Shown here one piece after another: positions 1-64,000 of a DNA stretch of 64,000 nucleotides (positions are counted from its first letter, which is position 1; each line of letters opens with the position of its first letter). The translations under genes were made by a program, and so were the position numbers. Origin of the DNA: Oligoflexia bacterium (GTDB lineage Bacteria > Bdellovibrionota_B > Oligoflexia > Oligoflexales > JAGOVF01); contig JAUILP010000003.1 in the NCBI GenBank assembly GCA_030432875.1, positions 1-64,000 on the forward strand, given 5' to 3'. Below the pieces are notes generated by a model. That model had not been told where the DNA came from and ran no database searches. It was given only the letters and a program-made list of their open reading frames with translations.

Positions 1-28
1 TACTTCTTAAATTTGCGTTTTTCAGACA

Positions 29-886
29 TTGATAGTTTCCTTCCTGTTTTTAGGGACACATTACCCATTTTACTGTTTTAATTCTACCCATTCGTATTAT
101 CTGTGTCCGAAAATAGGAGGAAGGTTACCCAGTTCGGTTTCAGAGGTCGAAAATGATGAATCAGGCGTCGTGAGTGAAATGTTGAATAGTTCTACAATGG
201 TTAGGGAGGAACCTCGACCCAGGACTCCTTCAGCCTCTACAACAACCTTTGAAAAACCAGAGATCACATACAAAGCTACTCAGGTTATTCAAAGAAAAGA
301 TCCCACTACGGGCGTCAATGGACTTCCTATCGGTACAAATATAATTGGTAAATTGTTAACCACCCTAGACACGAGGGAGAAGACACAGATTTACAAGGTC
401 TTACTGCCCTATGGAGGAAAAGGGAAAGCTGATGTTGAACTGCCTGAAAATACGATCCTTTTTGGTAACATATCCTACTCCGGCAAAGGTGATAAGGTCT
501 TTTTGACTTTTTCCAAGGCTCTCCTTCCAGATGGCAGTGAGAAAAAGATTAAGGCACAGGCATTAGGTTCAAAGGATTATGCCCCTGGGATTATGGGCGA
601 GTTTCATGGAAAGAGTGCAGAAAGAATTTCAGCAACCCTTGGGCTGGCAATGGTTTCTGCTATGTCTGAAACTTTGACAGAAAAAGAATCCCTGGGAAAT
701 CAGAGCGAAGCGGTTGCTCCGAAAGCAACCCTTAAAAACGCAGGATTGCAAGGACTTAAAAAAGTCAGTGAAATGGAAAGCCAACGGCAAGCCGCCAACC
801 TTGCAGCCGAGCCTGAATATGTAACCGTGGATGCCGGAAAAGAAATTATTGTAAGCCTTTTAGAAACCTACTATGGCGAAGAATGA
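29..886 (+). CDS. VirB10/TrbI/TraB-like conjugation protein (start uncertain)
   Basis: The C-terminal half (GLPIGTNIIGKLLTTLDTRE...LPENTILFGNISYSGKGDKVFLTFSKALLPDGSEKKIKAQAL...GKEIIVSLLE) resembles the VirB10/TrbI fold. Neighbouring genes are FtsK-like and integrase. Confidence 0.55.
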   Translation: MIVSFLFLGTHYPFYCFNSTHSYYLCPKIGGRLPSSVSEVENDESGVVSEMLNSSTMVREEPRPRTPSASTTTFEKPEITYKATQVIQRKDPTTGVNGLPIGTNIIGKLLTTLDTREKTQIYKVLLPYGGKGKADVELPENTILFGNISYSGKGDKVFLTFSKALLPDGSEKKIKAQALGSKDYAPGIMGEFHGKSAERISATLGLAMVSAMSETLTEKESLGNQSEAVAPKATLKNAGLQGLKKVSEMESQRQAANLAAEPEYVTVDAGKEIIVSLLETYYGEE

Positions 887-2328
887 GCGGCCATAAGTCA
901 AACGGTAAGGGCATTGAAGATCAAATTCTACTAGTTTTAAAAGTAGTTTCAACCTTGGTAAAGATATGCTTGATGGGATTCAGAAAGATAGATCTTAAAA
1001 AATCTGATACATGGTTTATTGGTTGCAATTTTGCTCTGTTTATTGCGGCCGCATTGTTAATCTGGCAAAGATTTTTTGGCTTTGATTTTGGCTTCATTCG
1101 CAATAACGGAGTAAAGATAATACTAGAAATATTCGTTGGCTGGCCCTTTGTAGATCAATTGATTGCGATATATGGCGTCTCCTTTTTTGGTGGCGTCTTT
1201 TTTTTGGGCTTTATCGAGCTTCGAAGGATCAAATATTACCAACTGGCTATAATAAAAACAGGGCTCAAGAATGGGCTTGGACAAGTTCCCGTAGTCAAAT
1301 CAATTGAAACTTTTCAAGACAATCGAATCAAGCTTCTTATCGAATCCAATGGACTTGGTGTGAATAGCTTTGAGTCAAAAAAAGACAATTTAACAGCCTC
1401 ATTTCGCAAAACAATCGAAAGCATCGAGTATGCTGAAGATAAAGGAAAGGTAATCATTTATCTCATAGAAAGAGAATTACCAAAATTAATTGAATTCCAT
1501 AACCTAATTGCAAAACAGAAAGGAGAATATCAATTTGTAATTGGTCAATCATTAAAAGGTCCACAATTTCAGAAAATTCAAACATTGCCGCATTTGTTAA
1601 TTTCCGGCGCTACAGGTGGAGGTAAGTCAATATTTTTTCGATCGACAATGCTTTCCTTGCTTAAATCATCTCCCCATATTCAACTTTACCTTTTAGATAT
1701 GAAGCGTGGTGTTGAAGTCAAAGAGTTTGAACAATTGCCAAACGTTCATACTGCAAAGACGGAAGCAGAGGCCGTAACCGTTCTTGAATTTCTAGAGAGA
1801 GAAATGAATAGACGTTATGAAATTCTTGAAAAAAGCAATAGAAAGTCAGTTGACCCCAATAGAGATTCACTTGATTTGATAATTGTTGGAGTAGATGAAG
1901 CTGCTAGCTTATTTGGAAAGAATGCAAACCCAATTGCCAAGAAATGTATTGACGAATTGGCAAGACTGGCGCGCGCTTCAGGAATTCATCTTGTACTTGC
2001 AACGCAAAAGCCAGTAAAGGACGCCATAGACACGGGTACATTGGATAACCTCACAGGTCGAATGACTTTTAGGATGATATCAAGTGCTGCTTCCAATGTG
2101 GCTATGGGAGGTAATCTTGCGAAGAAGTTGCCTCCCGTGAAAGGCCGCGCTATCTGGGTCAATGGCAATGAATATTTTGAAGTACAAGCACCTTATATCA
2201 GCGAACAAGATTTAGAAAATGAAATTTCTGTAATCAAAAATGAATTTGAAACCAAAAAAAGGGGAAATAAACAGCAAATGATCATGTCAAAATCGGAAAC
2301 CAAAAATTTAGAAGTAGAATTTGAGTAA
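883..2328 (+). CDS. FtsK/SpoIIIE-domain DNA translocase, coupling-protein type
   Basis: Walker A GATGGGKS, Walker B LDLIIVGVDEA, and LVLATQKP motif. N-terminal TM segments. 4-bp overlap with the upstream ORF. Confidence 0.85.
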   Translation: MSGHKSNGKGIEDQILLVLKVVSTLVKICLMGFRKIDLKKSDTWFIGCNFALFIAAALLIWQRFFGFDFGFIRNNGVKIILEIFVGWPFVDQLIAIYGVSFFGGVFFLGFIELRRIKYYQLAIIKTGLKNGLGQVPVVKSIETFQDNRIKLLIESNGLGVNSFESKKDNLTASFRKTIESIEYAEDKGKVIIYLIERELPKLIEFHNLIAKQKGEYQFVIGQSLKGPQFQKIQTLPHLLISGATGGGKSIFFRSTMLSLLKSSPHIQLYLLDMKRGVEVKEFEQLPNVHTAKTEAEAVTVLEFLEREMNRRYEILEKSNRKSVDPNRDSLDLIIVGVDEAASLFGKNANPIAKKCIDELARLARASGIHLVLATQKPVKDAIDTGTLDNLTGRMTFRMISSAASNVAMGGNLAKKLPPVKGRAIWVNGNEYFEVQAPYISEQDLENEISVIKNEFETKKRGNKQQMIMSKSETKNLEVEFE

Positions 2329-2334
2329 TTTGTT

Positions 2335-3093
2335 ATGGCTAACAAAAACAAATTTGCTTTGACAGAAAGAGACTTAAAATTACTTACATTTGCATTTGAA
2401 AGTAAAATATTAAATTTGCAGCAAATCAATAACTATATTTTTGGGAATAAAGATTTTTCTACAGTATGGCGCAGGGTTCGAAAGGTGGAGACAAATGGAT
2501 ACCTTGAAAGAATACCCTACCTTTCAAATGACAATACATTCTCTGGCTATTCAATCACCAATAAGGGGCTGAAAGCAATTAAGTGTGTATTTCCTTATTG
2601 TATAAGTTCTAATAAATTAAAAAGTGATTCGATCCTACACGATTTAGACCTTGTCGACATCAGAAAGTCATTTGAGAAATTTTCTGTTGTGAATAACTAC
2701 CTGACAGAGAATTTGCTTCAAAATTGTGATGAGTTTGATAGCGACTACAAACTTCGGCCTTTTGTCAATCTTAGAAGCGACGCAGTTTTAGAGCTTCAAC
2801 TGAAATCAGGACCTTCTTATTTGGCATTAGAATATGAGCCATCGCTAAAAAGTAAGAAAAGGTATTTTGATAAGATCCTATCATACTACAGCGAAAGCGA
2901 AATTATTGGAATTCTATATGTCAGTCCAGATGAGGGCATTATAAAATCAATACAAAAAGCTGAAAGCCAAATTTGCCAAAGATATGGAGGTAAATTCAAA
3001 ATTTTTTTTTGCAGGTCAAAAAATGTCTTAAAAGAACAGTCTCAGATTCATTTTGAGAATCAAGAAGGCCATCCGTTGATTTTTAAAAAGTAG
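2335..3093 (+). CDS. Replication-relaxation-like winged-helix protein
   Basis: LTERDLKLLTFAFESKILNLQQINNYIFG... plus a LRSDAVLELQ...LALEYEPSLKSKKRYFDKI region typical of replic_relax proteins. It sits next to the FtsK-type ATPase. Confidence 0.6.
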   Translation: MANKNKFALTERDLKLLTFAFESKILNLQQINNYIFGNKDFSTVWRRVRKVETNGYLERIPYLSNDNTFSGYSITNKGLKAIKCVFPYCISSNKLKSDSILHDLDLVDIRKSFEKFSVVNNYLTENLLQNCDEFDSDYKLRPFVNLRSDAVLELQLKSGPSYLALEYEPSLKSKKRYFDKILSYYSESEIIGILYVSPDEGIIKSIQKAESQICQRYGGKFKIFFCRSKNVLKEQSQIHFENQEGHPLIFKK

Positions 3094-3272
3094 TCTCTTC
3101 ATTTTAATAAGCTAAATTCTTGTTTATTTCAATAACCCAAAGGCTACCAAACATTTGCCAAATCATTTGGTAGAGTCAATGCCGTAAGCATTGAAGACCA
3201 TTATCTTACAATTCCAGTTATAAAAGTCAGTCAGTATTTTAGGCAAAAAAAAATCACATAAAGGATAAATTT

Positions 3273-3728
3273 ATGAAACAATCGTCAATTTTAATTCTGT
3301 TATTTGGCTTGTTGAGCACTGGTTGTCAGTCTATGAAAGAATCACTGGTAGTAGGAATCGGGTCAGGAGCCGCAACCGGGTTTGTGGCTGGTTCCATGAA
3401 TGCTCAAGGAAAAAGTTCTGGGAGAAAGATGCAGCAAGCAGGAAGAGGCGCATTAATTGGAGCTGCCATTGGCGGCCTTGCTAGTTATCTGATTCACGGG
3501 TCTCTGGAAAAGAGAGACTCAGCGACAAGAAAAAATGCCCTTTTAAATCTGGACAAGTTTTCTGTTTCTAACCCAACAAATTCGACTGAAGTAAAGGATT
3601 TTGGACTTTCTGCTCCGGACGTAGATAAAGAATGTTTCGATTGGGAGGTTAAGGGTAATAGGCTTGTGCAAAAGCATTGTGTTTGGACCATTAACGGCAA
3701 TTCCGGTTGGATTCCATACAAGAAATGA
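3273..3728 (+). CDS. Glycine-zipper lipoprotein
   Basis: Lipobox LLSTGC, followed by GSGAATGFVAGS...GALIGAAIGGLASY glycine zipper. Confidence 0.6.
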   Translation: MKQSSILILLFGLLSTGCQSMKESLVVGIGSGAATGFVAGSMNAQGKSSGRKMQQAGRGALIGAAIGGLASYLIHGSLEKRDSATRKNALLNLDKFSVSNPTNSTEVKDFGLSAPDVDKECFDWEVKGNRLVQKHCVWTINGNSGWIPYKK

Positions 3729-4087
3729 TGGATATGAACAAAGGTATTGATGATAGAGCACTAGAAAAGAAGAAAGTAAAAAGAATTTTATTGGACAATA
3801 ATTCCGCCACAAATTTAGAACGGCTCGTTACAAGATTACGGAAGGATTCCTGCAAAACAGATGCTTCAAAAGTGGTAAATCAAATTCTTGAATTGTTTTT
3901 TAACAAAAATTTCGACCAAGAATATAGAACGATTAAGGAACAGTTTTTTGATAAGAAAAAATATCTCAAAAATCTTTTCGATCAAAAATCTGATCTGGAA
4001 ATTGATGAATCCATCAGTCAATACTTACAACAAAATCGGAAGAAAAAAAGAGCAGATCAGAAAATACACACTAAACGTCAACATTAA
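3725..4087 (+). CDS. Small charged hypothetical protein
   Basis: ORF directly follows the glycine-zipper ORF. The likely start is the ATG at 3725, inside the track ORF 3707..4087. Confidence 0.4.
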   Translation: MMDMNKGIDDRALEKKKVKRILLDNNSATNLERLVTRLRKDSCKTDASKVVNQILELFFNKNFDQEYRTIKEQFFDKKKYLKNLFDQKSDLEIDESISQYLQQNRKKKRADQKIHTKRQH

Positions 4088-4164
4088 CCTGGAGAAAACA
4101 TTAAATTATTTCCCAAAACATGGAAAAAAGAAATTGATAATGCTACCAATAAGGATAGAACCAT

Positions 4165-4383
4165 TTGATCAATCGTAAAAATGGTCCTGTGCTCTTTGAA
4201 AATCAAATAGAGGAAAGATATATTACTTCTTCGGAATTAGCTTTCAAGCTCGGGGTATCCGTACATACTGTTCGTGCTTGGAGAAAATTTCGGATTATCA
4301 CACCAATTAAATTTGGAAGGTCAGTTAGGTGGCTCTTCAGCTCGGTTGTTGAGGAGTTGGCTAAAAAGGAAAATTCCAGATGA
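4165..4383 (+). CDS. Excisionase/MerR-type helix-turn-helix protein
   Basis: YITSSELAFKLGVSVHTVRAWRKFRIITPIKFGRSVRW is a DNA-binding excisionase-like HTH. It immediately precedes and overlaps the integrase. Confidence 0.7.
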   Translation: MINRKNGPVLFENQIEERYITSSELAFKLGVSVHTVRAWRKFRIITPIKFGRSVRWLFSSVVEELAKKENSR

Positions 4384-5711
4384 AAAGTCGTGATAAAAAA
4401 GTAAATTATTATTTAACTCCAAGTGGCACCTGGCGTGTCAGGTTTTATTGTGAAAACAATAAGGTTCAAAACAGAGTTTGCAAAACCAAGACGGAACGTG
4501 ATGCTTTGGTCAGGGCGATTAAAAACCGCGAAGAGTTGGATTATTGGTTTCCTGAAGATTCAGGAACTGATACCCCAATTTTGATTAAAGACTTCAAATC
4601 GCTTTCTGAACTTTGGATTGATCATTCAAGAAACGTCAGGGAAATATCTGAATCCTGTCTCATGAACTATCAAGGTCACCTTAATAATCATATTCTTTCA
4701 GTTCTTGGTGATAAAGTTCTGAAAGAGATCAAATTAAGGGACATTGAGGAACTGGCATCGAAGCTGAAGCAAAAGAAGCCTAGGACAAAGCCATATCAGG
4801 CCATCAGAAAATCTCGGCTCGACGAGGATTATTTTGAAGACGATGAGTTTCTATCACAATCCTATAGAAAAGAAATTTTAACGGTCGCCTGCATGATTAC
4901 AAAATTTGGCTTTGAACGAAGTTACTTGGTCTCTAACCCATTTAGGGAATTTGTGCTCCCTAAGTTACCGGATCTTCCGTATGACTACTGGAGACTTGAA
5001 GATGAAGATAAGTTTCTTCAATGGCTGGAAGATGGAGGAATGGTTGAAAAGAAAGTGATGCGACCCCATAGTTTAAAAAATGGAAAACCTGAATACTTTC
5101 TCAAGAGATTCAGGACAAGGAATGTGCAAAACATTTATGACATTGTTTTGTTCGCTTTAAGATCGGGGCTTAGAAAAGGTGAAATTGGAGCTTTAACCAG
5201 AAGGGATGTCGTTTTTTCAAAAAATTATTTGATAGTTAGAAGGTCTTTCAGTGAGAAGGAAAATCGTCTCAAGAAAACCACTAAAGGAAAAACCTATCGA
5301 ATCATAGAAATGAATGACGACATGGTAGAGATTTTGAAGAGAAGGGTAGAGAAGGCTAAATCCGATAAAGATTTTCTATTTAATACCCGTGCATGGGCCA
5401 TCAAGAATTTTTCTAAATACTGTATCAAAGCAGGAGTACGGGAAATTCACTTTCATAGTCTCAGGCATACTTGTTTGACAAATCTTGCAAACGGCTATGG
5501 AATGCAAAAGCCCTTGCCTCTACCCCAGGTACAAAAAATTGCTGGCCATAGAGACATAGCCACAACTATGCGTTATGTCCACACAGACGGTATTGAAAAT
5601 ACCTGTTCTATGCAGCTTTCAAGATCACAAAGAAAGCAACAGTTGAATGCCCAGAAAAGTGACAAAGATTCAGGGTCATTTGGTAAGCTCAGGTTGATAT
5701 CTAATAATTAA
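4380..5711 (+). CDS. Tyrosine recombinase/integrase
   Basis: Catalytic pattern: ALRSGLRKGEIGAL (R), HFHSLRHTCLT (HxxR), AGHRDIATTMRYVHTD (H...Y). Confidence 0.9.
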   Translation: MKSRDKKVNYYLTPSGTWRVRFYCENNKVQNRVCKTKTERDALVRAIKNREELDYWFPEDSGTDTPILIKDFKSLSELWIDHSRNVREISESCLMNYQGHLNNHILSVLGDKVLKEIKLRDIEELASKLKQKKPRTKPYQAIRKSRLDEDYFEDDEFLSQSYRKEILTVACMITKFGFERSYLVSNPFREFVLPKLPDLPYDYWRLEDEDKFLQWLEDGGMVEKKVMRPHSLKNGKPEYFLKRFRTRNVQNIYDIVLFALRSGLRKGEIGALTRRDVVFSKNYLIVRRSFSEKENRLKKTTKGKTYRIIEMNDDMVEILKRRVEKAKSDKDFLFNTRAWAIKNFSKYCIKAGVREIHFHSLRHTCLTNLANGYGMQKPLPLPQVQKIAGHRDIATTMRYVHTDGIENTCSMQLSRSQRKQQLNAQKSDKDSGSFGKLRLISNN

Positions 5712-5744
5712 TTGGCAAAAAATAATTTGCCTTTGGAAGTAAAA

Positions 5745-5782
5745 AAAAATCCAAGTTTCGCAAAAATGAAACTTGGATTTTT
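5745..5782. terminator. Probable bidirectional terminator
   Basis: AAAAATCCAAGTTTC (5745-5759) and GAAACTTGGATTTTT (5768-5782) form a 15-bp perfect stem with A and T tracts. Confidence 0.8.
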
Positions 5783-5876
5783 CTGTTTCGAGAAAGGACG
5801 AATTCAAATTCGTCCCGAAAAATCGTCCCGAAAGGGGGTAGCGTCCCCCTAACTAGGCGAAATCATAGGCAGAATG

Positions 5877-7580
<1,704 letters not shown>

Positions 7581-7607
7581 TTAAAAGCTAACGAGCGCAA
7601 ATAATTT

Positions 7608-7895
7608 TTATTCTAAAACGCCTAAAATATCATCTTCACGAAGAATCAGGTGCTCTTCACCATCAATTTTGACTTCGCTGCCAGAATATTTTCCAAAAAG
7701 AATTCGGTCACCAACTTTGACATCAGGCTTTTTGCTTTTACCATCTTCTAAAATTTTGCCATTACCGACGGCGATGACGGTACCTTCCATTGGCTTCTCT
7801 TTAGCATTGTCAGGAATAATGATGCCGCCAACAGTGCGCTCTTCGGATTGAACGCGCTTTACCAGGATACGGTCCTGAAGTGGTCGGATTTTCAT
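7608..7895 (-). CDS. groS: Co-chaperonin GroES
   Basis: [44 protein letters not shown]... is a classic GroES, located upstream of groL. Confidence 0.99.
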
Positions 7896-8153
7896 AAGAA
7901 ATGTCCTCCTTTAACTAGAAACAGTGTTTGATTTATAAGCCCTTTTGGAGTAAAAACTGCCCCAATGCCATGATTAAACAACCAAAAACAGTGGTTTTTC
8001 CCCAAATTAAGGGTACATACAAAAATGACTTTTATTCCAAAAAACTACAGGACGTAATGTAATATGCTGAAAAAGCTTGTCAAGAGATCAAAGAAAAAAA
8101 AATTTCTATGAAGGCAAAGCATGTCGAGGGATACCTGGTTACCAGGGGGCAAG

Positions 8154-9134
8154 CTATAGGTAGATATTTTTACTCGAACTGGGTTCAATATCACTCATAA
8201 GACAGGCGTCAAACTCAGTAAAATGCGCTTTTAACTCTTTAAGGAAATAATTCTTGGCTCTAAGAGATGTGGTATTTTGATTGAAATCTATGATAATTCG
8301 GCTTTTTTTAGGGTCATTTGGGCTCATAACCACGTGTAACTCCTCCTGACTATCGCCAGATTCACTCCCGCGGGCCATGTAAATATTTTTAAAATCAGAC
8401 CAGTCATAGCTGAAGACCTTAAATCCATAGCCTATCTTTAATCCTACCTTATTTATAAGGATAAACTTTGGGGCACTAAACATTTCTTTGATTATCCCCG
8501 CCCACGGCAGCACGACCATAATAACGAAGGCCGCTCCTAATAAAGGAAGAAAAAACTCAGTTGATGCAACTAACCTGAGGAAATATGGGACAAGCAAAAA
8601 TAGGCTACAACCCAGAAGAGCATAAAGTGATTTATTAATAAGGTTACGAGGATACAAGGTAAAACGCTTTCCTTGCCCAGGAATTTCTTCGATAAAATAG
8701 AACCGTTCTTGCTCCTCGGCAAAGCGATTTCTAAAGTAAGCAATAGCATCTTCGTCTTCACGATCTATTTCGATGATTTTTTGCCAAAGTGAATACTCGC
8801 TTTCAAAATCACCTTTTTGACGCATAAGCAGCGACTTAAGCTTAAGCGCTTCGGTATTTTGAGGACCAAGAAAAAGAAGATTTTCTAAAGCTAACTCCGC
8901 ATCAGCCTTGTGGCCTTCGGCAAGCATTTTTTTGATGTTTGTCATGTGATTCATGACCAAATATTCGGCATAAAGTCTCAGTTCTTTAGTTTTTATTGGG
9001 TTTGCCAAGAAAGCCGGGAGTGATATGATGGGAATCTTTAGCTGCAAAAACAGCTCCTTGATGCGATTTTTTTTGAAAGGTTTTTTTTGTGACCAACTCC
9101 TCCGCTCAGAATTTATCCAACCTAGATGTGCCAA
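8154..9134 (-). CDS. TPR-containing membrane protein (start likely internal)
   Basis: TPR-like helices (EGHKADAELALENLLFLGPQNTEALKLKSLLMRQKGDFESEYSLW), then two hydrophobic segments. The annotated N-terminus overlaps the divergent amidohydrolase, so an internal Met near 8960 is more plausible. Confidence 0.6.
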   Translation of the reverse strand: MAHLGWINSERRSWSQKKPFKKNRIKELFLQLKIPIISLPAFLANPIKTKELRLYAEYLVMNHMTNIKKMLAEGHKADAELALENLLFLGPQNTEALKLKSLLMRQKGDFESEYSLWQKIIEIDREDEDAIAYFRNRFAEEQERFYFIEEIPGQGKRFTLYPRNLINKSLYALLGCSLFLLVPYFLRLVASTEFFLPLLGAAFVIMVVLPWAGIIKEMFSAPKFILINKVGLKIGYGFKVFSYDWSDFKNIYMARGSESGDSQEELHVVMSPNDPKKSRIIIDFNQNTTSLRAKNYFLKELKAHFTEFDACLMSDIEPSSSKNIYL

Positions 9135-10477
9135 AACCTAATTCTACTCCGTTTGAAGGTATTCTTTTTAAAGGGGGACGCCTCCTAACCCTGAGCCCAG
9201 AAGGTGAACTGATTTGGATTCCCGATTCTTTTTTGGCCACAAGTCAAAACGGACTCATTAAAGATGTGGGGGCCATGGAGAGCTTTTCTAACGAGTTATA
9301 TCAAAATTTTCAGCATGTTGATGCGACGGGATATTGGCTTACCCCTGGTTTAATAAATGCCCATACCCATGTCCCTATGAGCTTTTTTCGCGGTCTAGCC
9401 CACAAAAAAGAGCAAATGATAGAAAAATTCATGTTTCCCTTAGAAAAATCTCTCACGCCAGACTTAATTACCCCCCTTTCCTATAGTTATATTATTGATG
9501 GCCTAAAATCCGGGGTGACGACCTTTGGCGATCATTACTATTTTGCGAGGCAGGTGGCCAATGCCTTTGACGATTTGGGGGTTCGTGCCGTCGTCGGTGA
9601 AACCCTTGCTGATGAGAGCGGAGCCTTTCCGAGTCGCGCTAAAATTTCAGAGGTCAAATTGTGGCTCGATGAATGGCCGCACTCATCTCGCATAACGGCG
9701 GCGCTTGCGCCTCACGCCACAAACACCGTTTCTTTTGAATTTTTAAAAGAAATTTGCTCTCTAGCAAAAGACCGCGACCTTCCAATTCATATGCACCTGG
9801 CACAAACACAAAGAGAACACCAAGAGGTGTCACAACGGTATGGGATGAGTCCCGTTTCTTTAGCGATTAAAGCTGGTTTAAAAGGCCCCAAAGCTTTGGC
9901 AGTACATTTGGTGGCAGTATCGGAAACTGATATTGCCGCTATTAAAAAAGAAAATATCACCCCATGTTTTTGCCCTGCTTCCCAGATCATTTATGAAAAA
10001 CTCGCCCCAATTGACCTGTTTTATAAGGAAGAAATTCCATTTGCCCTCGCCACTGACTGCGCCGCCTCTCACGATAGTACCGATCTTATGAGCGAAATGC
10101 GGCTAGCTTATTTACTTCTCAGAGACCGGCTGGGTGGCGAAGCGGCTCTCAATATTTCGCTAAAAAACATCTTCGCTGCTACCACCATGAATCCTGCCAA
10201 AGCTCTAGGTCTTGAGAGACAAGCTGGGGTCCTTGCTCCCGGATACAAGGCTGATATCGTTTTTTTAAAAGAGGATATTGGCGCTTTGCCACTTTTTGCT
10301 CCTCTTGAAAATTATATCTTTTCTTTACGTAGCCGCCATGTACAGCATGTTATGATTGACGGTCATTGGGTTTTATGGCGTCAAGAACTTTACAGTAAAA
10401 AAGAAAAAGACCTGAGTGAACTTTATAGCAATGCCGTAAATAGTATTTATGCAAAATTAGGTAGCGCTTTATTTTAA
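9089..10477 (+). CDS. Amidohydrolase of the MTA/SAH deaminase-chlorohydrolase type
   Basis: GLINAHTHVPMSFFRGLAHKK, GVTTFGDHYYF, ALATDCAASHDSTDLMSEMRLA, and GYKADIVFL motifs. Confidence 0.85.
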   Translation: MTNSSAQNLSNLDVPKPNSTPFEGILFKGGRLLTLSPEGELIWIPDSFLATSQNGLIKDVGAMESFSNELYQNFQHVDATGYWLTPGLINAHTHVPMSFFRGLAHKKEQMIEKFMFPLEKSLTPDLITPLSYSYIIDGLKSGVTTFGDHYYFARQVANAFDDLGVRAVVGETLADESGAFPSRAKISEVKLWLDEWPHSSRITAALAPHATNTVSFEFLKEICSLAKDRDLPIHMHLAQTQREHQEVSQRYGMSPVSLAIKAGLKGPKALAVHLVAVSETDIAAIKKENITPCFCPASQIIYEKLAPIDLFYKEEIPFALATDCAASHDSTDLMSEMRLAYLLLRDRLGGEAALNISLKNIFAATTMNPAKALGLERQAGVLAPGYKADIVFLKEDIGALPLFAPLENYIFSLRSRHVQHVMIDGHWVLWRQELYSKKEKDLSELYSNAVNSIYAKLGSALF

Positions 10478-10669
10478 TATGAGATTATCTGACTTTAGAC
10501 CATTCAGAACTCTATTGGATTCTTCTTTATTAGCAAGAGAAGATGTAAGGGTGATTTTTTTAAGTTTACTTATCTGAGCAAATAACAAATAATTCCGCAG
10601 AAGAACGCATTTTTTGCAAATTCAGTCACTGATAAAAGTGACAAAACCTCAGTTAACCATAGGGCCTAG

Positions 10670-12040
10670 ATGTATCTCGCAAAAGAACCAAGCACAAACC
10701 CAGCTCACAAAGCAATGAGCCTAAATAAAAACTCTATCTACAGCTTTTGGATAATGCTTTTTTTCTGTGGTGTGATCCCAGTGAGCGCCTTTTCTCAAAC
10801 TGACCTAGACCCAATCATCGAACCTTTATTAAAACGCTACCGTATCACGCCTCTGCAGACATTAAATGCTAGGAATGAGGCCCTCTATGAAGCTGGCGCG
10901 CGATTATTTAGCGACAATATCCTTTCTGGAAACCGGAATATCAGCTGCCAGGATTGCCATACCCCCAGGAACGGAACCTCCGATGGCCTGGCTTTGTCTC
11001 TCGGCCAAGGAAAAAATCTAGACTTTGGCCAAAGCAAGAGGCAACTTAAAGGTGCTGTATTAAGGCGTAATAGCAGCGCCCTATTTAACTTAGGTCAGGC
11101 GGCTGCAACCCATATGTTTTGGGATAGTCGTGTCAAATATCAATATTGGGGCGACCCTGGCTATGTGACGCCAGAACCTCGACTTAATGGCTCACAGCCA
11201 GCCGCAAAAGATATCGTAGAAAACCTCAAGCGTCCTGTGGATGTTCAAGCATTGTTTCCTCCTCTGGCTCGTGATGAAATGCGGGGCTATAAAGGAGAGA
11301 ACGAACTCGCAAACGCTGATACCAATGAGGAAGTTTGGCGACGGTTGGTGGTACGTATTCGAAGAGAGCGTCCACAAATTCTCTCCTTAATAGAACAAGC
11401 TTATCAACTTGATAGTCCATACGAGGTTAATATCGGCCATGTTGGCGGTGCCATTGGCGAATTCATTTCCCACCGTTTTCAGGCAACTGATACACCATTT
11501 GACCGCTATTTGAATGGCAATAAGGGGGCTTTAACTGCCGAGCAGAAAAAAGGCCTCATGATTTTTTTAGAAAGAGGGCGCTGTGTTTTTTGCCACAATG
11601 GTCCTTTGCTTAGCAATAATGTCGTTATGAGCACCGGAGTCCCCCCCCTGGCTGCCGTTGGACAAGAGCTAGACAAGGGACGCGGCTCAGTGACCGCTGA
11701 TAAAAATGACAATTTTCTTTTCCGCACCCCACCGCTGAGAAATGTTGTCTTTACTGCCCCTTACATGCATGATGGCATTTTTATAACGCTGGCGGAAGTG
11801 ATTGAGCATTATGATAACGTTTACCAATCTTTAGATAGCTTTCAGGCAGATCCAAAGCTTTTCACCCCTTATACCAGTAAAATCAAGCAAGAGAAAAATA
11901 ATGCTATATTAAGCTCCATTGCTGATCAAATTTCCCCATTGATACAATCACCCCTTAACCTTAGTAATGAAGAAAAAAGTGCGCTTTTAGAGTTTCTTTC
12001 ATCGGGCCTGAGAGATGATAGTTTTTTACAAGAGTTATAG
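10670..12040 (+). CDS. Di-haem cytochrome c peroxidase/MauG-like protein
   Basis: Two CxxCH motifs (CQDCH, CVFCH), plus FRTPPLRNVVFTAPYMHDGIFITLAEVIEHYD. Signal peptide present. Confidence 0.9.
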   Translation: MYLAKEPSTNPAHKAMSLNKNSIYSFWIMLFFCGVIPVSAFSQTDLDPIIEPLLKRYRITPLQTLNARNEALYEAGARLFSDNILSGNRNISCQDCHTPRNGTSDGLALSLGQGKNLDFGQSKRQLKGAVLRRNSSALFNLGQAAATHMFWDSRVKYQYWGDPGYVTPEPRLNGSQPAAKDIVENLKRPVDVQALFPPLARDEMRGYKGENELANADTNEEVWRRLVVRIRRERPQILSLIEQAYQLDSPYEVNIGHVGGAIGEFISHRFQATDTPFDRYLNGNKGALTAEQKKGLMIFLERGRCVFCHNGPLLSNNVVMSTGVPPLAAVGQELDKGRGSVTADKNDNFLFRTPPLRNVVFTAPYMHDGIFITLAEVIEHYDNVYQSLDSFQADPKLFTPYTSKIKQEKNNAILSSIADQISPLIQSPLNLSNEEKSALLEFLSSGLRDDSFLQEL

Positions 12041-12203
12041 CTGTCGCAAAAGCGTCAAGGTCGCATCCTGAGCGCTTGTAAAGGATTGTTCCCGAGCCAT
12101 ATCAACACTCTATCCGAAGTAACTTTACAATTTACCCGTATCAGGCAACTTTTCTCTTAATATGAGATTATTTTTCATTATCTTTTTACTTACATAAATT
12201 TAT

Positions 12204-13907
12204 CTAGCGCTGGGATATTTTCCAGGTTTTGCTGTATTCATACAAATTATCCCATAGTCCCAAAATATGGGGACTATTTATTCTGTTATCCAAATAGATT
12301 ACCAACCGAGCCCCTCCCATACTCTGGAAAGGAGGGCGATCCCTGCTTAAAATTTCAGATAGCGTTTGCTGAAAATTTTGTCGATACCCGCCATTTTCGA
12401 GATAAAGGTAGGCATCAAAACTATCCACGAGTTGGTTCAAATCTTGATCATCGCTCAGGAAATACTTATAAATGTTCTTAGTTAAAGCTAACTTCAAAGC
12501 GAAAAAAGGCGCCGAATCCATCTCTACTATAAAAATATCACTGCGACTCACATCGTCTTCAAAATTGCCCCACACTTTTTTGGGCTCTTGACGCACAAAC
12601 TCGAAAGAAGCTTTTAGTTTTCGCAATGTGGCTACCAAACTAGAGATGACGGGCTCTTTAAGGGAATGCTTGAAGTTCATAATCTTAATCGAGGGTAAAT
12701 GACTAACGGAATCAAGCATTGAAGGATCTTGGGCAGTATTGCCTCGAGGTAAAAAAGCAGATGAAGATTTATTGGTGCTAGGTACATTTGAAATTCCGCC
12801 CTGAAACGGCTCGATAAAAACATCGTTGATCAGTTTAGAAGGGGGCACTAAATATCTTTTAGGAATATCCTTAAAATTTTTTTCAACATAAATATTTAGG
12901 GTAGTGATAAATTGTGTCCAAAAAACCTGGCTATAACGGTTTGATTTTTTTTTATTTAAAAACAGCAACCATTGTTTTAAAAGAGGTCCATTAACCCGCT
13001 TGAGTCGCCCCTGAGGCAAAGACGATATTTCGGAGCAATTTTCATTTTGAAAGGGATCAGTAAGGTAGATGCGAAAAGAATCTTCATCATTTTTAAGAGG
13101 TGCCTTTGTGGCAACCCTTGAACCCAAATATACATCTATCTCTTTAAACTGAGAACCCTTTTCCAAATAATGATCATTTTGCCTAAGCGAAACATTTCCA
13201 TTTGATTCATGCCTATGGAGAATGTAAGGACCATAAAACAAAACGCTATAATTTTTGAGCTTATCGAAGGCAATACGATTGTAAGATCCAAGAGGAATGG
13301 GATCCTTGAGTAAAAGTGGCGACACAATTTGCTGTGGAACCGCATACAAAGAAGTAAGAGAAGATAGTTGAAACTCATCCCGCGGAATTATGAGCGTCAA
13401 CTCTTTGGCTTTTGCGGGATTTAGAACAATACTATGAATCATTTTCCAGTGCTGTTTTATAGGACTCACCAAATGAGAGCTTTTTGCCAAAGCCCAGGTA
13501 AAATAGAAGTCCTTCGCTGTAAGCGGCAGACCGTTTCCCCAATTAAAATCTTCAGATATTGTTAGCGTGAGTGATATGTATTCCCTACCCTTGGTATTAT
13601 GGGCGGATAAACTGAGAAACTTAGATTCCAAGGAACACAATTGACAAATCAATTGACCGTTCGCGTTATGCCCGAATAAGGGTGGATAGAGAAGATCCGT
13701 TAAGGCGAAGCCAGGAGACCTCAGTGCTAACATGGGATAAAGATTGTTTTTTCCGGTATCAAGGCAGTAGTGTAAGCTTAAGTTTTCTGCACTCATTTTT
13801 AACGGGAAAAAAAAACTCATCCCCGAAAGAAAAATTATAGATTTTAGGTTTCGTATCCAATAACTGCGACAAGTCATAAAATTGGGGCTCATTTTTGAGG
13901 TGAACAA
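12204..13907 (-). CDS. Extracellular solute-binding protein, family 5-like
   Basis: Signal peptide, then LLYPPLFG...LTISEDFNWGNGLPLTAKDFYFTWALAKSS, as in SBP_bac_5. Confidence 0.75.
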   Translation of the reverse strand: MFTSKMSPNFMTCRSYWIRNLKSIIFLSGMSFFFPLKMSAENLSLHYCLDTGKNNLYPMLALRSPGFALTDLLYPPLFGHNANGQLICQLCSLESKFLSLSAHNTKGREYISLTLTISEDFNWGNGLPLTAKDFYFTWALAKSSHLVSPIKQHWKMIHSIVLNPAKAKELTLIIPRDEFQLSSLTSLYAVPQQIVSPLLLKDPIPLGSYNRIAFDKLKNYSVLFYGPYILHRHESNGNVSLRQNDHYLEKGSQFKEIDVYLGSRVATKAPLKNDEDSFRIYLTDPFQNENCSEISSLPQGRLKRVNGPLLKQWLLFLNKKKSNRYSQVFWTQFITTLNIYVEKNFKDIPKRYLVPPSKLINDVFIEPFQGGISNVPSTNKSSSAFLPRGNTAQDPSMLDSVSHLPSIKIMNFKHSLKEPVISSLVATLRKLKASFEFVRQEPKKVWGNFEDDVSRSDIFIVEMDSAPFFALKLALTKNIYKYFLSDDQDLNQLVDSFDAYLYLENGGYRQNFQQTLSEILSRDRPPFQSMGGARLVIYLDNRINSPHILGLWDNLYEYSKTWKISQR

Positions 13908-14186
13908 CTGGGAACATTAAGGCATCAAAAACTAAGCGATAGAACCCAGATATTACGCATCTAATTTATATTCTAAGAATAACTATAAAAAAAACTAGCG
14001 GTATTACAAAGAAAACAACTAAAAGCTAGGCATTTCGCAACATCCTCATTTATTGAGGTATAGCTGATCGCAAACAAATAGTACTTTATTTTGCTGTTAT
14101 TTATTTGAGGGGTTTCTCTCGACTTTAGCATTTTTGTGCAGCGCCGATATGTTAGAGAGCTAGGTTTAACTTAAAAAAGGTCCTCC

Positions 14187-16586
14187 GTGGGTTTACTTAA
14201 AAATTTTCAATCTCCATTAAAGTTTTGGCACTTTGCCTTTGGTATCCTCGCCGGACTCCTTGTCATGACTTTAATAATTGGGACATCCCTTGATGAAAAA
14301 GTTGAAAAAGAACTGGGATATCCTACCCTCTTTTCTCTAAGAGATAAGCTCGGTATGGGTCCTCATATTAATGACAAACTAAAGATCTATACTATTGATG
14401 ATTACTCCCTGGCTAAAATGCAAGGATGGGTTTTAAGCCTACCCGAGTGGCGCGAGCTGCTCCTTGCTTTATCAGCCAGAAATCCCAAAGCAATTTTTAT
14501 TGATGCGGTGCTTTCTAAAACACTTACCGACGATCCTTTGGTCACGCCAGATAAAACAAATAAAGGGTTAGCACACTCTCAAACGACCAAAACCGTAAGC
14601 GGCATCTTCCTTGCACCCCAAAAAATAATGGGACGAGAGCCATTTTCTTTGGCCCCAAAAAACCTGTATGAAATTTCTACATACACTCTTGAAGGGTATG
14701 ATTCTCAACTATATCAAATGCCGGGGCCACCCCAAATTGACTGGCAAATTTATGGATATCATCCTTCTTATAGCTCCATAATAAGTCACGCCGGACATAT
14801 TTTAAATTTTGATGGAACCTTTATTGCCCCCTTAATTAAATTATCGCCCACAAAGCTAATACCCCATTTATTTACCTTTGCGGCAGATAAAATAAAACTA
14901 GGCAATCATGGTTTTTGGATGGATGATCGCTGGGTTCCTGTTAATGACAAATATCTAATGATACCTAACTGGCCTAATCCGGTAGGTTTTAATTCTCAAA
15001 AATACAGCTTAGCACCTGTTTTAGAACGTATTAAAAATGGCGCCCCCATAGATGAAATTAATCAGGGCGATATTGTCCTTATTATCCCCCAATATTATAC
15101 AGGAAATACTGATTTCAAACGCGGCCCGATGGGTAAAGTTCCCGGAGGGATCTATCATGCGACACTCCTTAATGACTATCTCAACAACCAGTTTCTTAAT
15201 TACCTAGATTTCCCTTGGACAGGTTCCATGTTATTAATAGTCATTGGCGTACTCCTCTCGAGTTCTCTTTCTGGCAGCACCCTGCTCCTTGGGCTGAGTG
15301 CCTTTTTGGGATTTTATTTACTCAGTGTTGTGGCTTTTTTTGTCTATGGTGGGTACATAATTTCCTGGTTCACACCCATTCTTAGTGCGTTTATGAGTTC
15401 TGGAACTATTTTGGCTATCCGTTATCAAATGAATGAGAAAAAGGTCACTTTAATGCACCAAGCTTTTGATGGCATAATCCCACATCAGACGCTCCTCAAG
15501 CTCCTAAATAATCCTCAAAAATTTTCCTTTGATGCCCAAGAAACGATTCTTACGGTGATGTTTATAGATATCGTAAATTTTTCACTAATTTCTCGCAAGA
15601 ACCACCCAAAACAAGTGTTTCATCTAATGAAATCAATTTTAAAAGAACTAACTGAGGTTATTCATAGTCATGATGGTATTATTGATAAAACACTTGGTGA
15701 TGGGATGCTATGTTATTTTGGCAATAACGTTCACGAAAGTGAAGTAAAACTTGTTCACGCAGAGAGAGCCATTAACTGTGCTCTAGAAATCCAAAAAAAA
15801 CATGGTGAAAAAGCCAACAATGCTGTGAATATTGAAGATCAGGCATTTTCTTTGCGCATAGGCATTAATACTGATATTTGTTTTATGGGGGATCTTGGGT
15901 CCGGACAACGGATTGATTATACGATTATTGGTGACGGCGTCAATATTGCGAAACGCCTAGAAACTGCATGCCATCCCAACCAGATCCTTATCAGTGAAAG
16001 TTGCTTTAAATTATTATCTTCTGAGCAGCAAAGCACCCAAAAATGGAAAAAAAGAAATATTAAAATTAAAAATCAGGAAGGTGAAAAATTATGTTATGAG
16101 TTAAATCCTCTGGAGTCAACTTATGCGAATATTGAAAATGAGACTCATGACAACTTCGAGTTTTCAGATCAATTTGACTCATTTAATACGAGCTCCCTAT
16201 TGCAAAAACCTGCCCCACAGCTATGGCATGTTACCGATAACGAAGCTATAACAACATTTGTCAACGGGCATAATGCTACGATTGTTGCCTTTTCAGGAGT
16301 GGAGCTTCACATCAAATGTGATTGGGTACTACTCAGTGACGATGTGGTAAGCATTGTGGTAGACGTAAAAAATGCCGTTGTTGATAATGTTTTACAGCAA
16401 AATAATTTAAAAAAGCTCAATGCTCAGGTTGATTGGGGTCAGGAACATATAGATGGTTTTTATTACTACGTACTTTTTTGGCAGGGCTTAAATGAATTTG
16501 AAGGGGAACTGCTTGAAAAGCAGCTTCTATTAGCCACGAATGCTGTTCCTTTAGAGTTGCAGACACCTCAAGAAAGAGCCGTTTAG
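14187..16586 (+). CDS. CHASE2-sensor class III adenylate/guanylate cyclase
   Basis: N-terminal CHASE2-like extracytoplasmic region, three TM helices, and a cyclase domain (TVMFIDIVNFSLISRKNHP...IDKTLGDGMLCYFG...RIGINTDICFMGDLGSGQRIDYTIIGDGVNIAKRLE). About 150 aa of C-terminal extension. Confidence 0.88.
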   Translation: MGLLKNFQSPLKFWHFAFGILAGLLVMTLIIGTSLDEKVEKELGYPTLFSLRDKLGMGPHINDKLKIYTIDDYSLAKMQGWVLSLPEWRELLLALSARNPKAIFIDAVLSKTLTDDPLVTPDKTNKGLAHSQTTKTVSGIFLAPQKIMGREPFSLAPKNLYEISTYTLEGYDSQLYQMPGPPQIDWQIYGYHPSYSSIISHAGHILNFDGTFIAPLIKLSPTKLIPHLFTFAADKIKLGNHGFWMDDRWVPVNDKYLMIPNWPNPVGFNSQKYSLAPVLERIKNGAPIDEINQGDIVLIIPQYYTGNTDFKRGPMGKVPGGIYHATLLNDYLNNQFLNYLDFPWTGSMLLIVIGVLLSSSLSGSTLLLGLSAFLGFYLLSVVAFFVYGGYIISWFTPILSAFMSSGTILAIRYQMNEKKVTLMHQAFDGIIPHQTLLKLLNNPQKFSFDAQETILTVMFIDIVNFSLISRKNHPKQVFHLMKSILKELTEVIHSHDGIIDKTLGDGMLCYFGNNVHESEVKLVHAERAINCALEIQKKHGEKANNAVNIEDQAFSLRIGINTDICFMGDLGSGQRIDYTIIGDGVNIAKRLETACHPNQILISESCFKLLSSEQQSTQKWKKRNIKIKNQEGEKLCYELNPLESTYANIENETHDNFEFSDQFDSFNTSSLLQKPAPQLWHVTDNEAITTFVNGHNATIVAFSGVELHIKCDWVLLSDDVVSIVVDVKNAVVDNVLQQNNLKKLNAQVDWGQEHIDGFYYYVLFWQGLNEFEGELLEKQLLLATNAVPLELQTPQERAV

Positions 16587-16748
16587 CAAAAAATTGGTTG
16601 AATAATTCGCAGTCATAATGCTATCGTTACACCTCCTAATACTGTTATAAAGAAAGGTTATGCAAACTTTTTGTGCAGCTCCTATTTAAGCATGGCTCAG
16701 TAGTATTATAGCTCGGTACATAAAACATTTTATTTCGATAGGTTTTAA

Positions 16749-16979
16749 ATGAATTTTTTTGGAGTAGCAAAAATCATATTTCATGCTATCCCCATACTTG
16801 TTGCTTTTACGGGTAGAAAATATCTCACTTTGGCAGCGTTCCTATTAGTGCTCGTCCCCTATATAAAAGTCCGTAAATTCCGTCAACTCCTCGATGATCA
16901 TAGCGCTGGCCTAAATAAAGGCGATCATGAAAGATTGCAAAAAAATTACAATTTTTGGAAAAAAATTACCTTTTTTTAG
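16749..16979 (+). CDS. Small membrane protein, hypothetical
   Basis: 76-aa ORF with hydrophobic N-terminal segments. No recognisable family. Confidence 0.4.
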   Translation: MNFFGVAKIIFHAIPILVAFTGRKYLTLAAFLLVLVPYIKVRKFRQLLDDHSAGLNKGDHERLQKNYNFWKKITFF

Positions 16980-17201
16980 TGACTCACTAGCATTTTCCAC
17001 TAAAAACATTTCGTCGGCGAGGGAACTCTTAAGCTCTTTAGGCCAAACACTTAGCACTACTACGTTAAATTGGTGATAACAAGGTGCGAGGATGGGGAAA
17101 AAGCGAAGTTTACATTAGGGTAAATGAGCTTTTTTTGGGGGAGCGAAACACAGTTATCGCCAATTTAGCCTATTAGCATTAGGCGAAAAACCTTTTTTTT
17201 C

Positions 17202-20200
17202 TCAATGCCAGACATCATCAGGAGTCTGATAGTCTCTTTCATCCGAAGCTTTTACCGCCGCAGGTACTTCATAACCACTATTTGGCTCTGATACGGAAAC
17301 GCCTGCTGAAGCATCATTCTGGGAAGAACTATTGTCATTATATGTGTTCCCATCGGTTGATGTTTTAGCAACTGAAGAATCTTGTTGTTCCCCTAATTCG
17401 GGTTCACTTTTTGGTGTTGGGTACACTGGCTCACGGCCAGGCTTACCCTCGCCACGCCGCTCACCCTCATTCTTTAGATTAGGGACAGGCAGTGGAGGAT
17501 TTGCTGTTTTAAATTTATCCTCTGATGGTTTTAGAGACTGGTCGTCTGGGCTACTAGCTGGCATAGGAACTAAACTCGGAACGTTGTTAATTTGTTGCAG
17601 GCTTGGATCCTCTTGATCATCTGGCGAAACTATAACAGGACTAAAAACACGGTATACAGACTGATCGTTACTTTCCCTACCTCGCGGCATATAAACAGAT
17701 GCCATATGGGTATCTGCTTGAAATTCATTCTCAAAACGTTCGCCAGTTTTTTCGATATTAGTAATAATCCCTGCATCGTCAGTGGCGCCACTTTCATCAT
17801 AGATAATACCTTGAACCAAATCGATATTTAGGCGCCGTGAATTCGGTGGTGGTTCTAATGCCCACATGTTTCCCGCGTATAAACTTGGGTCAGCCTCCTT
17901 TAAAAAGTCACCGTACTTTTTGTACTCAATAATAAATTTACCAAGATCTGCCCACCAGGGCAGGGCACCAAATGCTCCAGACACCTTATAGCGCCCTCGC
18001 TGCATCGACCTATTGAGATCAAACCCTACATATGCAGCTATAGTATAACTATCACTGGCGCGAAGCTTTTGATGGACTCCCGTTGGATAAGGAAGAAAAC
18101 CGGAAAAATAACTTGTCGTATAATCATTTGTCGTCCCGGTTTTTCCAAAAGCGGGAACGGTAATTTGTTTCCCATCGTCTCCCCCAGGCAGGGTAAAGTG
18201 CAATTCTTGCTGAGCGCGGCGTCCCGTGCCATGAGTGACGACCCGCCGCAAAATTTCGCGCATTTGATATGACAATTCGGGAGCAACAATTTGCCGCACG
18301 ATTGGTTTAGGTTCAAAAAGGATTTTCCCCTCGCGGCTTTCAATCCTTTTTATTATGTTCATTTGGTTTGACGGGCCATCTTTATAAAATTGATAGGCTA
18401 CCCCCGAAAGCATGGTTTGATACATTTTTGCCACTTCGGAGGTTGAAACAGCATTGGTTCCTAGGGGAAAAGATAAAACAGGTTCTAATTTACTGGTAAT
18501 CCCGGCACTTTTTGCCAAATAAATAAGATATTTTAACCCTATGACGACCCGAAAATCATGGTGATTAAAATGCTGCCATAAGTCTGATGTTTTTGACTTT
18601 GCAAATACCTGGTCAGTTAAAAAATCGACTTTGTTTTTTAATTTAGCATATACCCCAACCGGCAAAAATCCCTCTATCAGCACCTTATTTATAGTGATTT
18701 CACTGTCTTCACCCCAAATAAACTCGATATCTTGAGGATTTATAGCTCTACCTGCCAAAGGATTAAAATCTTGGTAAAATTCTTCGGCACTCGCATAATT
18801 ACCGTCTTCCCCTGAGTAAACGCGGTAATAAGCTAATTCGGGATGACTCCCCTGACCAGATATCACCCGAAATCGTCTCAGCAAATTTTGAATATCAGGA
18901 TCTTTTAATGCAGCCTCTGGGCCCCCTGCCGCAATGATTTGACTAATATTTTGCCAGTCTTCACCGAGATCCTTAGCCACCAAACCCATGCGAATAAAAT
19001 TGTTTTTTATAAGCCTGGCCTGTGTCGCTTTTTCTCTTAATGTAAAAACTTTATCAATTGATCGCTTAACGACTCTATAAATTTCACCTTGATAGTTAGA
19101 GCCATACCACATTTTGTTTAGTTTTTTAAAGAGATCGAGACGCCCATCAAAAATTAGATCAGGTCTTAACGTTTGCACGGCATTTCTGAGTTGTTGCTCT
19201 CTCACTCCCTCTGACTCAACAGTAACACCAGTCTCTTTGGCAAGACGAAAATAGTAAGCATTGATATCTTCGCCGGGCAGTCTTTCCAAATTTAAAAGAC
19301 GGAGAACCTGCTTAAATTGGTCATAATTAATTTTTTCCAAAAGCCGATAAGTCAAATTTACAGAGCCCACATTTTCAGACATAATTCCCGCCCACATCAT
19401 GGACACATCTTTATAAGGGCTGATGTGATCAGGACGGGGGAAATAAAATTGTTTTTGAAAAGGAAAAAGTTGCCGCTCGTTGTCCAAACGGTCCATTGTT
19501 GACCAACCCAGCTGTAAGGCGGCATAGTAAACTAAGGCTTTAAAGGTTGACCCGGCTAAACGTTGGCCGTCAATTGCTCGGTTATAACCATCTGTATTGA
19601 ACCCCCCAACAATTGATTTAATCTCACCTTTGTCGAGAACAATCAACCCCCCATTGACCTCTGGAAGTGATTGCAGTTCTAAAATGGCGTTATTTTCAGC
19701 GTCAAAATTTTTGACTTCAGTAAACAATATATCATCAACCTTTATGCCTTTGAGTAAGGTAGATAGGTGATTTTCGTAGCCAAGACCGGAGGGAAGATCA
19801 AGTAGTTTTGCATAGCGCATGAGAGCTTCAGCATCGATAAAACCATCAGTATGGCCGAACGTAACCTTGATGTGTGGGTTTTTGGTATTTCTATCTATTT
19901 CGGTAACTTTGCCAAAATAAAACTGCTGGGCTTCTATCTTTTTTAATGGTTTAAATTGATTGCTCGGATAGGTTTTGAAACCTTTGAGAATTGTTTGCAA
20001 TCGACTTAAATTGCGCCGAGCTGCAAGCTGAGCAAAGTGTTGCATGTCATAATCAAGAGTGGTGATAATTCTAAGTCCGGTGGAATCAATTTCATCTATG
20101 TTTTCTAAGTCTAGAGCCTCTAAGATTTCTTTTTTATCAAGAAACTTCCTAATATATTCCGCCAAAATCACTTGCTGGGACCTAAACTCGCCTTGATGAA

Positions 20201-21074
20201 AAGGCACTTCTAAGGGCAAAGCAGCTTCATATTCTTCAGTCGTAATGAGATTTTCTTCGAGCATCCGTTTTAGTACATAGTTTTTACGGTATTTTGCATT
20301 AGCCCTGGCAATTTCTCTTTGCTCTTTTGTTACCTTAATAAAGGGATTATATTTGGCAGGACCTTTGACGCTTCCCGCAATAAAGGCGCCTTCTACCAAA
20401 TCAAGGTCCTTTGTTTCTTTATCAAAATAATATTTGGCCGCTATTCCCAGACCACTCCCATTTGCCGTTACATGAAACTGATTAAGGTAAAATTCCATAA
20501 TTTCATTTTTGGTATAAAGCTTTTCAAGTTGTTTGGCAGCTATGGCTTCATTAAATTTTCGTTTAAAAGTATTTTCCCACCGATTAAGCACATTTTTAAC
20601 GGTTTGCTGGGTAATGGTTGATCCACCTCCCATAATGCGGCCAGAACGCAGGATATTAAAAGCCGCCCGAAAAATTGCTTCCATATCTATACCGGAATGC
20701 GTGTAAAAATTTTTGTCTTCACTCGCAATAATGGCATCAATCATATGTTTGGGAATTTGGTCGAACGGAATATATTTACGGTGATCTTCGTCAAAAAAAC
20801 TCCCGATACTCGTCGTGCTATCTTCAAACAAAATTTGCGTTTCTTCCTGCATCCTCGAAATAATATTTTCACGCCGCAGATAGCTATCATCTCCAAAATA
20901 GACTTTATAATAAAACACCAGGAGAATCCCCGCCCCAGAACTCAGAACCAAACAGGCTGGAATAAAAAACGAATAAAGCATCAATTGCATGGTCGTGAGC
21001 TTACTTTTCATGGTGCTCCTATTTTTGGGTATACATATATTTATGATATAAAGTTTAAATTTAACGATCGACAA
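17202..21074 (-). CDS. Penicillin-binding protein 1A-type bifunctional glycosyltransferase/transpeptidase, enlarged
   Basis: GT51 motifs (AIIASEDKNFYTHSGID, GGSTITQQTVKN) and transpeptidase motifs STFK, SEN and KTGTT. 1290 aa with a long insert and a Pro/Ser-rich tail. Confidence 0.93.
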   Translation of the reverse strand: MSIVKFKLYIINICIPKNRSTMKSKLTTMQLMLYSFFIPACLVLSSGAGILLVFYYKVYFGDDSYLRRENIISRMQEETQILFEDSTTSIGSFFDEDHRKYIPFDQIPKHMIDAIIASEDKNFYTHSGIDMEAIFRAAFNILRSGRIMGGGSTITQQTVKNVLNRWENTFKRKFNEAIAAKQLEKLYTKNEIMEFYLNQFHVTANGSGLGIAAKYYFDKETKDLDLVEGAFIAGSVKGPAKYNPFIKVTKEQREIARANAKYRKNYVLKRMLEENLITTEEYEAALPLEVPFHQGEFRSQQVILAEYIRKFLDKKEILEALDLENIDEIDSTGLRIITTLDYDMQHFAQLAARRNLSRLQTILKGFKTYPSNQFKPLKKIEAQQFYFGKVTEIDRNTKNPHIKVTFGHTDGFIDAEALMRYAKLLDLPSGLGYENHLSTLLKGIKVDDILFTEVKNFDAENNAILELQSLPEVNGGLIVLDKGEIKSIVGGFNTDGYNRAIDGQRLAGSTFKALVYYAALQLGWSTMDRLDNERQLFPFQKQFYFPRPDHISPYKDVSMMWAGIMSENVGSVNLTYRLLEKINYDQFKQVLRLLNLERLPGEDINAYYFRLAKETGVTVESEGVREQQLRNAVQTLRPDLIFDGRLDLFKKLNKMWYGSNYQGEIYRVVKRSIDKVFTLREKATQARLIKNNFIRMGLVAKDLGEDWQNISQIIAAGGPEAALKDPDIQNLLRRFRVISGQGSHPELAYYRVYSGEDGNYASAEEFYQDFNPLAGRAINPQDIEFIWGEDSEITINKVLIEGFLPVGVYAKLKNKVDFLTDQVFAKSKTSDLWQHFNHHDFRVVIGLKYLIYLAKSAGITSKLEPVLSFPLGTNAVSTSEVAKMYQTMLSGVAYQFYKDGPSNQMNIIKRIESREGKILFEPKPIVRQIVAPELSYQMREILRRVVTHGTGRRAQQELHFTLPGGDDGKQITVPAFGKTGTTNDYTTSYFSGFLPYPTGVHQKLRASDSYTIAAYVGFDLNRSMQRGRYKVSGAFGALPWWADLGKFIIEYKKYGDFLKEADPSLYAGNMWALEPPPNSRRLNIDLVQGIIYDESGATDDAGIITNIEKTGERFENEFQADTHMASVYMPRGRESNDQSVYRVFSPVIVSPDDQEDPSLQQINNVPSLVPMPASSPDDQSLKPSEDKFKTANPPLPVPNLKNEGERRGEGKPGREPVYPTPKSEPELGEQQDSSVAKTSTDGNTYNDNSSSQNDASAGVSVSEPNSGYEVPAAVKASDERDYQTPDDVWH

Positions 21075-21231
21075 AAGAGATGCTACACCTACTGGTAAGC
21101 CATCACTAAGTTTCTCCTATTATACCCATTTATACTCAATTAAAACCAGCATTTGCTCATTTTTATGGGTCTTGGTATGCTAAAAGCCGTCATCATCAAA
21201 AAATCAATTCTCACTAGCCTAAGGTGATAGT

Positions 21232-22314
21232 ATGCTGAAATTAGTGTTTAATGTCGCGAAAATTGTTTTTTTTACCATGTTAAATTCGCCATCTCTTTTA
21301 GCCTCTGGGCGCCAGCAAAACAGCACCCCGTATACGGGGATTATCAATATTCGTGCTCAAAATATTACACAGATAGACTCCAGGTTTGACATATATCAAG
21401 TTTTTCTTGGTGGCCTTGTCCCCAAAGATCATATTTTTAGGTCTTTAGGAAGCGGCGCATTTATTGATACCACCCTCGGAGGACTCGTAGTCACCAATTA
21501 TCATTTCCTCAAGAATGCCCGAAATTTTGTTGGCGTAGAACTCGGGAGTCGTGAAGAAATTGAACTTAAGCTCCTTGGAACTGATGAAGCGATGAATATC
21601 GCGGTTTTAGAACCAGTCGGTAAACATTCTTGGCACAAACTATCGACAGGTCAAAGTTCGGCTTTGCGAATAAATGAATCGGTTACCCTAGTGGCGAGCC
21701 CCTTTGGGCTCTCACCTCTGGTTATGGAGTCTCATATTGCCGCAAAGGGGGGCGTCGTAGGAACTACTCAGGCAGATAAGAACTATTATTTGGACCGGAG
21801 CATTAATGCGGCCTTATCAGGTGGCGGAGTTTTTGATACGCGCAGCAGGATTGTGGGAATAACCTCTGCTTTTGGTTTTTTTGAAAATCTAGAAGCAGGA
21901 CTCATGATTCCTATTGAAAAGATCAGTATGATCCTTGGGGACATCAAAAAATTTGGCACAACGCGAAAACTCTGGCTTGGGATCATTGCTAAAAATATCT
22001 ATGTCAAAGAAAATACCCCCGGAGATCCAGAACTGATGGGTAGTGAGGGAGTTATCGTCGAAAACCTCGTTGCCGGAGGACCTGCCCAAAAATCAGGCCT
22101 AAAAATTGGGGACATCATTACGTCTATTAATGAACGCCCCGTGGCGGACAGTCACAAACTTCAGGAGATTCTTCTAAATAAAAGCCTAATAACAAAAGAA
22201 AAAAAGATGGTCATCCAGGTTTTTAGGCGAAGCAGTGGCGCCCTAAAAATAATTATTCCTGTAGAAGAACGACCCAAAGCCCAGGATCTCCCCAAAGATC
22301 AAGACTTGCTTTAA
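21232..22314 (+). CDS. Secreted S1C (HtrA/Deg-like) serine protease with PDZ domain
   Basis: GSGAFIDTTLGGLVVTNYHFLKNA, SINAALSGGGVFDTRSRIVGI, and PDZ VAGGPAQKSGLKIGDIITSINERPV. Confidence 0.75.
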   Translation: MLKLVFNVAKIVFFTMLNSPSLLASGRQQNSTPYTGIINIRAQNITQIDSRFDIYQVFLGGLVPKDHIFRSLGSGAFIDTTLGGLVVTNYHFLKNARNFVGVELGSREEIELKLLGTDEAMNIAVLEPVGKHSWHKLSTGQSSALRINESVTLVASPFGLSPLVMESHIAAKGGVVGTTQADKNYYLDRSINAALSGGGVFDTRSRIVGITSAFGFFENLEAGLMIPIEKISMILGDIKKFGTTRKLWLGIIAKNIYVKENTPGDPELMGSEGVIVENLVAGGPAQKSGLKIGDIITSINERPVADSHKLQEILLNKSLITKEKKMVIQVFRRSSGALKIIIPVEERPKAQDLPKDQDLL

Positions 22315-22655
22315 GATTCCGCCCCCTTGACGTCCCCAAAAAACGCCTTATAAGTTTATGGATATTGAGCTTTAGGGGCAAAAGCCTGATTTATATGTCC
22401 CGTTAGGCGAAGCCTTGCAGGTTCTCTTTGCTAAGTGGCTGATTAGATTAAATCCCTTACTGAACTTGGGACACCTTGGGGTGCTAGCGAGCGAAACAGG
22501 GGGCGATCTCCCGCGAATTAGCTAGATTTAGCCAGTTGTTTGAATGAATATAGCTCAGGGGCTATTTTTAGGCAGATAGTTCATGATGTCTAAAGTCACA
22601 TACCTTATGTAGTATAAAAATCCTTGGTTTTTTTGAGACATTTAATTTTGGCAAT

Positions 22656-24551
22656 ATGCAGAGGAGAATAGTAATGCGAGAAACAGGTCAGATTTCCATT
22701 CACACAGAAAATATTTTTCCCATAATTAAAAAATGGTTATATTCAGAAAAAGAAATTTTTCTCCGCGAATTGGTTGCCAATGCTTCAGATGCGATTTCCA
22801 AACTCCATAAAATATCACTTTCAGAAGACATCCAAAAAGATCTCCCCGAGCCTGCTATAACCATAACCCTCGACAAAAAAGCAGGCACGCTGACTATTGC
22901 GGATACTGGCCTTGGCATGACTGAGGATGAGGTGAAACGGTATATTAACCAAGTCGCCTTCTCTAGCGTGCATGATTTTGTTAAAAAATATCATGACAAA
23001 GGTGATAAGGAACAAATCATCGGACATTTTGGTCTGGGTTTTTATTCCTCTTTCATGGTTGCCAAAAAAGTCGAAATTGAAACTTTATCTTATCAAAATG
23101 ATGCCGAAGCTGTTCATTGGGAATGTGAGGATGGTTCGACTGAATTTGTACTGACACGAAGCAAAAAGACTTCGGTGGGAACTACTATAACCCTCCATAT
23201 CAGTGATGATGCTAAAGAAATGCTTGAAAGCGCTGAGATACTAAAAATACTGCAGCGCTACTGCTATTTTATCCGCTATCCCATTACATTTGATGACAAA
23301 GTGATAAATGAGCCCATTCCTTTATATACCAAATCAGCCTCCCAATTGACTGACAAAGATTATTTAGATTTTTTTCATACCCTCTTTCCAGTGTCAGCAG
23401 ATCCACTTTTCTGGATACACATCAATGTGGATTATCCATTTAAGTTAAAGGGAATTCTTTATTTTCCCAAATTAAAGCACGAATTAGATGCCTCAGAGGG
23501 TAAAGTTAAACTTTTCTGTAACCAGGTTTTTGTTTCTGACAATTGCCAGGAGCTAATTCCTGAGTTTTTAACTTTGCTCAAAGGCGTCATAGACTGCCCA
23601 GACCTCCCTTTAAATGTTTCCCGAAGCTATTTGCAAAATGATCCTCAAGCAAAAAAAATAGCCACCCATATCATCAAAAAGGTTGCTGACAAACTCACTG
23701 GGATGTTTAAAACAGAGCGTGAACAGTTTGAAAAATACTGGGATGATATTCACCCCTTTGTCAAATACGGCATGCTTAGGGATGAGGCATTTTATGACCG
23801 GTTATTAGAATCGATATTTTACAAATCCAATTCGGGCAAATACTATACTCTGAACGAATATATCACTGAGTTTGGCGAAAAGTCGGGCGGAAAAATCTAT
23901 TATGCCAGCGACCTAAATAGCCAAATTGGTTATATAAAGCTTTTTGAAAATGAAGGCATTCCAGTCCTGCAAGCTAATACGGTCATAGATGGCCATTTTA
24001 TGTCTTACGTAGAAATGAAAAGCGCGCAAAAATATAAATTTAGCCGAGTCGATTCCGGTTTATCCGACAACTTAGTCAATAAAGATGGCCAGTCTAAGAT
24101 TGTTGACCCTAAAGACCAAAAAAATCAAAGCGAAAAAATAGCAGAAATCTTTCAAAAACACTTAGCGGTTACGGGAATTAAAGTAAAAGTAGAATCGTTA
24201 AAAGCAAGCACTGTTCCTGGACTTATTATCATGGATGAAAGCCAGCGCCGCATGGAAGAAATGCTAAAACTCAATACCCAGGGCGGGTTTAGTGGTGGGC
24301 TTGGCCTTAAAGATAGGACTTTGCTCGTCAATCAAAATAGCCCTGCAGTAAAAAATTTACTTGTTCTTTATGAATCTGGCAGCAGCAAAGAAAATGATGT
24401 CAAGTTGGTGGTGAATCAAGTATATGATCTCGCGTGTTTACAACACGGTGGCTTTGATAGCGCAATGATGCAGGACTTTTTAGCGCGCTCATCTGAAATA
24501 CTAGAGCGAGTAGGCCATAGTAGCCAGGGGGCCTCGTCAATCATCCTTTAG
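22656..24551 (+). CDS. htpG: Molecular chaperone HtpG (Hsp90)
   Basis: EKEIFLRELVANASDAISKL, IADTGLGMTEDEV, and IGHFGLGFYSSFMVAKKVEI. Confidence 0.98.
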   Translation: MQRRIVMRETGQISIHTENIFPIIKKWLYSEKEIFLRELVANASDAISKLHKISLSEDIQKDLPEPAITITLDKKAGTLTIADTGLGMTEDEVKRYINQVAFSSVHDFVKKYHDKGDKEQIIGHFGLGFYSSFMVAKKVEIETLSYQNDAEAVHWECEDGSTEFVLTRSKKTSVGTTITLHISDDAKEMLESAEILKILQRYCYFIRYPITFDDKVINEPIPLYTKSASQLTDKDYLDFFHTLFPVSADPLFWIHINVDYPFKLKGILYFPKLKHELDASEGKVKLFCNQVFVSDNCQELIPEFLTLLKGVIDCPDLPLNVSRSYLQNDPQAKKIATHIIKKVADKLTGMFKTEREQFEKYWDDIHPFVKYGMLRDEAFYDRLLESIFYKSNSGKYYTLNEYITEFGEKSGGKIYYASDLNSQIGYIKLFENEGIPVLQANTVIDGHFMSYVEMKSAQKYKFSRVDSGLSDNLVNKDGQSKIVDPKDQKNQSEKIAEIFQKHLAVTGIKVKVESLKASTVPGLIIMDESQRRMEEMLKLNTQGGFSGGLGLKDRTLLVNQNSPAVKNLLVLYESGSSKENDVKLVVNQVYDLACLQHGGFDSAMMQDFLARSSEILERVGHSSQGASSIIL

Positions 24552-24560
24552 GATTTATGA

Positions 24561-25688
24561 GTGAATACACCCATTATTATACCTCCTCCCCTTGAGTCAA
24601 AACCCAAAAGAGCCCTAAAGTATATACTTTTTTTTGCAGCTCTTTTGGTTCCCTTTTATTTTCTTTTAAGTTATTTGGGAAGTTCTCACAAAAACATGAG
24701 CAATGCTTCTGAATCAGGCAAAGCGGAATATAGGGTTGAGAAGATTCAGTCGATGAGACAAGACCATTTAGCGAAAAGAGATAAGCGACGGGAAAACCCT
24801 AAAAAAAATGATGCAAATGTTTCACCACCTTCTGTGCGAGAACAGAAGAATTCAGCAAAGGTGACCAGTGAAAGTGATGCGCACCGAACGACCGATAATA
24901 ATCAACTCCTGGAAGAAGCACGCCAATTTGTCGCAAAAGCGGAGCCTGAAAAAGCGCGACAGCTACTGGAAAAAATCATTAAAAATGATCCTCAAAATGA
25001 CGAAGCCCTGGTCGAACTAGGACTGGTTTACCTCCTTGATTTGCACGAAAGCGGCGAGGCTAAAGCAAATTTTCAAAAGGCCGCTCTAGCTAATTCACAC
25101 AATGAGGTCGCTATTTCAGAGCTTATTAACATCTATTATGAGCAAGAAACCATTGATGAGGGTGTCGCTTTTTTAACGGACCTGCTAAACCAAAATCCAG
25201 AAAACGACCAATTATCTCTTTCTATTGGTCAACTCTATGTCGATTCTGGTCGCTATGAGGATTCCTTGGTTCATTTAAAGACAGCTGCTGAGAGTGGCAA
25301 AAATAAGGATCTCGCTCTATTAGAACTAGCACGCGCTTATGGTCAACTCGGAAGACGTGACGATGAAGCAGAAGCCTTAGATAAGGCAATAAGTTATAAA
25401 GAATCAGAAATCCTCACCCTTTCGGGCGATTTAGGTAACCCTGAGCGCCAAGCATTTGAGCAAGAAGAAACCCGTCTATCCCTTTCTGTCGCTCAGGATT
25501 CGCTACATTATATGAGAGTTGATAAGGCGCAGGCTTTAATCGCAGCAGGACATTATGATGCCGCCGAAAAACTCATCAATGAAATGAGGGATTATCCCCA
25601 AGGGGATGATGCCGTAGAGCAACTTTCCCGGCATTTAAATCAGGTAAAATTCGGTAACACTCATTCGACTACTGAACAGCGCCACTAA
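24561..25688 (+). CDS. Membrane-anchored TPR protein
   Basis: N-terminal TM segment followed by repeated TPR motifs (NDEALVELGLVYLLDL...ENDQLSLSIGQLYVDSGRYEDSLVHLKTA). Confidence 0.8.
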   Translation: MNTPIIIPPPLESKPKRALKYILFFAALLVPFYFLLSYLGSSHKNMSNASESGKAEYRVEKIQSMRQDHLAKRDKRRENPKKNDANVSPPSVREQKNSAKVTSESDAHRTTDNNQLLEEARQFVAKAEPEKARQLLEKIIKNDPQNDEALVELGLVYLLDLHESGEAKANFQKAALANSHNEVAISELINIYYEQETIDEGVAFLTDLLNQNPENDQLSLSIGQLYVDSGRYEDSLVHLKTAAESGKNKDLALLELARAYGQLGRRDDEAEALDKAISYKESEILTLSGDLGNPERQAFEQEETRLSLSVAQDSLHYMRVDKAQALIAAGHYDAAEKLINEMRDYPQGDDAVEQLSRHLNQVKFGNTHSTTEQRH

Positions 25689-25778
25689 AATATTTGAGCA
25701 ATTTTGCTTTCTCACTTGCGCGATTGATCATTTTTAAGTATTTTTTTTACTTGCTTCCGGTTCAGCCTGTCCCAATAT

Positions 25779-25867
25779 GCTCGGGTGGTGAAATCGGTAG
25801 ACACACAGGACTTAAAATCCTGTGGGGCGTAAGCCCCGTGCGAGTTCGATTCTCGCCCCGAGCACCA
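25779..25867 (+). tRNA. tRNA-Leu (anticodon TAA), CCA encoded
   Basis: Acceptor GCTCGGG/CCCGAGC, anticodon stem-loop CAGGA-CTTAAAA-TCCTG, long variable arm GGGGCGTAAGCCCC, T arm GTTCGATTC, 3' ACCA. Confidence 0.95.
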
Positions 25868-25918
25868 ATAATATCAATAACTTAAGTCATGGTCGCCTAG
25901 GTTTATCCACAGGGCAAA

Positions 25919-25940
25919 TATCTACCAAAAGTGGTAGATA
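25919..25940. repeat. Perfect inverted repeat between tRNA-Leu and integrase
   Basis: TATCTACCA-AAAG-TGGTAGATA, 9-bp arms. Not followed by a T tract. Confidence 0.8.
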
Positions 25941-26001
25941 AAGTAGAGTGTTAAAAATCACACCAAAGTGCCGATAATCTTTTCGCAAGGGAGGTTTATC
26001 T

Positions 26002-27138
26002 ATGGCATTTTGGAACCGGGACAAATCGGGCCGACTTCAGGTTTACTACTACGACCCTGAAAAGGGGAAGCAAGTTAAGCTTTCCCGAAATTATCTGAGG
26101 CATCTCGATCATATTAAAGAAGATGCGGCTATCGACATTTGGGTCAAAAGGTGGGCAGCCGACAACATTAAGCATCAAAAAACCATACCTCGAGTTCTCC
26201 TTACAACGGATGAAGCGTACCTCTTTTTTGAAGCTTTTATTGAGGAACGGAAAAGATTCCGAAACCTCTCTATTAGTACCTATAAAGATGCCCATACCTA
26301 TTTTCACAAATATGTCTCAGAGTATTTTGTGACGGTTCATAAAGAAAAAGATGTTCGCAATTGGAGCCTCTATATGGCGGGGTTTCCTGGATGGCTGCTC
26401 AAAAAAAATCTGTCCAACAAATATATTAAGAAAATTATCCTGACCTGTCGGCAATTCGGACATTATCTTGCGGCTAACCATATTATCACCCATAAATGGC
26501 TTGTTTTAATTCCGGTCGACAATAGCTCGTCGGCAACGCCTTTGCCAAGAGAATTAAAGCCGAAAGAGGTGCTGAAATTTGCCCAATCATCCTCAAATTC
26601 TGAGGTGAAGCTTCTTGCTCTTTTAGGGTATTTTGCTTCCCTGCGGCCAGCAGAAACCATGGCGCTATCGGTTAAGGATTTTTATACGGGGCTGCAGGCA
26701 ATTCGAGTTTGCAAAACCCAAGAAAATTTTAAAAAACTGAAGCTCGGCAGTAAATTAACCATCCATGTCAATAAGCAACTGAGAGGGACGCTAATCGATA
26801 AACCCAAAACTAGGGGGAGTGTCGGTTATGTCGCCGTTTGGTATGCCCCGGCTGCGCGGGAAATTGGCGAATTATTAAAAGGAAAAAATGGTGCTCTATT
26901 TAGTAAAGCACGAGAAACTTTATTTATACTTTGGAAAGAACAGGGTATTAATGGCATTTCCCTCCATGACCTAAGGCGTAGCAGCGGGGTTTATCTTGGA
27001 AGGACGAAGCAGGTTCCTATGCTCCTTCTTCAGGAACATATGCGTCACTCATCGATAAATACCACCATGCTTTATATGCGCCGCCCAGAGCAAGAAAAGG
27101 TAGATACCGGAACCCAAAATTTTGATGACGTTGGATAA
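26002..27138 (+). CDS. Tyrosine recombinase/integrase (tRNA-Leu-associated)
   Basis: LGYFASLRPAETMAL (R), GISLHDLRRSSGVYL (HxxR), LQEHMRHSSINTTMLYMRR (H...Y). Starts about 135 bp downstream of tRNA-Leu. Confidence 0.85.
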   Translation: MAFWNRDKSGRLQVYYYDPEKGKQVKLSRNYLRHLDHIKEDAAIDIWVKRWAADNIKHQKTIPRVLLTTDEAYLFFEAFIEERKRFRNLSISTYKDAHTYFHKYVSEYFVTVHKEKDVRNWSLYMAGFPGWLLKKNLSNKYIKKIILTCRQFGHYLAANHIITHKWLVLIPVDNSSSATPLPRELKPKEVLKFAQSSSNSEVKLLALLGYFASLRPAETMALSVKDFYTGLQAIRVCKTQENFKKLKLGSKLTIHVNKQLRGTLIDKPKTRGSVGYVAVWYAPAAREIGELLKGKNGALFSKARETLFILWKEQGINGISLHDLRRSSGVYLGRTKQVPMLLLQEHMRHSSINTTMLYMRRPEQEKVDTGTQNFDDVG

Positions 27139-27199
27139 AACTATAGTTGCCTGAGTTTTTCATGCAACTAAGAGACTTGAGTAAAGTACATCATTTGGA

Positions 27200-28534
27200 T
27201 CAATTATCCACCTTCTGCTGACTGACGACGATATAGCCCCTACTATCTTTCACATAATATACATTGAGATGCTCACCAAAAATTTCAATGTTTCCTTGGG
27301 TAATGGCACCAAGACCCGCTTCATCTAAGCTGATTTCAGTGAGCAGTTTTAAGGTGGAATCTCTTTTATAGGTACCTAGTATGAGTCCATATTTCCCTTG
27401 AAATAAATTTAGCTGGGTATTGTTATAAATCGCAGCACTATCATACAGGATATTATCATATTGAGAAGATGGTGCATTGAGAGGAGAAACGGAATTGCTT
27501 TCATTGTAGGAACTGCATGTGTCTATAGTGAAATCTAAGGTCGATACCTGTAAACCGTTATAATAAGTGCCTTCCATCCGTAAGAGTTGATCGGTGCTCG
27601 TCAAATTAATTTCTCCAGACCCCAATTCTTTACCGGTACAAAGTAAGGTCCCAAGAGAGGAAACCTTTGAACATGAAGTTTTGGGGTAGCTTGAAGTGCC
27701 AGAATTTTGCAAAATTATCCAGTGTCCGTTTATAGATTTCACTTGCGTTATGGGATTGCTGGGAATGACAATGGGTCCTCCTTGGATAGCCCCGTCTGAT
27801 GCAAGGCGCAAAAATTGATTGGACCGAGCTAGTCCATAGGTGCCAGCCTCACTGTTCCAGGTTAGGCTAATATACCTGTTCGAGGTGTCCGCCACTACGG
27901 TCTTAGCGGTGCTCGGGATTCCTTGGGTGTCCAAGGTCAAAGAGTCTATACGGTAGGAGTTATATTTCACATAACAAGAATAGACAACCAATATGCTACT
28001 ACCATTATGGGAGACCGCAAATTCTGAAACGTAGTTGCTGCTAGTAGAGCAGTTTTTACTCAAAAGAACCGGAGCTGACAAAATTTCTCCACTGTAACTT
28101 CTTTGCTCCATATAGAGGTAGGTACTGGCGGAAGCGCAGCTTGAACTGCTAAAGATCCATAGGTGACTATTAAAATCTATGACTTCAAGATTATTGATTG
28201 TGGAGCATTCGTAAGGGCTAATCGGGATGGGCTGAGAAAAAGCAATTTGCAGATTTTGTGGGGTGCTACATGACCCTGTTAAACAGGCCGATGTTTCCTG
28301 TGCGCTTTCGTCAGCATCGTCTTTGGGTTTAGGCTTCTCGGACTTTGATGCTACGGAGTTTTTGTCGTCAACTTTAGTGTTAGGAGAAGATATTTTACTG
28401 TTAAATTTATTTAGGGTACTTTTTGTCGTGGGCTCCTCACCCAAAATGTCTTGCGTCTCTGTATTACTTCCAGAAGAGCCATCACCACAAGACATGATAA
28501 GGATCATAATAAAAAATAAAAATGGTCGTTTCAT
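27200..28534 (-). CDS. Lipoprotein, hypothetical
   Basis: Lipobox ILIMSCGDGSSGSN, then a Ser-rich linker and a probable beta-rich domain. Confidence 0.6.
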   Translation of the reverse strand: MKRPFLFFIMILIMSCGDGSSGSNTETQDILGEEPTTKSTLNKFNSKISSPNTKVDDKNSVASKSEKPKPKDDADESAQETSACLTGSCSTPQNLQIAFSQPIPISPYECSTINNLEVIDFNSHLWIFSSSSCASASTYLYMEQRSYSGEILSAPVLLSKNCSTSSNYVSEFAVSHNGSSILVVYSCYVKYNSYRIDSLTLDTQGIPSTAKTVVADTSNRYISLTWNSEAGTYGLARSNQFLRLASDGAIQGGPIVIPSNPITQVKSINGHWIILQNSGTSSYPKTSCSKVSSLGTLLCTGKELGSGEINLTSTDQLLRMEGTYYNGLQVSTLDFTIDTCSSYNESNSVSPLNAPSSQYDNILYDSAAIYNNTQLNLFQGKYGLILGTYKRDSTLKLLTEISLDEAGLGAITQGNIEIFGEHLNVYYVKDSRGYIVVSQQKVDN

Positions 28535-28557
28535 TTTTTTAATTCCCTTTTTTCATG

Positions 28558-29496
28558 TTAGTAAATTAAAGAATCGCCTAAAAACTGGATGGCAATATTT
28601 TCTACACTTGCGAGACCACCTTCATCATTAAAATTTAGGGCGCATTGGCAGGAAATATAATGCTGAAGAGCGCAGTAAGGATTTTTTGCAAAATTTTCTG
28701 CAGTAAAGCACCATTTGTTGGGGGAATCGATATATAAGTTATTAGCGCCGGTGGCGTTCAAAATATCATGTTTACTTTGCCCAAGCTCAAATTTCATGGT
28801 GGTCTGGCTTGATTTTTTGACTTCAGGGATGTTTAAGCCATCATTAGTATTTTGCGCACAAGCATAGGTTGTTATCTTGGTAACAAAATCTCTAAGAATA
28901 ATAGGCTTTTGCTGCTCATCAAAAGACACTGATTGATCCATTGCTGAAAAATTATAGCAAATGTTAATGATTTCATCTTTGCTCTTTAAAATAATACCAA
29001 TGCGTTTATTGGCTCTTACCTTATACGATCCTGAGCTATTTCCGGCGGGTAATTTTAGGGTAAAGCTGCCATCTTCTACAACCTGGCCTTTACCAAAATA
29101 GCCACGGTCCGTATCCGATACGATATAAACAGTCATTTCGGACCATAGATCGGTAAAGCCAATATCAGCATCAAAACTGATGTCATATACGTCTGAATAT
29201 CCAGCCTCTTTAACGCGGTCTGGTAAGTGGGTCAGTTCCTGCGTATAAAAATCCTCAAGATCGAGATAAGTGCTTCCATCAACAGTGACTTCAAAGGCGC
29301 TAGGAATAAATCCCTGAAAATTTACTTGCGCAGAATTTGAACTTGCCTTCTTGGATGCCGTGGTTTCATTTTCTGAAGCTTCATCTGTTAAAACTGGATT
29401 TTGATCATTCGCGGAAGACTTAGAACTGTCTCCGCATCCGCCGATTAACAAAAAACTGCCTAAGGCAAAAGTGATTTTCATGCTGACTGTTTTCAT
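28558..29496 (-). CDS. Lipoprotein, hypothetical
   Basis: Lipobox LLIGGCGDSSKSS. In tandem with the preceding lipoprotein gene. Confidence 0.6.
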   Translation of the reverse strand: MKTVSMKITFALGSFLLIGGCGDSSKSSANDQNPVLTDEASENETTASKKASSNSAQVNFQGFIPSAFEVTVDGSTYLDLEDFYTQELTHLPDRVKEAGYSDVYDISFDADIGFTDLWSEMTVYIVSDTDRGYFGKGQVVEDGSFTLKLPAGNSSGSYKVRANKRIGIILKSKDEIINICYNFSAMDQSVSFDEQQKPIILRDFVTKITTYACAQNTNDGLNIPEVKKSSQTTMKFELGQSKHDILNATGANNLYIDSPNKWCFTAENFAKNPYCALQHYISCQCALNFNDEGGLASVENIAIQFLGDSLIY

Positions 29497-29888
29497 AATA
29501 ACTCCTTTTTATAGGTAACTGTTTTCTAGCAAAACTTAATATCTCTCTCGCAGAACCTGTGACAGAAAAGGTCACAGATGAATAAATCGATTTAAAATTA
29601 GATATTTAAATTTTGGTAAAGTTAAAGGTTCTTATGAGGTACCGGATGTATTTGATGCAAACAAGCTCCGCAACAAGCTTATGGCAGCACGACTTAGCCA
29701 CAGTGAATAGCTGGTAAGGAAATTTTTTTTAATCATTTGACCCAATCTGTCACTCCTGGTGACGACAGGACTTTTAAGACTTGCAAGGAAAAGAATCTGG
29801 AGCAGGCAAAACAAAGGACTTGTCCGCTACCACGGATTTTTGACATTTACACCGGATTAAACTTATCAAGAGAAAGGGGGCATACCGA

Positions 29889-30260
29889 ATGAATGACCAT
29901 AGTCAGATTATCCCAAGGGAAAGAATGGAAAAAGAATCAATGCTCATTTTAAAATCAAAACTCAGCACCCTTCTTAAAGAGCATGGCGTGACTGCGACCA
30001 AGCTAGGAAAAGACTGCGGCATCGCCAAACAGGTTATTTGTGACTGGCTTGCCGGAGTTCAGCCGCGAAGTTTATGTAAGGTTAAAAGGGTGGCTCTCTA
30101 TTTTGGTCTATCACTTGATGAGCTCTGTTTTGGCGAAAGTATTAAAACGCTTTCTCAGGAGAAAAAGGCCTCATCTAACCAAGCAGCTAAAGATAATTTG
30201 ATAGTCTGTGGGATTTATGAACTTGTTCTTAAGAAAATTTCAAAACCTAAAACGTTTTAG
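29889..30260 (+). CDS. XRE/Cro-type HTH regulator
   Basis: LSTLLKEHGVTATKLGKDCGIAKQVICDWLAGVQPRSLCKVKRVALYFGLSLDELCFGE. Confidence 0.75.
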   Translation: MNDHSQIIPRERMEKESMLILKSKLSTLLKEHGVTATKLGKDCGIAKQVICDWLAGVQPRSLCKVKRVALYFGLSLDELCFGESIKTLSQEKKASSNQAAKDNLIVCGIYELVLKKISKPKTF

Positions 30261-30267
30261 GTTTTTT
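30242..30267 (+). terminator. Terminator-like perfect palindrome overlapping the regulator 3' end
   Basis: AAAACCTAAAACGTTTTAGGTTTT is a 24-nt perfect palindrome followed by more T residues. Confidence 0.7.
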
Positions 30268-30292
30268 AACTCAAAACCCAAAGAAAAGGGGA

Positions 30293-31183
30293 ATGTGTAT
30301 GAAACGGGAAATCGAATTCATTGTGCTAGGACTACTGATGCTGCCATTTATTTCCTGCGGGAAATCATCTTCAGGAAGTGGGGTAAGCGCCAATCCTGAG
30401 GTGGCGGCAGAAAAAGAAGAAGAAAAAGAAGTAACGACGACCGAAATCTTGCCCAGCCCTTCTTCGTATTATTTTGCCGCTAAAGCCGATTTGCCATCAT
30501 GCACAGAAGCTCTCGCTCAGTCCTTAGCTTACGTGGCCAGTGATAAGCAGTTTTATGTCTGTTCTGAAAAATCATGGAGTGAAGTCGATGTTGGCGCTAA
30601 CAGTGGCGGTAGTGTGATTAAGATAGATGATATAGCCCCAGGAAGTGCCTGCGCAAGCGGGGGGAAGGCAATAAAGACGGGTATTGACAACAACGATAAT
30701 GGCGTTCTCGATAGTGATGAGATCGACGTTACACAAAATATTTGCCACGGCAATTCAGCATCTAATGTCGATCCATTTTCGGTAACAAAGTCCTATACAG
30801 CATTGGGTGATGGCACCAATTTATGCGATACCTATGCACCAGATGAAAACTGCTACTTTGAGTTTGGGAAAGTTGAAGTTTTCGCCAATGGCAACTGGCA
30901 GGTGAGCCTAAGCTTTCGCCACCTCTTCGCTAGCTCGGGTTCAGACTCAGATATGGATACGAGCAATTTAGACGTTTCTTTTATTATGAGTAAAGGCGAA
31001 GAGACGGGTGTATTTAAGCGTTTAGACCCCTATATATTTAGAAATGATGGTTCCGGGGGTAATATTTGGGCGGTAATTGTGAAAGAAAAGCAAAATGTGC
31101 TTATTGCTCATGATACCAATGGAAATTTTGAGTTAGACGCTGATGACCTGATCATCGGAACTTATCCTTTAGTTAAAGATTAG
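30293..31183 (+). CDS. Lipoprotein with DUF7151-like/EF-hand-like motif
   Basis: Lipobox PFISCGKSSSGSG, and GSACASGGKAIKTGIDNNDNGVLDSDEIDVTQNICHG. Confidence 0.6.
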   Translation: MCMKREIEFIVLGLLMLPFISCGKSSSGSGVSANPEVAAEKEEEKEVTTTEILPSPSSYYFAAKADLPSCTEALAQSLAYVASDKQFYVCSEKSWSEVDVGANSGGSVIKIDDIAPGSACASGGKAIKTGIDNNDNGVLDSDEIDVTQNICHGNSASNVDPFSVTKSYTALGDGTNLCDTYAPDENCYFEFGKVEVFANGNWQVSLSFRHLFASSGSDSDMDTSNLDVSFIMSKGEETGVFKRLDPYIFRNDGSGGNIWAVIVKEKQNVLIAHDTNGNFELDADDLIIGTYPLVKD

Positions 31184-31369
31184 CAAAGCGGCTAGTAGAG
31201 CCAAGGGTATTTGGCAGGGCCAAGTAAAGAAAACGACGAAATTATTGAAATATTGGAGAAATCTATATTATTTAAGAAATTTGTCCAGTTTTCCGCATTT
31301 GGTCCGATAACGCTGATTGAAAAAAAGCGCGCTCCGAATATTTATTCTATAGTTTTTTAGGGAGGCTTT

Positions 31370-32389
31370 ATGAAAGGCCGTGGCAGTCAAGTGGCCCGCA
31401 TATACAAACTTCTGACATTGTTAGAGCTTGCACCGCAGGGGCTTTCCGTGGCGGATTTGGTTTCGCGCCTCCATGACAGGGGTTTTGAGGTTGATAAAAG
31501 AACAGTGTACCGCGATCTTGATGCTCTAAGAGCTGCGGGATTTCCCCTCGAAGAACGGGGAAAAAATGTCCATCAGGGAAGCCGCTGGACCCTAGAACGC
31601 AGCGTCAAGGTCACCAAAGCTTTAATATTAAATGCCAGGGAGTTACTCGCTCTCTATCTCGCTCGTTCCGCTTTGACCCCACTAAAGGAAACTCCTTTTT
31701 TTGCGGATCTCGAATCGACGTTTAAAAAAATCGAAGCGAAACTCGGAGAGATGAGTTTATCCTACCTACATGAGCTTTCAGACGAATTTTATTTTGAACC
31801 GGGCCCGAAATGGGGGCTCGGTCTTGAGCCTGATATTATTGATACCGTAAGAGCTTCTTGTTCAGAACGCCATATTTTAAGCATGGTATATGAGTCCGTT
31901 AATAGCAAATCAGTAAAAGAGCGGCGTATAGGTCCGCATTTTCTTTATTTTGCTAAGGGTTCCTTATATTTGGTGGGGGAAGATTTGGGTGACAGCATTG
32001 TGAAAACCTTTAGTGTGCCGCGCATTAAAGAAGCAAGCATGCTTGAAGACGAGTATAAGGGAAATGTCGTTGAGCCTGATAAATATTTTTCAGGATCATT
32101 TGGGGTATTTAGGTCTGATGAAATAGAAAAAGTCCGCATTATTTTTTCTCCCCCTATTGCGCGCTATATTAGCGAGCGCAAATGGCACGAGTCCCAGCGT
32201 GTTGTTCATCTTGAGCACGGAAAAATAGAAGTTCATCTTGAGGTGAGTAGGACACCTGAATTAGTGCAGTGGGTTTTAGGATTCGGGTCTCATGCCGTAG
32301 TTATGGAGCCGAAGAAACTTTTAGATGATATCAAAGATGAGGCGGGAAAGATTCTTGCCAAGTATGATTCTTTAAAGGTTGCGAGTTAA
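31370..32389 (+). CDS. WYL-domain transcriptional regulator
   Basis: N-terminal HTH (ARIYKLLTLLELAPQGLSVADLVSRL...DKRTVYRDLDALRAAGFPL) and a WYL-like domain (RRIGPHFLYFAKGSLYLVGEDLGDSIVKTFSVPRIKEA). Confidence 0.8.
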   Translation: MKGRGSQVARIYKLLTLLELAPQGLSVADLVSRLHDRGFEVDKRTVYRDLDALRAAGFPLEERGKNVHQGSRWTLERSVKVTKALILNARELLALYLARSALTPLKETPFFADLESTFKKIEAKLGEMSLSYLHELSDEFYFEPGPKWGLGLEPDIIDTVRASCSERHILSMVYESVNSKSVKERRIGPHFLYFAKGSLYLVGEDLGDSIVKTFSVPRIKEASMLEDEYKGNVVEPDKYFSGSFGVFRSDEIEKVRIIFSPPIARYISERKWHESQRVVHLEHGKIEVHLEVSRTPELVQWVLGFGSHAVVMEPKKLLDDIKDEAGKILAKYDSLKVAS

Positions 32390-32409
32390 ATAAGACGGAT
32401 TAGTCAAGA

Positions 32410-32772
32410 TTAGTCCTCAAACTCCCAATTGAAATACCTTGTTATTTTACTGTTGTATTCGTCCCAATCTTTGCCAGTAGTTGAACAAATAATTTCAGCA
32501 ATTCGTTCTTTTATGACTTTAGCTTGGTAGCACTCAACTAAAAGCATTCCTTTCACGAATAATGGCTTGCCATTTCGCTGTAGGTCCTCTGAAAGCCATT
32601 GGGGTGTGCAAACATTCACTGTGTAGCTATCTGAACCGTCTTTTCCAAATTCTCCAATTCCAACCTCGACCATCACCATGAAGTTGTTTGGGTCAGCTGG
32701 TTTGTATTCCTCAAGTTTAGCCATACCTTCATGAGGTAAATATGGTTCACCTTTTTGTTCTACTTTAATCAT
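32410..32772 (-). CDS. Imm8-like immunity protein
   Basis: FMVMVEVGIGEFGKDGSDSYTVNVCTPQWLSEDLQRNG...MLLVECYQAKVIKERIAEIICSTTGKDWDEYNSKITRYFNWEFED matches the Imm8 family pattern as I recall it (W motif, xxWxEY, C-terminal WEFED). Confidence 0.75.
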   Translation of the reverse strand: MIKVEQKGEPYLPHEGMAKLEEYKPADPNNFMVMVEVGIGEFGKDGSDSYTVNVCTPQWLSEDLQRNGKPLFVKGMLLVECYQAKVIKERIAEIICSTTGKDWDEYNSKITRYFNWEFED

Positions 32773-32814
32773 TCTTTACTCCTAATGGGTAATGATCATG
32801 TGACCATTACCAAT

Positions 32815-33000
32815 CTATTTATCAGTTGCAGGGTCTTTCCACTGGAAGTTCGCTAAAGTTCGTCCAACTCTTTTGGTCACAGGTTCACGGAACAGTTTAG
32901 TGCCGTCTTGACTTTCACAAACAAATTTAGCAGGTTGGGCTTGATGTGGGGATTTCTTTGCGCTTGCATTTGAATGAAAGACGACCAGAGGATCTATCCA
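32815..33000 (-). pseudogene. Orphan Rhs-like C-terminal toxin tip (decayed)
   Basis: Not in the ORF track. The minus-strand open frame reads WIDPLVVFHSNASAKKSPHQAQPAKFVCESQDGTKLFREPVTKRVGRTLANFQWKDPATDK*. It begins with a WIDPL motif similar to the Rhs core-tip junction and sits directly upstream of the Imm8-like gene. Confidence 0.45.
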
Positions 33001-33174
33001 TCATAATAAGCAATCCTACAAAGCGCTCATGTCTTTATCATAATATTCATGGATTCGAGCCTTTCAGCTACTAGCTGTTGATGAAACTGCATTGGTATAT
33101 TGATCTATTTTCCATCAATTTCTATTTCTTCTACATTATCTAAGCCAAATTGATAGTTAATCTCCGGATGGGTT

Positions 33175-33513
33175 TTAATTCCTAGAAAATAACTTTATCC
33201 AATCTTGTATCCATTTATTATTAATTTCACCTTCTAATACAGGGTTTGCAGCTTCATAGATGAATTTCTTTAACTCATTTGCAAATGCCTCTTCCAAAAT
33301 AATGTCATCTCGCCCTTCAATAATATTTGCCCAAAGTTCAAAATCAATTTTAGAAACCTTGCCGTCTAATAATGCTTGTAACGCATTAATCACATGGCTA
33401 ATTTGTAACTCGACAACTTCATTTGAGTCCCAAGGTAATTGAGATAATTTCTTATTTATGACAGCAAGAGGCTGCTGAAAAAGCAACAGTTGCTTTAATA
33501 ATTCCTTTCTCAT
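33175..33513 (-). CDS. Small cytosolic protein, candidate cognate immunity protein
   Basis: 112 aa, acidic, no signal peptide (ELQISHVINALQALLDGKVSKIDFELWANIIEGRDDI). 4-bp overlap with the 3' end of the toxin-like gene. Confidence 0.6.
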   Translation of the reverse strand: MRKELLKQLLLFQQPLAVINKKLSQLPWDSNEVVELQISHVINALQALLDGKVSKIDFELWANIIEGRDDIILEEAFANELKKFIYEAANPVLEGEINNKWIQDWIKLFSRN

Positions 33514-35084
33514 GGTAGCTCCTCAGGTGTGATAACTGAGCCGTCAATTTTGTCTTTTATGTGTACTACTTTGCCATCAGGAGCATAAGTAGTTTTGGTA
33601 TATGATAGAGTGTTGCCATTTTGGTCAACCACTTTTTCATAGACAGCTTTTGAACCAGAGACTCTGCCAGGTACTTCGCCCTTAAAAATAACATTGCTCC
33701 CTTCTTGATGTATGGTCACAGGATTAGAACCCGCTGGCAACTTATCTTCAAATCGTTTAAGGTTGCTAACTTGATTTTGACTGAGTGCTTCCCGCTCAAC
33801 TTTTGCGGCATTACCAAAGATTCCTTTCCCATTTTGTAGAGATTCAGCCGCTGCTTCAGAAGACCTTCCATACTTTGTTGACACCTCGCCAAACTTTTTA
33901 ACATCCTCAACGGTTTTAAGTCCCACTTTTTCTGAAGTCACAATAATTTTTTCCGCACTCTTTACAGCTTTAGTGGCATCCTCACCATTATCAGCTGCCT
34001 TTACTATATCACCAAAAATTTCGAGGGTCTTTGATGTTTTTCCCAACTTGCTGCCAATGCCCACTGTAACCACTCCGAGAACAGCAAATCCACGTTCCCA
34101 ATCGCTAAGTTCTTCACCTGTCAACATATTAGTACCGGTACAAGCTTCGTAAACGTCTTTAGCCCAACCAATCCCAGGTGTTAAACTGAGCCCAACATCT
34201 AAAAGATTGGTAGCAATATCTAGAGCAAATTGAGCTTCATCAAAATTTCCTTCGGCAAAATTTTTATCGGCAATGCCTATTCCTGTCTTTGCGCCGGCTA
34301 CAAGCTGTTGCCCCAGTGCTTTGCTGGTAGGATTAGGGTTGCTTTTGACCTGATTTTCAACATAATTTGCATAGTTATAGGCTGTTCTAACTTGTTTACC
34401 TTCGACCGTATTGGCATCGGTAGCAAACTCCGGGTGCTGTGGAAATGATGTCTCGCGTGCTGTCGGAAAAGAATCAAGAATTTCATCGGTAGCAGTATTG
34501 TGACTGCTGGCTGAGGATGACGCTAAGTCACTTAGAGCACTTGGATAGGTGACACTTGGCGTATCTAAGGCCCTCAAGCTTTGAAACTCTGATATTTTTT
34601 GTTGATAGGATTTACCCAAGAGATCGCGGCGGGAAAGAGCTGCTTTGTCCTGATCCCACTGACCCATGATTTCTCTATTTGATTTCTCTATCTCTTCTAA
34701 GCGTTCTAAATCAAAATAAGGAGGTTGTTTACTTGGCCTCCCCTCAGTCCAATAAATTTGGGAGCCGTAATTTTCTAATGAGGGTGGTGGGTAAGCGGTA
34801 ATGTCACTGTCATCTCGATGAGGCGTGTCATTAGGATCGTCAGCAAAAAAACTTGATATTTCGTCACTAAGAGCCTTTAATAGGTCACATTTATTGCTGC
34901 CATCATCAAAACATCGTGATCCCATAGAGCTTGGTTGAGTGCCAATGGTCATTTCAAAATTGGGCCTTTGACCAGGCATTTCACGATGTTCATCAATTTG
35001 TGGATTCGTTCGCGTAAATAATCCAGGCTGCTTTGAATCGCAGGCTAATGTGAACATGAGTAGTAACAAAAGGGAATTTTTCAT
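33510..35084 (-). CDS. Lipoprotein with PT-TG-like pre-toxin region and C-terminal toxin candidate
   Basis: Lipobox TLACDSK, pre-toxin-like DVGLSLTPGIGWAKDVYEACTGTNMLTGEELSDWERGFAVLGV, and a compact C-terminus GRVSGSKAVYEKVVDQNGNTLSYTKTTYAPDGKVVHIKDKIDGSVITPEELP. Confidence 0.7.
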   Translation of the reverse strand: MKNSLLLLLMFTLACDSKQPGLFTRTNPQIDEHREMPGQRPNFEMTIGTQPSSMGSRCFDDGSNKCDLLKALSDEISSFFADDPNDTPHRDDSDITAYPPPSLENYGSQIYWTEGRPSKQPPYFDLERLEEIEKSNREIMGQWDQDKAALSRRDLLGKSYQQKISEFQSLRALDTPSVTYPSALSDLASSSASSHNTATDEILDSFPTARETSFPQHPEFATDANTVEGKQVRTAYNYANYVENQVKSNPNPTSKALGQQLVAGAKTGIGIADKNFAEGNFDEAQFALDIATNLLDVGLSLTPGIGWAKDVYEACTGTNMLTGEELSDWERGFAVLGVVTVGIGSKLGKTSKTLEIFGDIVKAADNGEDATKAVKSAEKIIVTSEKVGLKTVEDVKKFGEVSTKYGRSSEAAAESLQNGKGIFGNAAKVEREALSQNQVSNLKRFEDKLPAGSNPVTIHQEGSNVIFKGEVPGRVSGSKAVYEKVVDQNGNTLSYTKTTYAPDGKVVHIKDKIDGSVITPEELP

Positions 35085-35097
35085 GGTCTGTGGCCTA

Positions 35098-36381
35098 TCA
35101 TTTCTTTTTACAGGTATCGATAATTTGTTTAAAGATCAGTTCCACATTTTGGAATTGTTCTAATGTTTTTGTTTTTTCAGCAGCAGCCTCGTGGCGTTCA
35201 ACCAGTCCGCGACAATTATCTCCATAGGCGTCAATATTCATTTTGAACATAGTGAGTAGTGACACTTGCCGTTCCAAAAACCCAGACCAGCCAGTATCTT
35301 CGATCTCTTTAATATTACTTAGTAGGAGAGATTTTTTTCCCGCCAAATCTTTAAGGAGCAAATCTCGAGCTGCAGCGGCACTTCCATTAAACAAGTTTAA
35401 TTCAATTTCAAATTCGGCAATTTTCCCTAAGTGCGCCCTAAGTATCCGTAAAGGAGACTGATACTGCAAATACATCGTATGGAGGCGATTAGCTAGTCCA
35501 TCACGGTTAATATCAAGCCACCAATTGCCGATATCATAAGTGACTTTTTCAAGGGCAAAAACTATAGATAAATCCTTAATGACTTTATCTAAAGACTCGC
35601 CTAAATTTTGGGCAAAACGTTCTTGACCTACTAAGAACAAAGCCTGATGGATTTTATTAAGAAGTATAGAGCGTTTTTGCTTCGCAATATTGATGTAATC
35701 TTTTAACCTGGTAAGTTGAAAAACTACTTCTTCTGCATTTTTTATGGCTATACTCAATTTATCCTTTACTTCTTGGTCACAGCTATTGCTAGTAAGAACT
35801 GCTGCAGATTTACCCAAGACCTGATGCAGAGCAGTGGCATTGAGTTGCATTTGATGCAGAAACTTCGCATCTTCTCGTGAAACCTCTGTTAGCATGGCTT
35901 GGGCTGCAACTAGGCCTACATTAATTTTTTTGTTGTGTTCCTGGAGTTCTTCAAGACTGCGAGGTGATCCAATAGCATTTAAGGATTGGGTCATAAAAGT
36001 TCTAATATCATTGAGCGCATGTAAATGAATCGCTTTAAGGGCATTAAAGTTGCCTTCGATGGAGAGATTAAACTCACCATCCCTCTTTGTTGATCCAATA
36101 AGCAATGGTAAATGGTCTTGATTGATTCCTCTAAAAGTCTCGATGGCACGGTTATAACTATTTAGGAGCAAATCGGCAGTTTCTATGCACTGAATTTTCT
36201 CACTGTACATACAGGTATCGAGCCCAACGGCCACTGCCGTATTATTTTCGATCATGTTGCGATCATGGCCGCCCTCTTCCGCCCATCGCCTGAAAAAGTC
36301 GCAATCAACAATGTCATTAGCTTCGAGATCAGGGGCTAATAGTATAGCTATACTTAAACTCATCAGACATAATCTAATCAT
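35098..36381 (-). CDS. Secreted helical protein, hypothetical
   Basis: Signal peptide MIRLCLMSLSIAILLAPDLEA, then a long helix-rich region with few recognisable motifs. Confidence 0.6.
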   Translation of the reverse strand: MIRLCLMSLSIAILLAPDLEANDIVDCDFFRRWAEEGGHDRNMIENNTAVAVGLDTCMYSEKIQCIETADLLLNSYNRAIETFRGINQDHLPLLIGSTKRDGEFNLSIEGNFNALKAIHLHALNDIRTFMTQSLNAIGSPRSLEELQEHNKKINVGLVAAQAMLTEVSREDAKFLHQMQLNATALHQVLGKSAAVLTSNSCDQEVKDKLSIAIKNAEEVVFQLTRLKDYINIAKQKRSILLNKIHQALFLVGQERFAQNLGESLDKVIKDLSIVFALEKVTYDIGNWWLDINRDGLANRLHTMYLQYQSPLRILRAHLGKIAEFEIELNLFNGSAAAARDLLLKDLAGKKSLLLSNIKEIEDTGWSGFLERQVSLLTMFKMNIDAYGDNCRGLVERHEAAAEKTKTLEQFQNVELIFKQIIDTCKKK

Positions 36382-36395
36382 TTTGCAAAGACCCT

Positions 36396-37292
36396 TTAAT
36401 GGTAAATTCCTGTTTCTGAAGCTTGGAGAGCTGCGTTAAGTTCAGACTTGAGCTTATCGAGTAATTTGATCGCGACGCTTTCTGTAAAACCAGCTCTGAG
36501 ATCAATGGCTTTAGAAATTTTTTCCAAAATCCAGTCATGTTCCTGAAGATATAGTGTTTTAAAGGCACAAAGCGCAGCTAGACTGCTGGGCGTACACGCT
36601 TTTAGCTCAGATTCAAGATCACCGCTCCAGGGGCATATCACATTATCAGCATCGTACTCTCGGTTAAAGGTAGCGAAATAGGCGTTTTTCATATCAAGAA
36701 TAATACCTGCAAGTGAGTAAGCATAAATAGGGTTACTCTCATAAGTAGAAATCATACAGGCCATAGACGGTTCTGCTCCTGCAGCGGCAATCATACTGGC
36801 CTGATAGCGAACTAATTTCTCTAAGTGTCCCGAAAGCTCATTTTCTATCTCTGAAACAAATGCTTTTATTTCATTGACGACTTTTGGCGAAAGCGTCGCG
36901 GCAATCAAATGAAAATCCAAAGAACAGTCGTTGAATTTTCTATAAAACAGAACATTGGGATTGTCATCACCGAGGATAATAGGGCCCATACCTTCTCCTA
37001 GGTTTATGACTTGATTTTTAGCCCCTAAAGTGAGGTAAAACTTTTGTCCTGAATCAAGGGCGAGAAATATATTTGATTGTTCCGGTGTAGGGTTATGGCG
37101 GTCACAGCTCAAAGAGTACGTTACTTCAAAATCTGAAAGATGTGCTTGTTTATCAAATATTATTCCCGTATTTACCTGGCATTCACTGAGAATATCTTTT
37201 TTGGTGTTGCATTGGATACTACCGGAAAACGCCCACTGACTCATAAAACAAGAAAAAAATAACGTTATGATTTTTAGAATATAGTTTCTCAT
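36396..37292 (-). CDS. Secreted protein, hypothetical
   Basis: Signal peptide ending WAFSGS. 14-15-bp gaps to both neighbours. Confidence 0.6.
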   Translation of the reverse strand: MRNYILKIITLFFSCFMSQWAFSGSIQCNTKKDILSECQVNTGIIFDKQAHLSDFEVTYSLSCDRHNPTPEQSNIFLALDSGQKFYLTLGAKNQVINLGEGMGPIILGDDNPNVLFYRKFNDCSLDFHLIAATLSPKVVNEIKAFVSEIENELSGHLEKLVRYQASMIAAAGAEPSMACMISTYESNPIYAYSLAGIILDMKNAYFATFNREYDADNVICPWSGDLESELKACTPSSLAALCAFKTLYLQEHDWILEKISKAIDLRAGFTESVAIKLLDKLKSELNAALQASETGIYH

Positions 37293-37307
37293 AAAAGCCT
37301 CTATTTG

Positions 37308-38021
37308 TTAGTGATAATTCCACCAGGATTCAATTTTCACGCGATGTACTTGGAATTTTCTGAGGTTTCCTCCTGTTAAGCCATTAATTGCTACTTCAAT
37401 TTCTTTTACGTTTCCATCGCAGATAAAAAGGGGAAATTTGATCTCTGCTTCATTTAACTGGTTGAAATTTTTTAGGGTATGGCTAAAGATCACTTTTTTA
37501 CCTGAATCAATAGCAAGTTCAATGTTAAAAGACGTCTCATAGTTACCGATGCTACGTTCTACGCATTTTCGAACCCCTGTCCACATGTTGTACTCATGGT
37601 GAGAGCAGTATTCATATTGCTCCGGTTCCCAGTCTGTAGAAATAGTTAGTGTAGGTTGCAAACCGACAGTTTTACCAGATACTTCATAATATGGCCCATA
37701 TAGCAGCCATCCTGGATTTGCTGGGCCACTATAAATCACACCATCACCGCTAATTTCACCAATATGTGTAAAAATCTCTTCAGAACTAAAAATTGCCGTT
37801 TCACCATCATCCCACTTAGACGGCTCAGGAGGAAGTACAACAAATTTTAAATCTGAGTGACTAGAACTTCCGCCGGGAGCGACAACGATGTTTCCGTGCC
37901 CAGAAACTCTAATAATATTTTCGTCTTTCGCCATTTCGCAATTGATGGCAAATAACGGTTGCGAATAAAATGGCAAAGTTAAAGCGAGTATCCCTAATAT
38001 ACCACGAAGTCCTTGAATCAT
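37308..38021 (-). CDS. Secreted beta-rich protein, hypothetical
   Basis: Signal peptide ending PLFA. Several Cys and aromatic residues. Confidence 0.6.
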   Translation of the reverse strand: MIQGLRGILGILALTLPFYSQPLFAINCEMAKDENIIRVSGHGNIVVAPGGSSSHSDLKFVVLPPEPSKWDDGETAIFSSEEIFTHIGEISGDGVIYSGPANPGWLLYGPYYEVSGKTVGLQPTLTISTDWEPEQYEYCSHHEYNMWTGVRKCVERSIGNYETSFNIELAIDSGKKVIFSHTLKNFNQLNEAEIKFPLFICDGNVKEIEVAINGLTGGNLRKFQVHRVKIESWWNYH

Positions 38022-38040
38022 ACGAGTCTCCTAAAAAAAA

Positions 38041-39501
38041 TTAATGTTCACTAAATATTAATGTCTTAGCATCTTCCGTAAGGGGATAAAATGTTTGTTG
38101 GTATTTGCTCAGCTCTGTTTCTACTTCATTTAATTTATATTTTTGAAGAGTAAACTGCCTCAGTAAAAATGGTGTTGAAACGCTAGAGCCCGAGATATCA
38201 ATAAACAGATCTCCACCGTATGGTACTATGAGTGAGGACCCATAATAATGGATGTCCACACATTTGCCATAATTTGAAATATCATCGATATAGTCATAAC
38301 CAACAGTAAAAACCCTAGTTTGACCAAACATGCAATTCGCATATTCTATTATGGAATTGGCTTCTGTACGGAAATGCCCCGCTCCTTGAAACAGAATTGG
38401 TAAGGTATGATTGGGGTTAGCGGCAAAAGTCTCCCTGCTATGAATGACGCGCAACCGCTCGAGCTGAGTGGCGAGGGTCCAGAGCTCCTTGAAGTTTTCA
38501 TTTAGGCAGCTTTTCATCTTTAAGGTGAGACGTATTTGATTGTAAGGTAAAAGAATGAAACTACGGTTTTCAAATTGCACAAAGTGTTTGATGTATAATG
38601 AGTTTGCTATCGTTTCTTTAAACGGAGAAGTACTGTTTACAAATGCGTCAATAAAATCCTGATCTTGATACAATTTGATTAAGTTATTTACCTTGTTGTC
38701 GCTAAGGCAGGGGATATTGGCATCTTTCGAAAGCACAAAATCATAATTTACCACCTCGGATTCAACAAGCACAAGCTGCACATTGGGATTGTTATAGGCA
38801 ATAATACCCGCGGTGGAAGTCCCATGTAGCATTATAGGTGAATTTTTGTCGGCGAGATTTTTGCAGAGCTGCATAACATCCTCGCCTAAGGTGGCAGTAC
38901 TTTCACACCATGAATGAACACCGAGTTCATCATGCAGATCTGTGCGTAGCTCTTTAGCCAGAACGGCATTATTAAATCGCTCTTTAACGTCTACAGATAG
39001 GTTATCGAAGGCATTTATGGCTTTGGGTTTAAATCCTGGCTCAATCTGGCATTCGTCCTGCGGAGCTTTAGTATAAAACTCAATGGCCTCTTGCTTGATC
39101 TCATCATAAGGTCGATCAAAGCTGAAATTATCAGCTTTTTCACCGACCATATCGCAGGACATTGTATAGCTAGCGATCACTTTATTAGCAAAAACAGGGT
39201 GGCGCGGATCAAACCCTGAATCAATCACGAGTACGGTTGTTTTATCGGGATCAAAGTCAGCATTGGCATAAAATGTATTAAGTTCCTTGGTTTTGGCATT
39301 TTTAAAATCAAATAAGGGATCAAGTGGGTTTTCAGCTGGATCTATATGGACAGCGTCACCATGATTTTTACTGCCACAGGCATGTAAGACTGGTAACGTC
39401 AGGGTCGCGAAAATAATAGTACGAAGATTCAATGACTCCTCCATTTTTTTTTGAAATTTAGGCACAAAGAAAAGGTCATTTTTCCCGTCTCTAAGTACCA
39501 A
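38041..39501 (-). CDS. S8 (subtilisin-like) serine protease, lipoprotein
   Basis: Triad motifs VLVIDSGFDPRHP (D), LHGTSTAGIIAY (H), ISGSSVSTPF (S). Lipobox PVLHACGSKN. The likely start is the internal Met MEESLNLRTII. Confidence 0.8.
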   Translation of the reverse strand: MVLRDGKNDLFFVPKFQKKMEESLNLRTIIFATLTLPVLHACGSKNHGDAVHIDPAENPLDPLFDFKNAKTKELNTFYANADFDPDKTTVLVIDSGFDPRHPVFANKVIASYTMSCDMVGEKADNFSFDRPYDEIKQEAIEFYTKAPQDECQIEPGFKPKAINAFDNLSVDVKERFNNAVLAKELRTDLHDELGVHSWCESTATLGEDVMQLCKNLADKNSPIMLHGTSTAGIIAYNNPNVQLVLVESEVVNYDFVLSKDANIPCLSDNKVNNLIKLYQDQDFIDAFVNSTSPFKETIANSLYIKHFVQFENRSFILLPYNQIRLTLKMKSCLNENFKELWTLATQLERLRVIHSRETFAANPNHTLPILFQGAGHFRTEANSIIEYANCMFGQTRVFTVGYDYIDDISNYGKCVDIHYYGSSLIVPYGGDLFIDISGSSVSTPFLLRQFTLQKYKLNEVETELSKYQQTFYPLTEDAKTLIFSEH

Positions 39502-39793
39502 CTAAATCTGACGGTGTCAAGATTATTGAAGGCGCTTGACTAACGTAAGATCAATATTTGTTTGCACGGTGAGAAAAACCCTAATTGCCTCTATAAATCA
39601 TAAGAAGCTAACATGCCTATGCCAATTTATGTGACGGAAATTATTTATGAAATAGGGTGGGGTTGTGGTTTTCTTCCGAGGGATTTTTAGGATAGTCATA
39701 GATGTAAACACAGCTGCATTCACGGATAACTTGATAAAGGTGATTTTGTAGTCCCTAATATCTCCGTTACGTCACAAGAGAATAAATCTACCC

Positions 39794-40111
39794 TCAAATC
39801 CTCTTTGTTAACCACGTCAATATAAATTCTGGCGCTCTTTTCTGACCTAAAAAATCATAAATATCTAGTAAGCTCTCAAAGACATGAATCTGCTCATACC
39901 AGGGGAAATTGACATGTTTGATGTTTTCGTCATAGCAATCTCTAAAGGTGCTGCGACTACAATCAAATGTGCAGAATGCCGATGAAGTGTTGAGATGAAC
40001 GCTATGCTTATCAGTGGTCGTGATCGTTACATTTTCAAAAAAATGCAGCTGCATGATAACCCCATTTTTGGATCTCATGACGATCACATGCTTTAAGATT
40101 TCTTCGTTCAT
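39794..40111 (-). CDS. Small hypothetical protein in the AAA/VWA module
   Basis: 105-aa ORF overlapping the stop of the VWA gene by 4 bp. Confidence 0.45.
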   Translation of the reverse strand: MNEEILKHVIVMRSKNGVIMQLHFFENVTITTTDKHSVHLNTSSAFCTFDCSRSTFRDCYDENIKHVNFPWYEQIHVFESLLDIYDFLGQKRAPEFILTWLTKRI

Positions 40112-41544
40112 AATGAAGCCTTGCTCACAAGATTGGGCGATATGAGTCTTGGGAGATTTACGACAACCAGTTTCACCCGTGTATCTTTTTTCGCCTCTTC
40201 AAGACCTAAAACTTCTTCATCGGTAAAGTAATATATCGTGATAAGGTTTGTGGTATTGAGGTCTTTTAAAATGTAGTCATGGTGCTTTTCGGTCCAAACC
40301 GTTCCTCCGCGACCTTTAAATTTTATGCTTCCGCCCCTGACATTATCAATGGGGTGAATCTCTACGTCGCAGCAATAAGCCCGTTTGATGGCGTGTTTGC
40401 GCGTGAGTTGATAGGCGAGCGATGCCATGTGGTTAAGAACCTCAGGCATCCACATCGAGCCTGAGGTATCAAAAACGATGACAGAATCAGATTTGGGTTC
40501 ATGGACGCTTACTCTTTGGAGCCCGGGGAGTCCATCCAAAAATCGGTGAGGTAGGTTAAAAGACTTTTTTTCTGTATATTTCTGTCGTTTTCCCACACTC
40601 AGTGATTTTAAAATAAGAGAAATAATTGTTTTGATGGCTCGACTCAGTTCATTACGTGCCTTATAGACTTCTTCATAATCATTGGGGGCTGGTCCGTCAT
40701 GCTCAGCATGTTTTTTAAAGGTGGCTGCGGTCATACGCAGGCCTTCGTTCTCACTTTTTGCCAGGATAAGATCGATTTTGCCAAGGGCCTCTTCATTAAA
40801 TTCTTCGGCCCCTAAAGAAGAACGGGCCATTTGGTATAAAAGCTGTTTCTCAAGAATGAGCTTCGCAAATTCTGGTTCCCCGAGAATTCGTTCAGCAAGG
40901 TGTTTAACCATTTTGCGGGAGTAATATAGCCAGTCTTTACCGGGTTCGAGGCTAGTGTTTAAGAGTTTCTCAAGGAATTTTACGGTGACGAGGCCGATAT
41001 CTTCCCCAATTTTAATGCGTTTATTAAGGACCGCTTGTTCCGTCAGGAAATCATCCATTTGCTTAATGGAATCAGGTCCAAATAGCGAAACCAAATCTTC
41101 ATGAATGGCGGCATCCGCTGCCAGATTGAGTAGATCGTGCTTCAGGTCGAAATTGTCGCTGATATCGCCAATACCCGATTCCTGTAGCAGTGATTTAGGA
41201 ACCACGCTCCTAAGGGCATCTCTCACTTGGTTGAAGTTGATGAGATGATCCCAGTCGAATATCGTCTTCGTTTGGCTAACGTGACGAAGTTCATGCATGA
41301 GCAAAAAATACGTTAACTTATGGTTCTTCGCCCAGGATGCGAAAAAGTCCTTATTTACGAATATGAAAATTTGTTCTCTATGGCTTATTGCCGCAATAGC
41401 ATCTTGATCAGGAGCAAATACGAGTTTTACCTGAGAAAAAAGCGCCAGTGTGGAAAACATGTGCCTTTGCGTCAGCCAAGTCGCAAATCCCGCTCTTATA
41501 TCAAAAAGCTCGTTTTCTATCTGTGTGTTTAGGGTGTTTTCCAT
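40108..41544 (-). CDS. HExxH metallopeptidase-like plus VWA-domain protein (DUF2201-like)
   Basis: LLMHELRHVSQ (HExxH) and a C-terminal MIDAS-type SVIVFDTSGSMW. Confidence 0.75.
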   Translation of the reverse strand: MENTLNTQIENELFDIRAGFATWLTQRHMFSTLALFSQVKLVFAPDQDAIAAISHREQIFIFVNKDFFASWAKNHKLTYFLLMHELRHVSQTKTIFDWDHLINFNQVRDALRSVVPKSLLQESGIGDISDNFDLKHDLLNLAADAAIHEDLVSLFGPDSIKQMDDFLTEQAVLNKRIKIGEDIGLVTVKFLEKLLNTSLEPGKDWLYYSRKMVKHLAERILGEPEFAKLILEKQLLYQMARSSLGAEEFNEEALGKIDLILAKSENEGLRMTAATFKKHAEHDGPAPNDYEEVYKARNELSRAIKTIISLILKSLSVGKRQKYTEKKSFNLPHRFLDGLPGLQRVSVHEPKSDSVIVFDTSGSMWMPEVLNHMASLAYQLTRKHAIKRAYCCDVEIHPIDNVRGGSIKFKGRGGTVWTEKHHDYILKDLNTTNLITIYYFTDEEVLGLEEAKKDTRVKLVVVNLPRLISPNLVSKASL

Positions 41545-41550
41545 AATATA

Positions 41551-42630
41551 TTACCGTGACTGAAGTTTGCCAAGTTTGACGCAGTACCACTGCCAGGGCC
41601 TCGCAGGTGTTTCTATCGCCATTTCAATCGTGCTTCCTCTTGGTATATAGGTGAAATTCTCACCAGTTTTCTTCTTAGGGATGGCCGGATATACATAACT
41701 AAACCCATAGATTTGCATGGCCCGGCATGTTTCCGGAGTGGCATATTCGAGGAGGTACTGAGCTATGTACCTATGCCGATCGGGGTATTTCATTTGCTGG
41801 TTTAAAAACTGAGAAACTTCGAGAACTCCGCCTTTGTTTTCTGCTCGGGCGATGCGGGAAAATTCGTCTTCATTTATGTGTTCTGGTAGTAGCTTGGCGA
41901 TACCTGATAGACTGAGTTCTATTTTGACGGCGAGTTCAGTTCCCGCCTCAAGTCCCAGGCGTCCACGACAAACGCGGATAAGATCGTCGCCTCTTAATCC
42001 TGACTCAGCAAGAAATCCGCAAGCATCCAGTTGCCGAGGACTGGCTTTAAGCAAATCATAGATGGGAAACCGACTAGGATGACTCATGAGTTGCTTATCT
42101 TCATAAAGCAGTTTTTTGCTAAGGGGGCTTCTGAGGCATTCTATCGACTCCGGTGTTTCAGGAGCATGGATGAGATGGGTAAGGCGCTGCATAACTGCGT
42201 CGGGGAGTTCTCTCACGCCGCTATCTTCTTCCATAAAATTAGAAGCCGCAACGATCATCACATGCGGGGGAAGCTTGTGGCCAAAAACGCTGCGTTCTAG
42301 AAGAAGTTCTGTGAGGATATTAAAGGTCTCTTCCCGTGCCCGAGTGAGTTCATCAAAAAATAGAACCGTTTTTTTAGGAGCCTTAAATATATTGAATAGA
42401 GTTTCAGAGGGGTACATTTTTACGTACCCTAAACTTTTCATCTCTGCCGTAGAAGGTATGAAGAGGGCAAGGGGGTCAAGGTACTGGGCATGAAGGATGG
42501 TCAAATCAAAGTCATATTTTTTAGCAAATGCCTTAACCAAGCTGGTTTTGCCATAACCGCTTGATCCCCATAACATAAGGGGGAGTTTGGTTCGGTAGTG
42601 AGATAGAAATATTTTATTATAATCAGACAT
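41551..42630 (-). CDS. MoxR-type AAA+ ATPase
   Basis: Walker A LWGSSGYGKTSL, Walker B TVLFFDELTRA, and MIVAASNFMEEDSGVRELPDAVMQR. Confidence 0.85.
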   Translation of the reverse strand: MSDYNKIFLSHYRTKLPLMLWGSSGYGKTSLVKAFAKKYDFDLTILHAQYLDPLALFIPSTAEMKSLGYVKMYPSETLFNIFKAPKKTVLFFDELTRAREETFNILTELLLERSVFGHKLPPHVMIVAASNFMEEDSGVRELPDAVMQRLTHLIHAPETPESIECLRSPLSKKLLYEDKQLMSHPSRFPIYDLLKASPRQLDACGFLAESGLRGDDLIRVCRGRLGLEAGTELAVKIELSLSGIAKLLPEHINEDEFSRIARAENKGGVLEVSQFLNQQMKYPDRHRYIAQYLLEYATPETCRAMQIYGFSYVYPAIPKKKTGENFTYIPRGSTIEMAIETPARPWQWYCVKLGKLQSR

Positions 42631-42810
42631 TTACGCTTCCTTATCCTTTTTAATGGGATATTTCTTAGCCTACTTGAGTCCTTCGGTCAGTGCTGTGACA
42701 TTTGAGGTCAATGGGGACAAGTTTTTACTCATGACCTACGGTGTCAATGCCTATGCCGAGAGAGTTTTATGAGTGAGGATGCTGGAAAAAGAAAAAAAAG
42801 GGGGCACATA

Positions 42811-43206
42811 ATGATCAAAATGACAAATTTGAAAGTGATTTTTTGTGGGCTGTTCTTTAGTCTTGCTGCGCTGGGTCAGGCATTAGATTACCATCATGAT
42901 GCAAACAATTTTCGTTGTGTGAAGTATATCAAAAACTACGATGCCGATACCATTATGGTTGATGTACCTGAGGTGCATCCTATTATCGGCAAAAACGTGA
43001 GTGTACATGTAATGGGAATAGACGCCCTTGAAATCAAATCAAATTTTTGGGAATCATTCCGGTACCGTAAATTCATTTTTATCCATGCTGTTGAAGAATC
43101 AATTTCTTATTTTAAAAATCTCGCCCATATAATTTCGTGGATCTATCTAAAAATAGACTATATAATTCATAGTGCGCAATATGTCAGCTGTGAAATCGGA
43201 TACTAA
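42811..43206 (+). CDS. SNase-like (thermonuclease-fold) secreted protein, probably degenerate
   Basis: CVKYIKNYDADTIMVDVPEVHPIIGKNVSVHVMGIDALEIKS resembles the N-terminal half of an SNase domain. The expected C-terminal half is not recognisable. Start taken at the second Met (MIKMTNLKV). Confidence 0.4.
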   Translation: MIKMTNLKVIFCGLFFSLAALGQALDYHHDANNFRCVKYIKNYDADTIMVDVPEVHPIIGKNVSVHVMGIDALEIKSNFWESFRYRKFIFIHAVEESISYFKNLAHIISWIYLKIDYIIHSAQYVSCEIGY

Positions 43207-43759
43207 CTTTAACTCCTCGTGGCTAATTCTATCACTGTAATTATTTAAAAAATTACAGATCAAGGCCTATAAGCACTTTATAAGGTGAAAAACAAACTGT
43301 AGTACAATTAGTAGGGATCAAGTTGTAATAAAATCTGGGTAGCTAGATGAGCTAACTAAAGAATCACTCATGAACTATAATCACATTTAGGTATCACTAC
43401 CAGATCCAATCATCTATTTTTGATACTTAAAAATCGTTTAATTACATGTTGCCCTGCTTAATACTTTTTTTCCAAAATTGCGGTTATGGCGCTATCTATC
43501 GCCTTTATAAGTCGACTTTGTATTCGATTTTTACAGATCTGCAAAGTCATTATTGCAAAACTGTATTTTGCAAAGTTGCAAAAGCGAATTTACCACTGTG
43601 CAAATGAAAAAACCTAGAAAAGAAAATTTATCTTGTATTTCAAAGTTAGCGGAACTAATTTGTGCTTGTCGACAAAAAAGTGTGAAAAAAAAATTCGAGT
43701 TTTTGAAATTGCAAATGATTAGTCAATACGAAGAATACTCTAAATTAAAGGATTGAGAC

Positions 43760-45478
43760 ATGATTTATAACATGATACTAAATATCAAATACTCCTGGCG
43801 GATTTTAAAATTTGCTTCCGTGTCTATCGCCGCTTTCTCAGGCATGGCTATTTCGAATATCTCATTTAGCGCACCAACGCCTTACCCGAAATCAGGTGCG
43901 TTACAAATCAGGAACCCAAGTTCTGCTGGGGTACTTGGTGACACCGATGACCAAAGACTTATTTGGGTGCAGCCACCCAATGTTGGTCTTAGCGCTTTTA
44001 GAAATTTTTCAGCCACCGCCAATATAAATAGTTGTGCCGGAGTAAAAAATTTACAGCTTGGATTCATAACAACCTCAAAAATTGTAGCTGATATGGCAGT
44101 GAAGAAAGTTGAGCTTCAAAAGGAAATTGATGCACAACAATCAAAAGTTGATACAGCACGAAGGGAAGTTGCTAGCCTATCATCAACTACGGATATGATG
44201 GAAATTGATGGTATGAATGATCGAATTGATATTTTGAAAAAACAGCGGATTGAAGTTATAAACCGTTACGAGGATGCTGAAGATGATCAGTTAAAAATAG
44301 AACTCTTTACTCAAATAAAAGACCTTAAAAACCAAATTAAGGAGCTAGAGTCAAAATATGATATATTAGCTGAGAATAATAGGACTGATGTACGCGCATT
44401 AAAGCGTGCTAAGGAAATCCTAAAATCAGAAGAGCAGATTCTTACCGATATCTATGCCCGCATGACCAAATTTGACGAACTCATTCTCAGCAATATGAAA
44501 AATATTCGCGAAGCTATGACCCCTTATGCCATGTTGCATGGTGGGGATGCTCTTCTCGAATATGATAGCCGATGGGGCGCAATAGTTAACGAATTACAAG
44601 AAATTAATCCTAATTATATATTCCGTAAGATCCCAACTGCCCACGCACGTTTGTACGCCAGTATCCCCGGAACGGCAAACAATCCTAATATGTTAGCTTC
44701 TCTTCCGGCTGTACTCGATTATACGATTTCAGGTATGAAACCTGCGGCGTTTGATAACACGATCGATACTAATTTGGCTGTACCGGAACTTGTATCAGGA
44801 ACTTTTTCTCTCAGTTTGATTGGAGCTTGTCCCGTATATTATCAAAATTTTACCGAAGGTACCGGTCTAGTCGTGGATAGAGATATGCAAGGACGCCCGA
44901 TGTTTGGTATTTCTATCTCCTATCTGCATCCCGTTTCTTATAGAACTGACCTTACAGCACGGTACAATATGTACAAATTCTATGAGCAAATTCATAAAAA
45001 GGGTAAAAAAGGTGGGTTCTTCAGTCGAAAAAATTATGAAGAAATGGTTCAGACAGATATCGGACGTGAAGACTTTGAAATCACGTGGGATATAGAAGAT
45101 CCAGATTCTAAACTCGATTTTGCGGCGCGAAGCGAGATAGAAAAAGAACTCAAGGCAGAAATCATTTCTCGTGCATTAGGTCAATATGGCGTTCCCGATT
45201 TAAGTCAGAACGCGAAAGCGATGCCACCTGCCGGTGAAGCGCCCAAAACTGCCGCCCAAGTTGCCGCAGATAGTATGGGATGGTGTCGCTGGGGTCTTTA
45301 TTGTCGCATTGCGGTCTGGGGGCTTTCTAATCTCGATGCTTTTTTTAACAATTCAAGTTCTTCCAGTTTCCGGTCTACCTACGACAGAAAAATCGAAGAA
45401 AAATTTAGTTCAACAGCGGCGATTTGGACGCCAGGGTTTATTGGGTACAAAAAGATATATGTATTGAAGAAAGGCTGA
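43760..45478 (+). CDS. Secreted coiled-coil protein, paralog A
   Basis: Signal-like N-terminus, then LIWVQPPNVGLSAFRNFSATANINSCAGVKNL, a long coiled coil, and CRWGLYC near the C-terminus. Confidence 0.65.
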   Translation: MIYNMILNIKYSWRILKFASVSIAAFSGMAISNISFSAPTPYPKSGALQIRNPSSAGVLGDTDDQRLIWVQPPNVGLSAFRNFSATANINSCAGVKNLQLGFITTSKIVADMAVKKVELQKEIDAQQSKVDTARREVASLSSTTDMMEIDGMNDRIDILKKQRIEVINRYEDAEDDQLKIELFTQIKDLKNQIKELESKYDILAENNRTDVRALKRAKEILKSEEQILTDIYARMTKFDELILSNMKNIREAMTPYAMLHGGDALLEYDSRWGAIVNELQEINPNYIFRKIPTAHARLYASIPGTANNPNMLASLPAVLDYTISGMKPAAFDNTIDTNLAVPELVSGTFSLSLIGACPVYYQNFTEGTGLVVDRDMQGRPMFGISISYLHPVSYRTDLTARYNMYKFYEQIHKKGKKGGFFSRKNYEEMVQTDIGREDFEITWDIEDPDSKLDFAARSEIEKELKAEIISRALGQYGVPDLSQNAKAMPPAGEAPKTAAQVAADSMGWCRWGLYCRIAVWGLSNLDAFFNNSSSSSFRSTYDRKIEEKFSSTAAIWTPGFIGYKKIYVLKKG

Positions 45479-45543
45479 GGCAATATTTTATTAGCCTGGT
45501 CTTTCCCTCTTTTAAGTTAACTAAGATTGAAGGAATTATTATC

Positions 45544-46431
45544 ATGAAGCTCATTTCTGGATACAGCTCAAGTTTATTCACCATTTTTGTCATATTGGTA
45601 GGTTGCGGCAATTCGTCCGGAGGTTCTGAAGTACCACCAGAAAATGACATCGTTGTTCCTCTGTCTGATCAGGTAGCGACCCATGAAGCATCGCTTTCAG
45701 AAAACCAGAGTTCGTCTAATAATTTTCCACAGAACTGGGTATTAAACGACATGGAATGGGTAGTCAGTCAGGACCTGGGAAAATTGCGAGCAACACTTAT
45801 AAATGATAAAGTCCTGATTAAGCGCGATAATTCAAATTGGTTGGCCTTAGACTGTGATCACATTAACAAGATGTTCACCCAGACATTAAAAACCATTACA
45901 GAAAAATGCTCATCAATAAGCGCTAAGAACCCGACCGCCTGTCAATTTGCTGCTTCAGGGATGTATGGGATAATCAAAGCGCCGGTGTATGTAACCCGAC
46001 CTACTTATCCATTTGATGTTGTAAGTTGGAATCAGGACACATGGAGCATGGATTTCACGTTACCCAAATATGAGAACGTTAGAGCAGATCTCGCTAAGAA
46101 ATTCGCTACGTCTGAATCAGAAATTTTTATCGATACTGCTATCCCGTCTGTATCAAATTGGCAAGATAGTTCAGTATCACTCATTTTCACTGACACCCAG
46201 AGAGAGCGAGACTTTGAGAAATTGCAATTTCTCCTTGATCACTTTGGTAAAGATGAAGAAAAGTTTCAAGTAAACGAGGCATTCTTCGAAAGTGATCAAT
46301 TAGTCACCACCAATCGTTTATTGAGTTGCGAGGTGATTTCTGGAGGTCTTCAATTTAATGTCACAGGGGGGTACGTGATAAACCAAACCTTAGGAGAAAC
46401 TGACCTAAATTTTCACTTTTATAGCAATTAA
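45544..46431 (+). CDS. Lipoprotein, hypothetical
   Basis: Likely start MKLISGYSSSLFTIFVILVGCGNSSGG (lipobox ILVGC) within track ORF 45424..46431. Confidence 0.55.
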   Translation: MKLISGYSSSLFTIFVILVGCGNSSGGSEVPPENDIVVPLSDQVATHEASLSENQSSSNNFPQNWVLNDMEWVVSQDLGKLRATLINDKVLIKRDNSNWLALDCDHINKMFTQTLKTITEKCSSISAKNPTACQFAASGMYGIIKAPVYVTRPTYPFDVVSWNQDTWSMDFTLPKYENVRADLAKKFATSESEIFIDTAIPSVSNWQDSSVSLIFTDTQRERDFEKLQFLLDHFGKDEEKFQVNEAFFESDQLVTTNRLLSCEVISGGLQFNVTGGYVINQTLGETDLNFHFYSN

Positions 46432-46433
46432 GG

Positions 46434-46970
46434 ATGTCACCTATGAAAAAAATAATTTTTTTGATGATTCCCCTAATATTTGCCATGGGGATTTGGATCA
46501 TCTTACCTAGTAACGATCCCATAAAGCAAGACACAATAAAAACGTTAAAAACGGAGAATAACAGTAAAGGCTATGAGACAAAGGAGTCCCAAACTACAAA
46601 TAATTCTATTCAATCTGAACAACAAAAATCTCCTATTGCCTTGAGTGAACCAACGGATAGTGATGTTGCTCCTCCCGATCAGCTAGAACGCATACGCCAG
46701 AATGAAGAGCAGTTACCTTTACTGGAAACCATGCGCCATTATTACTCTAGCTTTAGCGACGCAGAGATAGAACAAGAGCTAAAAGTCGTTAAAAATCAGC
46801 TCAATGATGATCAGTGGATAGCACGTGCTAACCGCGGAAATCTTACAAACCAAGAGAGTTTTGCGTTCCAGGAGCTTTTGCGGCGCCATGATGCACTGCA
46901 TTTAGAAAAAGCAGAACGCTCTTTGGAAAAAGCACAGAAATTGTTGTCGGAAACAGGAAAAAGTAGATGA
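46434..46970 (+). CDS. Membrane-anchored hypothetical protein
   Basis: N-terminal TM KKIIFLMIPLIFAMGIWIIL, then a disordered linker and a helical C-terminus. Confidence 0.5.
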   Translation: MSPMKKIIFLMIPLIFAMGIWIILPSNDPIKQDTIKTLKTENNSKGYETKESQTTNNSIQSEQQKSPIALSEPTDSDVAPPDQLERIRQNEEQLPLLETMRHYYSSFSDAEIEQELKVVKNQLNDDQWIARANRGNLTNQESFAFQELLRRHDALHLEKAERSLEKAQKLLSETGKSR

Positions 46971-46997
46971 ATCAAAAAAAGGCAATGAGGAATACTG

Positions 46998-48098
46998 ATG
47001 TCTAGCAAAAGTATAAAAAGCAGATTGCCCTGGCTAAGGATATTACCTCAATCTGCCATATTGATAACCTATTTATTTTTTAGCACGATGATTGTTGCAC
47101 AAGTTTCTTATGAAGTCATGCTTCGGGAGCCTCAATTACCAGCATTGAGTCTCACTAACTGGGAAAAGATTGATTGGCAGCAAAATAATAAAGTATGGAA
47201 TAATCTTTTAGACGGCATGTCAATTGAGCTTAAACAAGCCGAAACAGTTAAATCACGAGGCAACAATGCCTTAGAGTTTCAAGCACCGGACTTCGTCGAG
47301 GTTGAACCTGCTATAGATTTGGAGAGTTTCTGCGAGCGCGTTAACGCTGATTTTTATTTGCGCACTCGGTTGCTTGAAGTTCTTCGTGAGAAGGTGCAGC
47401 TCCTTAGTCAATATAGCCATAATTCCGACACAGAATTTGATTTTGTTAGATTAGTCGAAGAGGTGGCTGATCTCAGTCACGAAATCGAAGGTCTTTTCCC
47501 CAGTTTTTATCGGAATAAGGATTATGAACTCTTATATTTTTGGCAGCTCAAATCGCCCGATATTCCAGAATGGTTTAGAGAGTCAAAAAATGCACCCGGT
47601 TTATTCTCTATGGGTGATTCCATGTCATTGGGACATATAGTGGGTATTAGCATGGAGTACCTGTCGGTGGATGGATGGGAGTGGAGTGAGTTGCGCAGGG
47701 CGACATATCCAGAAGTATACGATTTTGAGGAGCCACAAGGGTTTGGGAGTATTATGATGCTAAAAAGAAAAGTCAGTCCTGTTGATCTTTGCCTGAGTCA
47801 GCAGAAGCTAAAATTTCGAGCAAAGGTGCACTGGGTATTCCAAAAGGCCTCTCCTATAGTCCCCGCGGATTGCTCGTTGCCAATAATCTCGATGAAGGCG
47901 GCGGCGTCGAGAATTCCCGATATTGGAGAAAATTTAGGAACCCCCATTCAAATTAAAATAAAACTTCCGGACTTTGATAGTCTAGGCGCGACACAGGATA
48001 ATTGTTCAATGGCATCAATGGCATCGCAAGTACGCTGGCAAAGTGCTTCTGATTTTTCTGGTGAAACCACGACAGTAGAAGAAGTAATAGGGTTATAG
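46998..48098 (+). CDS. Secreted hypothetical protein
   Basis: N-terminal hydrophobic segment (SAILITYLFFSTMIVAQ). Codirectional with its neighbours. Confidence 0.5.
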   Translation: MSSKSIKSRLPWLRILPQSAILITYLFFSTMIVAQVSYEVMLREPQLPALSLTNWEKIDWQQNNKVWNNLLDGMSIELKQAETVKSRGNNALEFQAPDFVEVEPAIDLESFCERVNADFYLRTRLLEVLREKVQLLSQYSHNSDTEFDFVRLVEEVADLSHEIEGLFPSFYRNKDYELLYFWQLKSPDIPEWFRESKNAPGLFSMGDSMSLGHIVGISMEYLSVDGWEWSELRRATYPEVYDFEEPQGFGSIMMLKRKVSPVDLCLSQQKLKFRAKVHWVFQKASPIVPADCSLPIISMKAAASRIPDIGENLGTPIQIKIKLPDFDSLGATQDNCSMASMASQVRWQSASDFSGETTTVEEVIGL

Positions 48099-48136
48099 TA
48101 ACTCAAAAAATTAAAATTTTGTAAAAGGATATATGT

Positions 48137-49810
48137 ATGATTGGCAAAAACCTCATTATGATGGCATCTAATCGAATAAAAATAATCGTCTTCTCAACTC
48201 TAATTCCGACAAGCCTACAGGCTGTTCCTAGCCCTTACGTAACGACCTGGCAGGAAAGTGGAATTATTAATAAAACAAGCGCTGTTCTCATTCGCGATAC
48301 GGTATCTGCAAAACGAATTTGGGTCATGCCGCCGAGCGTTGGTGAAGCTAAAGTGACCAATTTTACGCCGACGTCTGAAGTTCTGGGATGTAAGGGGTTT
48401 AAAAGTGCGCTCGAATCAATGAATGCGATTAATATCGTTATTGCCACTCGAGATGAGAAGTTAAGCGAATTGAGTAATAAACTATTAAAGCTGTATGATG
48501 AAAAAGCTGATTTAATTCGACTTTTGGAACAAAATAAAAATAATCCCGAATTAGAGAATCTCAGTAAACTCAGGGATAAGCGCTTGCGTTTAGAGGAAAA
48601 ACGCGACGATACTTTGGTAGAATTAAAAAACGAAACCAATGAAGAAATCAAGAAAGATTTACTGGAGACTTACAGGTCGATTAAAAAACAATTAGATCTG
48701 TTGGATGAAGATATTTTTAGTTTAGATATCAGTCTCTCAATAGTTACCGCTGAAATAAAAAGTCTAACTGAAAAAATTAAAAATCGAGACACGGAAATTG
48801 CTGAAATTAGCTCGCGTATTGAAAGCGCTAAGGCATCACTTAATGAGGCTCGAGAGTCGATTGTCGCGATAGTCACAGTATATAATTCACTGGATGCTGG
48901 TGTTATTAGCATGGACTATCAAAGTGGTTGGGTGAAAACCATAGCAGAGTTACAAAAGAATTATCCAGATTTTCAATTTGAACCGATTGAAACGCGGAAT
49001 GCCTCTATAATGCTAGCATTAGCTGGTGGAGATTCGGGAGTCAGTTCCGCCATTAACGGGGTGATTTCTTATTCCATAAACGGCCTAGCGGCTAAAAAGA
49101 GCTCTAATGGGGTAATACCACTACCAATGGTGCCTGACGCATTGGTGGGGGATTTTAATATTACTTTAAACTTGGCGTGTCCGATGCTTGATAAAGAAGG
49201 ATTCATCGATTCTATAGGCAAAGATGCAGAATTAGAAATTATATCTCCACGTTATGCCATGACCATGACCTATGAATTTCCGACGGTTTTTGCCGAGGAT
49301 ATGAGCGCAACGGTTGATCAAACGGTGGTCGAAAAAACAATTACCGACTACTTGACAATCTATAAGCCCTTAGAAAAAAAGATTGATGCAACTGATTATC
49401 CCTGGTTATTAGTGGCACTAAAGGAAAGTAAAGGTATTGAGTTTGCAGAAAGTAATGAAAAAGTTGATGGGACCTCTTCTTCCATGAATTACTTCGAGCA
49501 GGAGGTCCTGAATGACTATTTAGCCAGGGAGTGGCAGCCTGTCATCACAAGCTCTTTCGCGGCAATACCAGCTCAAAATAGCTACCTTCAGCAAGGAGTC
49601 ATTGTTCCAAGGGATATTACCCCCTGCAATTTTTGGTTCCAAGCTTGCAGTGCATCAGGTTGGCAACCAAAATTCAACATTCAGAACTATATTGAAGATA
49701 GCTTAGTTGAAAAAAATCAGATATTTGGCACTCCGCTCGTTAAAGAAACGGTTATCAAGACAGCAAATCGAGTTTCCTACCGACCAGGAGTGATTGCTTT
49801 TAAATATTAG
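48137..49810 (+). CDS. Secreted coiled-coil protein, paralog B
   Basis: RIWVMPPSVGEAKVTNFTPTSEVLGCKGFKSA mirrors the N-terminus of the 43760 protein. Coiled coil, then CNFWFQAC. Confidence 0.65.
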   Translation: MIGKNLIMMASNRIKIIVFSTLIPTSLQAVPSPYVTTWQESGIINKTSAVLIRDTVSAKRIWVMPPSVGEAKVTNFTPTSEVLGCKGFKSALESMNAINIVIATRDEKLSELSNKLLKLYDEKADLIRLLEQNKNNPELENLSKLRDKRLRLEEKRDDTLVELKNETNEEIKKDLLETYRSIKKQLDLLDEDIFSLDISLSIVTAEIKSLTEKIKNRDTEIAEISSRIESAKASLNEARESIVAIVTVYNSLDAGVISMDYQSGWVKTIAELQKNYPDFQFEPIETRNASIMLALAGGDSGVSSAINGVISYSINGLAAKKSSNGVIPLPMVPDALVGDFNITLNLACPMLDKEGFIDSIGKDAELEIISPRYAMTMTYEFPTVFAEDMSATVDQTVVEKTITDYLTIYKPLEKKIDATDYPWLLVALKESKGIEFAESNEKVDGTSSSMNYFEQEVLNDYLAREWQPVITSSFAAIPAQNSYLQQGVIVPRDITPCNFWFQACSASGWQPKFNIQNYIEDSLVEKNQIFGTPLVKETVIKTANRVSYRPGVIAFKY

Positions 49811-49876
49811 CTCTAGTCGAATCGCGTTTAATTTGTTAAAAGAAAGCGTTTCAAACTCATACAGCTCGGGTACCAA

Positions 49877-51052
49877 ATGCTATTTATGAAAAAAAAAAAT
49901 ACAATAATTTTTCTATTAACAGGGGCATTTTGGGGACTTCAGTCCAAAACAGGCTTTTGCCAATCAATGGATAGTTCCCTCGAAGAAATCAGTAAGCTAC
50001 CTCGTAAAGACGTGTTTCTAGACGGGGTAATGAATACTATTTTGGGGCAGGATCATCTCGTTAGCGGGACAGAACAGTTCCCGGTACCCCTAAAGCAAAA
50101 TACTTGTGACACGCTTTACACCTTGGTTGATAATTTTGCGCTCCAAATGGAACGCTGCAAAAATGGCTACTATTATTTTGCTGAAGAGCTTTATTGCACA
50201 GGTGATAAAGCTCAAAAAAGCAATATGGATTATATTAATAATATCTACGAAATGATCATCTATTACGCAATGAAGCAGCCAACTAGGTGGTTATGGTCGA
50301 TTGTTCCTGATGCTGGAAAATCTTTATCAATTGATAGTAAAAAAATCCTTATAAGCGAGTTAGCTCAGAACGCTCATATCCCACAAGATCATGTTTTCGT
50401 TTTTGATGCCCCTAATCCCTATACCTCCAAGGATGTTGGCGATGTAAAAGCAGTGTTCAAAACTAGTAACCCTGCCGCTAATAAAAGGTATGAATTCATT
50501 GCTGAATATTTCAAAACACATCCCAATCCTAAATATGACAATGATCCTAGAAAAGTAGACTTATTTTTTTCTAAGGCAGATCCCACACGACCAGTTTTTG
50601 TTACCGGGAGTGGTTTACAGTTTTGTGATTTGCTTGCGGGACATGGCTATATTGATGTTGAGTTTACCTGGAATACATTTACCCCTCATAGCCCATTGCC
50701 AAAGAAGATCGCCGCGGATATCTATAGCTTCAAAGAAACACTTGAGCATGAGTTAGGCGTCACTGCTTTTTTATCCCCGTCAGAGGCTGAACAGGCTGCT
50801 ATTGCAGGTTTTTTGGCAGGCCAGACCCTTGAGCAAGGTGGTCAATTCGAAGATGCGAACTTTAACTTCATATCCGACCTGGACATGGCGGCCTTATTTT
50901 CTGCCTTATTTTCTGGCGGTGAATCTAGCTCAGACTGGCTGTTCAATTCTTATTTTACGCAGGAGCAGGCAAAATATATCACAATGCCGCAACTCATGAA
51001 TTCACCAGCGGAAAAGCTTGTGTGGCGCTATCAATATAGTTCAATACCGTAA
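49877..51052 (+). CDS. Secreted hypothetical protein
   Basis: Signal peptide KKKNTIIFLLTGAFWGLQSKTGFCQ. No recognisable family. Confidence 0.5.
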   Translation: MLFMKKKNTIIFLLTGAFWGLQSKTGFCQSMDSSLEEISKLPRKDVFLDGVMNTILGQDHLVSGTEQFPVPLKQNTCDTLYTLVDNFALQMERCKNGYYYFAEELYCTGDKAQKSNMDYINNIYEMIIYYAMKQPTRWLWSIVPDAGKSLSIDSKKILISELAQNAHIPQDHVFVFDAPNPYTSKDVGDVKAVFKTSNPAANKRYEFIAEYFKTHPNPKYDNDPRKVDLFFSKADPTRPVFVTGSGLQFCDLLAGHGYIDVEFTWNTFTPHSPLPKKIAADIYSFKETLEHELGVTAFLSPSEAEQAAIAGFLAGQTLEQGGQFEDANFNFISDLDMAALFSALFSGGESSSDWLFNSYFTQEQAKYITMPQLMNSPAEKLVWRYQYSSIP

Positions 51053-51593
51053 TGTAAAGGTTATAACCGGCATGTTTATTCAGCAAAAAAAAGTCATATT
51101 GATGAGGGTTTTGATCGTCTGTTTCTCGTTAGGGGTAATGAGCTGCAATCACAGTAATGGACAGAAAACGACGATGCCGCCCTCTCCTCCGGCAACCCCA
51201 AATAATGATCCTAGTGACGACGACACCCTATCTCTCGGAGGAGAATCAGGGGATGGAGATGAAAATACCGAAATTCCCTCAACAAATACCGATTCGGATG
51301 CCCTAGAAACTAATCTGCTCGAGGATGAAACGAAAAACAAGGAAGGAGAGCAAGGAAAAACGCAACTAGAAGTTGGTGGTGGACAATTAAAACCGAATCT
51401 TAAAGATGGCTCCAACATCAATTCGTCAGATTCTCAATATCTTGCATTCAAAGCGTGTGTGCACTCAGCCTTGGACGGCACAATGGAGAACATAATGCTT
51501 AAAGAAAAACAGGAAGTTGGCGTTAGCTTCCTCTCTGTTGGCCGGAAGTGTAAAGGTAACACAATCGATTTGCTTAAAGTACTGCGCGAATGA
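51018..51593 (+). CDS. Lipoprotein, hypothetical (start uncertain, likely about 51071)
   Basis: Lipobox SLGVMSCNHSNGQ, then a Pro/Asp/Glu-rich disordered linker. Confidence 0.45.
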   Translation: MCGAINIVQYRNVKVITGMFIQQKKVILMRVLIVCFSLGVMSCNHSNGQKTTMPPSPPATPNNDPSDDDTLSLGGESGDGDENTEIPSTNTDSDALETNLLEDETKNKEGEQGKTQLEVGGGQLKPNLKDGSNINSSDSQYLAFKACVHSALDGTMENIMLKEKQEVGVSFLSVGRKCKGNTIDLLKVLRE

Positions 51594-51734
51594 GTAATCT
51601 TAGGCGATTAAAGGCTACCCTAATAGTTTTCAACCCCGTTTCGGCTTGACATGTATTATCTCTTCAAATAATTTATATCCTGTAAATTCGGTTTGTAGAA
51701 GAAAGATCCTAATAAAAACTGAGGCAGGGATTGT

Positions 51735-52532
51735 ATGGCTATTGGTACATTGATTGGGGAACTGCAAGACATTTATAATAAATGGAAAGAGGGACAGAGT
51801 ACTCGTTCATTTGCTGAACTGTCACGCCGCACTGGAGTGGGGTATTTTGATACCCGTCGGACTATCCAAGGTGAGATTTCTCCAGCATTTAAAAATGTTG
51901 CTCCGCTCTTAGAAGCAATGCTCCCTAGTGACGAGGTCCTAAAATTCTACGAAAGACACTACCCATCAGAATATGATCTCATCAATAAGATGGTTGCGCA
52001 GCAGACTAAAAACCAAAATCAGTCAGAAAAAATGAACTTTCTAGACGATGAATACATGCAGCTAATTGCTGATCCTTTTTATTTTCCCGTAATTGCCCTC
52101 CTCGCGTGCTACGGCGATGATGGAATCGACCAGTCACTTATAAAAGAGCAGCTTGGCAATAGTGGGATGCTCGCAGTTGAGCAGTTGATTGCTAGGGGAA
52201 TTGTAAAAATAACTCCTAAAAATGAGGTTACTTTAACTAACTACAGTATAACAAATAATACGCGGCACATATTAATGATGCTTGAACAGGCAACTCGGTT
52301 GATGACTTCAAACCCCAAAGTTTTTGCTTGCATTGGGTTTGATAGGGTAAACCAGTCAACCTTAAAAATAATTTTTGAAATGATCAAAGATACGGAAGAA
52401 AGAATTCTGTCCCTGCTCAAAGAGAAGAGTGCCAAAGGAGATATACCGATAAACTGGGGTGCAATGATAGCTCGTGTTGGCTCATACCCAAACAGCAATC
52501 TTTCACAACTTAAGTCTGGCGAAGGTGAATAA
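51735..52532 (+). CDS. HTH-type regulator, TIGR02147-like
   Basis: RSFAELSRRTGVGYFDTRRTIQGEISPAFKNVAPLLEAML HTH, and ADPFYFPVIALLACYGDDGIDQSLIKEQLGNS. Confidence 0.5.
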   Translation: MAIGTLIGELQDIYNKWKEGQSTRSFAELSRRTGVGYFDTRRTIQGEISPAFKNVAPLLEAMLPSDEVLKFYERHYPSEYDLINKMVAQQTKNQNQSEKMNFLDDEYMQLIADPFYFPVIALLACYGDDGIDQSLIKEQLGNSGMLAVEQLIARGIVKITPKNEVTLTNYSITNNTRHILMMLEQATRLMTSNPKVFACIGFDRVNQSTLKIIFEMIKDTEERILSLLKEKSAKGDIPINWGAMIARVGSYPNSNLSQLKSGEGE

Positions 52533-52533
52533 T

Positions 52534-53127
52534 ATGAAACAGTTTATTAAAAAAATAATTTTTATTGTTGGCACATCCCCTCTTTCAACCTTTGCTCTTG
52601 CGGGAGGTCTCGGAGGTATGGGCGGCTCACCCTTGGCTAATTGTTTTCAAGACTCTACATTTGTCTTTGAGTCAATGGATTCAAATAAAGATTTTTCTAT
52701 AAATCCCTGGATAATTGTTCCCGATGAGATTGGAATGGACGTTACCACGGAAAAGGGATTTAAGGATCTGGTAGGGGTAGTGTCCCCAGATACCTTTGCT
52801 GCTTTGAAGGACGTGTTCGCAAAAAGTAGCGAAGAAATAGCAGTCAGCACTCCCCAAAATAATAGTTTTATGAATGCGTTAAAAGTTAATGAGTTTAACT
52901 ATTATGCAAATCCCGATGAAATCGAACTTGTCTTAGAAAATAATGCGGCGATACATCTTACCCCGTTTGTCATGCCCGATCTGAATTCTTTAGGGGGTTT
53001 GGGAAGTGGAGGTATTCCAAGTTTTGGCGGAAGCAACCCTTCGCAAACTGATTTGAGTATTAGCTCCGGTTGTGCAAGTATGCCATCATTTGAGGTAGTT
53101 GATATTGCCTCTTTTTTTAATAAGTAA
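52534..53127 (+). CDS. Secreted Gly-rich hypothetical protein
   Basis: MKQFIKKIIFIVGTSPLSTFALA signal peptide. ATG lies 1 bp after the preceding stop codon. Confidence 0.55.
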   Translation: MKQFIKKIIFIVGTSPLSTFALAGGLGGMGGSPLANCFQDSTFVFESMDSNKDFSINPWIIVPDEIGMDVTTEKGFKDLVGVVSPDTFAALKDVFAKSSEEIAVSTPQNNSFMNALKVNEFNYYANPDEIELVLENNAAIHLTPFVMPDLNSLGGLGSGGIPSFGGSNPSQTDLSISSGCASMPSFEVVDIASFFNK

Positions 53128-53156
53128 ACATGGCTTTATTTAAAAAACATTATGAG

Positions 53157-53178
53157 AACCCTAGTAAATGCTAGGGTT
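53157..53178 (+). terminator. Rho-independent-like hairpin
   Basis: AACCCTAG-TAAATG-CTAGGGTT followed by TCTTAATTTTTATTT. Confidence 0.6.
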
Positions 53179-53308
53179 TCTTAATTTTTATTTGCTATTC
53201 CCCCTACCTAAAAAATAATCAACATTTGGGTTGATAGGTTCTTCTCAGGCTTCATGGTTCGTATAATTCAAAAAGCTTGTGATTGTATTATTACTCTGAA
53301 AATGTGGG

Positions 53309-53587
53309 CTAGGTCGGATATGGAAATCGCCATAATCTCAAACAAATATTTCTTATAGCGTTTTGCTTTTTTATTCTCTCTGGGTCGTTGCATCTGTCAT
53401 CACCCACGTCTAAACTTTGACGAGAATTATCAAATTCAAAAATAATGACACCCAGTTTACTCTGCCATTTTTTACTCGCTACCGGGTAAGCGTCAGGTAA
53501 ACGCACATTTATTAATAGGCTTGCCCGGGCGCCTAATATTTGACCCATGCTGTCGGAGACTCCACAGTTGACGTTGCTACGCATCAT
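53309..53587 (-). pseudogene. Gene fragment, copy 1 of a duplicated island gene
   Basis: PVASKKWQSKLGVIIFEFDNSRQSLDVGDDRCNDPERIKKQNAIRNICLRLW is homologous to the 3' part of the 56.4-56.9 kb locus. The N-terminus does not match. Confidence 0.55.
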
Positions 53588-53699
53588 TATTTTGTAATTT
53601 TAGAAGTTTTCGGAGCTTGATCTTATTATTTTCAATTGGTCTTTTATGGGCTGTATCAGTTAAAGATAGCATTATCTTTATGCTCTTCTTGGTTCTTAA

Positions 53700-54640
53700 T
53701 GAGTACCTCACTTACTGAATTTTTTTTAATTTTCGTGCCATGCGTTCCGCGGAATTATTTGTGTTCTCAAATCGCTCACCCAAGAAAATAAGTTGAAAGT
53801 GATGCAAATAGTTCCCCGGTCATTCGGCTATGAAATCTCTTTAAAGGCTTACAATTTTCATCTAAATCACTTGACGCAAGTTTTTGCCATTTTTCTTTTG
53901 CTACTCTAACATCTGATTGCCTGTCTTTTTCAGAAGTCCACCATATTGAATGCCATTCCTCAATAAATTTGCGTATTGGAGCCAGATTAGGCCCGAGAGG
54001 TGAGCCTAAAACTTCCATATAATGTTCTTGCCACCGTTCTTCTCCAAATTTTGTTCGGCTTGAAACTCCGTATGATAGTTTTTTTAATGCCTTACTAACT
54101 TTTGTTACTTGATCCCAACTCTCCCAACCTGAGCTCAATTCTATATTTTTAGTTTTAGATATTGGCTGATTTTGTAAACTTAACCCAAGTTCCCTAATAT
54201 CTTTCATGCTAAGAGTTTTTCTTTAACAAGAAACCCAACCAGGGAATCTGAATTTTGGGGACCTGCGGCAATGATAATTGCTATGGAACCACTATAGGCT
54301 TCATCTACACATAAAATACCTGAAAATGAATCTACAATGGAGCCGGCGACAAAATCGTTCGCCACTAATTCAGAGCCTGCTTCTCCTGGCCAGTTCCTAA
54401 TTGTAGTTTCAGATGGCCGGATACCGAAATCCCGACTAAGTCTGTGAGGTACCCTAGAAATCGGCATGCCATCTTCAATAACCGAAGCAATAGCTACATT
54501 GACCACCCTATTAGTATATGTTGAGCTGGGCCTAGGAAATTCAGCTGATTCCGAAAAATTCCTTCCACAAGAGATGCATAAATATACCCCTACATAACCA
54601 GAGAGCAGGGAGCGGGCATCAGCACAGCAATCCAAAGCAG
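53700..54640 (-). pseudogene. Decayed transposase-like gene in at least three frames
   Basis: ORFs 54204..54635 and 53776..54207 overlap at ATGA. A +1-shifted frame continues as GERFENTNNSAERMARKLKKI, similar to transposase C-termini. Confidence 0.5.
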
Positions 54641-54996
54641 CACGATTTGTTTCCCAAATCTATATTTGTTTAGTGGTACAATTTAGACAATTAGAAACTT
54701 CGGGGGCATCACGAACAGTCTTGAATGATGTCGGGATCATTTTTATACCTGAAAACCTCAACTGTAAAATTTATTGTTTTCAGTATGTTATGATTGTGGT
54801 TCTTCAACGTCAACTGTGGAGTGTCCGGAGGGGGAGATAGGAATGCTTCCTTTGCTGCTACCAGTAGCTTCTTGAAGAGGGACCATGGTTGTTGGCTTTA
54901 ACCCGCTCGCTATCCTTTTGGGGAGAATCACAGAGATCTGGGGTGGGAACTCATCCCCTGAGGCTAATGAAGATTTTATTTTTGATCCCTATCTTA

Positions 54997-56154
54997 TCAA
55001 AACCCACTGCTCGCGACGGTATCGGTTGGAAAATTATCTCGGGTAATAATACGCCTGGCACCTAGGTATTTGCTGTGCCAGTAGGGGGAGGAAATATCGT
55101 CTATTTGCACACGACGAGCATTGTAATTCCCATTAGCATTAATGAATTTATTGTTACCTAAGTAAATGCCAACATGGCTGGGTTGATAACTTGGGCGTAG
55201 AGTACCACTGAAAAAAACGAGGTCTCCTGGTAGGAGTTCTTCATTTACATTCTCTGCTCCGTTAAAACTGAACTGATCTAAAGAGGTCCTTGGAAGAATT
55301 ATGCCAAAAACGCCATAAACCGCTTTCACATAACCTGAACAGTCCACTGTGCCGTCTGACAAGTCTCCCCCGAACTGATAAGGTACGTTAAGAAATGTTA
55401 TTGACACTCCAATAACCTTTTTACGTATACTGTCTAAATCATAGGGTTTCACTGAGCTTATTGCGGAAGAGCTTTTCGGGTCCCTGTTCTTAATAGCTTT
55501 AAAGGGAAGTTTTGTGTATGGCCCACTTTTAAAAAATCCATTCCATTCCCGATCAAGTTGATTTTGAAAAATTTCTGCTGTTTCTGGTCCCAAAATATCT
55601 ATTGCTTCTCGCGCTATAAGATTTCTTAAGCGCATTTTAGATATCTTAGCAAGAGAATAGCATTGATACATTCTGATAGACGCATCATCGTCCTGCTTAA
55701 GTATGAGTTTGTAGTAATTCCCTCCAATGACGATCTTGTAAAGATTATTTAACGCGAACCCGTCGGTTAATATGGCCCTAATTTGCCGCTGGCTTGCTAT
55801 TGATTCATCACTACCAAGCATAATTTTATTCGAGAGTTCATTTTGTATTGCGGATGCCAATATTTTTATTGCTTTAAGATCACTTTCCTCGAGGCATTGT
55901 TCATAAGAAATATCATGAGCACGGATGTCAATTCGACCAGTGGCGCAGTAATTTTCGCCACAGTCCCAATTCTCTAAAAAAGACGCAACCCACTCTGGCG
56001 TTTGTGAAGCGCTGGCCTCTAATATGATCTCCTGATTAAAAGAATCGCGATTTGTACTCATGCTATCATGGCTGTCACCAAGGCGGTGATCGGGAGTCGT
56101 ACACGACTGTATAATTAGTGTGCTAATAAGCATTAAGAAAAAATTTGATCTCAT
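54997..56154 (-). CDS. NlpC/P60-family lipoprotein, copy 1
   Basis: VPYQFGGDLSDGTVDCSGYVKAVYGVFGIILPRTS, LLPGDLVFFSG, and PSHVGIYLGNNKFINANG. Lipobox LIIQSC. Confidence 0.88.
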   Translation of the reverse strand: MRSNFFLMLISTLIIQSCTTPDHRLGDSHDSMSTNRDSFNQEIILEASASQTPEWVASFLENWDCGENYCATGRIDIRAHDISYEQCLEESDLKAIKILASAIQNELSNKIMLGSDESIASQRQIRAILTDGFALNNLYKIVIGGNYYKLILKQDDDASIRMYQCYSLAKISKMRLRNLIAREAIDILGPETAEIFQNQLDREWNGFFKSGPYTKLPFKAIKNRDPKSSSAISSVKPYDLDSIRKKVIGVSITFLNVPYQFGGDLSDGTVDCSGYVKAVYGVFGIILPRTSLDQFSFNGAENVNEELLPGDLVFFSGTLRPSYQPSHVGIYLGNNKFINANGNYNARRVQIDDISSPYWHSKYLGARRIITRDNFPTDTVASSGF

Positions 56155-56439
56155 AAATATCCTTTGTTTGTGCCATGTTTTTTTCTTTCTTTATTACTCG
56201 AATAGGTGAATGACAATTAAGGTCGCGGCAAAATTATTCATATAAAATTCTATGATAACGGAGGCTTAAGATTTGTTTTTTGATAGTAATACTTTGTTTA
56301 TGAATTGTCGCGTTTTGAAGGGAGTGCTTCATATTCTTGCTTAAGCGCGAATAACTAAATAGGTCTTTAGGCCAGTAGATGCGTTGTGATTATTAACTTG
56401 GGATGCATCGTTCTCTGCAAAATATTTAGTAAAACTAAA

Positions 56440-56944
56440 ATGAGCAATGCCATAGTCTCAAGCATATATTTCTAATGGCATTATGCTTTTTAGCTAGCTT
56501 CGCCTCGTCGCAGTCGTTTAGGTCTAACTCATCCGCCTGACAAAAGTTATCAAATTAAAAAATGATGACATCGAGTTTACTCTGCCATTTTTTACTCGTA
56601 ACCGGGCGCTTAAGTCTTGTTACATCTGCGAAAAGGTTTTCTAATTTATTATTCCAATAATCGCTAAACCTCAGTAATCCAAGGCACTCAAAATCCACTT
56701 CGGGACTCGGCTCCCTTAGTGCGAGCAGAAGAACTAAAAAAGCGTGGGTCCGCGAGTTCCGGTCTATGTCGAGCAAAAATTCTCCCGATGTGATCTGCCT
56801 ATAATGCTTCAAATTTAGCTCAGTAAAAAAGGCAGAAAAAGGATGAATAACTCTTGCCATGTTTGGGTACGCCTGCGATATAGCTTTTATGTCTAATTGT
56901 TGTCTGCGGGTCTTCACTGAAGCTTCGTTAGATATAGATGTCAT
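56440..56944 (-). pseudogene. Copy 2 of the duplicated island gene, interrupted by a nonsense codon
   Basis: ORF 56555..56944 ends KKWQSKLDVIIF-TAA, but the frame continues as FDNFCQADELDLNDCDEAKLAKKHNAIRNICLRLWHCSF, matching the 53.3 kb fragment. Confidence 0.6.
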
Positions 56945-56973
56945 ACTTTCCGCCTTTCCTGTTAAAGTGTAAT

Positions 56974-57213
56974 TTACCCGCCTACCCTAAATTTGCTGCC
57001 ATCAGGTCGAATCACCCAAACCTGGTCCTGTATTCCTCCTTTTTGGCCGCCAGATTCGTTATCTGGTTGGGTTTTTTTAAGATTTTCTAGTCTTTTTAAA
57101 GCAGTCTCGGTCGCTGCTGATTCATCTCGGTAAGTGCCAACCAGCGAGTATTCTTCGCTAGAAAACGTGTCAAATCCGATAAGACGCCAGCGACTGGGTC
57201 GGTTTTTGGTCAT
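56974..57213 (-). CDS. Small hypothetical protein
   Basis: 79-aa ORF with a plausible RBS (aggag) upstream on the minus strand. Confidence 0.45.
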   Translation of the reverse strand: MTKNRPSRWRLIGFDTFSSEEYSLVGTYRDESAATETALKRLENLKKTQPDNESGGQKGGIQDQVWVIRPDGSKFRVGG

Positions 57214-57507
57214 TCTTTTCTCCTTTTCGTTATTAAAAATTTTGCCCTTATTTTACGTAACGGAAACCTCATGTCAGATAAGGTCAAGAGAATGAGAAAC
57301 GCTAAACTACTGTCCCCTAGTCAGGGGGATATCGATGAACGCAAGATTTAAAAATTGAAAGCTGAAGATTTGGTACCCAAGGGTGGGTGGAATAACCATC
57401 GATTATGTCTGGTATTTATCTCACTTTGTCCTTAAATGTCACGCCACAGGACGACATAGGATTTATAAGCGGTTAGTAAAAAATAATTTTCACTTAGGAG
57501 TTCCTAA

Positions 57508-58665
57508 ATGCAAAAGACATTAAAAATAATTCTTATGTCGTCTTTCTTACCTTTACCAGCATGCCACACCCCCGACCCTCGAATTGACAGCAATTATGAT
57601 TCTTTAACGGAGAATCGCATGCAGATGTATGGCTTAAACCAGGAAATTGAAGCAAGTCAAAAAGAACCTCCCGCCTGGGTGAGCTCGTTTTTGGATTCGT
57701 GGGACTGTGGCGACGACTTTTGCACCGTAGGGCGGGCTGAAATTAGTGCCGATGATGCTTCCCCCTTTAGCTGTTTGGAAGTCAGTAAGATAAAAGCCAA
57801 AGCGAATTTGGTCTCGGTCATACAAACAGATATTTCTAAAAAAATAATGCTGGGTGCGGAGGGATTGGCGACTGATCAGCAGCAGATAAAAACGATCCTC
57901 GTCGAGGGCTTTGAGGTTCGGAATTTATCGCGTATCGTCCTGGGGGAAAACTATTACAAGCTTATTTTGAAGCATGCTCATGATGCTCCGCACGGATTTT
58001 ATCAATGCTTTTCTGTAGCGAAGATATCAAAATCCCATTTGCATGCAATGATTATTCGCGAGGCTGACAAATTGTTGGGCCCCCAAAACTCGCCTGAGTT
58101 TAAAAAACAAATGGAGCAGGAGTGGAATAGGTTTTTTAAAATAGATTCACGACTAGAAAGTGGTGATGTTACGCCTGCCGGAGAACACGAAGTTAAAAGT
58201 CCGGAAAATTTCGGCCTTACCGGGGATAGCTTAGAGTCGGTTCGCGAGAATGTCGTTAGGGTAGCTAAGGCATTTTTAAAGCTCCCGTATCAGCTAGGAG
58301 GTGATCTTGAAGATGGCTCAATTGATTGCTCAAACTACGTAAAAATTGTTTATTCGGTTTTTGGTTTAAGGCTCCCACGCACCTCTCCAGAACAGTTTGA
58401 TTATGCCCAAGCTTCCGCTGTATACTCGGCACTGCTTCCCGGCGATCTTGTATTTTTTAACGGGTCACTTCGCCCCTCAGATCAACCCAGTCATGTTGGT
58501 ATCTATTTAGGTGAGAACAGATTTATCAATGCCAATGGCAATAGCAACGCAAGAAAAGTTCAAATTGATGATCTCTCGAGTGAGTATTGGCAAAGAAAAT
58601 ATTTAGGGGCGAGAAGGTTGATCACCGAAGACAATTTTTCAACCACGCTGCTAAGCCAGAGATAA
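57508..58665 (+). CDS. NlpC/P60-family lipoprotein, copy 2
   Basis: LPYQLGGDLEDGSIDCSNYVKIVYSVFGLRLPRTS, LLPGDLVFFNGSLRPSDQPSHVGIYLGENRFINANG. Same length (385 aa) as the 54997 protein. Confidence 0.88.
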   Translation: MQKTLKIILMSSFLPLPACHTPDPRIDSNYDSLTENRMQMYGLNQEIEASQKEPPAWVSSFLDSWDCGDDFCTVGRAEISADDASPFSCLEVSKIKAKANLVSVIQTDISKKIMLGAEGLATDQQQIKTILVEGFEVRNLSRIVLGENYYKLILKHAHDAPHGFYQCFSVAKISKSHLHAMIIREADKLLGPQNSPEFKKQMEQEWNRFFKIDSRLESGDVTPAGEHEVKSPENFGLTGDSLESVRENVVRVAKAFLKLPYQLGGDLEDGSIDCSNYVKIVYSVFGLRLPRTSPEQFDYAQASAVYSALLPGDLVFFNGSLRPSDQPSHVGIYLGENRFINANGNSNARKVQIDDLSSEYWQRKYLGARRLITEDNFSTTLLSQR

Positions 58666-58697
58666 AACCATATAACATGATATGAAGGGTATGACCT

Positions 58698-60620
58698 ATG
58701 AGGTATGGACTCATTTTTCTCATGAGCATTTATTCCCCAGGTGTATTTGCTGATACAGCCGGACAAAATGGTGATGTCTTTTACTCGACAGGACAGGCCC
58801 AGTCTGATCGCAAGTTGGCAGCAGAAAAAGAAGCCTGTGACAGTGCTAAAAGAGAACTCATAGGCTATATATTTGGTCTGAGCACCAAAGTCATGAGTAA
58901 TGTTATTCAAGTCCAAGATATGACCAATATAACCCAGTCAATTGATGCGGACTCGGATTGGTTGCATCTTATTTCTTTAAAACAAAACGTCATTTCAGAA
59001 TTCAAACAAGACCAGTATATCGCAACCTGTCACCTGCAGTATCCTGTGCCAGAGGCGAATAAAGAAAAGAAGCGCATTGAGCGTGCTAGGAATTTGCTTG
59101 ATAAGCAAAAATTAAATCGCGCTAATTTTGAACATACTGACCCCGTTCGCTTTGGTAGACTGACGGTTCGCTCTAATGTCAGTAAGGCTAAGGTTTTTTT
59201 AGACGGTGTTTTCTGGGGCTCAACTCCTTTAGAAATAGATCGGGTGCCCTTGGGTAAGCACCAGCTTATTACATCTGCAGAGGCGTACGTTTCCGACAGT
59301 CAGGAAATCACAATGGATCTCGGCGAAAATAAACAGATTTTTATTACCTTGACAAAGAATTTTGCTTCCTTAGAAATTATGGATCTTCCTCCAGGAGCAA
59401 AGCTATGGATAAATGGGATAAAAGTGCCTTCAGGACAAACTCATCCCGAGCCGGGGGACGTGATCATCCGAGCCGAAGCGCCTTTTTATCACCCCTACCA
59501 AGATAGAATATCCATAAACCCCGGAGCTCGGCTTCAGCATAGCATCTCAATGACAGCTAAAGCGGTTCCCGTCAGTTTTATTTCCAAGGGCGAAAAAGCG
59601 GACGTTTACGTCAATGGAACAAAGCACGGTTCAACCCCCCTGATTAAAGAGTTCCCCGTAGGATCATATACGGTAGACTTTATGACCTCAGCTGGGATTC
59701 TTTACAGTCAGAGCTTAATGGTTGTCCCAGGCGGGAAAGTGACGGTAACTGCGCCCGCGCCTAAGAAAACACAAACGACCCATGCACATTTTTCCTCTGT
59801 AGTTCTTTATAAAGATGCCTCATTATCGGTGAGGAAGAATTATAGTTCCTTTAGAGAAATTCCGAATTTTTCGGGGAAAACAGCTTCAGTCTCCTTTGAA
59901 ATGATGGAACCTAAAAATGCTTTTATTTATGTCAATGGCACATTAGCAGGAAAACACGCCATTGTTATTGATGATGTCGCCCTAGGTACCGTTATTAAAG
60001 TCGAATCAGCGGGATATTATAGCAGCGAATTTCAAATTCGCACGGTAGGTGAAGAATTTACGTCAACGCTCGACCAACAAATTCTCAAGGTTTACGGGGG
60101 AATTGAGAACAATTACAAAATATTTATGTTTCGTAAAATGCCCCAGTTTGACAAACATGGTGTCACTCTGGCAATCGGGAAAAGAGCCCAGGGGACATCA
60201 TATAATTTAAGTTCTGGAGAGGTGGTCGGCATATTTCAAGACCTGGATAAAGCAAAGGAGCTTTCTATTTGGTCTGATGCCAGCGCAAATATCATTTATT
60301 TAGATGCCAGTACCAATACCGTACCTGCATTAGCGATACAAACTGATTTTAAGTCTGTAAATGATGCGCTTGATGGGCAGGTAACTGATATTCAGCTTTC
60401 TGACCCAGATGCCGGTATTAATGCGAATCAAATTTTCCCAGGATCTAGTTCTAATCTTTCCAGTCGTACGATATTTGTGGGACATGCTTATTTTTTACCG
60501 ACCATAGATAGATCTCATCATGGCTCAAGTATTACTTTTGGCGCTCCCTTTGCGGTAAAAAAACTTGAATTGCAGTCCAAAAATACGGACGTCGCAAATG
60601 CTAAAAGATATTCTCCCTGA
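58698..60620 (+). CDS. PEGA-domain secreted protein
   Basis: Repeats of the PEGA type: LTVRSNVSKAKVFLDGVFWGSTPLEIDRVPLGKHQL and ISKGEKADVYVNGTKHGSTPLIKEFPVGSYTV. Signal peptide MRYGLIFLMSIYSPGVFA. Confidence 0.85.
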   Translation: MRYGLIFLMSIYSPGVFADTAGQNGDVFYSTGQAQSDRKLAAEKEACDSAKRELIGYIFGLSTKVMSNVIQVQDMTNITQSIDADSDWLHLISLKQNVISEFKQDQYIATCHLQYPVPEANKEKKRIERARNLLDKQKLNRANFEHTDPVRFGRLTVRSNVSKAKVFLDGVFWGSTPLEIDRVPLGKHQLITSAEAYVSDSQEITMDLGENKQIFITLTKNFASLEIMDLPPGAKLWINGIKVPSGQTHPEPGDVIIRAEAPFYHPYQDRISINPGARLQHSISMTAKAVPVSFISKGEKADVYVNGTKHGSTPLIKEFPVGSYTVDFMTSAGILYSQSLMVVPGGKVTVTAPAPKKTQTTHAHFSSVVLYKDASLSVRKNYSSFREIPNFSGKTASVSFEMMEPKNAFIYVNGTLAGKHAIVIDDVALGTVIKVESAGYYSSEFQIRTVGEEFTSTLDQQILKVYGGIENNYKIFMFRKMPQFDKHGVTLAIGKRAQGTSYNLSSGEVVGIFQDLDKAKELSIWSDASANIIYLDASTNTVPALAIQTDFKSVNDALDGQVTDIQLSDPDAGINANQIFPGSSSNLSSRTIFVGHAYFLPTIDRSHHGSSITFGAPFAVKKLELQSKNTDVANAKRYSP

Positions 60621-60797
60621 GTCCCCAGGGTCTTTAGCAAAAGTGGGACTCTCTCAATATAAAAATTAGTAGTTGCAGAAAATTGTTAAAAAAACTGGCC
60701 TTACTTGCCTTCCTACCCAGGGGGAGTTTTAGGCTATACCCGGTGCTTCCGATAAATAGTTCTTATAAAAATTATGACCTTTAAGGGACAAATCCTT

Positions 60798-62798
60798 ATG
60801 CCTCGTTATTTGACCAAATCACGTTATAAGCTTGCGTTAGAGTGTCCTCGTAAGCTTTACTACAATGATCACTCTGACATATATGAGAATACCAAGCAAA
60901 ATAATGATTTTCTGAGAGCACTTGCTGAAGGCGGTTTTCAGGTGGGCGCTTTAGCTCAGCTTTATCATGAGGGCGGCACTGAAATCACCTCCCTAAAACA
61001 TCAGGAAGCTTTAGACGAGACGGCTTTACTGCTGGAGCAGGAACAGGTGATTATCTATGAGGCTGCTCTAGCTTATGGCCCTTTTTTTGTTCGTGTTGAT
61101 GTGCTTATAAAAGACGGAACTCACATCGATCTCATAGAGGTCAAAGCCAAATCCTTTAACCGCGACGAAGAAAGCTTCTATGATAAAAAGCTTTTAAAAA
61201 AAGGCCAGAAACGTTTGGTGAGTAGCTGGCGCCCTTACCTCTTTGATGTCGCTTTTCAAACCATGGTCGCACAGAAGAGTCATCCGCAGTGGCAGGTGTC
61301 GCCTTACCTCATGCTTGCAGACAAGGAGGCGCGAGCGAGTGTTGACGGGTTAAATCAAAAGTTTCTCATAGCCAAAGAAAATGGACGGCCCAAAATACTC
61401 ATTTCATCCCAGTTAAAGGCTTCTGATCTCGGCACCCCTCTGCTCACTAAGGTAGATGTCAAAGAGCCCGTAGAGCTCATCCTCAGCGGGCAGGATGCGG
61501 GGGGAGCGAGTTTTGAGGCTGAAGGTCTCCCTTCGTTCTATGATCAGGCCGTGGCATTAGGTAAGAGCTACCAAAATGATGAAAAATTAGCCCCGGTCTT
61601 AAGCAAAGTGTGTCGCGGCTGTGAATTTAGGTGTGGGTCTGACTGCGGCAAAAAAAGTGGTTTTAACGAATGCTGGAGGGCAAAGCTTGGCACAAGTAAG
61701 ATCACGGAACCCTTAGTCCTGGATTTATGGGCTTATCTCAAAGTCGATGACCTCATTGCGAGCGGCGTCTATTATCTCTCGGACGTCTCAGAAAGTGACT
61801 TAAAGATTAAAGAAAACGATAAAAAATCAGGTTTATCTCGCTCTGAGCGCCAGTGGTTACAGGTCTCTTATGCCAAGGATCAAAATCGACCCGTCTATTT
61901 TGATTATGACGTGCTACAGGAGGCTATGGATAGCTGGCGGTACCCGCTGCATTTTATCGATTTTGAAACGACCATGGTGGCCATTCCATTTCACAAAGGA
62001 CGCCTCCCCTATGAGCAAATTGCTTTTCAATTTTCGCATCATAGTGCTGCCAAAGATGGGTCTGTAAAACATGCGGGTCAGTTTATAAGTACGGTGCCTG
62101 GGGTTTTTCCGAACTTTGATTTTGTGCGTGCCTTAAAAAAAGAGCTGGAACACGATAACGGTACCATTTTTCGCTATGCGACGCATGAAAACTCCGTCCT
62201 CAATCAAATCATTATCCAGCTTGGGGAGTCTACGGAGGCAGATCGTTACGAGCTTATAGACTGGATAAAAACGATTACGAAGTCTAAGGAAAAGGCAGAG
62301 GACGCGTGGGAAGGTAAGAGAACGATGGTGGATCTCTGTGATCTGGTAAAGCGGGCTTATTATCACCCGCATATGCAGGGGTCAAATAGTATCAAAAAGG
62401 TGTTGCCTGCGATTATTAAACATTCAGATTATCTGAGAAAAAAATATTCCTCCGGTACTTACGGAAAAGAGGGAGGAATTGAAAGCCTAAATTTCCGAGG
62501 GCAGAGGTGGCTTTTAGAAGATGGCACTGATAAGGGACTTGATCCTTATAAGCAGCTCCCGGTGATTGAGGAAAGTGGCAGTGCGGATGGCCTTTTTGAT
62601 GGAGAGGGAATAGCAGAGGGTGGAGCCGCGATGACGGCGTGGTCACGGATGCAGTTTACCCAGATGAGTGAGCAGGAGAGAGCGGGGCTTGCGGAAGCAC
62701 TGCTTAAATACTGTGAGCTGGATACTCTTGCTATGGTGATGATTTATGAGTACTGGCGGGAGGAGATTGAGAAGAATAGGCAGAGGAGAGTGGCTTGA
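60798..62798 (+). CDS. DUF2779-type protein with Cas4-like PD-(D/E)XK nuclease and RNase H-like region
   Basis: YLTKSRYKLALECPRKLYYN, FVRVDVLIKDGTHIDLIEVKAKS (D...ExK), Cys residues CRGCEFRCGSDCG, and YPLHFIDFETTMVAIP. Confidence 0.8.
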   Translation: MPRYLTKSRYKLALECPRKLYYNDHSDIYENTKQNNDFLRALAEGGFQVGALAQLYHEGGTEITSLKHQEALDETALLLEQEQVIIYEAALAYGPFFVRVDVLIKDGTHIDLIEVKAKSFNRDEESFYDKKLLKKGQKRLVSSWRPYLFDVAFQTMVAQKSHPQWQVSPYLMLADKEARASVDGLNQKFLIAKENGRPKILISSQLKASDLGTPLLTKVDVKEPVELILSGQDAGGASFEAEGLPSFYDQAVALGKSYQNDEKLAPVLSKVCRGCEFRCGSDCGKKSGFNECWRAKLGTSKITEPLVLDLWAYLKVDDLIASGVYYLSDVSESDLKIKENDKKSGLSRSERQWLQVSYAKDQNRPVYFDYDVLQEAMDSWRYPLHFIDFETTMVAIPFHKGRLPYEQIAFQFSHHSAAKDGSVKHAGQFISTVPGVFPNFDFVRALKKELEHDNGTIFRYATHENSVLNQIIIQLGESTEADRYELIDWIKTITKSKEKAEDAWEGKRTMVDLCDLVKRAYYHPHMQGSNSIKKVLPAIIKHSDYLRKKYSSGTYGKEGGIESLNFRGQRWLLEDGTDKGLDPYKQLPVIEESGSADGLFDGEGIAEGGAAMTAWSRMQFTQMSEQERAGLAEALLKYCELDTLAMVMIYEYWREEIEKNRQRRVA

Positions 62799-62948
62799 GT
62801 GTTGATAGCCGGTTCGATGAATTATTTATGGCATTGAACTTTGGAATAAATCCATGGCCTAAAGAAAAATAATGTTAAAAAATACTAATCCTGTTAGGAA
62901 AAGTACCCTAAGAACATACTGCCAATATGATTAAGCCAGTCAAAATTA

Positions 62949-63003
62949 TTAACAGGCGTTTCCATTAAATGAGCGGAGCGAAATCAATGGAAATGCCTGT
63001 TAA
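62949..63003. repeat. Long inverted repeat upstream of the Z1 gene
   Basis: TTAACAGGCGTTTCCATT (62949-62966) and AATGGAAATGCCTGTTAA (62986-63003): 18-bp arms with one mismatched position and a 19-nt loop. Confidence 0.85.
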
Positions 63004-63452
63004 TATAAATAGCACATTGCTATCAATCTCATTCTCCTAAAAGATCAAGTAATCACGCTATCGGAGCGCTGCGTTTACATAGACATTGTGGATTGGGATG
63101 TCAGATTATAAAAAGTTAGCGGGCTAAAGAACTTCCGGGGAGCTCATCAGTTTTCTCCCTAAATTTCATATTTCTGATAAAAAATCTTCCCGCCAAAAAT
63201 CTTACATCTTTCCAAATACGTCCAATAATAGGCTCTGATTTTAGGAACGCATAATAGCGATAGATTTAACATTATTCTATTGCTGTATAAAAAATATAGC
63301 TACTTCATAAACGTCAGTAAATATAAGCAATTTAGTGTTTTATTATTGTTTTGCGTACTCGCTGTCAGTTAATTTAGATTAATTAAATTGTCATTCAAAA
63401 CCGATCTCTCAAAACCAATGAAATGCTAACCAGATATTTTGGGAGATAAAGG

Positions 63453-64000
63453 AATGCCTGGGATAAATGAAATAGTTCAGTGGATGCGGGATGAAAGGAA
63501 CGGCATTCCATTAACTGATAATCGTGACCAGCTCGAGAAATATAGAGAAGTAATTGCTGATTTTTTTGAGCTGAAGACCTCTGCAAAATTGATAGATGAG
63601 GCGATACTAAAATATATATCAAGATTAGATTTCGTCATGCCGGAAACATCGATCGTTGTTGACCATGATCAGGTTCACGACGATTCTTGGGTCGCTGAAT
63701 CGCTAAAACTCGATCGACCGTCATGGAATCGCCTTAGACTTTTCTTACTAGAGAAACGAAAACGAGACGAACGCTCTGTTTGCCATCTAGATGAGGAATC
63801 TGAAATTGTTTTAAGGCAACTTGGAAATCCAAAATCACCAAAAACATCAAAAAGAGGTCTTGTAGTTGGTTACGTTCAGAGCGGCAAAACAGCGAATATG
63901 GCTGCGGTTATGGCAAAAGCTGCAGATTCAGGCTATCGTATCATTATTGTGTTTGCTGGCGTACTCGATTCTCTCCGTCAACAAACACAACGAAGATTTG
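63453..64000 (+). CDS. Z1-domain ATPase, 5' end only (truncated by window)
   Basis: Open frame MPGINEIVQWMRDERNG...SKRGLVVGYVQSGKTANMAAVMAKAADSGYRIIIVFAGVLDSLRQQTQRRF. The GLVVGxVQSGKTAN Walker A is typical of Z1 proteins. Confidence 0.8.

Follow-up and report, generated by a model that had tools for sequence, protein, structure and literature searches.

Orphan CdiA-CT modules without start codons have been described at CDI loci (PMC9086364), and an orphan immunity gene located directly downstream of an Rhs pair was shown to protect in Serratia (PMC10539506). The Ntox7 family (Zhang et al. 2012, PMC3482391) comprises predicted RNases of the BECR fold, recognized by the motif DGx+xhR and N and borne by FHA, Rhs and pre-toxin carriers. 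Its predominant immunity protein is Imm8, for which a W-E-aromatic signature at the C-terminus serves as the criterion (PMC3482391). The locus described here lies in a window of 64,000 nucleotides, the whole stretch of DNA that was analysed, and displays an arrangement of a well-known kind on an unusual and poorly described carrier. As in the orphan CdiA-CT/CdiI and Rhs modules, a headless tip and an immunity gene are located downstream of the module in use; the carrier is however a lipoprotein-like PT-TG protein instead of CdiA or Rhs, and the tip is decayed instead of intact. The Serratia orphan Rhs immunity genes (PMC10539506) likewise consist of an intact extra immunity gene directly behind the pair in use, for which cross-strain protection has been proposed; protection was measured in that case, whereas here it is deduced and the tip remnant is still visible. 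The tip has no start and stands downstream of an intact carrier-tip-immunity set, the configuration by which orphan modules are recognized. Very probably, an orphan tip in decay and an orphan Imm8 gene that was retained stand here beside a polymorphic toxin of the PT-TG type, the tip having been displaced by a newer module.

The immunity gene (32410..32772, minus strand, 120 aa) is intact. A comparison of its product with Imm8 had been proposed in the preliminary description and came out positively: Pfam PF15586 is matched with an E-value of 5e-29 and a score of 101.2 bits (cut-off 27), over model positions 11-113 of 114. In addition to this full-length match, the C-terminus (...YFNWEFED) displays the W-E-aromatic signature of the family. 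The gene possesses a GGAG ribosome-binding site and starts directly behind the toxin tip, 9 nt from where the tip frame originally ended. It is the single Imm8 gene of its genome and differs from the Imm8 family at large in being an orphan, its own toxin being broken. The only match outside this genome among the related genomes searched was found in G019 (62% identity, E 8e-44), at the same spot as the tip match described below. Purifying selection on the gene is apparent (pN 0.25 vs pS 0.93). A terminator scan of 32300-33600 gave no prediction and a promoter scan of the same region remained at chance levels; since no terminator is predicted before Imm8, the gene is probably transcribed together with the toxin operon. 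A single-sequence structure model of the protein (pLDDT 40) was useless.

The frame upstream of Imm8 was translated again from the window. The minus strand from 33000 to 32815 encodes 61 residues followed by a stop located 42 nt upstream of the Imm8 ATG at 32772, and no ATG, GTG or TTG is present at its head; the startless 61-aa frame and its 42-bp distance to the Imm8-like gene had thus been given exactly. An open frame of at least 61 codons was obtained in 921 of 2000 shuffles of the 402-nt gap (46%); this length by itself proves nothing, and it is homology that makes the frame real. The limits of the homologous frame differ from those first stated, as it extends from about 32961 to 32782, past the reported stop, and codons 1-13 of the 61-codon frame (WIDPLVVFHSNAS) fall outside the homologous stretch at the DNA level.

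This stretch (32782..32961, minus strand) corresponds to what remains of the C-terminal part of an Ntox7-like toxin tip, on the basis of DNA and amino acid homology to a toxin of G019, a profile match and dN/dS. The peptide was searched in 139 related genomes and a single clear match was returned, in G019, which belongs to the same order (67% aa identity over residues 13-61, the last 49 codons, E 1.2e-16; next best match, E 0.01). The DNA alignment of the remnant with the G019 toxin scored 159, none of 200 shuffles exceeding 55. Homology begins sharply at 32961, crosses the reported stop and reaches the Imm8 ribosome-binding site. Inside the remnant, an in-frame stop is located at 32817-32815; the frame originally ended at 32784-32782, which leaves 9 nt to the Imm8 ATG. 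Beyond the stop, the frame reads IGNGHMIITH, in agreement with the NGH-[LM] sequence conserved at the end of the tips of this family, and the family profile reads across the single TAG with an E-value of 1.3e-18. The tip is thus broken twice: its N-terminal part was lost and a stop interrupts it a short distance before the original end, as homology runs on past this stop to the Imm8 ribosome-binding site. Over 59 codons, comparison with G019 gave a dN of 0.22 and a dS of 1.18, with synonymous change in excess (Fisher p 2e-6). The resulting dN/dS of 0.19 indicates that the remnant was under protein-level constraint during most of its history, was coding until recently and broke late.

Between the remnant and the immunity gene now in use lies a scar (32962..33174). 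The lost N-terminal half of the tip was sought there and the best score, 23, equalled the shuffle mean of 23.0. A profile search of the genome itself retrieved the tip in single copy, namely the broken one. Direct search of the 61-aa peptide against 85,462 species genomes and 72,556 plasmids gave no match, and none was found in the viral contigs searched. Direct support for the remnant comes from one close homologue, that of G019, the wider tip family being reached through the profile. A match to MlnE in the PDB (E 0.003), single and weak, was not reproduced by the family profile and was set aside.

In G019, the homologous stretch forms the C-terminal end of a protein of 454 aa that contains a PT-TG pre-toxin domain (E 4.8e-6), and Imm8 is located 8 nt downstream of this intact tip-bearing toxin. 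The carriers of the window and of G019 have the PT-TG region in common (E 7e-16) and unlike tips. The same tip is read in the frame that precedes plasmid Imm8 genes in Paraburkholderia, Rhizobium, Pantoea, Methylobacterium and Phytobacter, and Imm8 is directly downstream of the tip in 10 of the 11 plasmid records carrying it. The consensus of the family is approximately AWVGPGYR..SDG...SxDGLRxYRPPSxKPN...TGxQANFE......NGHLDI. Headless or unannotated remnants of the tip also precede plasmid Imm8 genes, in Pantoea (L022), Phytobacter (L025) and Methylobacterium (L026). A more distant tip bearing SKDGLRQVR was observed at L058 (G033:C313, 2364-2158), followed by a small gene without Imm8 match; it is possibly an Ntox7-like tip associated with another immunity family.

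The remnant shares with Ntox7 (PMC3482391) its motif, in the form of DGTKLFR and the N of LANF, as well as its Imm8 partner and its types of carrier. These residues align with their counterparts in eight other tips, and both the R and the N are invariant. It differs from Ntox7 in consisting of the C-terminal part only, with an internal stop, and in matching no Pfam or NCBIfam model, as was the case for the intact tips; the solved structures searched with the tip profile gave no match either. It is filed here, by motif and partner, as a putative broken Ntox7-like tip. Since its N-terminal part is absent and a stop interrupts it, it does not make up a complete Ntox7 domain and would be a broken relic of the family instead of a working member. 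By analogy, the Ntox7-like tip is a predicted RNase with a predicted BECR fold.

Two other explanations of the broken frame were considered. The headless tip could be a silent but still functional module, retained in reserve to recombine onto the carrier, as has been proposed for orphan CdiA-CT/Rhs tips. Such reservoirs usually consist of headless tips located behind a carrier (PMC9086364), and the coding constraint on the remnant was recent. This is very unlikely and largely refuted by the truncation: the N-terminal part is undetectable and an internal stop stands near the original end, so that recombination would not yield a whole tip. An intact orphan tip could also look broken through a sequencing or assembly error, the genome being an assembly of 191 contigs with 95% completeness and the 177 aligned nucleotides of the remnant containing one stop and no frameshift. 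We regard this as highly improbable, since one wrong base cannot explain both the missing N-terminal part and the absent start, and homology ends sharply at 32961.

The module presently in use is located immediately upstream. The toxin carrier (33510..35084, minus strand) is a polymorphic toxin composed of a lipobox-like signal, a PT-TG pre-toxin domain (PF14449, E 4.1e-16, aa 293-351) and a C-terminal tip of about 90 aa. Its immunity gene (33175..33513, minus strand, 112 aa) overlaps the toxin stop codon, and homologues of the current tip and of this gene adjoin on 12 Leptospira plasmid records. A tail in another frame (33194-33105) was considered for the 112-aa gene and dropped, as the alignment with the Leptospira homologues extends to the end as annotated. 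The current tip (33513-33800) was modelled from its single sequence as one helix and five strands (pLDDT 85), and no significant match to solved structures was obtained; this predicted layout may resemble the description of the BECR fold. The middle region of the carrier is present in 18 of the 90 genomes searched, its own included, where it is the single PT-TG carrier of this kind; carrier, Imm8 and broken tip are all at the same spot. The carriers form a polymorphic family: their C-termini and the small genes that follow differ widely between these genomes.

The pair had been regarded in the preliminary description as a displaced, partly decayed Rhs-like tip with its immunity gene. A decayed, displaced tip next to Imm8 is upheld by homology and by the PF15586 match; its Rhs-like character is abandoned, the neighbouring carrier combining a PT-TG pre-toxin domain with a lipobox-like signal. 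Homologues had been expected at Rhs C-termini followed by Imm8: they do occur at toxin C-termini directly before Imm8, and only a minority are on Rhs proteins, the carriers on plasmids being FHA/CdiA-type proteins with VENN or DUF637 regions and sometimes Rhs. That the remnant is a displaced Rhs tip, with W-x-DPL as the Rhs core boundary, has a close to negligible probability: the same tip family is found on Rhs proteins elsewhere (Variovorax; the Phytobacter L025 remnant has a DPLGL frame upstream), but the chance string WIDPLVVF read as this cue lies upstream of the homology start, inside the scar and outside the homologous stretch, the Rhs core TIGR03696 is absent from the genome, and the intact relative in G019 is on a PT-TG carrier.

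The displacement of an old tip by a newer module can be outlined as follows. The Ntox7-like RNase tip and Imm8 would most likely have constituted the former tip/immunity module of this PT-TG carrier. A new tip, together with the 112-aa gene for its immunity, would have been inserted or recombined between the carrier and the old module. The old tip would thereby have been pushed downstream, without a start, losing its N-terminal part and gaining an internal stop; it decayed, probably because, without a start, it was not expressed. Imm8 stayed intact, probably because it may bind and block the same Ntox7-like toxins delivered by competitors, including relatives such as G019. It is most likely a working orphan immunity protein, a shield against toxin-carrying neighbours. 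We infer the replacement itself, because the undisplaced arrangement was not found in any close relative; capture of an already headless tip-Imm8 cassette would look identical. The locus clearly preserves, as a fossil, an exchange of tips on a PT-TG carrier: a relative has the intact counterpart, the displaced copy is in decay and its immunity gene was kept. This agrees with the idea that immunity genes persist longer than their toxins on account of the protection that they still afford. Reading the frame before orphan Imm8 genes is also a simple way to find unannotated tip remnants.

The locus points finally to a carrier operon that deserves study and is more unusual than the decayed tip and Imm8. 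An exported protein of 427 aa (35098..36381, minus strand) is encoded just upstream of the carrier as a conserved partner, with homologues upstream of PT-TG carriers at six other loci (L047, L049, L052, L054, L055 and L057). A second, weaker conserved partner, an exported protein of 298 aa (36396..37292, minus strand), is represented by homologues at L052 and L055, again upstream of the carrier. It is quite possible, if short of probable, that the locus belongs to an operon, so far undescribed, by which this order delivers polymorphic toxins, with two conserved exported partners (one bearing Cys-Gly-Val repeats in relatives) upstream of lipobox/PT-TG carriers whose tips are freely exchanged. 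It would be distinct from the CdiA, Rhs, MafB and T7SS carriers, and the decayed Ntox7/Imm8 module would be a fossil of such exchange. Pfam contains no model for the partner of about 430 aa. An exported block (33510-37292 in the window, and the same six loci) recurs across the order, comprising a Cys-Gly-Val repeat protein (in relatives), the ~430-aa partner, the lipobox/PT-TG carrier with its variable tip and a small immunity candidate. A divergent subtilase-like protein (PF00082, E 4e-7), which was sought beside the carriers of relatives and not found there, is encoded further upstream at 38041-39501, on the same strand as the toxin genes.

Follow-up and report, generated by a model that had tools for sequence, protein, structure and literature searches.

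Whether a run of genes for mostly uncharacterized exported proteins encodes one envelope assembly, and which of its members belong to that assembly, is the question raised by this locus. The window, the whole stretch of 64,000 nucleotides that was analyzed (G000:C63), belongs to a 4.0-Mb genome of an Oligoflexia bacterium assembled in 191 contigs.

Gene organization of the locus

The locus consists of nine genes, P1, B1, C, D, P2, E, F, R, and G, all lying on the plus strand between 43760 and 53127. The preliminary description had spoken of eight codirectional genes; the shared orientation and all the genes it named were found again, but the count is nine. P1 (43760..45478, 572 aa) contains a signal peptide, a short β segment, a helical region at residues 87-257, and a β-rich C-terminal part with conserved Cys residues. 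It is followed by the putative lipoprotein B1 (45544..46431, 295 aa), by C (46434..46970, 178 aa), whose N-terminal transmembrane (TM) anchor precedes a helical, conserved C-terminus, and by D (46998..48098, 366 aa), an exported protein with two conserved Cys residues. Downstream lie P2 (48137..49810, 557 aa), a diverged paralog of P1, the exported protein E (49877..51052, 391 aa), and F (51102..51593, 163 aa), a putative lipoprotein with two spaced Cys residues. The last two genes encode a predicted HTH-type regulator, R (51735..52532, 265 aa), and an exported Gly-rich protein, G (52534..53127, 197 aa). For B1, F, and G, the Met preceding a good export signal was taken as the start, the best positions being 45544 for B1 (ORF listed from 45424) and 51102 for F (ORF listed from 51018).

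Export signals or anchors had been claimed for almost all of these proteins, and the claim held: by eye, a cleavable signal was read in P1, D, P2, E, and G, a lipobox in B1 and F, and a TM anchor in C. The hairpin described at the end of the cluster was also found, at 53156..53179 on the plus strand, with a stem of 10 pairs and a T-rich tail behind it; it is terminator-like by consensus match only, and terminator-like matches in the region did not exceed those in shuffled sequence (5 vs 9.1). None of the nine genes gave a significant match to Pfam or NCBIfam, and only coiled-coil likeness to SMC-type proteins was seen.

P1 and P2 are diverged members of a Cys-conserved family

P1 and P2 had been called diverged paralogs 2.7 kb apart, and our results agreed. 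The two proteins aligned over 401 aa with 26% identity (BLASTP, E=1e-25), their genes are spaced by 2658 bp, and profiles built without the window genome and without its nearest relative recovered P1 at E=4e-118 and P2 at E=1e-57. Among the shared motifs reported earlier, IWVxPPxVG...NF...C, ELQxxxPxxxF, and ACP were seen in both proteins, while the C-terminal CxxxxxxC applied to P2 (C-x6-C) but not to P1, in which the pair is C-x5-C. In the family alignment of 48 relatives, C92 and C357, the latter being the Cys of the ACP motif, were invariant, and V70, P72, Y388, C509, and C515 were nearly so. The kinship of P1 and P2 is thus independent of the coiled coil, and, judged from sequence, the two are true paralogs related far beyond chance. 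A third P copy was found elsewhere in the window genome, at C140 (E=5.8e-15, with a profile made without that copy). The proteins of 649-682 aa in the second cluster at C140 were considered as P homologs, which profile comparison did not support (probability 4.7%).

In the phylogenetic tree, P1 and P2 each paired with their own ortholog in G021, a genome of the same family as the window genome (E=1.1e-97 for the P2 ortholog), and P1 and P2 grouped together with modest support (81/77). The tandem P copies of the Bdellovibrionota-group loci (L108-L112, L114, L116) fell in other clades, and orthology of P2 with the upstream member of those tandems was rejected (p-AU 0.0004). Tandem doubling of P therefore probably arose more than once, with the long branches of the tree calling for caution. 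Repeated doubling hints at a benefit of having two P versions side by side. The duplication of P, and probably of B, in this lineage, as P1-B1 and P2-E, suggests a hetero-oligomer.

Predicted structure of P and search for known folds

The AlphaFold2 model of P1, made with 8 sequences, had a mean pLDDT of 63. It contained four helices at residues 87-257, mostly with pLDDT of 85-95, with strands flanking them, so that a long helical region between β strands is predicted in P with good confidence. The helices can be read as forming a hairpin kinked near residues 143 and 207, the remainder of the model being uncertain. The C-terminal part of P1 modeled alone reached a pLDDT of 51 and was left out of the fold search.

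Foldseek comparison of the P1 model with the PDB gave no match at E≤0.001, and the same threshold yielded no fold match among viral models. Searched against PDB sequences, the P profile returned coiled-coil matches only and the B profile nothing convincing. Apart from the coiled coil, the structural components matched nothing in Pfam, NCBIfam, PHROGs, PADLOC, or the PDB. Divergence may nevertheless mask a known fold in P, because its β part was modeled poorly. An initial scan of genome contigs gave zero matches, and the broad alignment held no stretch conserved enough for scanning. A phage, plasmid, or defence origin found no support: no match was obtained in viral contigs, in plasmids (P2 as query), or in phages (a P relative as query), and the PHROGs and PADLOC matches were weak and confined to the coil region. 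P shares with SMC-like proteins, including JetC and LmuB of defence systems, only the coiled-coil likeness at about residues 86-267; in contrast to them, P1 and P2 have no ATPase head and begin with signal peptides, being exported.

The P–B–C–D–L cassette and its distribution

Comparison of related loci revealed a cassette in the order P–B–C–D–L, comprising a coiled-coil/β protein, a Cys protein, a membrane-anchored helical protein, a second Cys protein, and a small two-Cys lipoprotein. Iterated profiles over 40 loci collected 53 P, 36 B, 20 C, and 16 D members. L, a lipoprotein of 80-125 aa with two Cys residues, was defined in the Bdellovibrionota-group loci. Conserved Cys residues were present in P, B, D, and L, and a lipobox was found on L and, in some lineages, also on B or D.

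In the window the cassette is enlarged to P1–B1–C–D–P2–E–F; P2-E looks like an expansion of the five-gene cassette, a point missed in the preliminary description, as was the likeness of E to B. P1 and P2 both have the conserved Cys residues and the VxPPxxG motif of the P family, and the adjacent TM-anchored C and D were retained by the leave-out profiles at E=7e-19 and E=3e-11. E, which is codirectional with and adjacent to P2, was retained as a B-type protein at E=1.2e-5 and matched a B family built without it at an hhalign probability of 61%; it is a probable, weakly supported second B-type protein. The assignment of B1 is marginal, the hhalign probability to the wider B family being 18%, and follows from its position and from the G021 ortholog at the same position. 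F, with its lipobox and two spaced Cys residues, occupies the slot of the lipoprotein L by position only; membership of the L family was not supported by sequence, as a profile of the mature L domain failed to find F.

In G021, P1-B1-C-P2 were found in the same order, without D, E, F, R, or G. P and B also occurred together in Pseudobacteriovorax, other Oligoflexia-group genomes, and Bacteriovoracaceae MAGs, most of which also had the small lipoprotein, C, and D. The order P-B-C-D-L was the usual one in the Bdellovibrionota-group genomes, and some Oligoflexia-group loci carried P, B, and C only. Strong P matches were obtained in 8 of the 52 genomes of the window's group (Oligoflexia), together with a few weak ones, and B was found in exactly those 8 genomes, adjoining P. 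In the Bdellovibrionota group, P was present in 37/325 genomes at E<1e-10, a manual count in which weaker matches, mostly to SMC-type coils, were set aside. B was detected in 28 genomes of that group at E≤1e-5, all but one of them P-bearing (27/28); the B profile was made from P-adjacent genes, and the absence of B from nearly all other genomes is still informative. About 10 P-bearing genomes had no B by this profile, and in at least one of them (L108) a different protein stood in its place.

The genes were thus not scattered in related genomes, which would have counted against the preliminary proposal; they form a conserved neighborhood with near-strict co-occurrence of P and B. The distribution of the cassette is patchy across the Oligoflexia and Bdellovibrionota genomes compared, and its gene content and order mark it as one co-inherited set in predator-related bacteria, which has no name in the databases searched. 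No description of the operon was found in the open-access literature. The earlier proposal of a single assembly was accordingly supported in part, as to the shared neighborhood of the envelope genes; R and G look separate, as R-like genes lie at several other sites of the genome.

Proposed function of the cassette

The co-inherited, compact, codirectional operon, the export signals, the conserved Cys residues, the lipoprotein L, and the membrane-anchored C together favor a complex of several proteins in the cell envelope that probably reaches, or is displayed on, the cell surface, and we hold this reading with moderate confidence. In such a complex, the helices of P would fold into an antiparallel coiled-coil hairpin with arms of about 80 residues, standing out from a disulfide-stabilized β base. 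C would be the inner-membrane anchor of the complex, the lipoproteins would tether it to the outer membrane, and P, B, and D would make up its periplasmic or surface part. Since neither an energy-coupling enzyme nor a catalytic motif was recognized in the cassette, a structural or binding role, such as attachment, a scaffold, or spanning of the envelope, is likelier than a catalytic one. Against this reading, B1, E, and F are assigned to their families by weak matches or by their place in the operon, the β part of P was modeled poorly, the window copy lacks the sigma-54 site seen in relatives, and the G021 copy does without D, E, and F, so that not all parts are always needed.

The same genes might instead encode co-regulated secreted or surface products, such as adhesins, matrix proteins, or effectors, which act separately and share an operon for the sake of timing. 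Export signals on nearly all the proteins are in keeping with this, as are the differences in parts between lineages, seen in the reduced G021 copy and in the loci with P, B, and C only. However, B hardly ever occurs in the absence of P, a tighter link than independent products would be expected to show, and C, being small, membrane-anchored, and helical, has no evident stand-alone role; separate action is for these reasons somewhat unlikely.

Sigma-54 sites upstream of P

Upstream of P, near-consensus sigma-54 sites (e.g. TTGGCACAAATATTGCT) were found in L017, L047, L057, L061, L063, L098, L100, L106, L107, L109, L110, and L111, in most cases at a distance of 50-180 nt from the annotated start. 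On a simple -24/-12 score with author-chosen weights and a maximum of 20.9, a value of at least 18 was reached by 10 of the 36 P genes versus 6 of the 313 other genes having an upstream gap of ≥60 bp (Fisher p=2e-7), an enrichment that is inflated somewhat by related loci. Genes with sigma-54 activation domains lay near P in L061, L104, L106, L107, and L111, SBP_bac_5 proteins in L055 and L112, and a histidine kinase in L061. Transcription of P in many relatives thus looks sigma-54 dependent and hence inducible. The window P1 had no sigma-54 site, its best score being 11.5 of 20.9, so such sites are a property of the family and not of the window copy.

A more specific version of the envelope complex, in which Bdellovibrionota and Oligoflexia would build an undescribed surface or trans-envelope structure from the cassette, induced through sigma-54 activators beside solute-binding-protein and histidine-kinase genes in several lineages and answering an external, perhaps peptide, signal, appears rather unlikely as a whole.

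The regulator R and its neighbor G

R had been described as a TIGR02147-like regulator whose gene abuts the last secreted-protein gene. The adjacency was confirmed, the gap between R and G being 1 bp. The family assignment survived in weaker form: R had no match to the NCBIfam model TIGR02147 and was absent among the PF14394 matches of its own genome, but comparison with the DUF4423 proteins of that genome gave an hhalign probability of 96.7% (E=3.9e-10, 204 columns), which supports a distant TIGR02147/DUF4423-like kinship. Within this locus, the likeness to these regulators concerns R only.

Six further R-like matches were found in the window genome. At least four other R genes, those at C140, C106, C132, and C13, have immediately downstream, or slightly overlapping them, a gene for a small secreted protein, which is Gly-rich in most. 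If all nine genes made one unit, R would control P1-F and G would be a further subunit. The R-G pair does adjoin both P clusters of the window genome, and genes for DUF4423-like or other HTH regulators adjoin P in L048, L062, L101, and L103. Yet the pairs at C106, C13, and C132 have no P nearby, the P1-B1-C-P2 set of G021 lacks both R and G, and a gap of 141 bp separates F from R, all of which makes a nine-gene unit unlikely. Since such pairs recur at several sites of the genome, R-G is best seen as a putative dispersed regulator and secreted-protein module that abuts the cassette.

Relation to predation and to known envelope systems

The Bdellovibrionota group is known for its predators, and the presence of the cassette in Bacteriovoracaceae MAGs and other genomes of this group, with a sigma-54 control that would permit induction on contact, could point to a dedicated device for predation or for attack on hosts. 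Most of the Bdellovibrionota-group genomes searched have no P, so the cassette is not needed for predation generally, and a dedicated device is an improbable account of its occurrence as a whole. The cassette matters as a co-inherited set whose structural components, coiled coils apart, match no family in the databases searched, in bacteria that are of interest as predators and host associates. Should it prove to encode an inducible assembly at the surface or across the envelope, it would offer a concrete target for work on envelope building and its regulation in these bacteria.

That P is a periplasmic, membrane-fusion-like adaptor of a trans-envelope export system, its helical hairpin splitting a β domain as in HlyD/EmrA-type proteins, is highly improbable: the P model does show the order strand, long helices, strand (with β parts of low confidence) and EmrA was among the weak matches, but that match was only at the level of the coil (fold E=0.11), no adaptor Pfam model matched P1 or P2 or was among the families listed for 48 members, P has conserved Cys residues, and no transporter or ATPase was recognized as a constant neighbor.

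P resembles the proteins of the mosaic adhesive trimer (MAT) fibres of Bdellovibrio bacteriovorus in being exported in the same bacterial group, with a presumed action at the cell surface and a β-rich part after the signal peptide. The MAT proteins form large trimeric β-helix fibres, the solved members having about 920-1150 aa, and 13 of 21 carry an S74 domain (PMC10769870). No S74 model matched P1 or P2, and the 25 families listed for 48 members include none; the P models are too weak to speak for or against β-helix tips. In contrast to the MAT proteins, members of the P family have about 410-650 aa, a long helical region, and fixed partners.

R-like regulator modules and related P loci

A gene for a regulator resembling R, the TIGR02147/DUF4423-like HTH-type protein of the cluster, together with a gene for a secreted protein, is a recurring two-gene module. 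In the window's own genome, R-like genes were scattered over L127 (contig C106), L128 (C13) and L129 (C132), each with a small secreted protein gene directly 3' of it, the product being Gly-rich at two of the three loci.

The same genome contained a related second cluster, L046 (G000:C140:1-15000). Besides a paralog pair of 669 aa and 682 aa and a pair of R and the exported Gly-rich protein G, it encoded the genome's third member of the exported P family (500 aa), a lipoprotein, two small TM proteins and further proteins of 514 aa and 213 aa. L056 carried a comparable gene set.

In relatives, genes for a sigma-54 activator, a histidine kinase and solute-binding-like proteins adjoined the P operons (L061:2564-9536, L104:1804-7691, L017:15255-19833), together with radical-SAM-like genes in L061 and L017 and small secreted peptides in L104. 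These neighbours could constitute an external-signal system. P genes split over two frames were observed at L054:8879-10578 and L050:9618-11318, in two genomes of family f12 that also carried intact P copies elsewhere.

Flanks of the cluster

Upstream of P1, the first gene of the cluster, an exported 145-aa ORF (42769-43206) had no Pfam match and contained a DADTIMVDVP...MGIDALE stretch reminiscent of SNase-type nucleases, of which it is perhaps a remnant. Farther upstream, the minus strand carried a pair resembling MoxR-type AAA ATPase and VWA-domain genes (40108-42630) and a six-gene run (33175-39501), several with export signals or lipoboxes; this run, at a distance of 4 kb from P1, is a further cluster of uncharacterised exported proteins. 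On the 3' side, the minus strand bears a pair of 143-aa ORFs (53776-54635) that overlap and look like fragments of a transposase-like gene.
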